Source: Geosiphon pyriformis (taxonomy: Eukaryota; Glomeromycota; Glomeromycetes; Archaeosporales; Geosiphonaceae). From it: DNA of 64,000 nt. This document shows positions 1 through 64,000 of the stretch, piece by piece; within the stretch, counting starts at the first letter, position 1; each line of letters opens with the position of its first letter. The stretch covers positions 399,725 through 463,724 of the forward strand of contig JAAOMT010000302.1 in the NCBI GenBank assembly GCA_016748015.1, in the 5' to 3' direction. The notes beneath the pieces are model-generated. The model made no database searches, had not been told where the DNA came from, and saw nothing but the letters and a program-made list of their open reading frames with translations. Both the position numbers and the translations under genes were made by a program.

Positions 1-3000
1 GACCCAGCAAGCATGTGTGAGTTAGGGTGTCACACTTTTGAGGTAGCACTCCAGTTTACACATTCAATCAAACTACTCTGAATCACATTATGGCCAGATC
101 CAGCCTCCCAATGTGTCCAGCACACAAACCTAAACAGATCCCTAACAAAATGGCAGGCATTGCCAGACATGACCATATTCTTAGCAATTAAAAGCCATTC
201 CCACACCCCAATGGACAAGAAAAACCGAAAACATGCAGCAGCACCAGCAGCAGCATCAGCTTTAATGTTGCCACAAACACCAAAATAATCTTTAACTTTG
301 ACCCAGCTTATGCTCAAATCTTTCTCTCTAATCAAATCAAAAATGTAACGACTCTTCACCCAGCATGAAACTTAGAAATCAGGCACTAGATGAGACAACT
401 TGGAGACACACGTGTCAATGACAGCTTGGCTATCAAGATGTACTGTCACCGCACTAGAAAATGGAACACATTTCAATGCCAAAGCAACAGCCTGCAACTC
501 GGCCAAAGTGGAAGACATCAAACCATAGACCCTAACACTAATACTATGGTCAATAGCAGAAAAATATGCAGCAGCACCACCAGCAACACTAGAAGAGCCA
601 AAATTTTTCAGCAAACCATCTGTAAAAATCTCAAAAGAATCAGACCATAACTTGTGTAAACTACTATGCAAATCAGAAAACTCCTTAGAAACCAGAATGT
701 CCAAACCAGAAAGTTGATTGGCTCTAGCCAGACCAGATGACAAAGCATTATCATCATGCAAAAACCCAGATGTGAAATTGAACCAATAAGGGACAGACCC
801 TCTTGGGTCAAGTCTTTTCTACCAATAAAAAGTCTTCCAATTCATCACAAAACCCTTCTTGTCAAGCAATTTGTCTCCAAAGGCAACACCAAATTGCTTC
901 AAAAAATAAACAAAACCAAAGTAAAAAGCATTTTCCAGCACCAATAACATATAAAAATTACCAGAATCACAAAAAGTGCAAGACAGATTATTTGCCAGAG
1001 ACAGCTCATTACCCAAAAAAATTTTAACCACACCAGCCAAAAAATTGTTCACAGGATTAACACACAACTTGACAGGAAACTGCAAGAGATCTAAAGGAGC
1101 CCAACCCAGAACCTGCAAATTCAGGAATCTATGATTAAACAAATGCCCCAAAATGCCTGAAGCATTAGAAAACGTGATCACAGCAGCCAATTTGCTCTCA
1201 GCCTGTATTTGCTTGAAAGATTTCAGGCCATACAATAAGGGATGATGCAAAGCTACATCAGGAAAGTCACAAAAAAAATCAGCTTTAAGCTTAAGGCTTT
1301 TTTTGACCAAGGCATCCCATTTGTGGTACACATTCAAAAAAACAAAGCTAAATTGAATACAGTAGTTGATAATGAGCTGTAAGACAGCTAACACTAAATA
1401 CAAGAACTGCTTATCTGTAATAGTCTTCCTGAGCATTATATTGGCAAAAAAATGAACATCTGAATGAGTCTTAGCCAAACTAGGCTTAGACAAGCCCTCT
1501 GTTGACAAAAAAATCCCCAAATATCTGTGTGTTTTGCCTCTTTTGGCAATAAAAATTGGCTGCCCATTAATATCCAGAGAAGCAACCTTAACACCCTAAT
1601 TAATAAAAATGACCACAGTTTTTTCACTATTGATAGAAATATCATTAATCAAAAAGAATTCACTAGCAATATCCAAGGCATACTGCATTGATGCTTGGCA
1701 ATCTCCGATCTAAATGGTGTCATCAACAAATGTCCCAGCCACAAAAAAGGAAGACATCCCACCACTACTCTTAACTCTGTCTAATTTAGCCACAAACTTA
1801 GTATTAATCTGGTACTTACATAAATGCTCATGCTTTTTAACTTCACACAATAGTGAATTATAAAAAATCTTCCAAAAAAGGGGTAAAAAAACCTCACCCT
1901 GATCCAAACTATCATGTACTTTATAATTATTTGAGAGGCCAAAATCAGTTATTACTCTGTTAATCTTATCCTTGTGAATACTACTAAAAAACTTAATAAA
2001 TCTGTCACATATCTTGATACACCATAGGCTAGTCTTTAAGTGGTGCCAACCAACAGAATCATATGTCTTATGCATATCCTGCAAACCAATCAAAGTTTTT
2101 TATTTTTTTCAAAAGTGTCTTCAACCACTGACCCAACAGCAAACACCAGAATCTAAGTAGAGATACCCTTTAACACCAAAAAATTGTTGCTGTGGAGGAC
2201 ACCAAACTTGCTACAAGTGAAAAAAACTCTATCAGAAAGAATCTTGGAAAGAATTTTTCTGGCTGTCTCAATTAAAGCAATAGGGTGGGTATTCATGAGA
2301 ATTCCATCTCAATTATAAGATTTAGAGATCATCAAAACCCATGCTCTCTTCCACAAGGCAGGCACTATACCAACAAAAAGACATTCATTCAATAGCACCA
2401 AAAGGCATTCCATCACACTCTTGCCATCATGCTTTCAAAGTTCATTCAGAATGCCAGACAAGCCAGTGGCTTTGCCATCAAGCAGACCACTAACAACTAC
2501 AAGCAACTCACTTATATTAATTGCATCTATCACACCAGAAAAAGCATTATCTTTAACATAGTCCAATGGTGTATACTGGTAAGCCGAGAGATTAGACAGC
2601 ACAGAAGGCACCACATATTTCCTTGTCCAACCTTTCATGATCCTGTCAACATTCAATTTTACTCCATCTGGATTTAACACCAGCTTATCATCAACCACCA
2701 AGTGATTCAACACCACCTTCCAAAAGAGTCTATCCAAAACACTTCTGATCATATTGCCTTTGTCTGAACAAAACTTCTCTATGCATTTCTTAATAGCTGC
2801 TCTGATAGAAGTCTTCTGCACCAATTTCAATTCATACATTTTGGACTTCCTATACCCTTTTTTAACAATTGACAAATATTTAAGAACATCCATCATTTTT
2901 TGATCAGCATAAATTATATCCCTTAACACAAGAGCCTTATCAGCATCCAAAATTGACCATTTTTCAACAAGGCGATTGAACCTGAAAGTGTCATCAGATT

Positions 3001-4029
3001 TCAACCTCTTGACAATCTTGGCAACCAACAACTCCAATCCCAGAAATTTAGAAAACCACTTATTTTTTGAACACTGAAAATCACTGAACCAAAGCCTAGA
3101 AAAGATCTCATCTGCAGAACTCACCAATGTTCTTTCTAGTAGCAACCACATAGTATCTAAATTATAACCTGCAGCAGTAGCAAGAAACCTAACTTTTATT
3201 ATCAGAATTCTGATGGAGGAGCAATCTTTAAAGCAAGACCACTCAGTACTGTCCACATCCTTGATTTTGAACTTCCAACAATTTTTGTAAACTTGTTTGT
3301 GCAAACCATTCAACTGAACATTCAGAAGCCCACCCAGACCAACCAATACCATTACAGTATTGTGGTTCATATCAAAAAAATTAGAAACAGAACCGACCCA
3401 ATGTTTCACAACAGTGAAAAATAGACTCTTATTAACAAAAATGTAATCAATGGTCCTCTTAGTACCTCTTGAATTGCACCACATAGGAGTTTTAATCAAA
3501 TAATAGCCATTAAATGAATTAACTAGACCTAAACTTAAGCAGAACTTGAAACTTGTACTTCTTCCAGACCTGCACTCATTAAAATCCCCATCCAAGACCA
3601 CAAAAGTACTGATGTTAACAGTTTTAGCAATGATAAAGTTAACCTTAGATGCTTGTCCAAAATGGATGTCAGTAGAAGCACCAGTATACAAACTGAGAAC
3701 AGACACTGAGAGCTTGCCCTTGAACAGAAACTGCACCAAAATAACCTGACCAGAAACCACCTTAATCTTAGAAAAATGACAAGCCAAAGAATTGTTTATG
3801 ACAACAACAACACCAGCACCAAGATACCCAACATCTAAACCAGAAGTAAAAATCTGAACTCCATCATATTTATCCTTGATCCAAAGCCCAAAGGAAGACC
3901 TCAACTTTGTCTCAGTAACAAAAAAAACCATATTCCCAAAACTTATATGTCAGCAAATAACATCCACTTGCTTTGCAGGAACATTAATACTCCGAACATT
4001 GCATGTAGCAAATTTCCAAACCAAACTAC
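1..4029 (-). pseudogene. LINE copy 1 ORF2 (endonuclease, reverse transcriptase, RNase H), broken
   Basis: The endonuclease begins near 4025 (KFATCNVRSINVP) and continues in the open piece 3931-2435, with LDGDFNE and TKRTIDYIFV motifs. The catalytic SDH-type motif reads DMNHNTV, so the Asp before His appears to be Asn (a G-to-A change). The reverse transcriptase follows at 2435-1710 with several stops and an FVDD box near 1712-1725. A connecting region is at 1520-819. RNase H starts in 761-372 (FTDGLLKNFG) and ends at 359-30 with the WVKVKDYFGVCGN motif. Each block is in a different frame or behind a stop. Confidence 0.88.
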
Positions 4030-5994
4030 TTATTGGGATAAAGAAGGTAATAGGGAGCCAGAACCAGAACACAAATAATCCAATCTGATTAATACTGAAC
4101 TAATTGAAGCTTCCAAAGACATCATTTTTGATTCTAATCCACTCACCTTGGTAGTTAGAATCTTAGAGCTACTCAAACTGAAACCAGAAGCATCATCAAC
4201 AACAACAGAAAAAAAGGGAGCAAAAGACTTTGGCACACCATTCAAAACCATATCCAAGTTAACTTCTGAAGTCAAATGTGTAAAAACAGCCAAAAGAAGC
4301 TCATGAGAAATAGATGGCAAAAGCACTAGTTCCACAAAGCTCAACTTTCTCACAATATTAGAAACCTGATCGGTTAAAAGCTCCAAAGATCATTCCAAAG
4401 ATGCCAAGCAATTAAACAAACTAGAGACACCATGGGGATCAGCACTGTTAAAAGAGGACCAAGCACCAATAGAAAATTTAGTGCTAAGAGATGGACCAAT
4501 ACCTAAAGAAGACAAAGAACCCAAAAGAGAAAAAAAACTATCCGCAACTTGAGCCCAAGTTTTGTCACCAAAAGAAACTGAACAAACAATAGGTGCCTGC
4601 TTTTTTTTATAAATGTTAGCCAGGTGAATCTGATCTTGATCAGTTATCATCCACTTCTCATGAACTCCAAAATTTCCACCAACTGAACACACATCAAAAA
4701 CATGACCAAATTGTTTACATTTGGCACAACACACCAATGAAAAACTAGCCCAGCACAAACTTACACTCTTAAAAACTGGAACAGAACCAATAACAGCCAA
4801 CTTGGATGCTTCATCCTCAAAACAAACAATAGTGCACCTATTTCATACATAAGACACAGGATTACAGCCAATAAAACAGGTTTTTTTACCATAAGCCTCC
4901 ACTAAAACAGAAAGATCATAGGCCATAGTGCCAACTAGAAGAGTATAAAGCAAAGCCTGATGCTAATCCCTAAACATCTATGTTTGTTTGTTCTTATTTG
5001 TCAAAGCCACATGCACAAAATTTTTTCTCATAAACACCAACCATTTAGAAACAACCAAACTGGCCACCTCAGATGACTTAAACTCTATAATGGCCTTCTG
5101 CCAAAGTTCAATCAACTATATCTTAATCAAAATAATCTTGCCAAATTTAGAAAAGACTGATTTCACTGCTGATTTGGAAAGATCCACTAAAATCTTCTTA
5201 ACAATCACCTTCCAATTCGACTGGCTGTTTATCTTTCTAAGATCATCATTAACAAGAATTTTATTACTAATTGCCAGCACTTTAGCCTTATTCAAACTAG
5301 ATTTTGATGTAAAAAATGATCTAATAATCCCAAAAAATTTTGAGAGAGTAAAGACACTCCCAAAACCATCCACTTGATAAAAAATTTTTTTTATTGAAAT
5401 TAATTTATCACCAACTAACTTGCCAGATACTGCAGAAAGCTCAATATCAAGCATGAAAGATTTTGTTGAATTAAAACACTGTGTTCTCAGAGCATGTGAT
5501 TTGAATGGCAGCATCTAATTGGACTTGATATCTACACAAAAAAGAAGCTCCAGTACAACATTGTCATTACTTATACTTTTGAAAGAAGATTGTCTCAGTA
5601 GATTACCCAGTGTGTACATCTAAGTGCAAGTCTTTTTTAGTATAGTATTATTTATGTTATTGTTCTCACTTAATTCTGCGTAACTGGTCTCCTTAACCAC
5701 TGTGTTCACCATGTTTTCTACATTCAAAAGATTACTTATACTGCCAGCAATACTGCCAATCTCACTTCCCCAAGACACCCCAGGCTTGATGCCGACACCA
5801 CTAATATTTTCTATGCTTAATGAACCAATAGACGAATTGATCACATTACCAGCTACTGGCTTTTTTGACTTCTTGTAGGACACACTATGTGAGTAAACTG
5901 TATCCATACACTTATTTTTCGCACTTTGGTGGGTTTCCAAACCAGCTGAAATCGAAACCGAACCACCAGCAGAAGAGCCCACTGGTTTTATCAT
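4030..5994 (-). pseudogene. LINE copy 1 ORF1 (nucleic-acid-binding protein), broken
   Basis: Open pieces at 5994-5620, 5514-5116, 4800-4390 and 4386-4030 form a broken ORF1. The piece at 4800-4390 contains a zinc knuckle, CAKCKQFGHVFDVC (C-x2-C-x4-H-x4-C), as expected for the RNA-binding ORF1 protein of LINEs. The N-terminal piece starts MIKPVGSSAGG and is low in complexity (Ser, Asn, Gly). The stretch near 5500-5100 aligns by eye with 21117-21524 of the second copy. No intact start-to-stop frame remains. Confidence 0.85.
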
Positions 5995-6646
5995 AACAAA
6001 TGAAGGTATGATAGAAGAAATAGCTAATAGAGACTAGGAAAAGAGAAGAAAGAAAAACAACTTCTTCAAAGTTATCAATGCTCTCATCATGGTTAAGAGA
6101 TTGACAAAAGAAAGATAATATTAATGTTTTTAATATAAAATAATATTTTTATTATGTAAATATACAAGTTAATTATAATTTTCTTAATAAATTTAAAAAA
6201 TATAAAAAAATTAAAATGTTATATTAAAACAATATAATATTAATTAATATTATAAATTAATAATTTAATTTTAATTTTAATTTTAGTCTTTTAATGAATT
6301 TTTTTAACTGTATTAAATAATATTTTAAGTATTATCAAAAATTACTTTATTATTAGTTATAAAAAGCTTTTTTCTAATATTTACTAAAAATAAAATTCTT
6401 AAAAATATAGCAAATACATTAAAATGTTTCTTAATTTTAGACCAACTTACAAAAATTTCTTAACAGAAATAATATTGCTTATATAGTCTTATAAACATTT
6501 ATTAACAATTAATTATTCAAATAAATAATAATAAATTTTAACTAATATAAATAATATCAATGGCTAATACATGTAACTAGAATTAATAAGAAAACACTAA
6601 AACAAAAACAGTTATTAATTATAATTTATAGATTATTTCATCCCTT
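5995..6646. other. AT-rich spacer between LINE and deubiquitinase gene
   Basis: The first about 120 bases probably belong to the 5' leader of the LINE. From about 6110 the sequence is almost pure A/T with no long frame. The promoter of the gene starting at 6647 must lie here, but no specific element can be singled out. Confidence 0.5.
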
Positions 6647-8179
6647 TTGCTCCAATCCACCATGTCAAGCTTCCTTTCCAGTAACACCATTCGTACCATA
6701 GCAAGCCTCGTTACGATTGCCATCTCGGTCACCTATTTCTTACCGAGCAGTAAACAACAAAAACCTAAAAGACGTAAGAGAATCCCAAAGCACACAGTTA
6801 AAAAGATTACGGCCGGCAAGGAAGCAGGAACATACTTCCACGGCCTAGTAAATGGAGGCAATAACACTTGTTTTATGAATTCCGTTTTACAAGCATTGGC
6901 TGCTTTACCTTTGCTTCGAAAGTACCTCCTCAAAAGAATTAGAAGTGGGGAAGTCGATGAGAATACTGTAACTGTTGCCCTCAATCACCTTCTCAGCAAA
7001 TTAAACGAACCGATTGTTCGACCCAACTCATTTCTCCCTCGCGAAATTGTTTGGGCTCTTCAAGCGAATGCAGGGCAGCTAATAAACCGTGAGCAACAAG
7101 ATGCCCATGAATTGTTTGCTTTGTTGTCTTCGGCACTCTCTGAAGAAGAAGAAGTCAGCAAACGCCCCAAATCCCTTTTTAGTCTTAGTGTTGTTAAAAA
7201 TTCTACAATGAGAAGAAAATTGTTGCCTCTTATTGCTTCACCGGTCGAAAATAATCCTTTGCGTGGACTTACCGCGTGCCGAATTTCTTGCATGCGGTGC
7301 GGTCATTCGGGTCCCGTACGACATACCACTTTTGATCACATATCAGTCCCACTGCCGCAAATTAGTAATTACTCTTTAGAGCAAGTGCTCAGATCATACA
7401 CTAGCTTAGAGTTCATCGATGATTTTAATTGTAGAAATTGCGGACTATTGGATACGTTGCAAGTCGTTGAAGAGAGATTGAACGAACTTCGGTACGATCA
7501 ATCTGGCAGCGATAATATGACGAAACGACGTGATCAATTGGAGAGTGAAAAACGAATCATCAAAATAGCTCTTACCAATGAGATGGAAATCGAAGATGAA
7601 ATCTTGGCAGTACCGTACAAGAAAGTTAAAACTGCTGCCATCAAACAGACGATGTTCGCAAGGCTGCCTTCAATTTTTGCAATTCATTTTTCGCGCACAA
7701 TTTACGTTCCAAATGCATTTGGTGGCATGATGATCAAAAACCCATGCGAAGTGAGATTCCCTTTAATTGTCAATCTGGCCTCTTATCTTTCAACTGGTTA
7801 CTTGGCAAATATGCCAAGTGAGCTTGCTCTATCCTCTTCTTGTTCGCCTCCCTTTTCACCGGCATTAGTGACTGTCGGTGTTGCTGAAAGGCAACTTAAA
7901 CAAGAAGAGGAGAAATACTCGCTCGAGACAATCGGTGAAACAGGGAGACCTGAATTAAATGAAGACGATAGGTATTATCGCCTCAATGCAGTGATCGTAC
8001 ATGTTGGTGATCACAGCCGCGGCCATTTTATTACATATAGAAGACAAATAAAAGATAATGGGGCTATCGTCTGGTGGCGAACGTCTGATGAACATATGCG
8101 CGAAGTCAGTCTTGAGACTGTCTTGAAAGAAGAAGCCTACATGCTTTTTTACGAAAAATTAGAAACACTTGAATTATAG
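6647..8179 (+). CDS. Membrane-anchored ubiquitin carboxyl-terminal hydrolase (USP30/Ubp16-like)
   Basis: A single uninterrupted frame of 510 residues encodes a peptidase C19 (USP) deubiquitinase, which removes ubiquitin from proteins. The Cys box GGNNTCFMNSVLQ places the nucleophile at Cys75, and the QQDAHE box is at 150-155. Zinc-finger CxxC pairs are at 215/218 and 262/265. The His box YRLNAVIVHVG...GHFITYR gives His460. The third catalytic position reads TSDE, with Ser480 where most USPs use Asp/Asn, as in USP30. A hydrophobic stretch at about 16-31 followed by a basic cluster (KPKRRKR) looks like an N-terminal membrane anchor. This matches mitochondrial outer-membrane USP30 and yeast Ubp16, with ER-bound Ubp1 as the alternative. 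Met6 (6662) is another possible start. No intron is needed. It converges on a second deubiquitinase gene. Confidence 0.9.
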   Translation: MLQSTMSSFLSSNTIRTIASLVTIAISVTYFLPSSKQQKPKRRKRIPKHTVKKITAGKEAGTYFHGLVNGGNNTCFMNSVLQALAALPLLRKYLLKRIRSGEVDENTVTVALNHLLSKLNEPIVRPNSFLPREIVWALQANAGQLINREQQDAHELFALLSSALSEEEEVSKRPKSLFSLSVVKNSTMRRKLLPLIASPVENNPLRGLTACRISCMRCGHSGPVRHTTFDHISVPLPQISNYSLEQVLRSYTSLEFIDDFNCRNCGLLDTLQVVEERLNELRYDQSGSDNMTKRRDQLESEKRIIKIALTNEMEIEDEILAVPYKKVKTAAIKQTMFARLPSIFAIHFSRTIYVPNAFGGMMIKNPCEVRFPLIVNLASYLSTGYLANMPSELALSSSCSPPFSPALVTVGVAERQLKQEEEKYSLETIGETGRPELNEDDRYYRLNAVIVHVGDHSRGHFITYRRQIKDNGAIVWWRTSDEHMREVSLETVLKEEAYMLFYEKLETLEL

Positions 8180-8840
8180 TCATTGGTTAAAGTACTCCTT
8201 TAAATTGGCAGGTTCCAATAATTAGTTGCATATTCCATCTTTCATTGTAAATAGCTTTTTTTAGTAATCCTTTTAATAACAAAATGAACATAATGAATTG
8301 TCCATAAGATTATCGGGACCTATTATCACAAAATACATAAAATAAAATTTTTTAGAAGTTGAAATTGTATCAAGACAATCGAGAATACTTAAAATATTGC
8401 TAAAGTATATAATAGATGTCAAAATTTTAAATAATTCTATATCAACTATGATTTAAAATAAAGTTTACACTTTATGGTGTCAATGTTAATATCTTTTAAA
8501 ATGTACTATTGACGGATCGTGTATAAATTTACAAATTGGATACTGATAAGTATTATAGCCTAAATAAACATATAAGAGCAATCCAAGTCATGAGAAAATC
8601 AAATCATTCAGAATTAGCCACCCTTGGCAGAGTAACATTTTAGGCTGGTGCCCTCATCATTCATGGGTACCTTAACATTACAAGCAGCAATTCAAATGGG
8701 AATTTTAAGAATCTTAAAAAGACGATATAATCACAATTAAGTACGCTTGCGACAGACGGTGTTCACAAGTTGTTTACAATCTAATCAAAAATCAATAGAA
8801 AGAATGAGTTATCTTAGAAAATTTTTGGAGAATTTTGTCC
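8180..8840. other. Intergenic region between convergent deubiquitinase genes
   Basis: This 660-base stretch must hold the 3' ends of both neighbours. I see only short AT-rich frames and no recognisable protein. A less AT-rich patch at 8610-8760 gives no convincing reading. Confidence 0.5.
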
Positions 8841-11800
8841 CTATAATACTAATAATTTACCATTGGCACGAACGTACACCATACAGTATGGATTGGCGAA
8901 GGAACCAGTTGTATCCGCAAAGACTTCTGTTTCAAGCACCTAAATTGAAATTATGAAATTACTTAGGAACACTAAATGAAACTAGTCGGAATTGTTAAAG
9001 ATTGACATACCTCGGTGACATGAGAATCATTATATCTAAACCACCGATCTTTTTCAAAGTCGTAAATATAGATCCAATAATGACCAAAATTTGCTTGACC
9101 TTATTAAATAGCAATATTCCGAGAAACCTGGCTCCTTCAAAACAAGCATAAAATAACCAAAAATTCACCCAAGAAAAGAAAGACTAACCACTGTGTATAA
9201 ATACTGCATGTATCCGGTATTCACATTTTCTTAAATCATCATATTGCATTCTTATGTCACTTTGCAATTCTGCTATTTTGGCCTTAAGATCTGGGAAATT
9301 CCAAGCCAGTCAAAGTAAGGCGGATAAAATTTTAAATTAAGCCAATCGGCAAAATATTAACCTGATTATATAACATACCCTCTTTTTGAGACTTTAGAAT
9401 ACAACTCTCATTGCTTATATCTGCTAAATCCCTATCATTAATTTCATCTTGTAGATCATCGTTTATTTCGGTCCTTCTTTGCGAAAGAATGAATTTGACA
9501 GTTCTATTTAGCATTTCATCAGGTGATAAGCCAGTCACCTAAAGAATTCAAGATTAATTTAATTCTCTTAGAGAGGCTGAAATAGATATTTATATTTTAC
9601 CTTGTCAGGTGAGAATTCATTCAATTGTTGTGAATACATTTCGATCTGTTGATTTAAATCATTTGCTATTTTTCGCCGTTCTCTTCGGATTTCACGGTAC
9701 TCATCCAAGTATCGATCGAGATATATGACCTTGTCAAAACGGATATAAGCATTTGATTTATAAACATTTGCCGTGGTTCGATCAAACTGAACGCGCTATT
9801 ATTCGCCGAAGGTTAATGTAAAGATAGCAAAAACCAGCCTCAAACACAAAAAGAGCAGTACTTTGAATTACTTGAACATGAACTTGAAGAATGGGAGGTA
9901 GCTCAATAAGGGTTACTTCTCGTTCAGCTTGTGTTCCATTAAAATCAACCTGAAAGAATTAAATAAATTTCTATAAATTTTTTTCCCTCTAAATAAATCT
10001 CTCCGATCCTAATTAACCTGTGCTTCATCAAAATAAACATCCAACCCATTATAAAGATCACCCTCTGCTACTGTGACAATGTGTAGAATATATATAAATA
10101 GTTTAGGATCATAAATTTAATTAAATGCCAATGGAAAAATCCGAAATTTTTGAAAGGATATCAAATAATTGTATGGCTCCTCTTTGATAGCATGAACCCT
10201 TTCGCCAGTGTTAGGATCATCATATTGCAAAACCTGTCTTGTTTTTCCGTAAAAAAGCCTAGGTTTGTTTTGGTTTTCAATATTCAGAATAATATTTTAT
10301 CCCTCCGATTATAAAATAAATAATCAACCGTCACCTTTTCACAATATTGCTCTTCCCATCAGTAACTTCGCTTTCTTCACTTAATCTTGGTTGGAGAGCC
10401 GCCTCCAGTTGAAACATAACGTTATCCATACACTCTGTATAAAGAAATGATGTTTGTGAATGGACAAATAAGTTTCCAAGGTTTGGGAGTTGGATGTGTC
10501 TTGCCTGTAACATCCTGTTGCTTTCCAAATGATATGCTTGCCATGGATTTGAACTTATCCTCGTTCACGAATTGTTTAAAATCAGGTGGCGGATCGGACC
10601 CTATAGGATAGAGATTCTCGATATTCTCTTTCCCCTTTCCTTTGACTAGAAAGGGATTAAGTTGTTTATTTCCATAAGTAGGTGCGAATAAATCTTGCTC
10701 AGTTTGTTGGCTAGAACTAGTATGAGATCCTGGAATCATGATGCTAGAACTTCCGGCTATTCCCTGCATTTCGACGGTCTCCTCCTCTTCACTATTGGAA
10801 TTAATATCTGGGGAAGCAGGAGAATCATGAAGATTTGTCAATGATGGACCAGAAATTGTCTCGTCAGACTGTGAGATAGTGGAAACATATAGGCCTTTTG
10901 ATTCCTCGAGAGGAACTTTTGGGGTTTTCGATGAATTCGAGTTGTGAGAGAAAATGTTTTCATCTGATGGTTTAAATGCCGTTCCCTCAAATTTGAATTC
11001 CTGATTTTTGCTGGGTATTTCATTATCATCGTTTTTTGTACTGACTAGAGCCATAAATGCCAAGTCAAAGTCGGGTGATATCGAATTTTCAGAAGTGTGT
11101 ATTAAATTTACAAAGAGTGTGCGTAAAAGGTTGACAACTTCGTTTGGACATAGGAAAAATTCAAGGAGGGACTGAAAAATTAATCATTGGGCAAGACAAG
11201 AATTCAAGAAATAAAGATTTAATGAGAAAGTACATTTTTTTGCACGTTCAACTTCATGCGGGGATACTTCGCGCCCACCAATTATTGGGGTTTGGCAAAC
11301 TTTTTGCTCTTCATAAACTTCTGTCTCTAATACCGCCTTTCGCAACTCACGTATAGTGAAGTAGTACTGAAAAGAAAAAGGTCATCTATTAATAAGCTCC
11401 TCAATACATTGAAAAAAATATTATCGATAAGGATTAGCCTGATAATATATAATACATACTTGCAACAAGGAGTTTAAATAACATGTATTGCCAATGTTAT
11501 TTAGTCCAACAGGCCTTGAAAAAACAATGTAATGATCAAAATTGTTTCGCATCCCCAATAGGCTTGAGATTACGAAAAAGCCTCGATATTAGGCGACATA
11601 CACTGCTTACATTTGCGAAAAAAAGTCCATATTCGAGAGACCTATTTTTGGCAGCATGTTTTAGAATAGAAAGACGTTGAATAAACTTTGAGATTAATAA
11701 GAAAATTTTAAATGTTTACCAATATTGTATTCCTCCTCATTCTCCAGAAATTTACTAATCATTGGGCTCCGCTTAGATTTTCCTATAATTTCTAGAGCAT

Positions 11801-12205
11801 TGCGCTGCCTTGAACTATCAAGGGGATTATCACTAGCCTAAGTGGGTTGAGTAAATGTATTCGAATTGGAAACTTAAGAAATCTCTTTGTAAAAAGTAAA
11901 TTGCACTTACCCGAATTTTATAAATTCCTATTAAAGTCTCATCATTTATTGAAAAATCGTGGGCATCAAGCACGTTATAGGCATCTTTAACTTCATTTTC
12001 TGTTAAGCTATCTAAAATGAGAAAATAAACCAATATTATGTTTCCACCGGTCCAAATTTAATGATCTTACTTGTTACTAACCAAGCGGCATTTCATGGGA
12101 GGAGTTATTGAAAGTATCGCCATTTTTCAACCCACTGGTTAATAAAGAAAAATTATTTTTCGAGGAGCGAGGAGGAAGACTGGGAGGGGTTGCTGAGTCT
12201 TTCAT
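8841..12205 (-). CDS. UBP2: Ubiquitin carboxyl-terminal hydrolase, Ubp2 type, 15 exons
   Basis: Minus-strand exons, all phase-consistent: 12205-12082, 12011-11911, 11837-11720, 11581-11460, 11366-11234, 11137-10505, 10434-10335, 10258-10162, 10080-10018, 9949-9872, 9795-9601, 9538-9379, 9290-9189, 9099-9011, 8939-8841. They total 2214 bases, giving 737 residues and a TAG stop. Motifs seen: Cys box VGLNNIGNTCYLNSLLQYY (Cys codon 11483-11481), FGKQQDVTECMDNVMFQ, LPPILQVHVQRVQFDR, then YRIHAVFIHSG and FGHYWIYIYDF (His codon 9082-9080) and FRYNDSHV. The order, and the large Ser-rich insertion between Cys box and QQD box, fit Ubp2, which in yeast trims K63-linked ubiquitin with Rsp5/Rup1. Least certain are the first exon (an alternative ATG at 12298-12296 would splice into it) and the acceptor at 11581, which leaves an open stretch (11680-11600) inside an intron. 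It is shorter than yeast Ubp2. Confidence 0.88.
10081..10161 (-). other. Candidate U12-type AT-AC intron in the Ubp2 gene
   Basis: The intron begins ATATCCTTT, the perfect minor-spliceosome donor, and ends CAC. A branch-site-like TCCTAAAC lies about 20 bases before the end. Removing it joins EEPYNYL to IVTVAEGDLYNGLD in frame, the expected USP sequence. No GT donor is available nearby: the next GT on the sense strand lies near the 3' end. Confidence 0.8.
10435..10504 (-). other. GC-AG intron in the Ubp2 gene
   Basis: The donor reads ACAG|GCAAGA and the acceptor ATACAG|AG. Splicing restores QQDVTECMDNVMF, the conserved QQD box of Ubp2 proteins, whose last part is otherwise in another frame. 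No GT donor gives the same joint in phase. Confidence 0.8.
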
Positions 12206-12787
12206 AGCATAAAATAAGAATATTTAGCTGAATTTTTAAGATATTCCTTAATAATAAATATGGACTCCTTGGTAGAGCATACCGTGAGGGATCGCCATAT
12301 GTTTGTATTAGACTTTAAAATTCTTACAGAGAATGAGAAGTCTTCGATCTGACTTTCTAAGGGGGTGTGCACATGAATGAGTTTACAGCACTACAAAAAC
12401 ACGGCCCGTTACATAAAAGTAAGCTTTGAATGATACCTTTAACATTGTAGGAACATATTGACGATATCCTATTAGGAGCTCAGAGGGTCGGTTGCACTTA
12501 CCTATGCAGAGATTTCAAGTCTTGTGTCATACGGGTAGTGAGAGGGAAAGCATAAAAACCCTTTTTTCGTTTTCGCCTTAGAAATCTGGAAGGAAAAAAA
12601 CTTTTAAAACTTACACTTATCCCTCTTTTAGGTCCGATCAATATTTTCAACACTATTTTAAACAGCTAGGTGACGCTTTTAACAAGTTTTTATGTTAGTA
12701 GAGATCATCTAGCATCAATGAGATTGATTACAGTGATATCAACTGTGTCAAATAATGCAAAGTTTCAAAAGACTGGTAAAATTCCTT
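12206..12787. other. Intergenic region between TMA16 3' end and Ubp2 5' end
   Basis: No long frame is present. A small ATG exon candidate, MAIPH at 12298-12283, could splice to the Ubp2 gene at 12199. The region probably holds the Ubp2 promoter and the TMA16 3' UTR. Confidence 0.45.
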
Positions 12788-13707
12788 CTACTTTTTGATG
12801 TAGACTATATTTTCCATTTCTTTAACAATACTCTCAATATTTGAATTAGGAGCTATAATACGAGTGAGTTTAATTTGCGAAAGTGAATTTGAGTCTCCAT
12901 CCCATTCACTAAGAAAGGGTCGTATGATGAATATTGTTTGTTTGAATATTAATCCAAAGAAAGTTAAAAATTTTTTGAAATACCGTAAAATCTTTATATT
13001 TTTGGGATTCATCAAGTCAGGGATCTCTGATAAAATTCAACAAAAAAATTATACTATATATACGGATTTTGATTTAATCATAATGACGATGAGAACTTGA
13101 AAAATTCACTTACCAAGCCCATTCTTAAATTCTGCCAGCTCCTTCTTTTTCAACGCCTCCAGCATATCCTCCCTAGCGGCTTTAGGCCGTTGTCCATTTC
13201 TGTGCAAGGATTTTAGTTGATCAAGCTCACAATCATTGCGCGATATGTACCTTGAGAAAGGGAAATTAATGTAAAAGATTCATTCCGACACAATTTTGGT
13301 GATTTTTAAATATTACATTTCAATCAGATCATAGATTTCGGATTTGGTTGCACATGGCAAAGATTCATCCAAGGCGTAACGAAACCACTGTATTCTCTCT
13401 ACTGCAAGGCAAAAAGCAATTGAGTTTTTGAGCTTTAAAAAAATGAAAATTACGAGGATATGAGATACCTAAAGGTTGGGTTACATGTCTTATTTTTTTC
13501 TTTTGCAATCTCTCTGTTCTTAGAAAAACGCGTTGCAATTGAACTGCTTTGCGGGAAGAAGGGTAAATAATTTTGTCTGCCCGTTTTGTAAATTGTTTCA
13601 TCGTATGTCTTTTATTGTTGGGCTGTGAAATAAAATAAGCAAAAAAAGTTGACCGTCGACAGTTGAAAAGAAGTCATCCACTATGTAATTGCAGCCTGTT
13701 TTACCAT
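12788..13707 (-). CDS. TMA16: TMA16-like ribosome-biogenesis factor, 6 exons
   Basis: Exons on the minus strand are 13707-13705 (only the ATG), 13622-13469, 13401-13317, 13250-13114, 13026-12984 and 12908-12788. They total 543 bases, so 180 residues, very close to yeast Tma16. The protein begins MPNNKRHTMKQF, then IYPSSRKAVQLQR, VERIQWFRYALDE, EIYDLIEMYISRNDCELDQL, EIPDLMNP and LREWDGDSNSLSQIKLTRI, all typical of the TMA16 family. Tma16 binds pre-60S ribosomal particles. The N-terminus is strongly basic. All introns are short and GT-AG. The ATG-only first coding exon is deduced from a good donor directly after ATG and the family's conserved start. It is divergent from ISA1, 269 bases away. 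Confidence 0.88.
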
Positions 13708-13976
13708 TTTCGAAAGAGATGAACAATTCAAATTTTTGGGATTTTTAAACATTGCACATGAGATCCATTTAAAGGTATTTGTCATTCATGATACTAATTG
13801 ATGGTTGGCTATTTGGTAATTTAAAGTCAGAACATTACAAAAAAAAAATCACTTTCAAAAAATACGCCTTAATAACTCGATCATGCCTTTAGAAACCGCC
13901 GATTGTCAATTTTACATTCTTCCTCACTGATAGTTCACATAACTCTTGACTCTGAATTTTGCTTTGTTTTCTCAAG
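13708..13976. promoter_or_regulatory. Divergent intergenic region TMA16 / ISA1 (probable bidirectional promoter)
   Basis: Only 269 bases separate the two start codons, which point away from each other. Both promoters and 5' leaders must fit here. No TATA box or other site is clear enough to name. Confidence 0.55.
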
Positions 13977-14560
13977 ATGTCAGTTGCAACAGCGACCACA
14001 ATAAGTTCCTTGGCTTCAAACATAGCAGCAAAACGACTGCGTCCAACAAGAGCTGCCATGACACTGGTTTGTGAATCTTGTTAAGATCTTATAACTAAAA
14101 TTGACTATACTCTAAAATTAACTATGGGTTGATTCATAAGACACCAAAAGCGGTGGAACGGCTTAGGAAACTGGTACAAGGTCCTGATCCCAAGTTAATA
14201 CGAGTGGCTGTCAAAAATAAGGGATGTGCAGGATTGTCATATGTTTTAGAGTATACAAAGGATAAGGGAAAGTTTGATGAAGTAGTTCAACAAGAAGGTA
14301 TGTTTATCCTTGCTCGTTTATCAACGAAGGAAAAAACAACTATTCCTGAACGCAAAAAACCCACCTTTTATATTTATTAACTCACCCAATATTTATCTCG
14401 GAAACAATTAGATGTCACGGTTCTAATAGACTCAAAATCTCTATTCAAAATGCTTGGATCAGAAATGGATTATGTGGAGGATAAACTATCCTCCAAATTT
14501 GTCTTCAACAATCCAAACGCAAAGGAAAGTTGTGGATGTGGTGAAAGTTTTACTGTTTAG
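13977..14560 (+). CDS. ISA1: Mitochondrial iron-sulfur cluster assembly protein ISA1 (A-type carrier), 3 exons
   Basis: Exons 13977-14066, 14141-14297 and 14412-14560 join in phase (396 bases, 131 residues). The first exon gives a Ser/Ala/Arg-rich leader (MSVATATTISSLAS...) like a mitochondrial targeting peptide. The HesB/IscA domain runs from LTPKAVERL to the end. It has the three cluster-binding cysteines: Cys59 in NKGCAGLSY and Cys123/Cys125 in CGCGESF. The CGCG ending fits ISA1 rather than ISA2, which I recall as CSCG. The ISA proteins act late in mitochondrial Fe-S assembly, for [4Fe-4S] clusters. Both introns are GT-AG. The gene ends convergently with the alpha-glucosidase gene. Confidence 0.92.
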
Positions 14561-15058
14561 CTATTGTTATATTTAGAATTTTTGCTCAGTAAATAACATA
14601 CAATTCATTTAAATATTCGATTTACGATGACCTTTTACACTTTTTTATTTTTTTATTTATTAAATGATATTTATGTAGGATTTCGATGGGTAATGCTTGA
14701 TCTTGTTTCCACAAAAGTTCTGTTTCCTGATTTTTCATTTTTCCACTCTATTACTCGTATTTTGAATTTCTGCATTATAATATTCACTTCAATTTTGTTG
14801 GGGAAATTCATTTTCACTTTAGCTAAACTGAATATCATAATTTTCTGACTAATCAGTACAAAATTTTGCCAATTGTGAAAGACAGAAAATTTAAGATGAT
14901 CCGACAAACGTTTTTAATAATTGAATTTACATGAACAAAAATTTTGCTTTGAGTATGGCAATTTACGATTAATACTCCCAGAAGGGTAATGTACAAGCTC
15001 GTTTTATTGTTAAACTTTAATATCTATAGTACATATTAAAATTATGTTCTATAGCTTC
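14561..15058. other. Intergenic region between ISA1 and alpha-glucosidase 3' ends
   Basis: AT-rich and convergent. The hydrophobic frame at 14627-14848 is poly-T driven, resembles no family and is not called. Both 3' UTRs must lie here. Confidence 0.5.
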
Positions 15059-18000
15059 TTAAATCCAAGATAAAGTAAAACCATGATTGTTGTACAAAGA
15101 AATACCTAATTCCCGTATTGATAATATTCCCAATTCTTCTCTCCATTCAACGAACTCCTTTTCGATTAACTTACTTTCACCCGTATTGGCATCTCTATAT
15201 ACAATATCACCGCATCGATCTGCTCCATATATCACAATTTCATCCAGATAAGAGCCAGGCCCATCATATTGGAAGACACCATCAACCGTTAATGAACTAT
15301 TGTATACGCTCAAATTGATCAACGTATATTTTTCGTTGACCTTCTCATGAAGGGTTTCACCATCATCCAAGTAAAGCTCACCGTTAGCTACCCCCTCTCG
15401 ATCTAATGCGATCAAGAAATGAAGACCACCATTCCGAGTTTCGAATGTTGTCAATCTAGCCTTGCAATGCATAGGTATGATCAAGCCACCTTGGATATGA
15501 ACAGGGATTACTTCCAATGGGGCATCGACAACTTTCCATTGCCCCTTATCTTCGTCTAAGAGTTTCGCACCAGACAGAAAATCGTACCATATTCCCCCAG
15601 GAAAATATCCTCTAACTTTGATTGCTCCTTCTTGAGTCACTGGTGTCACCAATAACCCCTTTCCAACCAAGAATTGTTGATCAATCGAATAAGTATCAGA
15701 AACTTCAGGTTCTAAGAACCAAAGAGGGGAGATGACAGGTGTGCCATGTATTGCCGCTTTGAAAAAACCCGTATACCAATATGGTAATAATTTATATCGA
15801 ATCTCCAACCAATATTTGGCCACGTGGGCAACCTTCTCCCAGTGATAAAACTCTTGACTCGGTAAATTGATTGCATTGTGATTGCGACAAAAAGGATAAA
15901 AGCTACCCAACTGGGCCCATCGTATAGCTAATTCTTCCTCACAAGTTCCATAGAATCCACAGATATCAGCTCCGACCAAGGGAATTGCAAAGAATTGGAA
16001 CGCAAGAATTCCCGATATGGAATCTATTAGACTTTTCCAAGATGAATTATTATCACCTAACCAATGTGCTGCATACTTTCCAGTACTTGGGAAAGTGGAG
16101 CGTGAAAGAATAAAGGGTCTTTTTTCAGGCTGAATAGATTGAAGTGCACGATTTGTAACCATGCTTTGCATAAGGCCAAATAAGTTATGTGCATCGTATT
16201 CAATAATACCAGAATGGTGAAAAGCGTCCATCGGAGAAGTACGAGTACATAAGGGTAATTCGTTTCCAAAATTATTGATAGCATAAGGAGGGTTGTTGAC
16301 GGATAAAGATGCTAATTCTTTCGATTTCTTCGTGTTTGTTGTCGTGGATTGATGAACTTTATTTTTGGTAGTGTTACATAACAATCGAGTGAAAACTTTA
16401 TAAATGATTTCCTGTACTCGTCTTCCCATAGACTGATTGCTTGCTATACCAGTATCGATAAATCCCTCAATCTTTTTATCAGGAAATGGATTGTAATTTG
16501 GGTAGTTTGAATTATTATTACTAATATTATCCGTGACATCCCCATTTACAAAATTGGCAATTTCATTCATATCTGCATATTGAATATTAAACTTGAGTTG
16601 CAGAAGTAAAATTTCAAATTTAAACTTACTCGAGAAATGATTAAAAATTACTGACCAAGCCAAATACCATCAATTGGAACCTCCTTGATCCACCTAGCAA
16701 TGTGTTCTGTCCAATATTCTTGGATATTAGGGTGAAACCAGTCTGGAAACACAGTCAGTCCCGGCCAAACTCGGCCAACAAAGTTTTCACCGTCGGCTCT
16801 TTTGATAAGAAGACCTTTCTCCACACCATCATCATAGACCGAATAACCGTTTTCAACCTTGATTCCCGGATCCACAATTAAAACTACTTTTTGATGTTTT
16901 TGGTGCATCTTTGTGATGAAGTCTGCAAGTTTCTTTGGTGGAAAGCGCGTTTGGCTGTAAGTAAAAATTTTAAATGAGTCCATATAGTCGATATCTATCC
17001 AAGCAACATCCATTGGAAGCTTTGCGTCTTCTTGTTGAGAGACCATCTTTTCCCATTGTTCAAGGGTATTATATCCCCAACGGCATTGATGAAACCCGAG
17101 AGACCTTTGGAAAATGTGGTTACTGACAAAATTAAATAAATCTGGAGAAAATCGCCCAGTCACAACGTAATATTACCAATAAGGAATAAAATAAGGATAT
17201 CCAATCATCTGGGCGTACTGCTCCACCACTGCTTGAGGCTTAGGACCAAGAAGGATGTAGAAATCTATTATACCCCCAATGATCTTATATGTGAGCTTGC
17301 CATTTTCGTAGCAAACATCCATGCCATTCGAATTTAAAAGAAACTAGGGTCGAGATTCAGAGTTAATTGAAATAAAGTACCTTTAAATAGTTAAATATAT
17401 TTAAGAAATAGACGTTGAACTTAAACTTACAACGCCATGGGCTTTTCCTTCATTAATTTCAATATAGAAAGGGTGTGAACCGTACAAGTTTTCACCTTCC
17501 GGGCAAGGTGCGTCTACAGAATCAAGTAAATAGGGAAATAAAACAAATTATATGTTTAACGTAAGAAATTGATTCACCTACCTCTATTCCATAGGGTCAT
17601 ACGTTGACCCTCTTTTCTTTTTAAAGGAGCAACAACTTCTCCGAATCCATATATATTGGATTGCGCTGGTAAGAGAGTGGAAATTTCGATGTACTGATCT
17701 TTGAAAACCAACTTTTGCCCAGTCGTATCGAAAATAGTTTGTCCGTCACTTTTACGCTTCACATAGAAGCTGAAAGGATTAGAAACATACCCAAACTCGT
17801 ATTCATTTTGAGCTGGCTGGCTTTCGGAATTCTCCCATTCGTTAATTTTTATGAAAGACTCTGGTACACGCCACCGCTTAGCTGACTTTTCAGCATTTTC
17901 GCAGATAGAGATTCGAAGTCGGTGTGGTGCTTGATACTCAACAATTAATAAAAGTTCTTTTAGGTCGGGACCAAAATTGGGTAAAGGGTCAATATGGTTC

Positions 18001-18080
18001 GTAGGAAGAACCAAATTGCCTTTTATTCCATTTTGCAATTTTACAACATCCTTTAATATATAGTTGGTTTGCTCAAACAT
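15059..18080 (-). CDS. Glycoside hydrolase family 31 alpha-glucosidase, 5 exons
   Basis: Exons 18080-17582, 17513-17431, 17343-17177, 17104-16656 and 16572-15059 join in phase (2712 bases, 903 residues from MFEQTNYILK). Landmarks: NIYGFGEVVAPLKR, FYIEINEGKAHGV, PYFIPYW joined to SLGFHQCRWGYN, VAWIDIDYMD, the nucleophile motif DGIWLDMNEIANF, the acid/base region HWLGDN, and VGADICGF with RWAQLGSFYPFCRNHN. This is the alpha-glucosidase/glucoamylase branch of GH31, which releases glucose from alpha-linked sugars. Family members are usually secreted or cell-wall proteins. The true start is uncertain: a hydrophobic signal-peptide-like stretch lies upstream (about 18290-18200) without an in-frame ATG, so a first exon is probably missing. 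The nucleophile codon GAT is split by an intron (G at 16656, AT at 16572-16571). Confidence 0.9.
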
Positions 18081-18340
18081 GTTTCCACTCTTAGGCGATA
18101 GTGGGAATTTGGAATCCAAATATCCTAAAATTATTGAAAAAACTAAGGTTTTTTCTAACGATAGAATTTAGAATATTTTGTAGTATAAATAGTATAAGAT
18201 CTACGAACACACAATCGCGGCCCAAGAGACGCTTGCCAGCAAACAAACAAACTAATAGCCCACAATTTAGTAGAAATAACCCTATCCTGTATAACAAAAA
18301 GAAATGTATATATACGAGAATCTCTAACTTGTAGAAAAGG
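18081..18340 (-). other. Possible missing 5' exon (signal peptide) of the alpha-glucosidase
   Basis: The minus strand reads RIGLFLLNCGLLVCLFAG, a good hydrophobic signal core, followed by KRLLGR. It has no in-frame ATG and is in a different frame from the next exon, so splicing would be required. A second hydrophobic reading, LVFSIILGYLDSKF, runs directly into the first called exon. I cannot decide between them. Confidence 0.35.
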
Positions 18341-18399
18341 GTATCAAATCGATTAAATCAATAAATAAAGTAGTCACGAAATAAAAAGGAATAAAAATA

Positions 18400-18895
18400 T
18401 CAAAAGAAAACTTGAAAGCCAATTATTAAAATCTGCTTACATTGTTTGAATTCCTCAGTCGACTTTAAAATCCGGAAAGGCCTTAATGATCTCAAAAGAA
18501 TAATCTCTGATCAAGATTATTTCCAAGATACTGACCCTTTGGTTTTGATTCCATTAACTCATTAAATTATTAAGAAAAAGGTACTGCTTACAGCACAAGC
18601 AACAATCCAGACGTCTGAAGCTAAAACGCAATATTGGAAGAATATCCGTGGGAATCCTAATGATTCTGATGGTAGCAAGTGATTTGCCATCCAACCAAAA
18701 GAACACCACGTGTACAGAAAGTTAGTTGCGTCTTGTTAGACTTACTCGAACAAGACTTTCAGATTATAGAAACACTCCGCAATACTACAAAGACAGAAAT
18801 CATTAATCCAAGATTGGTAGTGTTTGAAGATAAAACACCTGAATCTACCAAGAAATATTATTTAAAACACCATGTTCTGTACTGTAATTAATATA
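18400..18895 (+). pseudogene. Unidentified protein-like remnant
   Basis: This stretch is less AT-rich than what follows and gives open protein-like readings: LNDLKRIISDQDYFQDTD near 18480-18540, then TAQATIQTSEAKTQYWKN, then a 70-codon frame 18679-18891 rich in charged residues. They are interrupted by stops. No family is recognised. It may be a gene remnant or exons of an unknown gene. Confidence 0.3.
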
Positions 18896-20723
18896 ATACT
18901 TAATTGTTATCTTTAAATTATATAAATTCAATTAATTGTAATGTTTATTTGTCAAATTTACAATTTTATTTTTAATAATATTTAATTTTTATATAAACTT
19001 AATTAATTACAATTTATGTAATATTTAATTGTTACATTTTCAATTTTAATATTTTGTTTTACTTATAATAAAATTATAAATTTATACTAAATTTTTTTTG
19101 AAATTTTGAAATTTTGAAATTTATTAAAGTGTTATTTTTTATTATATCACATTTTTTATTTTATTTTATTTTATTAAAGTTACATAATTTTTTGTTTTAA
19201 TTATAAATAAATAAATAAATAAATTTTTAAAAATTATTTTTGTTTTAAACCTATTTATTTTGCTTTTTATTTTATAATTATTTTTATTAATAAATAATTA
19301 TTTTAAATAAATTTAAATTATTTTTATATTTATATAGATAAAATTTTTAAGTTGATTTGGTTTAAAACATATATAAAAAAGTTTAAAAAACATTTTTTTA
19401 TTGTTTAATTCAAGTATAATAATATTATAAATATAAATTATATAGTTTTAATATATAACCAGCTATTAAACTTATGTTAAAACAATATTGTATTATACCA
19501 ACTAATTTATTTATTTTATTAACAATTTTTTATATATGTATTATTATAAATAATATGTTAGAATATATTTTTATTTTATTATAAAGATTAAAAAATCTTA
19601 AATATTTTAAAATAAGTAGATTAATATTTAATAAATACAATTTTTTCAAATTAGTTTATAGTATTATGATTGAAACTCATACTTTTTATTAGTTATTACA
19701 TGTATTAATTACTAATATCATATAATTAGCCATCATATTTTTAGATAATAATTATTGACTTGATTAATAACTTAATTGTTAATCTGATTATTAACTTGAT
19801 TATTGATCTAGTTGTTAATCTAGTTATTAACTATTTTTAATAACTATATAAACAATAAATTTCTTAGCTATAGAAAAACATTTAAGAATTAAAAAAAATA
19901 AAATAATAAAATAATAACTTTATTTTAATCCTTCTCTTCTTACTAATTTCTTTTTTTTTATCTTCAAATATTTGAATATTTTGGAATAAAAAATTACTTG
20001 TTGGCATTTACCTACTCTTTTTTTGACTTATATAATTGTAGCATTTAAAAATTATTGAATAAAACATAACTAAAAAGTATATCTAATATCTGATATTGAA
20101 TTCTAAGAACACCAACATAAAACATAGAATTATATCAGTGTATTATTATTTGTTAACCATATAAACTATCTCTCTACTTTCAAATTTTTTGGTTTTTTTT
20201 TGAAAAGAATAGTAATTAAGATATTTTATGAAACTGATTTTGTATATTGAATTCATATTCATTCAATTTACTTCTTGAAATTGAAATTTTTTTGATTAAT
20301 TTTATTACTCTACAATTCTGTTTTCTCTTGTTAACTATTAGTTTATTACTCCAATCTATAATAATAGTTACAATTTACTAAGTTTATTTATATAAATTTT
20401 TTGTTTTTTTACAATTTTATTTTATTTTTGCAATAAATATTATTATTTAAATAAAAAATAGCAAAAAATAATAAAATTATTAATTAATTAAATTATTAAA
20501 ATTATAATACTATAACAAAAATTTTAAAAAATTATTAAAAAATAATTAAAAAATAATTAAAAATTCCAAAATATTTTGTATTACTAAAAATAAAAAGTAA
20601 TAAATTCTCTTTTTTTTGTCAATTTTCTGATTATAATAAAAGCAAAAAATAATTTTAAAGAAATTGCTTTTTTTTTTCTTTTTTACTTAGTTTTTTTTAA
20701 TTATTTTTTTTAATACTCCTTTT
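18896..20723. other. Extremely AT-rich spacer
   Basis: Almost entirely A/T with homopolymer runs and no frame worth calling. At 19750-19830 there is a short run of TTAACTTGATTATT-like units of about 12-16 bases. Otherwise I see nothing. Confidence 0.6.
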
Positions 20724-20729
20724 TTTGCT

Positions 20730-22690
20730 ATAATAAAACTGGTGGGTTTGTTTGTTGGTAGTTTTGGTTCTGATTTGGCTGGTTTGAAAACTCATCCTAA
20801 TACTAAAAAAAAGTGCACAGAGAGTGTTTATTTTTATAATGTGTTATATAAAAAGCTGAAAAAATTTAAAGCTAATGATAGTATGATTGAATTATTTATT
20901 GAATTCTTAAGTCTTAAAGATCTTAGTATTGCTGATAAAAAGTTTGTGATGTCCTAAGGTAATAAGATTGAAAGCAAAGCTAGTAGTATTAGTAGCTTAT
21001 TAAATATTGAAAACATAAAAAACATAATTGCCAAAAAGACAAACTATGTAGACTTAAATAATTCAGTAGTCAACAAAAACATAAATAATATTATATCACA
21101 GAAAACCTGTATTTGAATGTATGTTTTGGGTCATTTGCCAAAAGTTTTCTTTTTTATTGGTTTAAGCAATGATGATAATGTCTTGATGTTTCTATTACTT
21201 AAGTTTAATAATTCTAAACAATTTCTAGTACTTGAGTCACATATCTTAGAAATATGGAGTTTTAATTTGGCTAAGTTTTTTATATTAGATATTAAACTTT
21301 CTACAATGCTTAAGAAGACCTCTAATAATAAATTGTTAAATATAAAAAAAATTTTCTATTGTGTAAATAGTTTTGGAAAAACTTTTATTTTCTTAAAATT
21401 TTCAGAAATTGTCAGATTTTTTTTTACATCCGAGTTGAGTTTGAATAAGACTAGGAAGATAACAATTAATAAAAAAATTTTAGTCAATAATAATGTAAGA
21501 AAAACAAACAACCATACAAATTAGGAAATAATTGTTAAGGAGATTCCTGTTGATCTTTCCAAATCAGTAATAGAGTCAGTTTTTTTTAAATTTGGTAAAA
21601 TTGTTTTAATTAAACTGCAACTTATTGGTCTTTGACAAAAGACTCTTGTGGAGTTTGAGTTAATAAATGTTGTAAGTATAATTGTATCTAAATAATCAGT
21701 TCTTATGGGAAAAAATTTTATGCATATAGCATTGGCTATTAATGATAAGCAATTGTGAATGTTAAGAGATTAGCATTAAACTTTATTATATATTTTGCCA
21801 GTGAATATTACTGCTCATGATTTGTCAGGTTTGTTGGAATTGTATGATGAGAAAACTTACTTTATTAGTCACAATTCAGATTTGTATGTGTGTAATAAAT
21901 GTACTATAATTTGTTTTATTAATAAGACTTTTAAATTGTTTGCTATTGGTTCTGTGCTAGTTTTTAAGAATATAAGTTTATGTTAGACTGGTCTTTTTTT
22001 GATTTGTTGTGCTTAATATAAACAGTTTAAGCATATTTTTAATATGTGTTCAAAGAGTAGAAATTCTGATAATTGTGGTAAGTATATAATGACTTCTCAA
22101 AACCAAACTTACTTAGCCAACATGTATAAAAAGAAGTAAGTACTAATTGCTCACTCAGTTTTTTTTGGTGGTAAAACATGGACTTAAGTTGCTAGTGGTT
22201 CCATCTCTTATATAATGTTTTTGGTTCTTTTTGTTATTAGTATATCTTTAAATGTGATGTTCTTTTTACCAGCTTTTGCTTCTTATAACAATTCTTTTTT
22301 GAATGATTGTTTGGCTTTTTTGGAGCAATCTTTAAAGCTTTTAGCAGATTAAGTATTTAATATTATAAAAAAATTAAGCTTTGTGGATTTGATGCTCCTG
22401 ATATTTGTCTTCTATGTTTTTTTTTGTTTCTGCTCTTTTGAATTTGAATTTGGATTTGAATATAACTTTGGAAGACCCAGTAATATTATTTGTTTTTTTT
22501 TTCCATAGTTAAAGATGTGGCCTTAAATTTTAGCTTGAGTAGTTTAAGAATTCTGACAACTAAAATGAGTGGTTTAGAATCAAAAATGATGGCTCTGAAA
22601 GTGTTAATTAATTTAGTTTTGGCAAGATTGGATTGGTTGTGCTTTGGTTTGAGCTTTTTAGTTCTTTTTTTATCTTAATAACTGATTTAA
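20730..22690 (+). pseudogene. LINE copy 2 ORF1 remnant
   Basis: Pieces at 20742-20957, 21117-21524, 21795-21986 and 22490-22678 match the ORF1 pieces of copy 1 in order (for example VYFYNVLYKKLKK against VYSHSVSYKKSKK). The zinc knuckle region near 22005-22060 has lost its pattern. Confidence 0.75.
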
Positions 22691-25484
22691 CTTGAAAGTT
22701 TGCTACTTGTAATATTCAGAATATCAATGTTTCTGCAAAACAGAAAAACATTGTTTGTTGGCACAAAGAATCAGATAACATGGTTTCTATTATTATTGAG
22801 CCAAAATTGAGATCTAACATTAGGCCATAGATTATAAATAAGTTAGATAAAATTTGAATTTTTACTTTTGATTTGAATATGAGTTTTTTTAGTGCTAAGA
22901 TTATCATAATCATAAACAATTTTTTAGCTTGACATGTGTCTAAAGTAAAAAAAATTTCTGGTCAGATTATTTCAATAAAGCTTTTGTTTAAAAGAAAATT
23001 ATTAGTTATAATTTTAGGCTTGTATGTTGGTGTTTCTATTGATATAAAATTTAGTCAGATATTAGTCATTAATTTTTTTATTGTCAAGATAATCAATTTC
23101 AGTACTTTTGTGGTTTTAGGTGAAAATTTCAATAAAAATAGATCTGAAAGAAATACAAGTTTTAAGTTTTGTTTAGATTTGAACTTGATCAATTTATTTG
23201 GTAGGCATTTTTTGGTTAAAACTGTGATTTGAAGCAATTCAAGAAATGTTGAAAAGATTATAGACTATTTTTTTGTTAATAAAAGCTTGTTATTAGTGGT
23301 TGCTAATTATGGAGTTGATTCTGTATTTACATTTTTTGAAACTAATTACAAGACTGTTATGATATCAATTAGTTTGGATGGACTCTTGAATATTTACTTA
23401 AATAGTTTATGCAAACAGGCTAATAAAGATTGTTGGAAATTCAAAATCAAAGATGCTAATAGTGCCAAGTAGATACAATTTAAGGATTGCTTTTCTGCCA
23501 AGCTTTTAGCAATGGAAATGAATTTTTAAATGCTAAAACTTAAAGTAATTTGGATGCTATATAATTGCTGTTAGAAAAAGTGATAATAGAATCAGCTAAT
23601 AAAATATTTCTAAGATATTGGTTCAGTAAATTTTAGTGTTTAAGAAACAGACAGTTTTTTAAGTTTTTTGGGTTAGAGTTATTGGTTACCAAAATTGTTA
23701 AGATATTGTGCTCAAATAACATGCTTGGAGTTAATTATCTTGTGAGGAAATAATTAATTTTAGATAGTAATAAAGCTTGCATGATTGCAAACATAATTTG
23801 TGTTAGTAGAAAGTCAATAAATATTTTCAAACAGTTGTTATCAGTTCATAAAAACTACAGAAGATCTAAAATGTACAAATTAAAATTGGCTAAGAAAGCA
23901 TCTATCTAGAAGACTATTGAAAAATACATGGAAAATTTTAGTTTTGATAAAAGTGATATAATTAGGAACATTTTGGATTAGCTTTTTTGCAAAGTGGTTC
24001 TTAATCATTTAATGGTGGATAATAAGTTGGTTCTGAAATCAGAGGAAGTAAAGTTCAGTGTCAATAAAATAATAAAGGGTTGAACAAAAAAATGAACTGT
24101 GTCTATGACATTGTCTAATCTTTGGACTTATCAATATGTACAATTAAATTACATAAGAGATAATGTTTTTTCTGGTGTCATAAAAGAGATCAGTATAAGA
24201 GAATTGCTTTTGGTAATTAATGGTCTGTCTGATGGCAAGGCTGCTAGCTTGTTAGATATTCCTAACAAACTTTGGAAGCATAATAGTAATAAGATATTGA
24301 GATGTTTTTTAAATTTGGTGAATGTATATTTATTTGTTAGTAATATATCTGCTTTGTAAAAGAGGATGTAAATTTCAATAATTCCTAAATTTTATGAGTA
24401 GAATAGAGTTTTTATGAACATTTGATCTATCACTTTGATCAAAACTGCCAAAAAAGTTTTTTTTAAGATTCTATCTAATCAAATTTTATTTGTATATAGC
24501 AAGTTTGGTGTTCTTTAAAGTAATAATTTTTCAGTATTGAAAAGTATATCTACTCAGTCTCTAGTATTTGCTATTGGATCAATAGTTAAGGATGTTCTTG
24601 AAAAGAATAGAGAATTTTGGTTGGTCTTATAGAATATATGTAAAACATATGACTTAATTGGTTGGCACTACTTGAGGATTAACTTGCAGCAGATAAAAAT
24701 ATGTGATAGATTTATCAGATTTTTTGGCAACATACATGAAAATAAGGTCAATAGAATGATAACAGATTTTGGTTTTTTAAATAACTATAGGGTGCATAAT
24801 AGATTGGATTAAAGTAAGGTCTTCTTATCCCTTCTTTGAAGAATTTTTTACAATTTACTTTTGTGCAAGATTAAAAGACATAAATATTTGTGTGAGTACT
24901 GGATTAATACTAAGTTTGTGGCAAAAACTGGCAGAATTGAAGATAGCAGTGGAATGTTTTTCTTTTTTGCTGCTGATGTATTTGTTAATAACACAATTTG
25001 AGTTGAAAATAGTCAGATTTCTATTCAGTATGCTTTGAACATTGCCAGTGAGTTTTTTTTTAATCAATAATATTTCTATTAACAATAAAAAAACAGTGGC
25101 TATTCTTATCAATCAGAGTATTAGAGTTGCTTCTTTGACTATTATTAGTCAGCCAATTTTGATTGCCAAAAAAAGTAAAATGCATAGATATTTAAAAATC
25201 TTTTTATTGACTAAGAGATTGTTTAAGTCAAGTGTAGCCAAAATTCATTTTGATATTTGTTTTTTTGTTAATGTAGTGCTTAAGAAGACTATTACAAATA
25301 AACAGTTCTTATATTTAGTGTTAGCTGTTTTGCAGTTTATAGTTAGCTATCAAATTCAGTTTAGTTTTGTCTCATTAGATATGTATTACAAATGGAATGT
25401 TATAATTAGGAAGAGCTTCAAGTTTAAAGTCTGTTTGCCCTATAATTTTTTCAGTGAAGCTTTACATCATTCTTTTTTGTATGG

Positions 25485-26458
25485 TGTTACCAGAGGTTTT
25501 TGGTCTCTTTTCTTGAATGTTGTAACTGTCTGTTGGTTGCAAATTCACGTTTTCTAGAAGTAGTTGAACCTCCAATAACTGAATTTATCTTCAAATTATC
25601 TCCTATAATTTGAACTGCTGGGCTTATAAGTGGAATGGCCAATTCCGTGCCAGTTACTTTGTATAGTTACGTTGTAGTAAATGTCAACTCTTTCCCAGAA
25701 ATTGCTCATCTGGAAGCTCACTAAAAATGTGTAGTTACTTTGCTGTGAAAGTCAACTCTTCTACAGGAATCTCGTCTGTAGGCTACTCTAATGATTGTAA
25801 TAAGAAAAGAAAAGAAAAATAAAAGAAATGTAAAAGAAATAGAATTTTATCAAGGGAAACGTTTTTCTATTCAGGCCTGAAGTCACTAACAGTTTACTGA
25901 AATTGGTAGCTAATCAATTTTAAAACGTTAGTTGGGTTTTGAGGATTTTCCAAGTGTAATAATTAAAAAATTTGGTTTTTTCGAATTATTTGATTTTTAT
26001 TTCTTTTTGTGTATGTAGGAATGGTTCTAAGTGATAAATCTAAAGTAAGATACATTTTCTTGAAGAGAAAAGCTCTTCTTTTATACAACTTGTTGTAGTA
26101 CTAGTCTATGAACTTGCACTTTTTCTTTTTGCTCAAATTTCGGCAAACTAGAGATACATTTTGATGAACTACAAGTTATTTCGCTGAACTATTGATTAAT
26201 TTGGGTGAACTATTCATAATTTCGGCGAATTTCTTATAAATTTCGGCGAATTTTTGAATGTTACAAAGTTCAGAGTATTGTGTAATTTGATCATCCTACT
26301 TTCTGTTATACTAATTAGATTATTTTAATTGAATTGTGATATGTGATAATTGATTAAATAATAAATAATAATTTGAAATGATATTAATATACTAATTAAT
26401 TATAGGAATTATAAGGGTAATTTCATGCTAATTAATAGCTAAAATTCTACTGGTAGCA
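25485..26458 (-). mobile_element. Solo LTR (Ty3 family A/C), inserted in LINE copy 2
   Basis: It begins TGTTACC and ends GGTAGCA, and is the reverse complement of the LTRs flanking element A. It interrupts the LINE RT exactly between the codons for LLYG and LDSF. The flanks ATGG (25481-25484) and GTGG (26459-26462) fit a 4-base target duplication with one A/G change. No internal sequence remains, so it is a solo LTR left by recombination. Confidence 0.9.
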
Positions 26459-26927
26459 GTGGCCTTGATAGTTTTGTTTGCTAATTTTAAGGGCCAAATA
26501 TTATTCTCTTTTTTGCAGTTCAGAAAAAACAAAATTAAAAAATTTTTAATTTTATTCTTGATAAACTTTTTGATCATTAATTTTTGGATCTGTAAGTTTT
26601 AGGCTGGGCTCCAGCTAATCTTTTGTAGTATTCAGTTAAATTAAGAGTTAATTCTATGAACAATTTTTTTACTAAAGTAGTAAAAGTATTTTTGGGCAAT
26701 AAGATTTCTTTAATAAACAGTCTACCATAGGTTTTGTGCAATCTGAACAAGTTTTTAATATCTAATATTTTGAAAAAGACAGTTTACTATAGGACAGTAA
26801 TTTTTTTGAAACATTATAATGTCATTTTTAGTGACAGACTATTGGATAAACATGTTTTGGCCAACTTTTTGTCATTAGAAGAAACTGGATTTGAGAAGTT
26901 TTGTTCTATTTTGGTTTATCATTGCAT

Positions 26928-27914
26928 TATTATCAGTGGTTTTTGGTCTTTTTTTTTTGAATATTGTTAATGTTTATTTGTTGTAAATTTATGTTTTCTA
27001 AAAGTAAATAAACTTTTAATAACTAAATTTATCTTTAAATTATCTTCTATAATTTGAACTGCTGGACTTACAAGTAAAATAGGCAATTCCATACCAGTTA
27101 CTATATACTGTATAATTACTTTATAATAAAAGTTAACTCTTTCTTAGAAATTGTTTTTCTGAAAGTTTACTAAAATATGTAGTTACTTTGCTGTAAATGT
27201 CAACTTTTTTACAGAAATCTTGTTTGTAGGCTGTTTTAATAATTATAATAAGATAAAAAAAAGAAAATAAAAGAAATATAAAAGAAATAGAATTTTGTTA
27301 AAGGAATTGTTTTTTATTCAGATCTAAAGTTACTAACAGATTATTGAAATTGGTAGCTAATCAATTTTAAAACATTAGTTGAGTTTTAGAAATTTTAAGT
27401 ATAATAATTAAAAATTTTTGGGTTTTTAAATATTTTGATTTTTTTATTATTTAATTTGTAAAAGTATGTAAAGAATAATTGATTTTAACTAAAATATCTA
27501 AAATAAGATCTATTTTCTCAAAGAAAAAAGCTTTTTTTTTATATAACTTGTTATAATACTAGTCTTTGAACTTGAATTTTTCTTCTTTGCTATAATTTTA
27601 ATGAATTAAAAATATATTTTAATAAACTACAAATTATTTTAATGAATTATTAACTATTTTAGTAAATTATTTATTATTTTGACAAATTTCTATAAATTTC
27701 AGTGAATTTTTGAATGTTATATAGTTCGGAGTATTGTGTAATTTAATCATTTAATTTCTATTATATAAATCAGATTATTAATTAAATAGTAATATTTGAT
27801 AATTTAATTAAATAATAAGCAATAATTTGAAATAATATTAATATATGCTAATTAATAATAGAAATTATAAGAGTAATTTTATGCTAGTTAATAGCTAAAA
27901 TTTTACTGGTAACA
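26928..27914 (-). mobile_element. Second, older solo LTR of the same family in LINE copy 2
   Basis: It starts TATTATC (decayed TGTTACC) and ends GGTAACA. It aligns along its whole length with the LTR at 25485-26458 but is much more AT-mutated. Flanks GCAT (26924-26927) and GTAT (27915-27918) fit a 4-base target duplication with one C/T change. It interrupts the region before RNase H. Confidence 0.87.
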
Positions 27915-29460
27915 GTATTTAGTTTTTTGAATAAAGTGAACTCTGTTATTAGGAATAATAGAAACACTATAAGTACAGCATCTTATAATATATTGGATTC
28001 AAATAAGTTTGGGTTAATCATAAATTATTTGTATAATGTCTGGGCTAATGTTTTTAAAGTTTATATTGATGGTTCACTTAAGAGTTTGGGCATGTCAAGT
28101 GTGACTGATAAGACAACTGCTTATTTCTTAAATGTGGATGTGGATATTGGAATTGAAATTTCTGATATGTTGTCTTCTATAATAACTGAGATCTATGCTG
28201 TTGCTTTGGTCTTAATATGTATGTTTTTTTGTAGTATAATACTTTTGAATTTGGAGAGTCAAGTGGCTATTGATACATACAAGTTGAAACTTGGTTTATC
28301 TAAACCAGATTTTCATAACTAATGTTGAGTAAAATAGTGTTTAATTAGCAATTTAATAAGAAACAAGGACTTGAAGATAATCTGGTCAAAGATTAAAGGG
28401 CATTTTAGTAATTTTGACAATAATTGTATTAACAAATTAGTTGGTATAACTACATATTTTTCTGTATTCCTTCTAATTGGCATTTTTGAATGATATTTGA
28501 TAGCAAATAGTTTGGCAATCTCTGATAATGCTTGTTATTTTATTCAAAATATTTATAAAGCAGTAGCTAATATGCATTAAAAAGTGAGTTTTAGTGCCAA
28601 AATTATTGTTAATTTGTTTATTTATAATGTTAATTGGGTTTGCATAGCTGAAATTTGACATCTTAATTCATACATGCTTGCTGATATGATTAATATATCT
28701 ATTACAAATTTAAGGACTTATATAATAAAAGCTGTTTACAGAAAGTTTTTTGTTGTTATATATAAGAAACTATATTATAAATCTTATTTGGAAGTTTGTA
28801 TTTGTTTTGTGAAAAGATAAAAACTTCAAACTATTTATTTATGTATTCAAATAATGCAGACTAGTGCAGAGATTTGGTTTTTGATTACATTAAATTTTGG
28901 TTATTATTGGTTAATGATAGAGCATTCACATATTTTCTAATTGTACAGTTTTTGTTTTTTTGTCTGTTTAATATTAAGTTATATATGATTCTATACAAAA
29001 AGTTTGTTTTTAAAGACTGAGTTAAAAATGTTTTGAGGTTGTATAATAATAGAAAAGAGACTGTTTCTGTTTTGGTAAATTTTTCTTATTAACTGGTTGA
29101 TTTTTATCACTATAAGATATGGTGTGTTAGAGTAAAATATAGATTAGAATTAGAAAAAGCTGAGTTAATAAGTGATAATAGTATAATTTCTATGTTGGCT
29201 GGTAAATTAAGTATAAGTTTATTAGATAATATGATTTATATGCTTGGTATAATCAAGTTTTTGGCAGTAAGTTTTAGAAAATATATGTCTTGTGCTTTTT
29301 TTTCTGGGATTAATAATAATTTAGTAGTTTATACAGATATATAATATTGCTTAAATTGGTTCAAATAGCTGGTTACATATAGTAAGCATATAAGTTACAT
29401 ATAATTAAGATTATTTTGATTAATTTTGTATACTAAATAATAATTGGATTGTACTTGTTA

Positions 29461-29487
29461 AATAATAATAATAATAATAATAATAAA
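29461..29487 (+). repeat. (TAA)n tail of LINE copy 2
   Basis: About nine TAA units lie just beyond the last LINE-like sequence. Simple-repeat 3' tails are common in several LINE clades, so this probably marks the 3' end of the element. Confidence 0.65.
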
Positions 29488-30300
29488 ATATGTATTTTAT
29501 ATTTATAATAAATTAAATTAAATTAAATTATAAAAAGATTATATATTTTTAAAGCTTTTAAAAAATATTATTAACTTATAAATTTATAATTTTATTTTAT
29601 ATTTTACATTAATTATTAATTATTAATTATTTTTATTTTTATTTTATTAATAATTTAATTAATATTAAAAATTTTAAATATAATTATTACTTAAAATATA
29701 TAATTTTTTTTTCAAAAAATTTATTTAACTAATAATTTAAAAGTTTTAATATTTAAAATAAATATTTTTGTTTAAATTATAATTAATAAAAACTGAAATA
29801 ACTTTTTTATTATATTATAAATTAATTATTTTAAAGTTATTTAACTATTAAATTTACTTAAAAATTTTTGAAATCAAAAAATATTTTTTAAAATTGTATC
29901 TATTTATAATTAATTTATAAAATTGGTTTTTATTTATTTATTTATAGTTTAGTTTTAATACGATTGTAATTAAAATAAGTATTAATATTTTTTTTGAATT
30001 ATTCAGGTAAACTTTTCAAAAAAAAATCAAAGAATAATATTATAAAATTTAAAATATATCAAAATTTATTTATTAAATTGAATTAAAAAATAGAAATTTA
30101 TTTAATTTGAAAATTTACTTGTAATATTAATTAAATTTTTCATAAATAATTCTAAAATCAAAAATTTAATAATAAAATGTATTAATAAATATTAAAAAAA
30201 TTGAATAAAATTATATAGATAAATTTAAATCTTGAAAAATTTATTTGTATTTTTAATTATATTCAAACATTTAAAAATTTCATAACTTCTTTAATCCAGG
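29488..30300. other. AT-rich spacer
   Basis: Nearly pure A/T with no coherent frame or repeat beyond short A/T runs. Confidence 0.6.
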
Positions 30301-31674
30301 TTTTGAAAAAATGACAATTTAAGAGCGCATGACAATAGTTAATAAGACATTCCATGTCCATTATGGTTAAGATGATGACTGTATTAAAAAAAACAAAATA
30401 AATTAGAAAACTGGAACTGAAACCACCTTTAACACATTCCTTCTTTTTTACAGATTTTCATTAATAAGTCGTTTAACATATATATGTATATTAGTTAAAT
30501 TGTATGTCCTATTATTAAAGAGACTCATCACATTAAGACAAGATTAGAAACTTTCAAGTTTCAAATTATAGGATCTTTTTGTTTTAAAGCTTAACTATTA
30601 ACCCATTGAACCACGACATGAATGTTTCCGGATCACTATTGTGATAAATAATAAACATAAATTTTCACAATTTCCGAACAGAGTACAAAGAAATAAGAAA
30701 TAATGAAGGAGAAGCGGGTGTTGCCATGGTGATTAAGGTTTTCTCTGCAGTTGTTTTTTGTAATCTTTTTTTATTTATTTATTTAAAAAGGCGGCTTTGT
30801 AACCATTTATATTGAAAAGAATAGGATCAAAGAATAGTACAATTGGCATGATTAATTTGAGTCAAAATTGAATATTTAAAGTTTAATTTTTAACTTTACT
30901 TGTATAATCAATGGGTGTGATCAATAGGTATGTATAAATACTCTTTAAAATTGATCTTCTTGTAACATTATCAAACTCAAACTCTAACTTATTATCTGGT
31001 TTCGACCAGTATTGTACTCATTTTGTCAGGGTAACCTGTTTTTTTTCTCAAGTTTTTAAAGTTTAAAGTTTTTCCTTTTTTGTTTGTGATATTGGGGAGT
31101 TCTTTTCATACATATCACATTAATAGTAAAAGATTTAACGATTGGAAAAGTTTTTCCAGATTTAAGTTCTCATACTAAGGATAAATCTCAATAAGGCTCG
31201 ATGTCATGAAAATTTTAAAAAAATTTCTAGCCTGAAGTTGAAAAATTGCTTGCGCCTTAGCTTGCATATCTTTATTAATTATTTCGGACGTTGTGCATAG
31301 TTAAATGCAAGGTCTGATTGAATCGGTGGAAAAAATTTCCAAATTTTCCTCATGGCATCATCTATATAGTCTTCAAGCCATTTAATTTATAGTATGATAA
31401 TAAGATGTTAGCCAATAACAATAAGAATCCTCATATTACGATTAATGATTTCCATGTGAGAATACAATGCAATATACTTTGAACCGATTTCTAATAGCAA
31501 TTGGTCATAACAGCGAATCAGAATTATAATGCACACCATTAAACCTTCCGAATGGTCTTAAAAATAATCTTTTCTTCGACATTATTGCCATCCGAATGTC
31601 GCGATTTGACATTTGATAATTCATTTTAACATTGTTACTCTCAAACATGTGTCTAAAAATAATTTCTTTAATAC

Positions 31675-31700
31675 ACAATCAATCAATCAATCAATCAATC
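31675..31700 (+). repeat. (AATC)n microsatellite
   Basis: About six AATC units in a row. Confidence 0.85.
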
Positions 31701-32037
31701 ATCAAAGAAGAAAGAAATCAAAGAGTTACACAGTGTAGAATTCGAAGAAATTTAAGAAAAACCCGGATTCAGATTGGAATGGCAAAAAACCGCGTGAAAA
31801 TGATGAACAATATTTAAATATAAGAATCTTGTGGAAAAAATGTGCTTATTTATTCAATTCATGGACCAATAATGCAATCTTGAAGCGCAAATTTAACTGT
31901 TCTTTGAGAGTTTGCTATCATTACATACTTATTTACCAAATACCCCCATTGACGACTAAGAATTAATCATTGTATCGTGTGAGTCCCTAGCGTAAACCAA
32001 TGTGATATAATATCAAAAACTTGAATTAGTTTATTTA

Positions 32038-32048
32038 ACAACAACAAC

Positions 32049-32138
<90 letters not shown>

Positions 32139-32158
32139 TATAATTTATAATAATAATT

Positions 32159-32197
<39 letters not shown>

Positions 32198-32198
32198 T

Positions 32199-32232
<34 letters not shown>

Positions 32233-32234
32233 GA
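32038..32234 (+). repeat. (AAT)n microsatellite with short (AAC)n start
   Basis: A few AAC units followed by about 190 bases of AAT units, interrupted by TATAATTTATAAT segments near 32138-32165 and 32195-32205. Confidence 0.92.
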
Positions 32235-32620
32235 TAATGATAATAATTTATTATTGCCGAAACCACAAAATTATCCCGCTCATACGTTTTGGTAATTAGT
32301 AATTGACTAGATTTTTCACCAAAAATGATATCTGAGAAAGAAATTCAATAAACAGATAACAATTGATTGATCGCGTGTTGGAGAAAAATATCGCGGTCAA
32401 ATGATAACGGACAATTGTTGTCTATTTCGAATTAGCGTGAACAAGTTTTTTTTTTTTAAGGCTTGATTTATATGAAAATATTTCCCCGAGATATACAATC
32501 CTAAATATTTTAGAGTAAACGACTTTTGAAGTGAGATATTAACGCCGTTTTTAACTAGTATAATTATCTTTCATGAATCGATTTATTTGGATTAAATGAT
32601 CGCTTTAAAAAATAGTGCTC

Positions 32621-32635
32621 CTCATCATTATCATT

Positions 32636-32667
<32 letters not shown>

Positions 32668-32690
32668 TATCATTATCATTACCATTATCA
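32621..32690 (+). repeat. (CAT)n / (CATTAT)n microsatellite
   Basis: A pure CAT core at 32638-32666, flanked on both sides by CATTAT variants. Confidence 0.9.
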
Positions 32691-33991
32691 ATTAAAACAT
32701 CCCAAAATAGGAATCTTTTATTAAAATCATGATCTTTTTATTTGAAATTTGGAAAATATTTTGATTTATTTATATGTCGTTTAACTATTTTAATATTTTT
32801 AAGATTATTACAATCAAACTATTTATGAAAAACATGCTAAAAAAATTCTTAATTTATCATTCATCATTTATGGCCTTTTAACCAGTTATCAAAGCTTACC
32901 ATTTTTGGGGATTCGAAAACAAAACTTTAAAACAACAAGATTTCTCCTCCCATTTACACTATTTAAAAATGTTTGTGTAATATAACCCATTTTTTTCAAA
33001 TGATGATGCTTAAAAAAGAGGGTGAGATGATCTTAGAGGGGTTTTAATTCCTCACCTTTATTTTTATCATATTACTTAAAAAAGTCTTAAATGAACACTG
33101 ATTACTCCGTGTCTGAGGAAAGTGCCACACGCTTTTGAATATTAGGAAGCTTTTTGCCTCTATCATGCGATTCTTTTTACACGTGAAAAAACCTTTTAAG
33201 AATCATTATCGTCAAACTCATGTGACCTCTTAATGTAATTGTTTATAATGATAACTAGCCTTTTTTCCAAAAAAAAAAAAACGTGGTTGAAATATTATGG
33301 GGCTTAATTATGTAGTTTCATTTTTTTGTTAAAGATTCGCAAAACAAAAATTATAAAAATAATTGTTTGTAATAATTATTATTGCTGGCAATTTTATTAA
33401 AGAATCCAAGCAAAGATAAAACAATTAAAAAACATTGAATTAACATTTCAATAAATAAAATAAAATAAAATAAATTTTGTTGTTTATTCTTTAAAATTAA
33501 TTAAATCTTGACATGAAAATAATTTCTTATTTTTCAAAATTTTGATTAAATTATGTGGTGTGTACAAAAAGCTTATTTCCAGTTATTTTTATATGCATTA
33601 TATAAAATTAATTAATTTTGATGAAAAATCAAAAATCATAACACAATATATAATATCATAATACTTTTGTGTCAAAATTACTTTTTATATCATATCATTA
33701 ACAAATTATTATTATTATTATTAAATTTATTTCTTAATTGTGCATAATATGTGATTTATAATTTAAATAGTTAAATTGTTATGAAACAAAAATGAATTTA
33801 AGATTTTATTGCATTTTTTATTAAGCATCATTAATAATTATATAATAATAATAATAATAATAAATTTTTAAAGTTAAAAAATTTCTATAATTTTACTGAT
33901 CTGTGTTAAACTTTATCATCTTTTTGGAACTTCATAATTTTACATTTAAAATAATAGAAGTTAAAAAAAAAATGCAACTCAGACTAAAAAA

Positions 33992-33996
33992 GAATC

Positions 33997-34028
<32 letters not shown>
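33992..34028 (+). repeat. (AATC)n microsatellite, second tract
   Basis: About eight AATC units, the same unit as at 31675-31700. Confidence 0.88.
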
Positions 34029-35736
34029 TTAACTATTTGGTTTCTCTATGAGAATAAGAATAATTTGTCAAAAAAAAATTTAATCTTTATTCTGGGCTTT
34101 TTCGAGAAAAAAAAATTCATCCAGGATTTTGTCAAAACTTCATTATGTTTTCCTATCATTATCAGAAATACAATCAGAAAAAAACGAAAATTTTTTAAAG
34201 TTCATGATAGAGCATGATGATACATTATCTGAATTCCAACCCAAACTCAAAAATTCAGTTTCCCTCAAATTATATTGTTTACATAAATACATACATATAT
34301 ACATAGATACAACTTTGTACTCCCATCTCCGCCTCTTCTTTTCACTTTTTCCTTTCCCCCTCATTTATCATATACTTTCTTTCCCCCATATTCTTTTTTT
34401 ATTTTATTTTTTACCTCGATACGCTTATTATGGGATGATGCCGAAATTTTGAATTTGAAGATCAAATAAAGACATTTTTGGCTGGTTGTGAATATTTTCC
34501 ATTTAGCGATTAATTTCGGAAAAAAAGTTTCTTTCTTGTTTATATTTGATCAATGCCATCCGCATGAATCAAGGCAATACAAATGGTCCACTGCTAACTT
34601 ATTTTAAATAAAATATCACTTTGGTTTTAATCGCTAAATCCTGGGTAATGAATCAGTTGGCTAAATAGAGAGATCACAATCCTGAAGAGTTAAAAAAGTT
34701 AAAAAACCTTCACTCTACTCTTTCATCAATGTTATTATGTCACCGTTTTTTAACAACATCCTCATGTTATTTATAGATTCTAAAAAAGAAAATTATAATA
34801 GCCTGTTGGTCATTCAATCAACAAACATCCGGCCCTTATACGAACAAATTCGGCCAATGATTAAAAACTTCCCGATGTCAAATTCACGGTAACACGGACC
34901 TTGTTACATATGTGGCATATCAATCACCACTTTTTTTTTAAAATACAGATTTTTAACTCAAAAAAACCTTTTGAAATAGCCAGGGCCTATTTCAGGAATT
35001 CCACCTCCCTGTTTTTTAACCTGTCTTTTTATTAGGTTTTAGTATAAACTTTCCTCCCGATAAAAAGATGTCAAAAGATGTCGGTTCGTACTATATTCAT
35101 GATGAAATATGATGAGTCTCGAAGTCAGTAACCCGAGCTCTATTACTCACGTGATAAATAATTCAGGAAATCTATTCATAATATCGGGTCTCGATTAAGC
35201 AGGAGAATCAAGTAACTTTCATGAAATTATTTGCTTCACCGAAATTAAATAATTCCCCGGTCAATCATTTTACTTCTACCGCAATGTCTCGAGTTTTTTT
35301 TCCGAACTCAAATAGGTCCACTCGATCCCAACGGTCAGCTTTGTACCACTCTTTGCAAATAATCACCCCTGATACACAAAAAGTACAACGGATTCATAAT
35401 CATCACATTTAATATTCAGTTTATGATCTCATTAACTTATTTTAAAGATAAAGTTTGTATACCTTGTAACCCGGACGATAATAATTTGGGCTAAGAATCA
35501 TTATTAAAATGACTTCAAGATCTCGTACCTTAAAAATTTTTAACTCTGTTTCGTATACGCCACTATAAATATTTACGCATCAAATATAAAGCATTATTAT
35601 ACCTCTTATTTAGTAAATTGGTCACAAAAGCTTAAAATTATTTTTGAAAAAGAAAAAGGGTAAATAAATGTTTGTTTCATTCTATTTTTCTTTTATTCTA
35701 ATTTCCCACTATATTTAGTTCCCATTTTTCCCATAA

Positions 35737-35827
35737 TATAAATAAAATATGATATAATATAGAATAATATAATAAAATATGATATAATAAAATAAAATAT
35801 AATGTAATATAAAATAACATAAAAATA

Positions 35828-35872
<45 letters not shown>

Positions 35873-35877
35873 TAAAT
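35737..35877 (+). repeat. AT-rich imperfect repeat followed by (AAT)n
   Basis: Copies of AAAATATGATATAAT-like units (35737-35825) run into about 17 AAT units (35827-35877). Confidence 0.85.
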
Positions 35878-36039
35878 AGGGAATCCCCTTACAAAGTCCC
35901 ACATATTCTGTGAACGACCAGACCCCAAATTTTCTCATTGCCAGAACAGATAGAAAGGAGTTTTTATTAATTATAGTGATTAAACTCTGTGTGCTTGTGT
36001 TGTGTGTCCTGTGTTCTTTTCTTTGCGTTCGATTTTTTC

Positions 36040-36778
36040 CCACACCCTTTTCTCACTTTCACCTTTTTCTCATCTCTCTCTCTCTCCTCTCCCATCCATT
36101 TGGTGTTCTGTTTTCGATTCTTCTGGTCATTGACTGATCATAAGAGAGTTTTTTTTTTCCAATTATATTACTACTAAAAATACATTAACACTTAGACAAA
36201 AACAACTCACCACAATACGAGAGATATAAAACTTTTTTAGACGAAACTTGGTGAACTTTTTTTTTCAAGTTTTCAAAAGAATAACAACTTTCCATACTAC
36301 CTTGACTATAAGAACCAAACAACCAACCAAACAACATAGAGACCCAATACTTTTACCATAGAGTTCAAAATTTTAACTTTTTGAAACCTTTTTTTTTAGA
36401 TACTTATTACATATATAGATTAAATATCATACTAGGGTTTCAAGATTTAATCATAACCAAACGTTCAACTAAAAACTGGACAAAATACCTCAAGAAATTT
36501 TCAAATAAAAATTTTTTTATCGTCCTTTCAAAAAAAATAGAGTTTCAACATCTGTCAATGAGATTTACCGTTACCTCTCGATTAGTAGTAGGAACACTAG
36601 AAACTCTACCTTTTTACTTTCTCCCCGGGATCTTAATCATAAATCACGGTTATTAAGGCTTACCCTACTATTAGATATATTATTCCTTCCAATATTACTA
36701 CTATTATTATTACTACTACTACTACTACTACTACTACTATACCGCCAGCACTACTATTATTGTAATAATTTTATTCAA
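36040..36778 (+). promoter_or_regulatory. Probable promoter and 5' leader of the WOPR gene
   Basis: Directly upstream of the start codon lie a strong pyrimidine tract (about 36045-36104), A/T-rich DNA and a (TAC)n tract at 36707-36740. CT-rich tracts are frequent in fungal core promoters. The 92-codon frame at 36381-36656 has no ATG start and is not called. No TATA box is clear. Confidence 0.45.
36695..36740 (+). repeat. (TAC)n / (TAT)n tract in the leader of the WOPR gene
   Basis: About a dozen TAC/TAT units end about 40 bases before the start codon at 36779. Confidence 0.85.
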
Positions 36779-38095
36779 ATGGAAACATATTTCGGCTACG
36801 TAAAGGCCCCTCAGGACGCAATCATGCTCTTTGAAGCTTGTCGAGTCAATTACCTAAATAGGATTCAACGTCGTCTCTCTGATAAGGAACGTTCAGCTAT
36901 TAGGTCTGGCTCGGTGTTTGTATGGGATGAACGTGAAGCAGGAATGAGGAGGTGGACAGATGGGAAAAGTTGGTCAGCGAGCCGCGTTAGTGGTAGCTTT
37001 CTCACTTACAGAGAACTAGAGTCAAAAAGAAAAACAAATTCCCGTGGAAGTAATAACCCAAACGATTTATCAAGTGAAGATACAGACTCCAGTGAGTCAT
37101 ACAGTTCTAATAGTAGGAAATTGGTCAATGCTACAGAACAATGTCGCTATAAACATGGAGGTCTTGTAAAGCAATCATTTAGTATTACAACCACCAATCA
37201 TCAAAAACTTCATTTGATTTGTTATTACACTAAAGCTGACGTAATTAGTGAAAAATTACAAATTCCAAGTCAAGATGAGAAACTCAAATTAATCCCGATA
37301 CCTAAAGGAATGTATCCAGAAACTCAGAATATAGATTACGCTTCTCCAAATAACGGTCATCATAATCATTCTCAGCAACAGCAACATCATCATCATCACC
37401 ATCATCATCATCACAACCATGGAAATCATACCCCTTTCGGTTCAAATGAAAATCGCATTGAAAGATCTTTATCCCCAAATCCTTATGGTTGGCAATTACC
37501 ACAACCGCATTCAAATGGTAGTCTTCCACCACCTTCCTCACTCCATCATCATCATCTTCGTAACAATTCTCAGCATCATTCTGTTCATCAACATCGACAT
37601 TCTGGTACAGATTTAATGCAAATAGATACACCACATTCTGCATGTTCAACACCATCCATTTCATCATCACCCTCTACAACTGAAGAAGATTTTGGGGATC
37701 ATTTTCGTCGACAAACTTTTGGTCTTGGGACAAATTCAAATCTATCTAGTCAATCATTGCCTCTTTACCCACCTGCCAATTATATTCAACCATCTTCATC
37801 ATCAATATCAAACTCTTCATCATCACCATCATCTTTATCATCATTAGAAAGCACAAATATCAATTATTCTGGATCAGCGCCTATAAACATTCCAAATTCA
37901 TCAAGATTTACTTTCCCAGCCCCTCCACAATTACAATTTCCATCTTCATATCCACCACCATCTTCACAACAACAACAACAACAACAACAACAAAGTGTTC
38001 ATCAACTCTTACCACAAGATATCCCTTGGGAAAAAATAAGAAATAGTGAAGACCAAAGACAACTCAATGCGATCTACACTACTCTGAAACTTTAG
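36779..38095 (+). CDS. WOPR-domain (Gti1/Pac2 family) transcriptional regulator
   Basis: A single-exon frame of 438 residues. The N-terminal WOPR box A (about 1-82) reads TYFGYVKAPQDAIMLFEAC, SGSVFVWDEREAGMRRWTDG and SWSASRVSGSFLTYRELE. Box B (about 124-155) reads YKHGGLVKQSFSI and KLHLICYYTKADV. This two-part fold binds DNA in Wor1, Ryp1, Pac2 and Gti1, regulators of morphological switching and nutrient response in fungi. The C-terminal two thirds is low complexity: ten consecutive His at 203-212, Ser-rich runs at about 338-358 and nine Gln at 397-405, as expected of a disordered region. The linker between boxes (about 86-118) is Ser/Asn-rich. It is a nuclear protein by family. The gene is isolated, with several kb of non-coding DNA upstream. 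Confidence 0.95.
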   Translation: METYFGYVKAPQDAIMLFEACRVNYLNRIQRRLSDKERSAIRSGSVFVWDEREAGMRRWTDGKSWSASRVSGSFLTYRELESKRKTNSRGSNNPNDLSSEDTDSSESYSSNSRKLVNATEQCRYKHGGLVKQSFSITTTNHQKLHLICYYTKADVISEKLQIPSQDEKLKLIPIPKGMYPETQNIDYASPNNGHHNHSQQQQHHHHHHHHHHNHGNHTPFGSNENRIERSLSPNPYGWQLPQPHSNGSLPPPSSLHHHHLRNNSQHHSVHQHRHSGTDLMQIDTPHSACSTPSISSSPSTTEEDFGDHFRRQTFGLGTNSNLSSQSLPLYPPANYIQPSSSSISNSSSSPSSLSSLESTNINYSGSAPINIPNSSRFTFPAPPQLQFPSSYPPPSSQQQQQQQQQSVHQLLPQDIPWEKIRNSEDQRQLNAIYTTLKL

Positions 38096-39130
38096 AATGA
38101 TTCATCAAGAAAATTTTTCTCTTCTTTTTTTTGATTAAAATCGTTTCTAATATCGAACATTTTTTTTTACAAATAGTATAGACTACAACAAAATTAATCA
38201 TTAGAAAGGGAGTGATAATATATATTCACTACTAAGTGAATTTTTTTGGTGTGTGAAGGAGAAAGTGTAGGGAAAAAGTTATCTAATGGTGTGTGTGATG
38301 ATTACTTGTAAGGTAATGAGGAAATTAATCATTCTGTCTTGGGGATATTAAAACAAAATATGTATTCGGGCGGGTTCCCTTTGATCTTTACAGTCTTCTT
38401 CTATTCACCAGCGCTTTTTCTTTACTCATAAGGGCATCATTCTACAATTCTTGTCATTACGTGATTTCCTTAGATAATTTCAAAAGTATTGTTGTTAGGT
38501 GCTCATTCTTCTTTCCTATAAACCTTATTTTGTCAATTCTATTCATCATTATCATCCCAGTCTTCAATACGTTTACGTTGTTATTATCTTATTTGGCTCT
38601 GTTTATAAATTTATATTGTACAGATTTAAAGTATTTCATATTAGTATAACCCATTATAGACTTTACATTTTGTCCTTGCTGATTACAGTTTGTCTCATCA
38701 AACACTTCAAACCTTTTTCCTCTTATAGAATATCAAATTTCATTAATCTCACGCTATTGTGGATTATCTTTCAAAGTTTCCTTTCCTAGCATATATACAT
38801 ACATAAAAATTACATAGTTTATTAGAACATTCGGCTAGAATTTCTTTCCCTTGTGATAAAATCCACCCTTACCCTTTTTTCCATTGGTCAATTATCAACT
38901 ATTTGTTTTGTAATCGATTTGTCTTCAAGAAGATTGCTCCTTTGTCATCAACTATTTTTGCTATAATAAATAATCATTGGCCATCGAACAAGGTTTTTTT
39001 ATTCACCAGATATAAATTTGAAATCATTATTTACAATTGTTTGTTGATATATGTAACCGGGTAAAATGACTGACGAAAAAATTTCCCATATTTATACCGA
39101 TTCATCAGGAAATTAGGACCGAAAAGGATT
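38096..39130. other. 3' region of the WOPR gene; no further gene seen
   Basis: T-rich with moderate GC. Hydrophobic frames at 38461-38789 are T-driven and not called. It probably holds the 3' UTR. Confidence 0.5.
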
Positions 39131-39169
39131 GTCTGTGTATGTATGTGTGTGTGTGTGTGTGTGTGTGTT
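39131..39169 (+). repeat. (TG)n microsatellite
   Basis: About 18 TG units with two TATG interruptions at the left end. Confidence 0.93.
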
Positions 39170-39172
39170 GAC

Positions 39173-39640
39173 ATGTCAAAAAATAAAGCCAAATGTGTAA
39201 AGAAAGGCCAAAAAACTCTATTTGACAAAGTGTTTGAGAATTTTCATTTGATCTTGAAAAATCTTTTGAATCAAAAATTCAAATGTTATGTCAACAAAGA
39301 GGGAAAAACAAAAATTCGTAGCCTCGATCTTTTGGGAATACTTGGGATAGGATCTTTAAGCGAAAAATTCTAAAAATTGTCCGAAATATTAAAAGGCTTA
39401 CATGAGCCTACCGATCTCGCAAAACTAGTCGAGGGAACCTGTTTCGTAATGCATATACGTCAAAATCGTGACAATAAATCTCCATTTTTGTTATCTCACC
39501 TTTTACTCTTCCCTTTTTCCCCCGAAATGCAACCAATACCGCTGCCATCACCACTTCCGCTAACAGGAAAGGTTACTTCTCTGCCGCCAAGCAAAAAGAG
39601 GCTCTCGGGTGATAAAAGTGGTACCTCTCTCGATTTCTAA
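39173..39640 (+). pseudogene. Unidentified basic protein-like frame with one in-frame stop
   Basis: From ATG 39173 a Lys-rich frame runs MSKNKAKCVKKGQK to SLSEKF, meets TAA at 39371, then continues in the same frame (KLSEILKGLHEPTDLAKLVEG) to 39640. The single TAA could be a mutated CAA, or the later part could be spliced. No family is recognised. It may be a young pseudogene or exons of an unknown gene. Confidence 0.35.
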
Positions 39641-40500
39641 CCTACGACTTTTCAGCGATATCGCCTCAATTGTCAGCTTCGAACGACCGGGACTTAGGGC
39701 CCTATTGGAACGGGCAAGTCGCCGAGTCGTCTCAGAAGTTGAAATTACCCATCGCGATCGTCCTGCCCCTTTGCCTTCGGTCTCCACCGATCCATCTCCA
39801 TTCTCCAAAACTCGTGGTTCTGTTCGACGATAAAACCTCCGACGACCATGAACTTTCCCATCAAACGCTATCTTCACCTACAGAATGTAAGTACGGCGAG
39901 CAGTTGAATACACAAGAGAGCGTCAGACGGAAAACCAGAACAACGGCGGTATGCAACAAGCAACTACGCTTGCGAGAAACTCAATCCCTTATTGCTGATC
40001 AAGATGTATGCCAACCACCTTCATTGAAGTGATGGATGGGCTTGGGGAGATTGTCTTTAATACCGTAGTGGGTTTGCAAAAAAAGTGTTTTGATGTGTTA
40101 AAGAGGAAAAAAATGTCTTCTTTTTAGGTATCTGGGGCGAAAGAAAGTTTTGTAAAGCTCTTACGAGGTTGCTCCTGCAGAGTGAAATCTACAGAAAAAA
40201 GTTCGTGTTCTTCACTCACGAGTTTGACACGATCGTCATCGTAAGGCGAGGAAAATTACGCGAAAGACTATCCGGAAATGCTTTGCTGGGCACATCACCG
40301 TTTCCATAACGTCTGATCGCCAAGGCCGAGGAGTTAGGAGTTATCATCCAAAATGAACTTAAACATCTAAGATTCGTGCCAGATGTGATCACATAAAAAG
40401 CATCGGAGGGTCCAATGCCGGATGTAAAGGACAGAAATGAAAATGGCGCACAGTGGATCATTCTCCACGCATTGCTTGAACCTCTCTTAAGGGTCATGCA
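39641..40500 (+). pseudogene. GC-richer island with unidentified gene-like readings
   Basis: This stretch is clearly richer in G+C and in CpG than its surroundings. The plus strand has a 120-codon frame 39670-40032. Near 40120-40530 it reads EFDTIVIVRRGKLRERLSG and AKAEELGVIIQNELKHLRF, interrupted by two TAA stops. A possible donor GTAAGT follows 39887. The minus strand also has open frames (39877-39560, 40497-40216), so the coding strand is not certain. No family is recognised. Confidence 0.3.
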
Positions 40501-41163
40501 GGAAATAATAGCAGTATTGATGTTTATCCAATTATAGGAATTTTGTTAATCTCATTAACTAAATTTGTATATATGTAATTTTTAACACATATATTGTACT
40601 TGTTAGTCTTTTATTGTTTGCAAATTTTGTTTATATATTTTATTTTGTAACGTATTATGAGTAATTTATGATTTATATGCTTTTTTAATATCAGCATTAA
40701 TTATTTTAATTTTTATTAAAGTTAAATTTTATAATTAAAAATGAAATTGGTTTTATATAACAACAATTTGTAATATTTTTGATAATTCTTAATATTATAA
40801 AGTAATTTGATAATATTTTTTTTTTATAAGTGTAATCAAACTACTACTTATTACACAATTATAAAGATTTTAAAATAAGTGTAATTCATGTTTTTTTTTA
40901 TATAACTAGTTATTTGGACCAATCAAGTTTACATTACATGTTAAAAATACTGAAAACATTAACTGATTTACAAAAAATATTAATATTAATATTATATAAT
41001 AATTAAAAAATAAAAAAATTTATAAACAATTTGTTAATTAAAATAATTTATTTATTAAATTAGTTTTTAATAATAGTTTTTTTTATAATAAAATTAAAAG
41101 TATATATAAAAATATAATCAAAATTTTTTTTAAATTACAACAAATATAATTTACACTAAAATA
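40501..41163. other. AT-rich spacer
   Basis: A/T-dominated, with no frame or repeat structure of note. Confidence 0.55.
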
Positions 41164-41533
41164 ATGGACCTTCATGGTCCAGTTCCCAAATGGTTCAATC
41201 TTTCTGTTGTATTTTTTGAGGCTTCTCATTTTTCTCTATTGGTGTCAGCTGGTGCTGGCCCTCTGGACATTTGTGGTTTTAATAATTTTGTGTCTATCTA
41301 TGATTGCCTTTCTCAGGTTGGCACTAATAGCTTGTTTGTATACATGGATGGTTCATTGAAGAATTTGGATATGGTTGGTTGTAGAGCCAGAGCTGCTGCC
41401 TTTTTTGAGGACATTAATTTGGGTTTGGGTATTGGTGTTTATGGCTTATTGTTGTCCACTTTGACAGAGCTGCAGGCTATAGCATTGGCTCTGAAGTGCA
41501 TGCCTGCAGCTCATTCTGTTCATCTGTTTTTGG
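41164..41533 (+). pseudogene. LINE fragment: RNase H domain, cut by element B
   Basis: An open 127-codon frame starts MDLHGPVPKWFNLSV. It contains the RNase H start FVYMDGSLKNLDM and LLLSTLTELQAIALALKCM, matching the LINE RNase H of copies 1 and 2. It stops being LINE-like at about 41533, where the TGTTACC of a Ty3 LTR begins. It is 5' truncated. It shows no internal stop and much less AT mutation than copy 2, so it appears younger. Confidence 0.85.
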
Positions 41534-42601
41534 TGTTACCCGAGTAGAAAAACTGATCCAAAGTTATGAAGAAATGTAAAATAACACAGAATAGCGCAAT
41601 AATATTGGATAATGCATTATAACATAGGATAACGTGTTATAACACAGGATAACACAGAATAGTGCACAATAACATAGGATAATGTGTTATAATACAGAAT
41701 AACACAGAATAACATGTAATAATGTTAGATAATGTGTTATAACATAGAATAACTAGCAATAACATAGAAAAACGAAGCAATAACAGAAATAACAAAGCAA
41801 TAGCTAGTGATAGTGAGACAATTGAAAGCAATTCTATAAAACCAAAAGAATGTATAAAAGCAAGTAGTTGTAAAAGTTAGAAAAGACAGACAGACAGATA
41901 AATATGAATCTTTAGACAAGAATCAAATATCCATACTCTTTCATCATTTATTATCCTCCCTATTTCATTTTCTGAAATAAACCAATTATTAAAGAAATCA
42001 AAGTCATGAATTCATGTTCCCAAACTTCGTAGAATTTACGTGAATTAATCCTTGTCTCATATCTTTGTTTTAGGACAGATGCTTTTAGCATAACCACCTC
42101 GAATGATCAATGATTTGGACCAATTGCTCTTGATCACAGTGATTGATGATACTAATTTATCTTTTCTTTCTTTTCTTTTCTTTTCTTTTTCTTTTCTTTT
42201 TCTTTTTTAATTTTTTGTGGAGCGGCAACATAATAAAATCAACTGTCTGGGAATAGACTTTGTAATAGCCTGGTAAAAGAGAGAAGCTTCTCCTAAATTT
42301 TGGATATTAACGTTATCTTGTTAGCTTACCAGAAGAGCAAAAAGACAATGCCAGATCCTAACGACTGCGCTTATTAGCTCAGAAAAAAAAGCTCATATTT
42401 ACAGAAAATATTGTAATCGACAAAAGACAAACTCTGTGCCTTATAACAAAAGAACTCAATGGGTAAATTCACATCCAGGAATAGACCTTCAGAGACTGAT
42501 AATCAAGACTAAGCCAACAGAATTATGCGGAAGATATATTATCAATAATTGAGAGCACCAAACATTACCATTTCCCATACCCACCAAGTTTACCTGTAAC
42601 A
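41534..42601 (+). repeat. 5' LTR of element B
   Basis: It starts TGTTACC and ends TGTAACA, about 1068 bases. It contains 50-base tandem repeats in U3, a TATAAAAG box near 41852, an AATAAA signal near 41976 and a TTTTC-rich tract at 42161-42211. The right border is followed directly by a TTTGGTGCT primer-site-like sequence, as after the LTR of element A. The left border cuts a LINE frame. Confidence 0.75.
41631..41780 (+). repeat. 50-base tandem repeats in U3 of LTR B, each with a palindrome
   Basis: The motif AAYGTGTTATAAYAYAG recurs at 41631, 41681 and 41731, exactly 50 bases apart, with a partial copy at 41611. Each holds the palindromic core TGTTATAACA or a one-change variant. Confidence 0.8.
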
Positions 42602-42610
42602 TTTGGTGCT
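42554..42610 (+). other. LTR-end / primer-site region of element B with hairpin
   Basis: Bases 42554-42568 (AGCACCAAACATTAC) can pair with 42596-42610 (GTAACATTTGGTGCT), 13 of 15 positions. This spans the LTR end and the putative primer-binding site TGGTGCT. It resembles the U5-primer-site stems of other retroelements. Confidence 0.5.
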
Positions 42611-42679
42611 TCCTGTGAGGTTATAAATTTACAGAGACAGAGCACCCCAGAAATACACAAAAGTGGTGACTATTAGAAC

Positions 42680-43415
42680 AATAGGAAAGGACCACTCCTT
42701 GTACGGAAAAGCACTATTTCAGTACTTTTGAAAAGATTTAGGAATACCAGCAGAAATTACTATTGCAGAAAATGACTTTTGCAACTATATCACCACAAAA
42801 ATCAACTGCTTGTTAGGCCACACAACAGACACAAGAAGACTTGGAAAACAAATCCATCAAAGCTTACTAAGATACTTAACAACTACCACTACTCAAGTGA
42901 TTGCTGAAACCCTATGCATAGTCAATATGGACATTAAACACTATGTAACAAAATGATTCTCTCAAGTACAACAACCAGTAGAATCCGATCTGGAGGAATA
43001 TGAGTATGGATCCAATAATCCCACAACTGCCCAAGACAAATCCATGGTCAACAAGAAACCAAGGATCTTCTCCCCAATAACTCCATCATACCATCAGACA
43101 TCCCAAAGTAGAATTGTATTCAACCCACCTCTGGAAACCCAGTTGGAAACACCACAAACTTCTGGAAACTCACATCTTTGGAATCAACAAAGTTAGAACA
43201 AATCACTGAGAGAATACAAATTGCTGTTTGGAAATCTTACTCCAGCAGCCAGTCAACCAGAAGGAAACACATCAACTTGAAAACAGCCACCAGCACAAAA
43301 CCCAACAGAATTAGCATCTCTCCTGATGGAAGGAACAGCTATCCTACAACCTATTGGTTCAAGTGACAAAGAGAAACAACCAGCATTAGCACCCAGAGAA
43401 CACTCAAATACGTAG
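42680..43415 (+). pseudogene. Element B gag, N-terminal part (before element A insertion)
   Basis: An open reading of about 240 codons with TGA/TAG breaks: TITKINCLLGHTT-like, TRRLGKQIHQSLLRYL, then a Pro/Ser/Thr-rich linker to PALAPREHSNT. It corresponds in position to the N-terminal gag piece of element A (44390-44738). It ends at the left border of element A. Confidence 0.65.
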
Positions 43416-44380
43416 TGTTACCAACCAAAACTTGAGATATTAATTAACATAATATTACCCTTATAATTTCTACCATTAAATTAGCATATATTATCATTCA
43501 AATTATCACTTATTATTTAATCAAATTATCGAATATTATCAATCAATTAATAATCCAATTTGTACTATAAAAATTAGGATGATCAAATTACACAATACCC
43601 CAAACAATTTAATATTCAAGAGTTTGCTAAAATTTGTAGAAATTCGCTGAAATAATTGATAGTTCACCAAAATATTCAATAGTTCATAGAAATAACTTGT
43701 AAGTTTGCCGAAATGTACCTTTAGTTCATTGAAATCATAGTAAAGAAAATAATTCAAGTTCACAGACTAGTACTACAACAAGTTGTATAAAAGAAGAGCT
43801 TTTCTCTTTGAGAAAATATATTCTTACCTTTAGATATCTTAATTTGAATCAATTCAATACACAAAAACGAAATAAATATCAAATAATTCAAAAATCAACT
43901 TCTTAATTATTGCACTTGAAAATTCCCAAAACCCAACTAACATTTTGAAATTGATTAGCTACCAATTTCAGTAAACTGTTAGTGACTTCAGATTTGGATA
44001 GAAAACATTCCCTTGACAGAATTCTATTTCTTTTACATTTCTTTTATTTTTTTTTCTTTTCTTATTACAATCATTAGGGTAGCCTACAGACAAAATTTCT
44101 GTAGAAGAGTTGACTTTCACAGCAAAGTAACTACACATTTTTAGTAAGCTTCTAGGCAAGCAATTCCTGAGAAAGAGTTGATGTTTACTACAACATAACT
44201 ACATAAAGTAACTGGCAAGGAATTGGCCATTCCACTCATAAGCCCAGCAGTTTAAATTATAGGAGATAATTTGAAGATAAATTCAGTTACTGGAGGTTCA
44301 ACCACATTCAGAAAACGTGAATTTACAACAAACAGATATTAATAACTATTAAGAAAAGAGACCAAAAACCTCTGGTAACA
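43416..44380 (+). repeat. 5' LTR of element A
   Basis: It starts TGTTACC and ends GGTAACA, 965 bases. A TATAAAAG box is at 43786-43793. Upstream of it (about 43600-43745) lie repeated TTCGCTGAAAT / TTGCCGAAAT / TTCATTGAAAT-like units. TTTGGTGCTC follows at 44381, a possible primer-binding site (TGGTGCTC) two bases from the LTR. Confidence 0.93.
43786..43793 (+). promoter_or_regulatory. TATA box of LTR A
   Basis: TATAAAAG inside the LTR, also present as TATAAAAA at 52617-52624 in the 3' LTR. It lies downstream of the TTCRCYGAAAT-like array, a reasonable position for the U3/R boundary. Confidence 0.6.
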
Positions 44381-44381
44381 T

Positions 44382-45900
44382 TTGGTGCTCTTTTATGGAA
44401 ATAACACAGCAACAACAAAATTCAAAGTGGCAACCATACCAGACACAGCAACTCTAGAGTATTATCAGTCAATTTACACCCATTGCAAGCAAAAATTCAA
44501 CATTCCAGACGGAATTGAAATTGTCAAGAGAACACTTTACTTATATATTAAAAACCGTATCAACAATTATTTTCTTAGAAATTACAACATTTCAGAAGTT
44601 AGAAGCAATCTCTACAATAATTTAGTGCACTATTCACGATTAGGAACTAAAAACCTTAACAGTAAAACACTTGTCACCTACTTCCAAGAACTCAATTATA
44701 ACATTATCAAGTATTGCGAAGAAAAATATTCAGTGTAGTCCAAATACTTTTTTGACTTTGAATCAGAAACAGAAACAAGCAACAAAGGCAAACAAAAAGC
44801 AAAACAACACTCAAAAACCACTTCAAACACTCCAATACTGACAAAGACAACTGCCAAACACTTGCAAACACCTGAACAAAGAACCAGTGTCAAATTACCA
44901 CTCTCAATTACACCATTTCCAGCTTGACTTGCTTAACCACAAACACTAAAGCTTACCACTTATTTGGTTTTCAAGAATAGAAGATTTTCAGTCACCCAAA
45001 AGCCCTATTCAACAACAGAAACCAATATTAACTAGCACAAACCTTATTGACTACTTAGCAGAAAATCGAAGTGAAGAGACCAAATCAGAACAAGAAACAG
45101 AAGACTCAGAAAACAAAAAAGAAATAGCCTCTACATATATCGCAAAAATTCCTGAGTTCACAGAAGAAGACAGCAAAACCAGTCCTCAAAAATGGCTTGA
45201 CAAAGTCTCAAAAGCAGAAGATGCAAATGGTTGGAATACTGCCAGAATGTTAAAAGCAATTCCATACTTCTTACAAGGGATGGCTGGTAAATGGTTTGAA
45301 AACTTGGAAGCCCCACCAGAATACTGGGAAGCATTTAAAACTGCTTTTCTAGAACAGTTCACTGACAATAACACTTCCATTATCCTTCAAAATCAGTTCC
45401 GAAATATCAAGCAAGAACCAAGTAAATCAGTTATGACTTATTTTGGGAAATTCAACAAACTGCTTAGAAAGATTTGCCAATTGGAAACCAATGAATACTA
45501 CTCCAATGCACAAATTTTGGATCAATTCATTGCTGGACTAAAAGACAAACTTATCAAGAAAGTTTGCCTACATGCACCAGAAAATTTAGCCACTGCTATT
45601 CAACAGGCAAAAAACTATGAAATGGCCATGAAAAAAGCCAACCATACCAAACTTGTTAACCTGGCTATTGGAGAAACCAGCTCAGCAGCTGAAAAAAAGA
45701 TTGATCAATTAACCAAGAAAGTTGAAAACTACTTTATTAACCAACAGCAACAACAGCAGCTGCAGCAATCACAACAACCACAAAGATACTAACTCCTACA
45801 ATGACACAATCAAAACAACTTTGGACCATCATCCAACAACCAAATCCAAAATTGTCATTATTGTGGAATTCCAGAACACTGGAAATGCGATTGTAGAAAA
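44382..45900 (+). pseudogene. Element A gag polyprotein
   Basis: The N-terminal part is open to 44738. After a TAG the frame resumes with a linker (45060-45130) and the gag core to 45792, including KWLDKVSKAEDANGWN, FLQGMAGKWFENLE, FKTAFLEQFTD and VMTYFGKFNKLLRKI, typical of the retrotransposon gag domain. A Gln-rich run follows. A zinc knuckle CHYCGIPEHWKCDC (C-x2-C-x4-H-x4-C) at about 45857-45898 lies in a shifted frame. Gag forms the particle and packages RNA. The leading TTG of the frame lies within the primer site, so the true start is unknown. Confidence 0.85.
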
Positions 45901-46379
45901 TTTCAATAAGACCAACAACAGAGGAATAATTAACGTTATTTCCAATCACAACAATCATATTATCTACTATCATCAGCTCAATATTTACTAAGGCTACAAT
46001 ATTCAAACCACTATTATTAACCTGCTCCACAACCAATCCAACAACAGTATCAACAATTATCCACACCACAATATCAAGTGCCAACCAGAAGATTGATTCA
46101 ATATAATCAATTTACACCACAAAACCGTTTTTCAACAAACAACAACAGATTAAATTCCAACAACTAATTAACCACTCAAAATTCGAATCAACATAGACCC
46201 ATACACTATCACACTCAATTCAGTTATTTTACAATACCAGAGGAATCAAATTTTCAGCAAACTGCACTTTTTGAAGGTAAAGCTGCAGTACCAAGGCAAA
46301 ATCCTTCTAATAATACTATCCCACCAGCCAGAATTGCCTGAAATGCCAATCTTTCAGACATCTTTCCATTCGAATTTGA

Positions 46380-46830
46380 AGCCAATGAATCACCATTTCT
46401 ACTTAGCAATGTAGCAGTTAACAAACAAAAAGCTATTACAGCAATGTATACTAAAACTGAAGTAGAAGAAAAACCAATTCACTTAATATTAGACAGTGGA
46501 TTTGCTGGAAGTATTATTACCTACCAATTAATACAACAGCTTCAATGAACTGTTGACAAACCAGCTCAAACTGTCATCATTATGGCAGATGGTATGAAGA
46601 AGACACCAGTAAGAGAAATTGATAATTTTTCATTCACCATTGATGGAATCACTATTTTAGTTAAAGTCCTAGTCATGGATGTATCCCAATACCAAGCTTT
46701 CGTCAGAAATGATTGACTTCTCAAGGCCAATGCAAATTTAGATTGGGAAATTCAGGAATTAAAAATCTTATATCAAGGACAACACACCATAGTATCTGCT
46801 ATGTGTAGAACTTTTAACAAATGATCAAAA
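46380..46830 (+). pseudogene. Element A aspartic protease domain
   Basis: ILDSGFAGSIITYQLIQQL carries the D-S-G active site (about 46489). It is followed by the VIIMADGMKKTPVREIDNF flap-like region and VSQYQAFVRND, then an in-frame TGA where related sequences have Trp (NDWL). One TGA at 46546 replaces a likely Arg. It processes Gag-Pol in intact elements. Confidence 0.8.
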
Positions 46831-46989
46831 AAAACCCCAGTACTTGAATTTGAAAAAGAGAAAAAAATGCCACTCACTGAAACCTACATGGCTCTTGGAT
46901 CAACATCCAATTGGGCTGAGGAAACAGAACAAAAAATCTTTGAAGAATCAAGAAAATAGAAGAAAGTTAGATATTCTACACCAGAACCA

Positions 46990-47640
46990 TGAAAACAATC
47001 ACCCTACATTTCACTTAAATGCAGAAATTGTAACAAAAAACTTCCATCAATGGAAGTCTACATTTTACCTGAAGAAAAATATGAAAATCATACTTGTTAT
47101 TACTGCAAGACTTGCCACAGAGAACGATGGGGCCATCTAATAAAAAGAAGTGGAAAATAGGACAACACCCCTTGTTTGACTTGTGGAGATATGCTACTAG
47201 AAAAATACAATTGGATTAATATAGCAATGAAAGGAGGAGTCTGCGATCCAACCTGCCAATATGCTTTATCAATTTCAAAAAAAGTCAAAAGAAGAACACT
47301 TTTTGATGCAGCATACAACAGTGCTTTCAACAAACTTTATTACTACCCCTATGATGCTGAGATGATTTTTGACCTAGCAATGGCATTAGTTAATGGAGCT
47401 ACCAAAGAAGATGTCCATCAAATGAAAGAAGCAGAATACATTGAATACACTATAGAATTAACTGGATTTGATTACGAAGATGAAGTAGAAGTCTACCACC
47501 AAATTGCAAGTTACATCTATCCAACCCAAGAAGCTCAAATTCAATGATTAGAGCAAATAAACATTAGGCTATGTGAAGAATGCATTATGCCTTGTGATGA
47601 ACAGTGATGTTCTGAATGCTATGTCCTTAGCATCCCACTA
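46990..47640 (+). pseudogene. Element A Cys-rich zinc-finger-like module between protease and dUTPase
   Basis: Cysteine pairs in order: CRNC (about 47021), CYYCKTC (about 47095), CLTC (47179), CDPTC (about 47249), then after a roughly 100-residue helical stretch CEEC, C and CSEC (47575-47620). The same arrangement occurs in element B (55230-55480 and 55782-55835). Pairs of CxxC suggest zinc binding. I do not recognise the family, and it is not a usual Ty3 domain. The frame holds one TAG (GK*DN) where Trp is likely. Confidence 0.7.
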
Positions 47641-47779
47641 CCAATTAAAGATGACCAGCACGAAATCGAATTTGGAATACAGGATGAAGAAGTCCCAGTA
47701 ACCCTTATTTATCTCACTAAAAACCAACCTGTCATAACACTCAAATACTTCAACAATAAAAAACAAAGAATCAAGTCTA

Positions 47780-48170
47780 AGAAAGCCCATGAAATTGATG
47801 CTGGATATGATTTAAGATATCCAGAAAAAGATACCCTCATTCTTCAACCAAAATCTCTTACAAGAATTAATCTAAAAATTGCTCTTGAAATTCCACCAGG
47901 AACAATGGTACAAATCGCCTCCCGATCCTTCCTAGCAAGCAAAAAAATCAACATAAGAGGAGGAATTATTGATGCTGGATACACTGGAGATATTACAGTA
48001 ATGCTTCAAAATAAAACTAACAAATTATTTAAGATTGAATATGCTGAAAAGATTGCCCAAACTATTTATTTGCCCTTAATTAACATTTCAGATTTGCAAT
48101 TAGTCAATTAAAGAGAACAATTAGGGAAAAACAAGAGAGGAACCCAAGATTTTGGTTCAACTGAACAATT
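47780..48170 (+). pseudogene. Element A dUTPase domain
   Basis: All five motifs of trimeric dUTPase are visible: HEIDAGYDL (1), ASRSFLASK (2), RGGIIDAGYTGDI (3), AEKIAQTI (4) and RGTQDFGST (5). dUTPase splits dUTP to dUMP and pyrophosphate and so limits uracil in new DNA. The domain is fused into pol between the Cys-rich module and the RT. It is open apart from a TAA at 48109 between motifs 4 and 5. Host dUTPase capture is the likely origin (inference). Confidence 0.85.
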
Positions 48171-48739
48171 CATGGTTCCAGTTAATATAGCTCTCAATAC
48201 ACAGAACAAATCTTACCAGATTCTCAGACTTCCACAACTAATTACTATTTCACCCTTTGGAGAACATCACGAAATTTATACCTGTGGAAAACCCACTACT
48301 ACTCAACAAATCTTTGAAGCCAATGAACAAATTTGCATGAAACATGACATCTCAATCCCAAACATTTATCTTTCAAAAAGAATAAAGAAAGTCTGAGTTA
48401 CTTTTTACAACCCTAATCATCACCTCATCATTTTACTAAATAATTTGGAAATCAGAATTATTCACAGTAATATCTTTCAACAAGAATTATCCCAAACAGT
48501 TTTTAACTTTTTGGAAATTATTGGATATTCTCTCCCCAGAATAAACCCAAAACCCAGTTCTGAAAACTATCACATTGTTGTTGAAAAATTATCTCGAATC
48601 AACATAGGACAACTAGAGCCCCAACAACAGAACCAGCTTAAGGAGTTAATTACAGAACATGCAGACATATTCACCGAAAACAATAATGATTTAAGAAGAA
48701 CTGATTTGGTCTAACATTAAATCTACACAGGAGATATCA

Positions 48740-50010
48740 AACCTAGGCGACAACAAGCATACTGAGTTGCCCCAGAAAGCCACCAATTTATTCAAGAAGA
48801 AGTTTAAAGAATGCTCAACAATAGGCTCATTCAACCATCAATGAGCCCATGGGCTTCACCAGTAGTACTTGTTAAAAAGAAAAACAGAAAAATCTGATTT
48901 TGTGTTGATTATTGACAACTGAACAATGTTACAATTGGAGATGCCTACCCCCTTTCCTGAATCAATGATATGTTAGATGCACTTGGAAAATCCAAATACT
49001 TTTCAACATTGGATTTAGAAAGTAGATACTGACAAGTTGCCATAAATCCCAAAGACTGTCCCAAAACAGCATTTATCATGCAAGGAGAAAACTACGAATT
49101 CAATATAATGCTCTTTGGATTATGTAATACACCAGCAACATTCCAAAGACTCATGAATGTTGTATATGCTAGACTTCTTTGGAAATCAGTAGTTGTCTAT
49201 CTTGATGACACTGACATTTATTCTCCATCTTTCGAACTTCATCTAATTCACCTATGAGAAGTTTTTTAACAATTACGAAAAGCAGGATTAAAATTAAACA
49301 TTGAAAAATGTCATTTTGGAAAAACAAGCTTGGCCTTTTTTGGTCACATAGTTAGTGAAGAAGAAGTCAAACCAGACCCAAGAAAAATCAGTACTGTTAA
49401 GAATTTCAAAGTTCCACAAAATACCACAGAACTAAGAGAATTTGTTGAATTAGCTTTTTATTATCAGAAATTTATCAAAAGATTTTTGGAAATAGCAAAA
49501 CCCCTCAACCAGCTCAACACTAAAAACACTGAATACAAATAGATGAAAGAACACCAAAACACCTTCAAAATACTTAAAGAAAAGCTCACCACAGCTCCAA
49601 TTCTTGCCTACTCAGACTTTAGCAACTGATTCTGATTAGCCACAGATGTCTCTTATACTGCCTTTGGTGCCATCTTATCACAGTTAAATGACAATGGCAA
49701 TAAACGAGTAATTGCTTATGCAAGTAGAACATTAAAACCAGCAGAGAAAAACTACCCAGCAACAGAATTAAAGACCGCAGCAGTAATATGGGCCTTATAC
49801 TACTTTGATCTTTATCTCAAACCTAAGGAATTCGATATTATTACTGATAATATTGGACTCAAATGGTTACAAAACAAAAACACAAAGTTGAATGCAAAAC
49901 AAACCAGATGGACAGGATTTTTAGCAAACTATTAATATATAGTACATTACAAACCAGGAAAACTCCACACCAATGTTGACTGTCTCTTCAGAATAAGACA
50001 AGATTAGAAA
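48740..50010 (+). pseudogene. Element A reverse transcriptase and RNase H
   Basis: RT motifs include SPWASPVVLVKKKNRKI, FCVDY, NIMLFGLCNTPATFQRLM and VVYLDDTDIYS, so the YxDD box is intact. RNase H follows (ATDVSYTAFGAILSQL, RTLKPAEKNYPATELK, FDIITDN). In-frame TGA codons sit where Arg (DY*QLNN, I*FC) or Trp (RY*QVAI) is expected, and TAG/TAA codons also occur. The YLDD box is better kept than in elements B and C. Confidence 0.87.
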
Positions 50011-50264
50011 ACACAAATTAACACTCAACTTAACCAACCTAACAACCAACAAACAATGAATTCAAAAGACTATAACAATCTTAAACAATATTTGAAAACA
50101 TTAATAATCTCAACAGATTGGTCTTCAGATGAAAACCATCGATTACAACAACAAGCCAGACAATATTTCCTACACAACAACATTATTTATCATTAAAATT
50201 TCAAAAATCCAGACAAATCACTCAGATTAATACAAAAACATGAAAAAGAGACTATATTATATAA

Positions 50265-51440
50265 CATGCACTCAGATCCTTCATCAGCACACTTTGGAAA
50301 AGACAGCACCACCCAAAGAACACTAGAATACTATTTTTGGTCCTGAATGAGAAAAGACATACATCAATATGTTAAATCTTGTGATAGTTGTCAAAGAAAA
50401 GAAGGAACATGCCTTACTGAATCTTTAAATCCAATCAAAGTTGGACAACTTTTTGACCAAGTTGGTATCAATTTAATTGGACCACTACCTATCATCATGC
50501 AAGAAAACTAATACATAGCAGTAGCAATAGATTAGCTTACCAAATGGCCTGAAGTCAGAGCTATTCAATGAGCAGATACAAAATCAGTAGCAAATTTTAT
50601 CTACAAAGACATTATTTGTAGACATAGATGTCCAATTGAACTTTTATCCGAGCAGGGAACACATTTTGTGAACAACCTGATACAAAAAATTTGTGAATAA
50701 TTTAATGTTAAAAGACCTTTATCTTCACCCTACCATCCACAGACAAATAAATTAGTGAAATTTTTCAACAGAACATTGTGTAAATCATTAGCCAAAGTCT
50801 CAACAGATTTTGAACAAGAATAAGATATCTTTATTCCATCAGTGTTACTAGCATATAGAACACTAAAACAAGATACAATGAAACACACACCATTTGATCT
50901 TACTTATAAAAGAACAGCAAAACTACCAATTGAATTCACAGTGAAAACATATCCAGTACAACCAATCACAGAAGGAAACTTACAAAAAACACTTCAGTGA
51001 AGAGCTTATACTCTTCTTAGTACTTTAAAAGAAAAAAGATGTATAGCAGCCACCCACATTGAAAATTCACAAGCCCAACAAAAAGAAAGACATGACAACA
51101 AACTGCCACTAGTTACAAACGAATTTAAAGTTGGAAATAAAGTTCTTTTACACCGAATTAAGGCTAAAAAACAATGGAGTAGAAAATTTGAACATAAATG
51201 GGATGGACCATTCTTTGTTCACGAAATCTTAGAAAATGGATCATACAAGTTAAGACTTAATGGGAAAATACTAGCAAAAGTTGCACATGGAGATTGATTG
51301 AAACATTATTACTCCAGAACACATCCTGAACCATTAATTCTACAAATTAGTACATATTCTTCTTTAGTTAATCCCAAAGATATTTCCCGAATCTTGAAAC
51401 CAATAGTTGTCATTGAACAACATCCCAACTTGAACACTTA
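50265..51440 (+). pseudogene. Element A integrase
   Basis: The N-terminal HHCC zinc region (MHSDPSSAHFGKDS ... CDSCQRKE) is followed by the catalytic core and a C-terminal domain (FKVGNKVLLHR, KWDGPFFVHEIL). Compared with element C, all three catalytic residues are altered: GINLIGP (Asp to Asn), LSEQGTHF (Asp to Glu) and LVKFFNRT (Glu to Lys). Several TGA/TAA/TAG codons interrupt it, so it is inactive. Confidence 0.85.
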
Positions 51441-51560
51441 ATCACTATAGGTTCTTTTATAAAAATTTGGAAACAATCCTACAAAAAATAACATAAAAAT
51501 CTACATACCCAAAAATAATTTTACTTAGAAAAACTGTTAGTTCTTAAAAATCAGTATAAT

Positions 51561-52246
51561 GACTATTCCACAAAACATTTAACAATTATCTCAGAAACTA
51601 ATGTTAACTTTAAAAACAATACCTGAATTATCTATAACTATTACAGGAAAACATATTAATTATACTTAAACAGAAATAGTCACAACTTTATCTCCAAAAT
51701 CACGAAAATATCACCCTTATAAAAAGAACACTAGAAGTTATTCTGGAATTCACCTACCAGAATTTTTGAAGCTTGCTTTGAGAGAAAATTTGTTGCTTCC
51801 ACCTATTGACATTCTACCAAATGCCACAATTTAACAAAAACTTTGACAGTGTCTTAATGAAGAAAACAGTGAATACCCTCCAATCTATAGATATTTTCAC
51901 ATTGGAAAAACACTGCATGAACAAAAACTGGAACTCACAACAGCCAACCTCACAAAAAAAGCCATTCAGAAACAATTCTACAACGAATTTAAGACAATGA
52001 CTGGACCGACAAACAGTTACTACAAACTTAAAGCAGCTCTTAGACTTTATGACCTATTTCACACCTGTGAAAATGTCCTACAAAACCCAATTTTACAACC
52101 ACTGAAGATCCAATACATTGGAAAGTTTACAGAACTGAAATTTCAATAATTTTCAGACCAAATTTCTTCAGTAATTTTGGATTACTATTTGAAATGTGCA
52201 GACAGTACTTGGATTTTGACGGAGCTCAGTCTTGAGGAGGAGATTA
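51561..52246 (+). pseudogene. Element A accessory ORF downstream of integrase
   Basis: An about 230-codon reading begins MTIPQNI, continues QLSQKLMLTLKTIPELSI, YSGIHLPEFLKLALRENL and AALRLYDLFHTCENVLQNP, and ends LSLEEE at the purine tract just before the LTR. The same protein is present in element C (61609-60913). No signal peptide or membrane segment is evident, so it does not look like an envelope protein. Function unknown. Interrupted by TAA/TGA codons. Confidence 0.7.
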
Positions 52247-53212
52247 TGTTATCAACCAAAACTTGAGATATTAATTAACATAATATTACTCTTATAATTT
52301 CTACCATTAAATTAGCATATATTATCATTCAAATTATCACTTATTATTTAATCAAATTATCGAATATTATCAATCAATTAATAACCCAATTTGTACTATA
52401 AAAATTAGGATGATTAAATTACACAATATTCCGAACAATTTAATATTCAAGAGTTCACCAAAATTTGTAGAAATTTGCCGAAATAATTGATAGTTCACCA
52501 AAATATTCAATAATTTATAGAAATAACTTATAAGTTCACTGAAATATACCTTTAGTTCGTTGAAATCATAGTAAAAAAAATAGTTCAAGTTTACAGATTA
52601 GTACTACAACAAGTTGTATAAAAAAAGAGCTTCTCTCTTCGAGAAAATATATTCTTACCTTTAGATATCTTAATTTGAATCAATTCAATACACAAAAACG
52701 AAATAAATATCAAATAATTCAAAAATCAACTTTTTAATTATTGCACCTGAAAATTCCCAAAACCCAACTAATATTTTGAAATTGATTAGCTACCAATTTC
52801 AATAAACTGTTAGTGATTCCAGGTTTGGATAGAAAACGTTCTCTTGACAGAATTCTATTTCTTTTACATTTTTTTTATTTTTCTTTTTTTTTCTTATTAC
52901 AATCATTAGGGTAGCTTACAGACAAGATTCCTGTAGAAGAGTTGACTTTCACAGCAAAGTAACTACACATTTTTAGTGAGCTTCCAGGCAAGCAATTCCT
53001 GGGAAAGAGTTGATGTTTACTACAATGTAACTACATAAAGTAATTGGCAAGGAATTGGCCATTCTACTCATAAGCCCAGCAGTTCAAATTATAGGAAATA
53101 ATTTGAAGATAAATTCAGTTATTGGAGGTTCAACCACATCCAGAAAACGTGAATTTACAGTAAACAGACATCAACAACCATTAAGAAAAGAGACCAAAAA
53201 CCTTTGATAACA
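52247..53212 (+). repeat. 3' LTR of element A
   Basis: Starts TGTTATC, ends GATAACA, 966 bases. It aligns end to end with the 5' LTR. Substitutions seen are transitions. TATAAAAA lies at 52617-52624. Confidence 0.93.
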
Positions 53213-53249
53213 GTGGACACCAATTCCCTTAAATGTAACCAGTAATACC

Positions 53250-54110
53250 TTACCCATTAACTGGATCATAGCTTACTGGGATATCACTAAATTGGAAAAA
53301 TTTTCTGGTAAAGAAGATAATGCATATTCTTGGATTGTGGATGCTGAGAAAGCAATTACTGCTAATGGTTGGAATGACAACTGCATAATTCAGGCACTGC
53401 CATTTTTTCTGACCGGAACCACCAATTTGTGGTACCAAAGCCTTGCAAAGAAGCCTACCTTCTTTACAGAGTTTAAACTTACATTTCTGCAATACTTCTG
53501 TGACCCTAATACACTCATCCGATTGCAAAATTAATTTAGTATAATAAAACAAAATGACCATGAAGCAATAACTACTTATTTCGAAAGATTCAATTAGGTC
53601 TTTCGACAAATTCTAGCCATCAAGCAGAATTATTATACCACTGCACAAGTTCTCAATCAATTCATCAAAGGACTAAGGAGCAGCCTCCTAAGATCCATAT
53701 GACCTTGCCATCCAGCAAACCTACAAGAAGCAGTCATTCTTGCTCGTGATTTTGAGTCGGCTGAGCAAGAAGCAAATTATACTCAAGCCATTAATTTAGC
53801 CATCAATAGAACCTCTAATGTTGATGCAAAGATAACCCAATTAAGTGAAAAATTAACTCAGAAAATTGAGGGATTCTTAGCTGGAAGCACAGGAACTTAT
53901 CAACCACCACAACGGAGAGAAAATAACAACAACAGCAGATACCCACAGCAACAGAACCGTCAGCAATAGCAACAACCTTGGAGATCCAATCCCCACAACT
54001 GTTACTACTGCCAGAAATCTGGATACATTGTCTGTGATTGCAGAAAGAAGATAATAGACCAAAATCAAAGGAACCAAAAACAGCAACTCAGATATCAGTA
54101 AAGCATGGTA
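53250..54110 (+). pseudogene. Element B gag core and zinc knuckle (resumes after element A)
   Basis: FSGKEDNAYSWIVDAEKAI, FFLTGTTNLWYQSLA and FKLTFLQYFCDP match the gag core of element A. Interruptions are TAA, TAG and TGA. The knuckle near 54001-54042 reads CYYCQKSGYIVCDC: the zinc-binding His is Tyr, a single C-to-T change. Confidence 0.82.
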
Positions 54111-54529
54111 CCCTAATATTCCATACCTCAGAATCAACTGCCCCAATATGCACAACAAGTCTTGTACACTCAACCACCACCCCAGAATTATTATCAACCA
54201 CTACCAATAACACAAGCAATTCCTTACTATCAAACTTCCCCTTACAGCTCATCCAAACTTCAAGCCATAGACTATAATCAGAGATGGAAGAATCCCAATA
54301 ACAATCAGGTACAAACCAACAGTAGACTGTCTCAATCAATTTTTCGTGGTCCTGCCCAATCTTGACCAACACCAACTGGATACCCAAATCAAGCTTCCTA
54401 TCTTGGTCTTATGGAAGACCAGAGTTTTGACAAATCTACACCTGTGGAAAAGGGAGATGTAAAATAAATCTCCCAACCTTCCAAACAAACAAAAAGCAAT
54501 ATCTCACCAGCCACTATTACCAAAGACAC

Positions 54530-54960
54530 CATCCTAGCTGCCATATTTCCTTTCGACATTGATAATTTGAACACTTATAGCCTTTTTAGTGAAGTAGTCA
54601 TCAATCAGAATAAACCAATAATGGCCCTATACACCAATGCCAAAGTCGGAGGAATAGATATTAAATTAATTCTGAATAGTAGATCAGCCGGTAGCATAAT
54701 TACAAAGCAGTTCATGGACCAACTAGGTCACTGAGTAGACTGTACTGCTACTGTCTGAATTATCACAGTGGATGAAAACACAAAAACCCCAATAGGAGAA
54801 ATTGACAACTTCCCCTTCAAAATTAATAGAATTCAGATTCCTACCAAAGTACTTGTTATGGAAACTACTCAATATCAAGCTTTAGTGGGAAACAATTGGT
54901 TGTCAAAAGCCAATGCTACTCTCGACTAGAACACCTAAAAACTTCAACTTATGTTCAACG
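54530..54960 (+). pseudogene. Element B aspartic protease domain, active site mutated
   Basis: The sequence ILAAIFPFDIDNLN leads to LILNSRSAGSIITKQFMDQL. The active-site D-S-G has become N-S-R, both explicable as G-to-A changes. The downstream region IGEIDNFPFKIN and TTQYQALVGNNWLSKAN aligns with element A, where Trp is replaced by a stop. Confidence 0.78.
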
Positions 54961-55179
54961 GACAGCATGCCCAAGTCCCAGCTATGTGCGGACACTTTAA
55001 AACCCAACATACCAAGGAACTCCTTATTAAATTCGAAAACACATCACTGCCACCAATCATTGAGACCTATCAGGTTTCATGGGCAGATGATTATCGAACT
55101 GAACTACTCCCACCACCAACCTGGGAAAAAAAAGGAAAAGGCAGAGCTGAAAAAGAGCCCCAATTGTCATTGATAGGAT

Positions 55180-55860
55180 ACGTAACTTTGGACCAAAGAA
55201 ATCTATTTTACCAACCTCCAAGACTAATATGTGTTGATTGTGGAAAGAAGCTATCCACTATGGGCACATGTATCAGAGACAATGAAGAATGGCCCACCAC
55301 TACCAAATACTACTGCAGACTTTGTTTACTGAAAAGATTTGGATGACCAAAATGACAAGGCAAGTGAGACAACATGCTATGCCTCACATGTGGCAAGATC
55401 TTGTCTGATGAAAGACTTTGGAATGATGTGCCTGGTAGAGGAGAAACATGCAATGAGGCTTGTTAATACATCATATTAATCAATAATTGGATACGAAAGG
55501 GAACCTCCATTGAGAATGCTTGGAAATGAGCACTCAACAGGTTGGATGGTTATCCACATGATAACCACAAAATCTGGAGAATGGCAAGCACCAAAGCCAA
55601 AGATGCCACACCCAAAGAGATATGAGAAATCAAGAATAATCTCTGAATGCCCAAATATAATAGACCTGACTACTCTGTGGATGATTTTTTATGGATGATC
55701 CAGATGCATTTCAGAACTGATATCAAGAATTGGCCCCAACTTGAGAAGAACAAGAGCAAAGATTAGCCAATTTGAATACCAAACTGTGCGATTACTGTTT
55801 GATCCCCTGTCACTTCCAGTACTGCGACAAATGTGATCTCATGTTTAATCCACCTCCAAG
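55180..55860 (+). pseudogene. Element B Cys-rich module
   Basis: Conserved with element A: CVDCGKKLS, YYCRLCLLK, LCLTCGKIL, ETCNEAC, and after a spacer LCDYCLIPC with QYCDKCDLMF (55782-55835). Between, TGA stops replace likely Trp/Arg. Spacing of the cysteines matches element A closely. Confidence 0.7.
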
Positions 55861-56039
55861 AATACTGTTTCCAATCACCAAACTACCTGAGCCTGAAGAA
55901 GAAGAGATATTGATCACCAAGGACATGTCATTTCAAGATCCAACTGAGGATACTGAAACAGAACAGTATCTCACGTATCCCAACCTATCCAAAGAACTAG
56001 AGCTAAAATGGTACAGTAACAATGAGAAAGGAATCTGCC

Positions 56040-56450
56040 CCAAAAGAACGCATAACACTGATGCTGGTTTCGACCTATAATATCCTGGACAATCACCCAT
56101 CATTATAACTCCACATTCCCTTGTAAAAATAGATCTTAAGATAGTGGTAGAAATTCTTATTAGTACAATGGTACAAGTTGCCTCTTGATCTAGTCTAGCC
56201 AAGAAAAAAATTGACATAAAAAGAGGAATCATCGATGCTGGTTACATGGGGAACATCATCATGATGCTACAGAACAATTTGAACAGACCCTACAAAATAG
56301 AATCACAAGAAAAGATTGCTCAAGCTATCTTCCTACCCCTAATCAAAATACCCCAATTGATCCCAGTAACAACCCGAGAAGAATTAGGCCTCACTGCCTG
56401 AGGAATCAACAGGTTTGGATCAAGTGGAAAAGGAAATGTACCAGTTAATT
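56040..56450 (+). pseudogene. Element B dUTPase domain
   Basis: Motifs seen: HNTDAGFDL (1), VAS then a TGA and SSLAKKK (2), RGIIDAGYMGNI (3), QEKIAQAI (4) and INRFGSSGKG (5). The TGA in motif 2 is where Arg is expected (GRSS/SRSS), so CGA to TGA is likely. This confirms that the domain is a family trait, not a chance feature of element A. Confidence 0.83.
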
Positions 56451-56979
56451 TCACAGAAGAAGACAGTGACCAGGTAGAATTTATCTACACTAACACCATC
56501 ATCTCTATTCCCTTATACTGACAATACATCCTCAAGGTGAATTGAAAGATCCAAGATCAAGCCCTGTTATTTGAAACCAGTCCCAAAATCTGTTTCTTAA
56601 CTAATGTTGCTAATCTATACCTACTGGCCAAAACCCATAAACACTTCAAAATCCCCATCCACAACCCAACAGAAGATGTCATTGAAATCTCCAAAAGAAC
56701 CCTTATTGGTTCCATATCTGCAGATATTCAAAATCTTGAAAAACTCCAGTCCATTTCAGACTTTGCACAATTATTCTTATTCTGCGACATTACCTTACAA
56801 GTATAGAATTTGCCAAAAAAAAGTTACTTGTTTACACCAAAAGAGATCAATAAATTGAATTTAGGAAACTTAAGTACCCTGTAACAAATGCAACTCAAAG
56901 TCCTTCTGAATTAGCATGCCAATGTTTTTGCCAGTGAAAATGAATTTGAACACACTGACATCGTAAAGCATCAGATTGA

Positions 56980-58250
56980 TATGGGAGACACTTAACTGAT
57001 TAAACAACAAGCTTACCGCATATCCCTATCTGGTAATAACCTAATTAAGCAAAAAGTGCAACAGATGCTTAATAACGGCCTAATCAAAGAATTGTTAAGC
57101 CTTTGGTCTTCTCCAGTAGTCCTGGTTACCAAGAAAAATGGAAAGATACAATTCTGCATGGATTACCAAAAATTAAATAGCATTACACAAGGAGATAGTT
57201 ATCCCACTCCCCTTATTCAAGAAATTCTGGACAATCTAGAAAAAAAGAAATGGTTCTTATTATTAGATCTAGCAAGTAGTTATTGGCAAGTTGAAATAAA
57301 CCCCAAAGACAAAAGAAAAACAGTGTTTATCACTTGAGATGGAAACTTCAAGTTTAACATAATGCCTTTTGGACTTTGTAATGCTCCTGCCACATTTCAA
57401 CACCTGATGGATGTAGTATACAAAGGAATCCTTTGGAAATCAGTAGTAGTCTACTTAGATAACACAAATGTGTTCTCCGAAACATTTGATGATCATTTGC
57501 TCCATCTGCAACAAGTCTTTGAATGCCTTTGTAGTGCCAGATTGAAACTCAATTCCGAGAAGTACTTCTTTGGAAAAACTGAGTTAAAGTTCTTAGGACA
57601 TATAATTGGCAAAAATGGAGTTAAACCTGATTCAAATAAAGTACAAAAAGTCAAGAATTTTCTAGCCCCAATCAACCTTAGAGAATTACAAGGATTTTTA
57701 GGATTGGCAGGATATTATTGTCAATTTGTCAAAGATTTCTCGAATATTGCAAAACCACTCCATCAATTGTTGTCCAAATATGTATCATACTTATAAAAGG
57801 AAGATCAACAAAAAGCATTCGACTATTTCAAGCAGCAATTGATTACATCCTCAATCCTGATCTATTCAGATTTTACTAAATGGTTCATTGTCACTACGGA
57901 TGCCTTGAAAAATGCTTTAGAAGCAGTATTATTCCAGATAGAACCAGACAATAGAAAACATCCAGTTGTCTATGCCAGTTGCAGCACAAGCCCAGCGAAA
58001 AAAAATTACAGCACAACAGATTTGGAATGCCTTGCCATTTATTGGGTCATACAGACTTGGAAACATTACCTTAGTCAACCATTTGACCTATAAACCAATC
58101 ACAAAGGACTTATTTGGTTACTCAATAATCCATAATTAGAAGAAAAATATGTGAGATGGAGTACTTATCTGTAACAATTCCCACTCAAAGTCCATTACAA
58201 GAAAGGATTCAAGAACACCAATGTTAACAGTTTGTTGAGGATACCACAAA
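56980..58250 (+). pseudogene. Element B reverse transcriptase and RNase H
   Basis: The frame 57056-57337 holds SPVVLVTKKNGKIQFCMDY and LDLASSYWQVEINPKD. After TGA, 57362-57796 holds MPFGLCNAPATFQHLM and VVYLDNTNVFSE: the YxDD box is YLDN, so the second catalytic Asp is lost (G to A). RNase H follows (TDALKNALEAVLFQ; KKNYSTTDLECLAIYW). Confidence 0.86.
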
Positions 58251-58469
58251 CCTAATCCCAGACCCATGGACACACTCACTTATTAACAACTACATTAGTA
58301 TCTATCAACACTACATTTCAAGGAGATATTATCTTAACAGGAACAAAGTATCATAAGAAAACAAGCCCAAAATTATTTTATTCAAGACAATCAACTATAT
58401 TGACGAGAATGCTAAAACCACCCCACTCCACAATGACTAATCAAGAACAGTGAAAGAGAAACTATACTA

Positions 58470-59820
58470 TATAGTATGTACTCAGATCTGATGTCAGGAC
58501 ACTTTAACAAAGATGCTATCCTCAAAAAAACACTAAATTTATACTATTGGCCAACAATATACAAAGACATTTTTGAATACATGCTCAATTATAACACATG
58601 CCAGTAAAAAGGAGGAGCAAGATCAACAGAACCACTTCAATCTATTCCAGTTGAAAATCTATTTGATAGAATTGGGATCGATTTGGTTGGTCTTCTCTCA
58701 ATTATATCTAAAGGAAATTGGTATATCACTGTAGCCATTGATTATCTTACAAAATGGCCAAAAGCCAAAGCAATTCAAGTAGCCGATGCCAAAACAGTAG
58801 CTAAGTTCGTACATTAAGACCTAATTTGCTGACATAGATGTCCAAAAGAATTGTTATCCAATCAAGGAACACATTTTGTTAATAATACATTAACAAAATT
58901 AAGCCAATGGTTTGGTATAAAACATCCTTTATCATTACCATACCACCCACAAACTAATAGACTGGTAAAACAGTTTAACTGAATACTGTGTAAAGCACTA
59001 GCAAAAATAAGTCAAGAAAACAAACAAGAATGGGACCTATTCATACCTTTAGTACTCTTTGCATACTGAACATTAAAGCAAAATATAACACACTTCACAC
59101 CATTCGAACTAGTCTATGGAAAAAAAGCTATGTTATCTATTAAATGAGAAATATTGTTCTACCCAACAGAAAAAATTACTGAAGAGAATTTTAAAGCTAC
59201 TTTGTACCACAGAACATACTAGCTAATAGAAATATTAAAAAACAATCAAAGAACAGCAGCTGATAATATTAGTAATGCTCAAAAACAACAAAAGAAAAGA
59301 CATAACAATTGCCTATCTGAACAACCAATGGAATTCAAGATTGGAGACCAGGTACTGTTACATTGTACAAAAGCTAAGAAACAGTGAAGTAGAAAGTTTG
59401 ACCCAAAGTGGGATGGTCCATTCCACATATACAAAGCTTTAGGAAATGGAGCTTACAAACTACGATTGAAAGACAAAATTTTAAAGAAAGTAATGCATGG
59501 AAATTAGTTAAAAATTTAACATGCAAAACAGGAATTATTGTCATCAGTACCTCAACTAGGAACACAAATTTCATTAATCAGACCAGAAGATATACCACAA
59601 GATCTGGAACCAATCATTATCATTGAAACATAGACAACATGCAGCAAATTAAATTGGGGAATTTAAATATATATAGCATCTGAAAAACAGCAAAAAATGA
59701 TAGAAATTTCAACATGGATCTTTCAGATCAAATTTTAAAATTATCTAAACAATTATTTGAAACAATTCAAAAATTGACATCTCAAATAGAAATAACAATT
59801 AATAAAAAAAAGATATAGTA
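58470..59820 (+). pseudogene. Element B integrase and short downstream reading
   Basis: Integrase signatures: MYSDLMSGHFNKDA, IGIDLVGLLS, LLSNQGTHFVNN (second catalytic Asp to Asn), HPQTNRLVKQFN (Glu to Lys), and the C-terminal FKIGDQVLLHCTK and KWDGPFHIYKAL. Stops are frequent. A short reading MDLSDQILKLSKQLFETI (59714-59817) resembles only the start of the accessory ORF of A and C. Confidence 0.82.
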
Positions 59821-59830
59821 CAAAAATAAG

Positions 59831-59882
59831 AGCAGGAGAGGGGAGAACAAGAGTTCAATTAGAACTAAACGTTCCCTCTCCT
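59831..59882 (+). other. Purine tract and inverted repeat near the 3' end of element B
   Basis: AGCAGGAGAGGGGAGAACAAGA is a purine-rich run with one pyrimidine, suitable as a polypurine tract. AGGAGAGGG pairs with CCCTCTCCT at 59874-59882. No LTR of B follows; element C's LTR begins at 59931. Confidence 0.4.
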
Positions 59883-59930
59883 AACCACCACCCAAAAAGC
59901 AATGTTGGAGGAAAAATTGCCTTTGGGCGG

Positions 59931-60912
59931 TGTTACCAAAGGTTTTTGGTCTCTTTTCTTAAATGTTGTCGATACTTGTTTGCTGTGAATTCACGTTTTC
60001 TGGATGTGGTTGAACCTCCAGTAACTGAATTTATCTTCAAATTATCTCCTATAATTTGAATTACTGGGCTTATAAGTGGAATGGCCAATTCCATGCCAGT
60101 TACTTTATGTAGTTATATTGTAGTAAACGTTAACTCTTTCCCAGGAATTGCTTGTCTGGAAGCTCACTAAAATGTATAGTTACTTTGCTGTAAAAGTCAA
60201 CTCTTCTACAGAAATTTTGTCTGTAGGCTACTCTAATGATTATAGTAAGAAAATAAAAGAAAAAAAAATAAAAAGATGTAAAAGAAATAAAATTCTGTCA
60301 AGAAAAACGTTTTCAATCCAGGTCTGGAGTTACTAACAGATTATTGAAATTGGTAGCTAATCAATTTCAAAACTTTAGTTGGGTTTTGAGGATTTTCTAA
60401 ATGCAATAATTAAAGAATTTGGTTTTTCAAATTATTTGATATTTATTTCTTTTTGTGTATATAGGAATGGTTCTAAGTAATAAATCTAAAGTAAGATACA
60501 TTTTCTCGAAGAGAAAAGCTCTTCTTTTTATACAACTTGTTGTAACACTATTCTATGAACTTGAACTTTGCTATTTTCTACAATTTTGCTGAACTAAAGA
60601 TACATTTCGGTGAACTACAAGTTATTTCTGCGAACTATTAGATATTTCGGTGAACTATCAATTATTTTGGCAAATTTTTATAAATTTTGGCAAACTTTTG
60701 AATGTTACATAGTTCGGGGTATTGCATGATTGATCATCGCAATTAGGTTACATTTGTGTTGTGTACAATTTGGGTTATTAATTAAATGATAATTTCGGAC
60801 ATTTTTGCTAATGTAATAAGTGATAATTTGAAATGATAATATATGCTAATTAATGATAGGAATTATAATATAGTTTCATGCTCAATAATATCTCTAATTT
60901 TGTCTGGTAACA
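59931..60912 (-). repeat. 3' LTR of element C
   Basis: On the plus strand it starts TGTTACC and ends GGTAACA, 982 bases, the reverse complement of LTR A. CCTCCTCCTC at 60917-60926 is the complement of its purine tract. It contains repeated ATTTCGGTGAACTA units (about 60590-60700), the most complete version of the array seen in LTR A. Confidence 0.92.
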
Positions 60913-61609
60913 TAGCCTCCTCCTCAAGACTGAGCTCCATCGAAGTCCAAGTACTGTTTGTTATTTCCAGATAATAATCCAAAATTATTGAAAAAATTTG
61001 GTCTGAAAATTGTTGAAATTTCAGTTCTGTGAGCTTTCCAATGTATTGAATCTTCAAAGGTTGAAAAATTGGGTTTTGTAGTACGTTTTCACAGATGTAG
61101 AATAGGTCATAAAGTCTAAGAGCAGCTCTGAGCCTGTAGCAACTGTTTGTTGATTCAGCTGTTGTCTTGAATTTGTTGTGAAGTTGTTTTTGAATAGCTT
61201 TTTTTGTGAGGTTTGCTGTTGTAAGTTCCAGTTTTCATTCATAGAGTGTTTTTTCAATGTGAAAATATCTATAGATTGGAGGATATTCAGTGTTTTCCTT
61301 ATTGAGACACAGTTGAAGTCTTTGTTGAATTGTAGCATTTGGTGGAATACTAATCAGAGTGAGCATTAGATTTTCTCTTAAAGCAAGCTTTAAAAGTTCT
61401 GGCAGGTGAATTCCAGTATAACTTCTTGTGTTCTTTTTATACAGGTGATATTTTCGTGAATTTGGGGCTAAATTTGTAACTATTTCTGTTTGGGTATAAT
61501 TAATGTGGTTTTCAGTAACAGTAATGGATAATTCGGGTATTGTTTTTAAAGCTAACATTAGTTTTTGGGATAATTGTTGAATGTTTTGAGGAATAGTCAT
61601 TATAAGCAA
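60913..61609 (-). pseudogene. Element C accessory ORF downstream of integrase
   Basis: Starts MTIPQNIQQLSQKLMLALKT, continues HINYTQTEIVTNLAPNSRKY, TGIHLPELLKLALREN, then a TGA at 61237-61235. The same protein then continues (KLELTTANLTKKAIQKQ, YDLFYICENVLQNPI, LELSLEEEA-like end) into the purine tract. At the TGA, element A has CAA: both derive simply from CGA. No family recognised; no membrane segment seen. Confidence 0.72.
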
Positions 61610-61739
61610 TTTGAAATAAAAGAAAATTATTTTTGGTGTATGGGTTTTTATGTTATTTTTGTTTTGTTTTTGTGAGATTGTTTCTAAATTATAAGAAGAT
61701 AACTATAATAATTAATTTAAATTAAGTGTTCAAGTTGGG

Positions 61740-62897
61740 AGGCTGTTCAATGACAACTATTGGTTCTAAATTTCGGGGAATGTCTTCAGGATTGATTTAA
61801 GGGAAATGTGTACCAATTTGTGGAATTAATGATTCAGGATTGTTTCTGGAATTATAGTGTTTCAAACGATCTCCATGTGCAACTTTTGCTAGAATTTTGT
61901 CATCAAGTCTTAGTTTGTATGATCCATTGCCTAAAACTTCATGGATAAAGAATGGTCCATCCCATTTATTTTCAAATTTCTCACTCCATTGTTTTTCAGC
62001 TTTAGTTCTGTGTAAGAGAACTTTGTTTCCAATTTTAAATTTATTGGTGATTGGAGGCAATTTGTTATCATGCCATTCTTTTTGTCAAGCTTGGGAGTTT
62101 TCAATATGGGTGGCTGCTATTTATTGTTTTCCTTCCAACATACTAAGCAGAGTGTAGGCTCTTTGTTGAAGTGTTTCTTGAAAATTGTTTTTATTGATTG
62201 GTTGTGCTGGGTATGTTTCCACTGTAAACTTAATTGGTAGCATTGCTGTCCTTCCATAAGTTAAATCAAATGGTGTGTGTTTTGTGGTATCTTGTTTTAG
62301 TGTTCTATATGCTAGTAACACTGATGGAATAAAGATATCCCATTCTTGCTCAAAATTGGTTGAGACTTTGGCTAATAACTCACACAATGTTCTGTTAAAA
62401 CATTCCACAAATCTGTTTGTTTGTGGATGGTAGGGTGAAGACAGAGGTCTTTTGACATTGAATCGTTTGCAAATTTCTTGTATTAGGTTGTTCACAAAAT
62501 GTGTTCTCTGGTCGGATAAAAGTTCAATTGGACATCTGTGTCTACAAATAATGTCTTTGTAGATGAAATTTGCTACTGATTTTGCATCTGCTTGTTGAAT
62601 GGCTCTGGCTTCGGACCATTTAGTAAAATAGGCTACAGCTACTGCAATATAACAGTTTCCTTGAGTAGTGATAGATAATGGTCCGACTAAATCGATACCA
62701 ACTCGGTCAAAAGGTTGTCCAACTTTGATTGGATTTAATGGTTCAGTAGGGCATGTTCTTTCTTTTCTTTGACAACTATCACAAGATTCGACATATTCAT
62801 GAATGTCTTTCCTTATTTGAGACCAAAAGTAATATTCTAGTGTTCTTTGAGTGGTGCTATCTTTTCCAAAGTGTGCTGATGAAGGATCTGAGTGCAT
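61740..62897 (-). pseudogene. Element C integrase, nearly intact catalytic core
   Basis: The open piece 62897-62121 starts MHSDPSSAHFGKDS and holds the zinc motif (CDSCQRKE), the first Asp in VGIDLVGPL, the second in LLSDQRTHF and Glu in FVECFNRTL. There are 35 residues between the second Asp and Glu, the standard D,D(35)E spacing. After a TAA/TGA region the C-terminal domain follows at 62060-61797 (FKIGNKVLLHRTK; KWDGPFFIHEVLGNG). It inserts the cDNA in intact elements. It is best read as a recently inactivated copy. Confidence 0.87.
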
Positions 62898-63179
62898 GTT
62901 GTATAATATGGTCTCTTTTTTCTGTTCTTGTATTAGTCTGAGTGGTTTGTTTGGGTTTTTGAAATTTCGATGATAAATAATATTGTTGTGTAGAAAATAT
63001 TGTTTGGCCTTGTTGTTGTAGTTGATGTTTTTTATCTGGAGACCAATCTGTTGGAATTGTTAATGTTTCCAAATATTGTTTGAGATTGTTGTAGTTTTCT
63101 GAATTCATTGTTTGTTGGCTCTTTTGGTTGGTTAAGTTGAGTGTTGGTTTTTGTTTTCTAATCTTGTCTCATTCTGAAG

Positions 63180-64000
63180 AGACAGTCAACATTGGTGTGG
63201 AGTTTTCCTGGTTTGTGATATACTATGTATCGATAATTTGCTAGAAATCCTGTTCATCGGGTTTGTTTTGCATTCTGCTGAGTATTTTTGTTCTGAAGCC
63301 ATTTGAGTCCAATATTATCAGTGATAATATCAAATTTTTTAGGCCTGAGATAAAGATTGAAGTGATGTAGGGCCCAAATTACGGCTGCTGTTTCTAGTTC
63401 TGTGGCAGGGTAGTTTTTCTCAGCTGGTTTTAATGTTCTGCTAGCATAAGCAATTACTCATTCATTTCCATTGTCATCTAGTTGTGATAAGATGGCACCA
63501 AAAACAGTATATGAAGCATCTGTAGCTAGTCAAAATCAGTTGCTAAAATCCGAGTAGGCAAGGATTGGGGCTGTTGTCAGTTTTTCCTTGAGAATTTCAA
63601 AAGCTTTTTGGTGTTCGGTAGTCCATTTGTATTCCACGTTTTTGGTGGTGAGCTGGTTGAGGGGTTTTGCAATTTCCAAGAATCCTTTGATAAACTTCCG
63701 ATAGTAGGATGCTAATCTTATGAATCCTCTTAGTTTTGTAGTATTTCGTGGAACTTTGAAGTTCTTAACAGCACTGATTTTTTCTGAATCTGGTTTGACT
63801 TCTTCTTCACTAACTATGTGACCAAGAAAGGCCAAACTTGTTTTTCCAAAATGGCATTTTTCAATGTTTAGTTTTAATTCTGCTTTACGTAATCATTGAA
63901 AAACTTCTTGCAAGTGAATTAAATGAAGTCCGAAAGATGGGGAATAAACATCAGTGTCATTAAGATAGACAACTACTGATTTCCAAAGGAGTCCAGCATA
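63180..64000 (-). pseudogene. Element C reverse transcriptase (C-terminal part) and RNase H
   Basis: At the window edge RT reads LLWKSVVVYLNDTDVYS: the YxDD box is YLND, first Asp lost by G to A. It continues to LAFLGHIVSEEEVKPDS and the frame 63835-63536, then RNase H to about 63180 with TGA breaks. Upstream domains lie outside the window. Confidence 0.85.

Follow-up and report, generated by a model that had tools for sequence, protein, structure and literature searches.

dUTPases hold dUTP low (PMC4531489), and those of viruses are assumed to permit replication in non-dividing cells (PMC2864245). Enzymes of this kind encoded within pol are known from retroviruses and from LTR elements of fungi and rotifers (PMC4531489, PMC2864245, PMC5408684), and their role in the fungal elements has been called unclear (PMC2864245). 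The closest described arrangements are found in the fungal Ty3/gypsy element PosPlaTy3-5, where the dUTPase lies between the protease (PR) and the reverse transcriptase (RT) (PMC2864245), with further dUTPases described in the Ty3/gypsy pol of Postia placenta PosPlaTy3-3 and -4, Phanerochaete chrysosporium and Tuber Tmt1; in the bdelloid rotifer LTR retrotransposons Juno, Vesta and TelKA, also with the dUTPase between PR and RT (PMC5408684); and in betaretroviruses, where the NC-dUTPase fusion (MMTV p30, M-PMV) places a zinc-finger domain N-terminal to a retroelement dUTPase (PMC4531489). In Entomophthora muscae, dUTPase domains are described as enriched, alongside retroviral protease families (PMC11105155). 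The feature analyzed here belongs to the pol polyprotein encoded by a lineage of Ty3/gypsy LTR retrotransposons in Geosiphon pyriformis, the genome of which comprises 64.35% repeats in 129 Mb according to a published table (PMC9453076). The first-pass annotation of this locus did not recognize a Cys-rich, zinc-finger-like module combined with a dUTPase as a standard Ty3 layout; this assessment stands for the Cys-rich module, which is the new part, but not for the dUTPase between PR and RT, which is already known from fungi and rotifers (PMC2864245, PMC5408684).

The window, that is, the whole stretch of DNA that was analyzed, spans 64,000 nt of a contig in an assembly of 406 contigs and 124.7 Mb. 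It contains two Ty3/gypsy elements, A and B, each encoding PR, a Cys-rich module of about 205 amino acids, dUTPase and RT, in this order (Table 1). As originally noted, the module with its CxxC pairs and the dUTPase follow the protease in both elements, and the five dUTPase motifs are recognizable by eye in both, albeit degraded: B is altered at motifs 2 and 5, and A has stops within the same two motifs. Both copies are broken, given the in-frame stops in the module and dUTPase of B, and the stops and frameshift in A. Most likely, element B was inserted into the gag gene of the older element A, because gag matches are found on both flanks of B, the left one being weak; this nesting gives the relative ages of the two elements. 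The candidate target duplication of B is weak (4 bp with 1 mismatch, GTAG/GTGG). Two minus-strand matches near the right edge of the window, one to the extra coding stretch and one to RT, probably belong to a third element of the lineage that is clipped by that edge. Elsewhere in the window, the 18001–34000 block has a GC content of about 19–28%, below that of the element-rich flanks (about 29–40%), and a milder CpG depletion (0.43 vs 0.22 in element B).

Table 1. Features of the Ty3/gypsy elements in the 64,000-nt window (positions are those of the window)
Feature	Position	Strand	Remarks
Element B, full extent	43416–53212		
Element B 5' LTR	43416–44380	+	965 bp, TGTTA...TAACA
Element B gag/capsid	44950–45789	+	PF03732, PF19259
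Element B aspartic protease	46399–46887	+	
Element B Cys-rich module	47014–47619	+	CxxC...YYCxxC, CLxC...CDxTC, helical middle, CxxC-x3-C-x4-CxxC; 3 in-frame stops
Element B dUTPase	47731–48123 (to 48165 with the family-3 query)	+	PF00692; 1 in-frame TAA directly upstream of motif 5
Element B RT and RNase H	48493–49992	+	
Element B integrase, C-terminal piece	51001–51294	+	weak SH3_Tf2-1 match, E 0.0049, GPY/F-type
Element B extra coding stretch between integrase and 3' LTR	51601–52080	+	broken; 67% identity to residues 1–148 of predicted protein P0010
Element B 3' LTR	52247–53212	+	vs 5' LTR: 60 mismatches, all transitions, and one gap
Element A gag, probable 5' part, left of inserted B	42735–43115	+	weak match, 25% identity
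Element A remaining gag, running into protease, right of B	53283–54869	+	
Element A protease	54579–55085	+	
Element A Cys-rich module	55218–55834	+	stops and frameshift
Element A dUTPase	55934–56425 (to 56386 by one query)	+	broken
Element A RT and RNase H	56747–58240	+	
Probable third element, extra coding stretch	61085–61558	-	
Probable third element, RT	63173–64000	-	clipped by the window edge

The overall architecture of the lineage is gag, protease, Cys-rich module, dUTPase, linker, RT, RNase H and integrase, followed by a further coding stretch and the 3' LTR. The LTRs thus surround gag, PR, RT, RNase H and integrase in the order that defines Ty3/gypsy elements (Metaviridae), as established by pooling evidence from several copies, namely, the LTR pair and the gag with its Ty3 capsid match in element B, the PR, RT and RNase H profile matches in one genomic locus (L010), and the integrase of another (L012), which is located downstream of RNase H (H2C2, E-value 3.7e-18, and a weak rve match, 0.0055). 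PR, module, dUTPase and RT belong to one open frame in L010, and so do gag, PR, module and dUTPase in L012. The fungal dUTPase elements of PMC2864245 are described as chromodomain elements, with other positions of the dUTPase in other families and, in the available text of that source, no mention of a Cys-rich module; in Geosiphon, compared with these by description only, the one integrase tail scanned at E≤0.01 (L012, family 1) produced SH3_Tf2-1 alone and no chromodomain, family 2 being represented by the element B piece only. Extra coding stretches precede the 3' LTR both in element B and in family 1, where a 250-aa open frame directly beyond the integrase (L012:329–1078, minus strand) has no Pfam match. 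The linker between dUTPase and RT, roughly 100 aa long (L010:4821–5189), is alignable among the three families of the lineage and has no meaningful Pfam match; the possibility that it is a second, degenerate dUTPase is unsupported by either profile comparison or Pfam.

The first-pass annotation inferred from two differently diverged copies that the layout is a property of the lineage, and the genome-wide survey bears this out. Element B belongs with family 2 (77% identity in the module, 62% in PR), whereas the module of element A is about equidistant from all three families (43%), and its dUTPase is slightly nearest to family 3 (59%, vs 52% for family 1, these two families being the queries). 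A search of the Geosiphon genome itself produced at least 150 matches each for the module and for the dUTPase, far beyond chance. All 54 loci that were fetched, which represent 50 distinct places, have the module followed by the dUTPase, and 53 also have a protease ahead of them; the exception, L041, has no protease match. These loci comprise 8 initial dUTPase places and 46 chosen ones (mostly alternate entries in the initial portion of the list of dUTPase matches, along with entries with long frames), including 4 repeats of earlier places, so that the sample is biased to high-scoring dUTPases. Among the 126 family-1 dUTPase places (the best 150 matches minus 24 weaker ones, with 52–57% identity), 123 have a module upstream, and the spacing is 118 nt in 86 of these. 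Conversely, 123 of the 150 module places (the best 150 of 151 matches) are followed by a listed dUTPase; among the remaining 27, 4 are just 47–50% identical to the family-1 query and, therefore, their dUTPases need not appear in the family-1 list. The module-dUTPase layout is, then, nearly fixed across the copies examined.

The dUTPase assignment made in the first pass holds at the profile level. The element B piece matches PF00692 with an E-value of 8e-19 and 68.1 bits (curated cut-off, 22), the open copy L010 does so with 1.9e-25, and the best match to a dUTPase of solved structure has an E-value of 6e-17. Most of the 34 family-2 copies retain motifs 1 to 5, and most of the 16 family-1 copies retain motifs 1 to 4; the search pattern missed motif 5 in family 1, although L010 shows a stretch resembling it. 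The mapped dUTPase is free of stops in 13 of the 16 family-1 copies and 20 of the 34 family-2 copies. Judging from the profile matches and the five motifs, the encoded protein is a predicted member of the trimeric dUTPase family (PF00692).

The Cys-rich module was called unrecognized in the first pass and, after profile searches, it still is: Pfam, NCBIfam and PDB gave no significant match. Its roughly 205 residues include, in succession, CxxC, (C/H)YYCxxC, CLxC, CDxTC, a helical middle (the helices are taken from low-confidence AlphaFold models) and CxxC-x3-C-x4-CxxC. This cysteine pattern is common to the three families, with families 2 and 3 showing 38–47% identity to the first (family-1) sequence. 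Of the 17 positions that are mostly Cys in family 2, 16 are conserved in 27 to 34 of the 33–34 copies and the 17th is variable (13 copies), and most of the failures at cysteines are changes to tyrosine, the expected outcome of G-to-A decay. Neither of the AlphaFold models is confident (mean pLDDT 56.5 and 59.5), and Foldseek and VIA-align comparisons with these low-confidence models as queries yielded no convincing fold match; since this is so, the assignment of zinc is drawn from the cysteine spacing, from which the module is probably a cysteine-rich, zinc-binding domain. By eye, this spacing differs from that of the CCHC zinc knuckle (PF00098, CxxC-x4-H-x4-C), and zf-CCHC was absent among the families listed for nine module sequences at E≤10, in a scan the filters of which remove most matches above about 0.1. 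A candidate match, zf-Vps39_C (PF10367), appeared in one of the nine sequences with 12 bits against a cut-off of 24.7 (E 0.16) and was rejected. Unlike the betaretroviral finger, which is the gag nucleocapsid fused to the dUTPase upstream of the protease, the Geosiphon module is located downstream of the protease and has no CCHC match, and so is not a fusion of the betaretroviral NC-dUTPase type as described; likewise by description, the zinc knuckle of Juno sits after the dUTPase (PMC5408684), whereas the ~205-aa Geosiphon module, with its three cysteine clusters, precedes it. No relatives of the module outside Geosiphon were found among the matches listed in protein searches (13 of 13, 120 of 120 listed among 426 found, and 36 of 36 came from Geosiphon), which reach only relatives that share short exact words and certain protein lengths. 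The module is present in at least 120 deposited Geosiphon hypothetical proteins; there is no description of it in the available portions of PMC2864245, PMC5408684, PMC2774666, PMC4531489, PMC9453076, PMC8647823 and PMC11105155, and a literature search produced no publication combining Geosiphon and dUTPase.

Selection was assessed using transversions only because C-to-T decay had to be avoided. Each copy was placed with whichever of two references it was closer to, which gave 16 copies for family 1 and 34 for family 2. Between the four clusters of the family-2 copies (19, 13, 1 and 1), dN/dS is 0.115 for the module, 0.114 for PR, 0.100 for the dUTPase and 0.155 for RT; over all family-2 pairs, the values are 0.122, 0.110, 0.099 and 0.153, respectively. 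The codon bootstrap range for the module is 0.065–0.192 and overlaps those of PR, dUTPase and RT, these ranges being rough because the pairs are non-independent. In family 2, the module and the dUTPase are under purifying selection, and the module resembles the neighboring enzymes in this respect. Family 1 lends no support: over all pairs, few changes are available, and the transversion ratios are 0.918 for the module, 0.958 for RT, zero for PR (0 nonsynonymous and 14 synonymous transversions summed over pairs) and undefined for the dUTPase (73 and 0). With so few transversions, this family is unusable for selection analysis, and its module ratio is inflated largely by a single copy, L015. This copy, with 73 transversions in the module vs 0 in PR and 2 in the dUTPase, could be taken for a mosaic in which a family-1 element acquired a foreign module; a nucleotide alignment revealed instead no swap but two small indels, which shift the frame in part of the module.

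To the reading that best accommodates these observations jointly, namely, that the module and dUTPase of this pol lineage form a unit in which a zinc-binding scaffold keeps the dUTPase in the reverse-transcription particle, we assign a probability of roughly 0.45. The cysteines would bind zinc, with two four-ligand sites within the N-terminal ~85 residues and a third cluster at the C-terminus, separated by the helical stretch; the protease would free the module still joined to the dUTPase; by analogy with the betaretroviral fusion, the module would act as the scaffold that retains the enzyme in the reverse-transcribing particle; and the dUTPase, once there, may hold down the level of dUTP and prevent uracil from entering the cDNA. 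The module could, alternatively, be a second, nucleocapsid-like nucleic-acid-binding domain that brings the dUTPase to the element RNA or cDNA, for which both the betaretroviral fusion of a zinc-knuckle nucleocapsid to dUTPase (PMC4531489) and the knuckle of Juno (PMC5408684) offer precedents. We consider this unlikely, given that gag already has a CCHC-like motif (labeled by eye in translations of the gag frames), that the module lacks a CCHC match, and that 8 of 9 module sequences are not basic but neutral to acidic: the charge of the N-terminal part is -1 to +2 in these 8 (+10 in the remaining one), and that of the helical part is -2 to -9. With a net charge ranging from about zero to acidic, the module is a somewhat better candidate for a scaffold that contacts proteins than for a knuckle that binds nucleic acids.

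The same lack of basic character, together with the helical middle and the restriction to Geosiphon relatives among the matches listed, would also suit a module that binds a host protein, for example, for entry into the nucleus, the targeting of integration or escape from silencing, its adjacency to the dUTPase being incidental. This is more doubtful still: the module and dUTPase occur together at an almost fixed spacing, the whole-domain ratio in family 2 indicates overall purifying selection, and the parts of elements that are involved in targeting are usually located in or after the integrase. That the module is a functionless spacer or remnant between two enzymes, a notion compatible with the absence of a recognized family, the low-confidence structure models and the family-1 copies that show no constraint in their few transversions, is highly improbable and already contradicted by family 2, where the dN/dS of the module is close to that of the flanking enzymes, with an upper bootstrap bound of 0.192; the cysteine pattern, kept between families that are just 38–47% identical, also speaks against it.

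The first-pass annotation further speculated that a dUTPase would be of special interest in a genome with heavy C-to-T change in its repeats; this connection is not borne out. The LTR pair of element B differs by 60 transitions and 0 transversions, and LTR pairs are identical at insertion, so these differences arose after insertion, too late to be influenced by an enzyme whose action is on the dUTP pool while cDNA is being made. Moreover, misincorporation of dUTP places U opposite A and is not in itself a C-to-T change. In dUTPase-deficient lentiviruses, G-to-A changes are described to accumulate (PMC4531489). The transition decay is biased to CpG yet found in all contexts: in four family-1 pairs, 1033 transitions stand against 15 transversions over 16699 sites, with a C/T mismatch rate of 0.429 at CpG and 0.076–0.101 elsewhere (0.076 at CpA); a single copy compared with eight others shows 1811 transitions and 42 transversions; and in the element B LTRs, the rate is highest at CpG, although the sites are few (7 of 15). 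The post-insertion origin of the LTR changes and the CpG bias lead us to reject the dUTPase as a guard against this decay. The bias would match, as expected, the decay of methylated cytosines, and the excess at CpG over CpA leaves classical CpA-type RIP unsupported as the cause; according to PMC8647823, RIP signatures go undetected in Gigaspora margarita and in Mucoromycotina.

Many of the deposited Geosiphon hypothetical proteins (P0002–P0166) are fragments of these elements, and some of them lack stretches of the module or the dUTPase, as if the gene models bypassed broken parts; predicted family sizes in the Geosiphon genome may, accordingly, be inflated by element fragments. The module is an undescribed domain in these hypothetical proteins. 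Tentatively, it could represent a new family of zinc-binding domains limited to Geosiphon or to fungi closely related to it. Together with the dUTPase, it would make up a conserved two-part accessory cassette of Ty3/gypsy pol, a device specific to retroelements by which an enzyme of the nucleotide pool reaches the reverse-transcription particle and which would have evolved separately from the betaretroviral NC-dUTPase. The retention of a dUTPase with one unrecognized Cys-rich partner across divergent families makes this lineage well suited to exploring whether a retroelement dUTPase needs a physical tether to the reverse-transcription complex.
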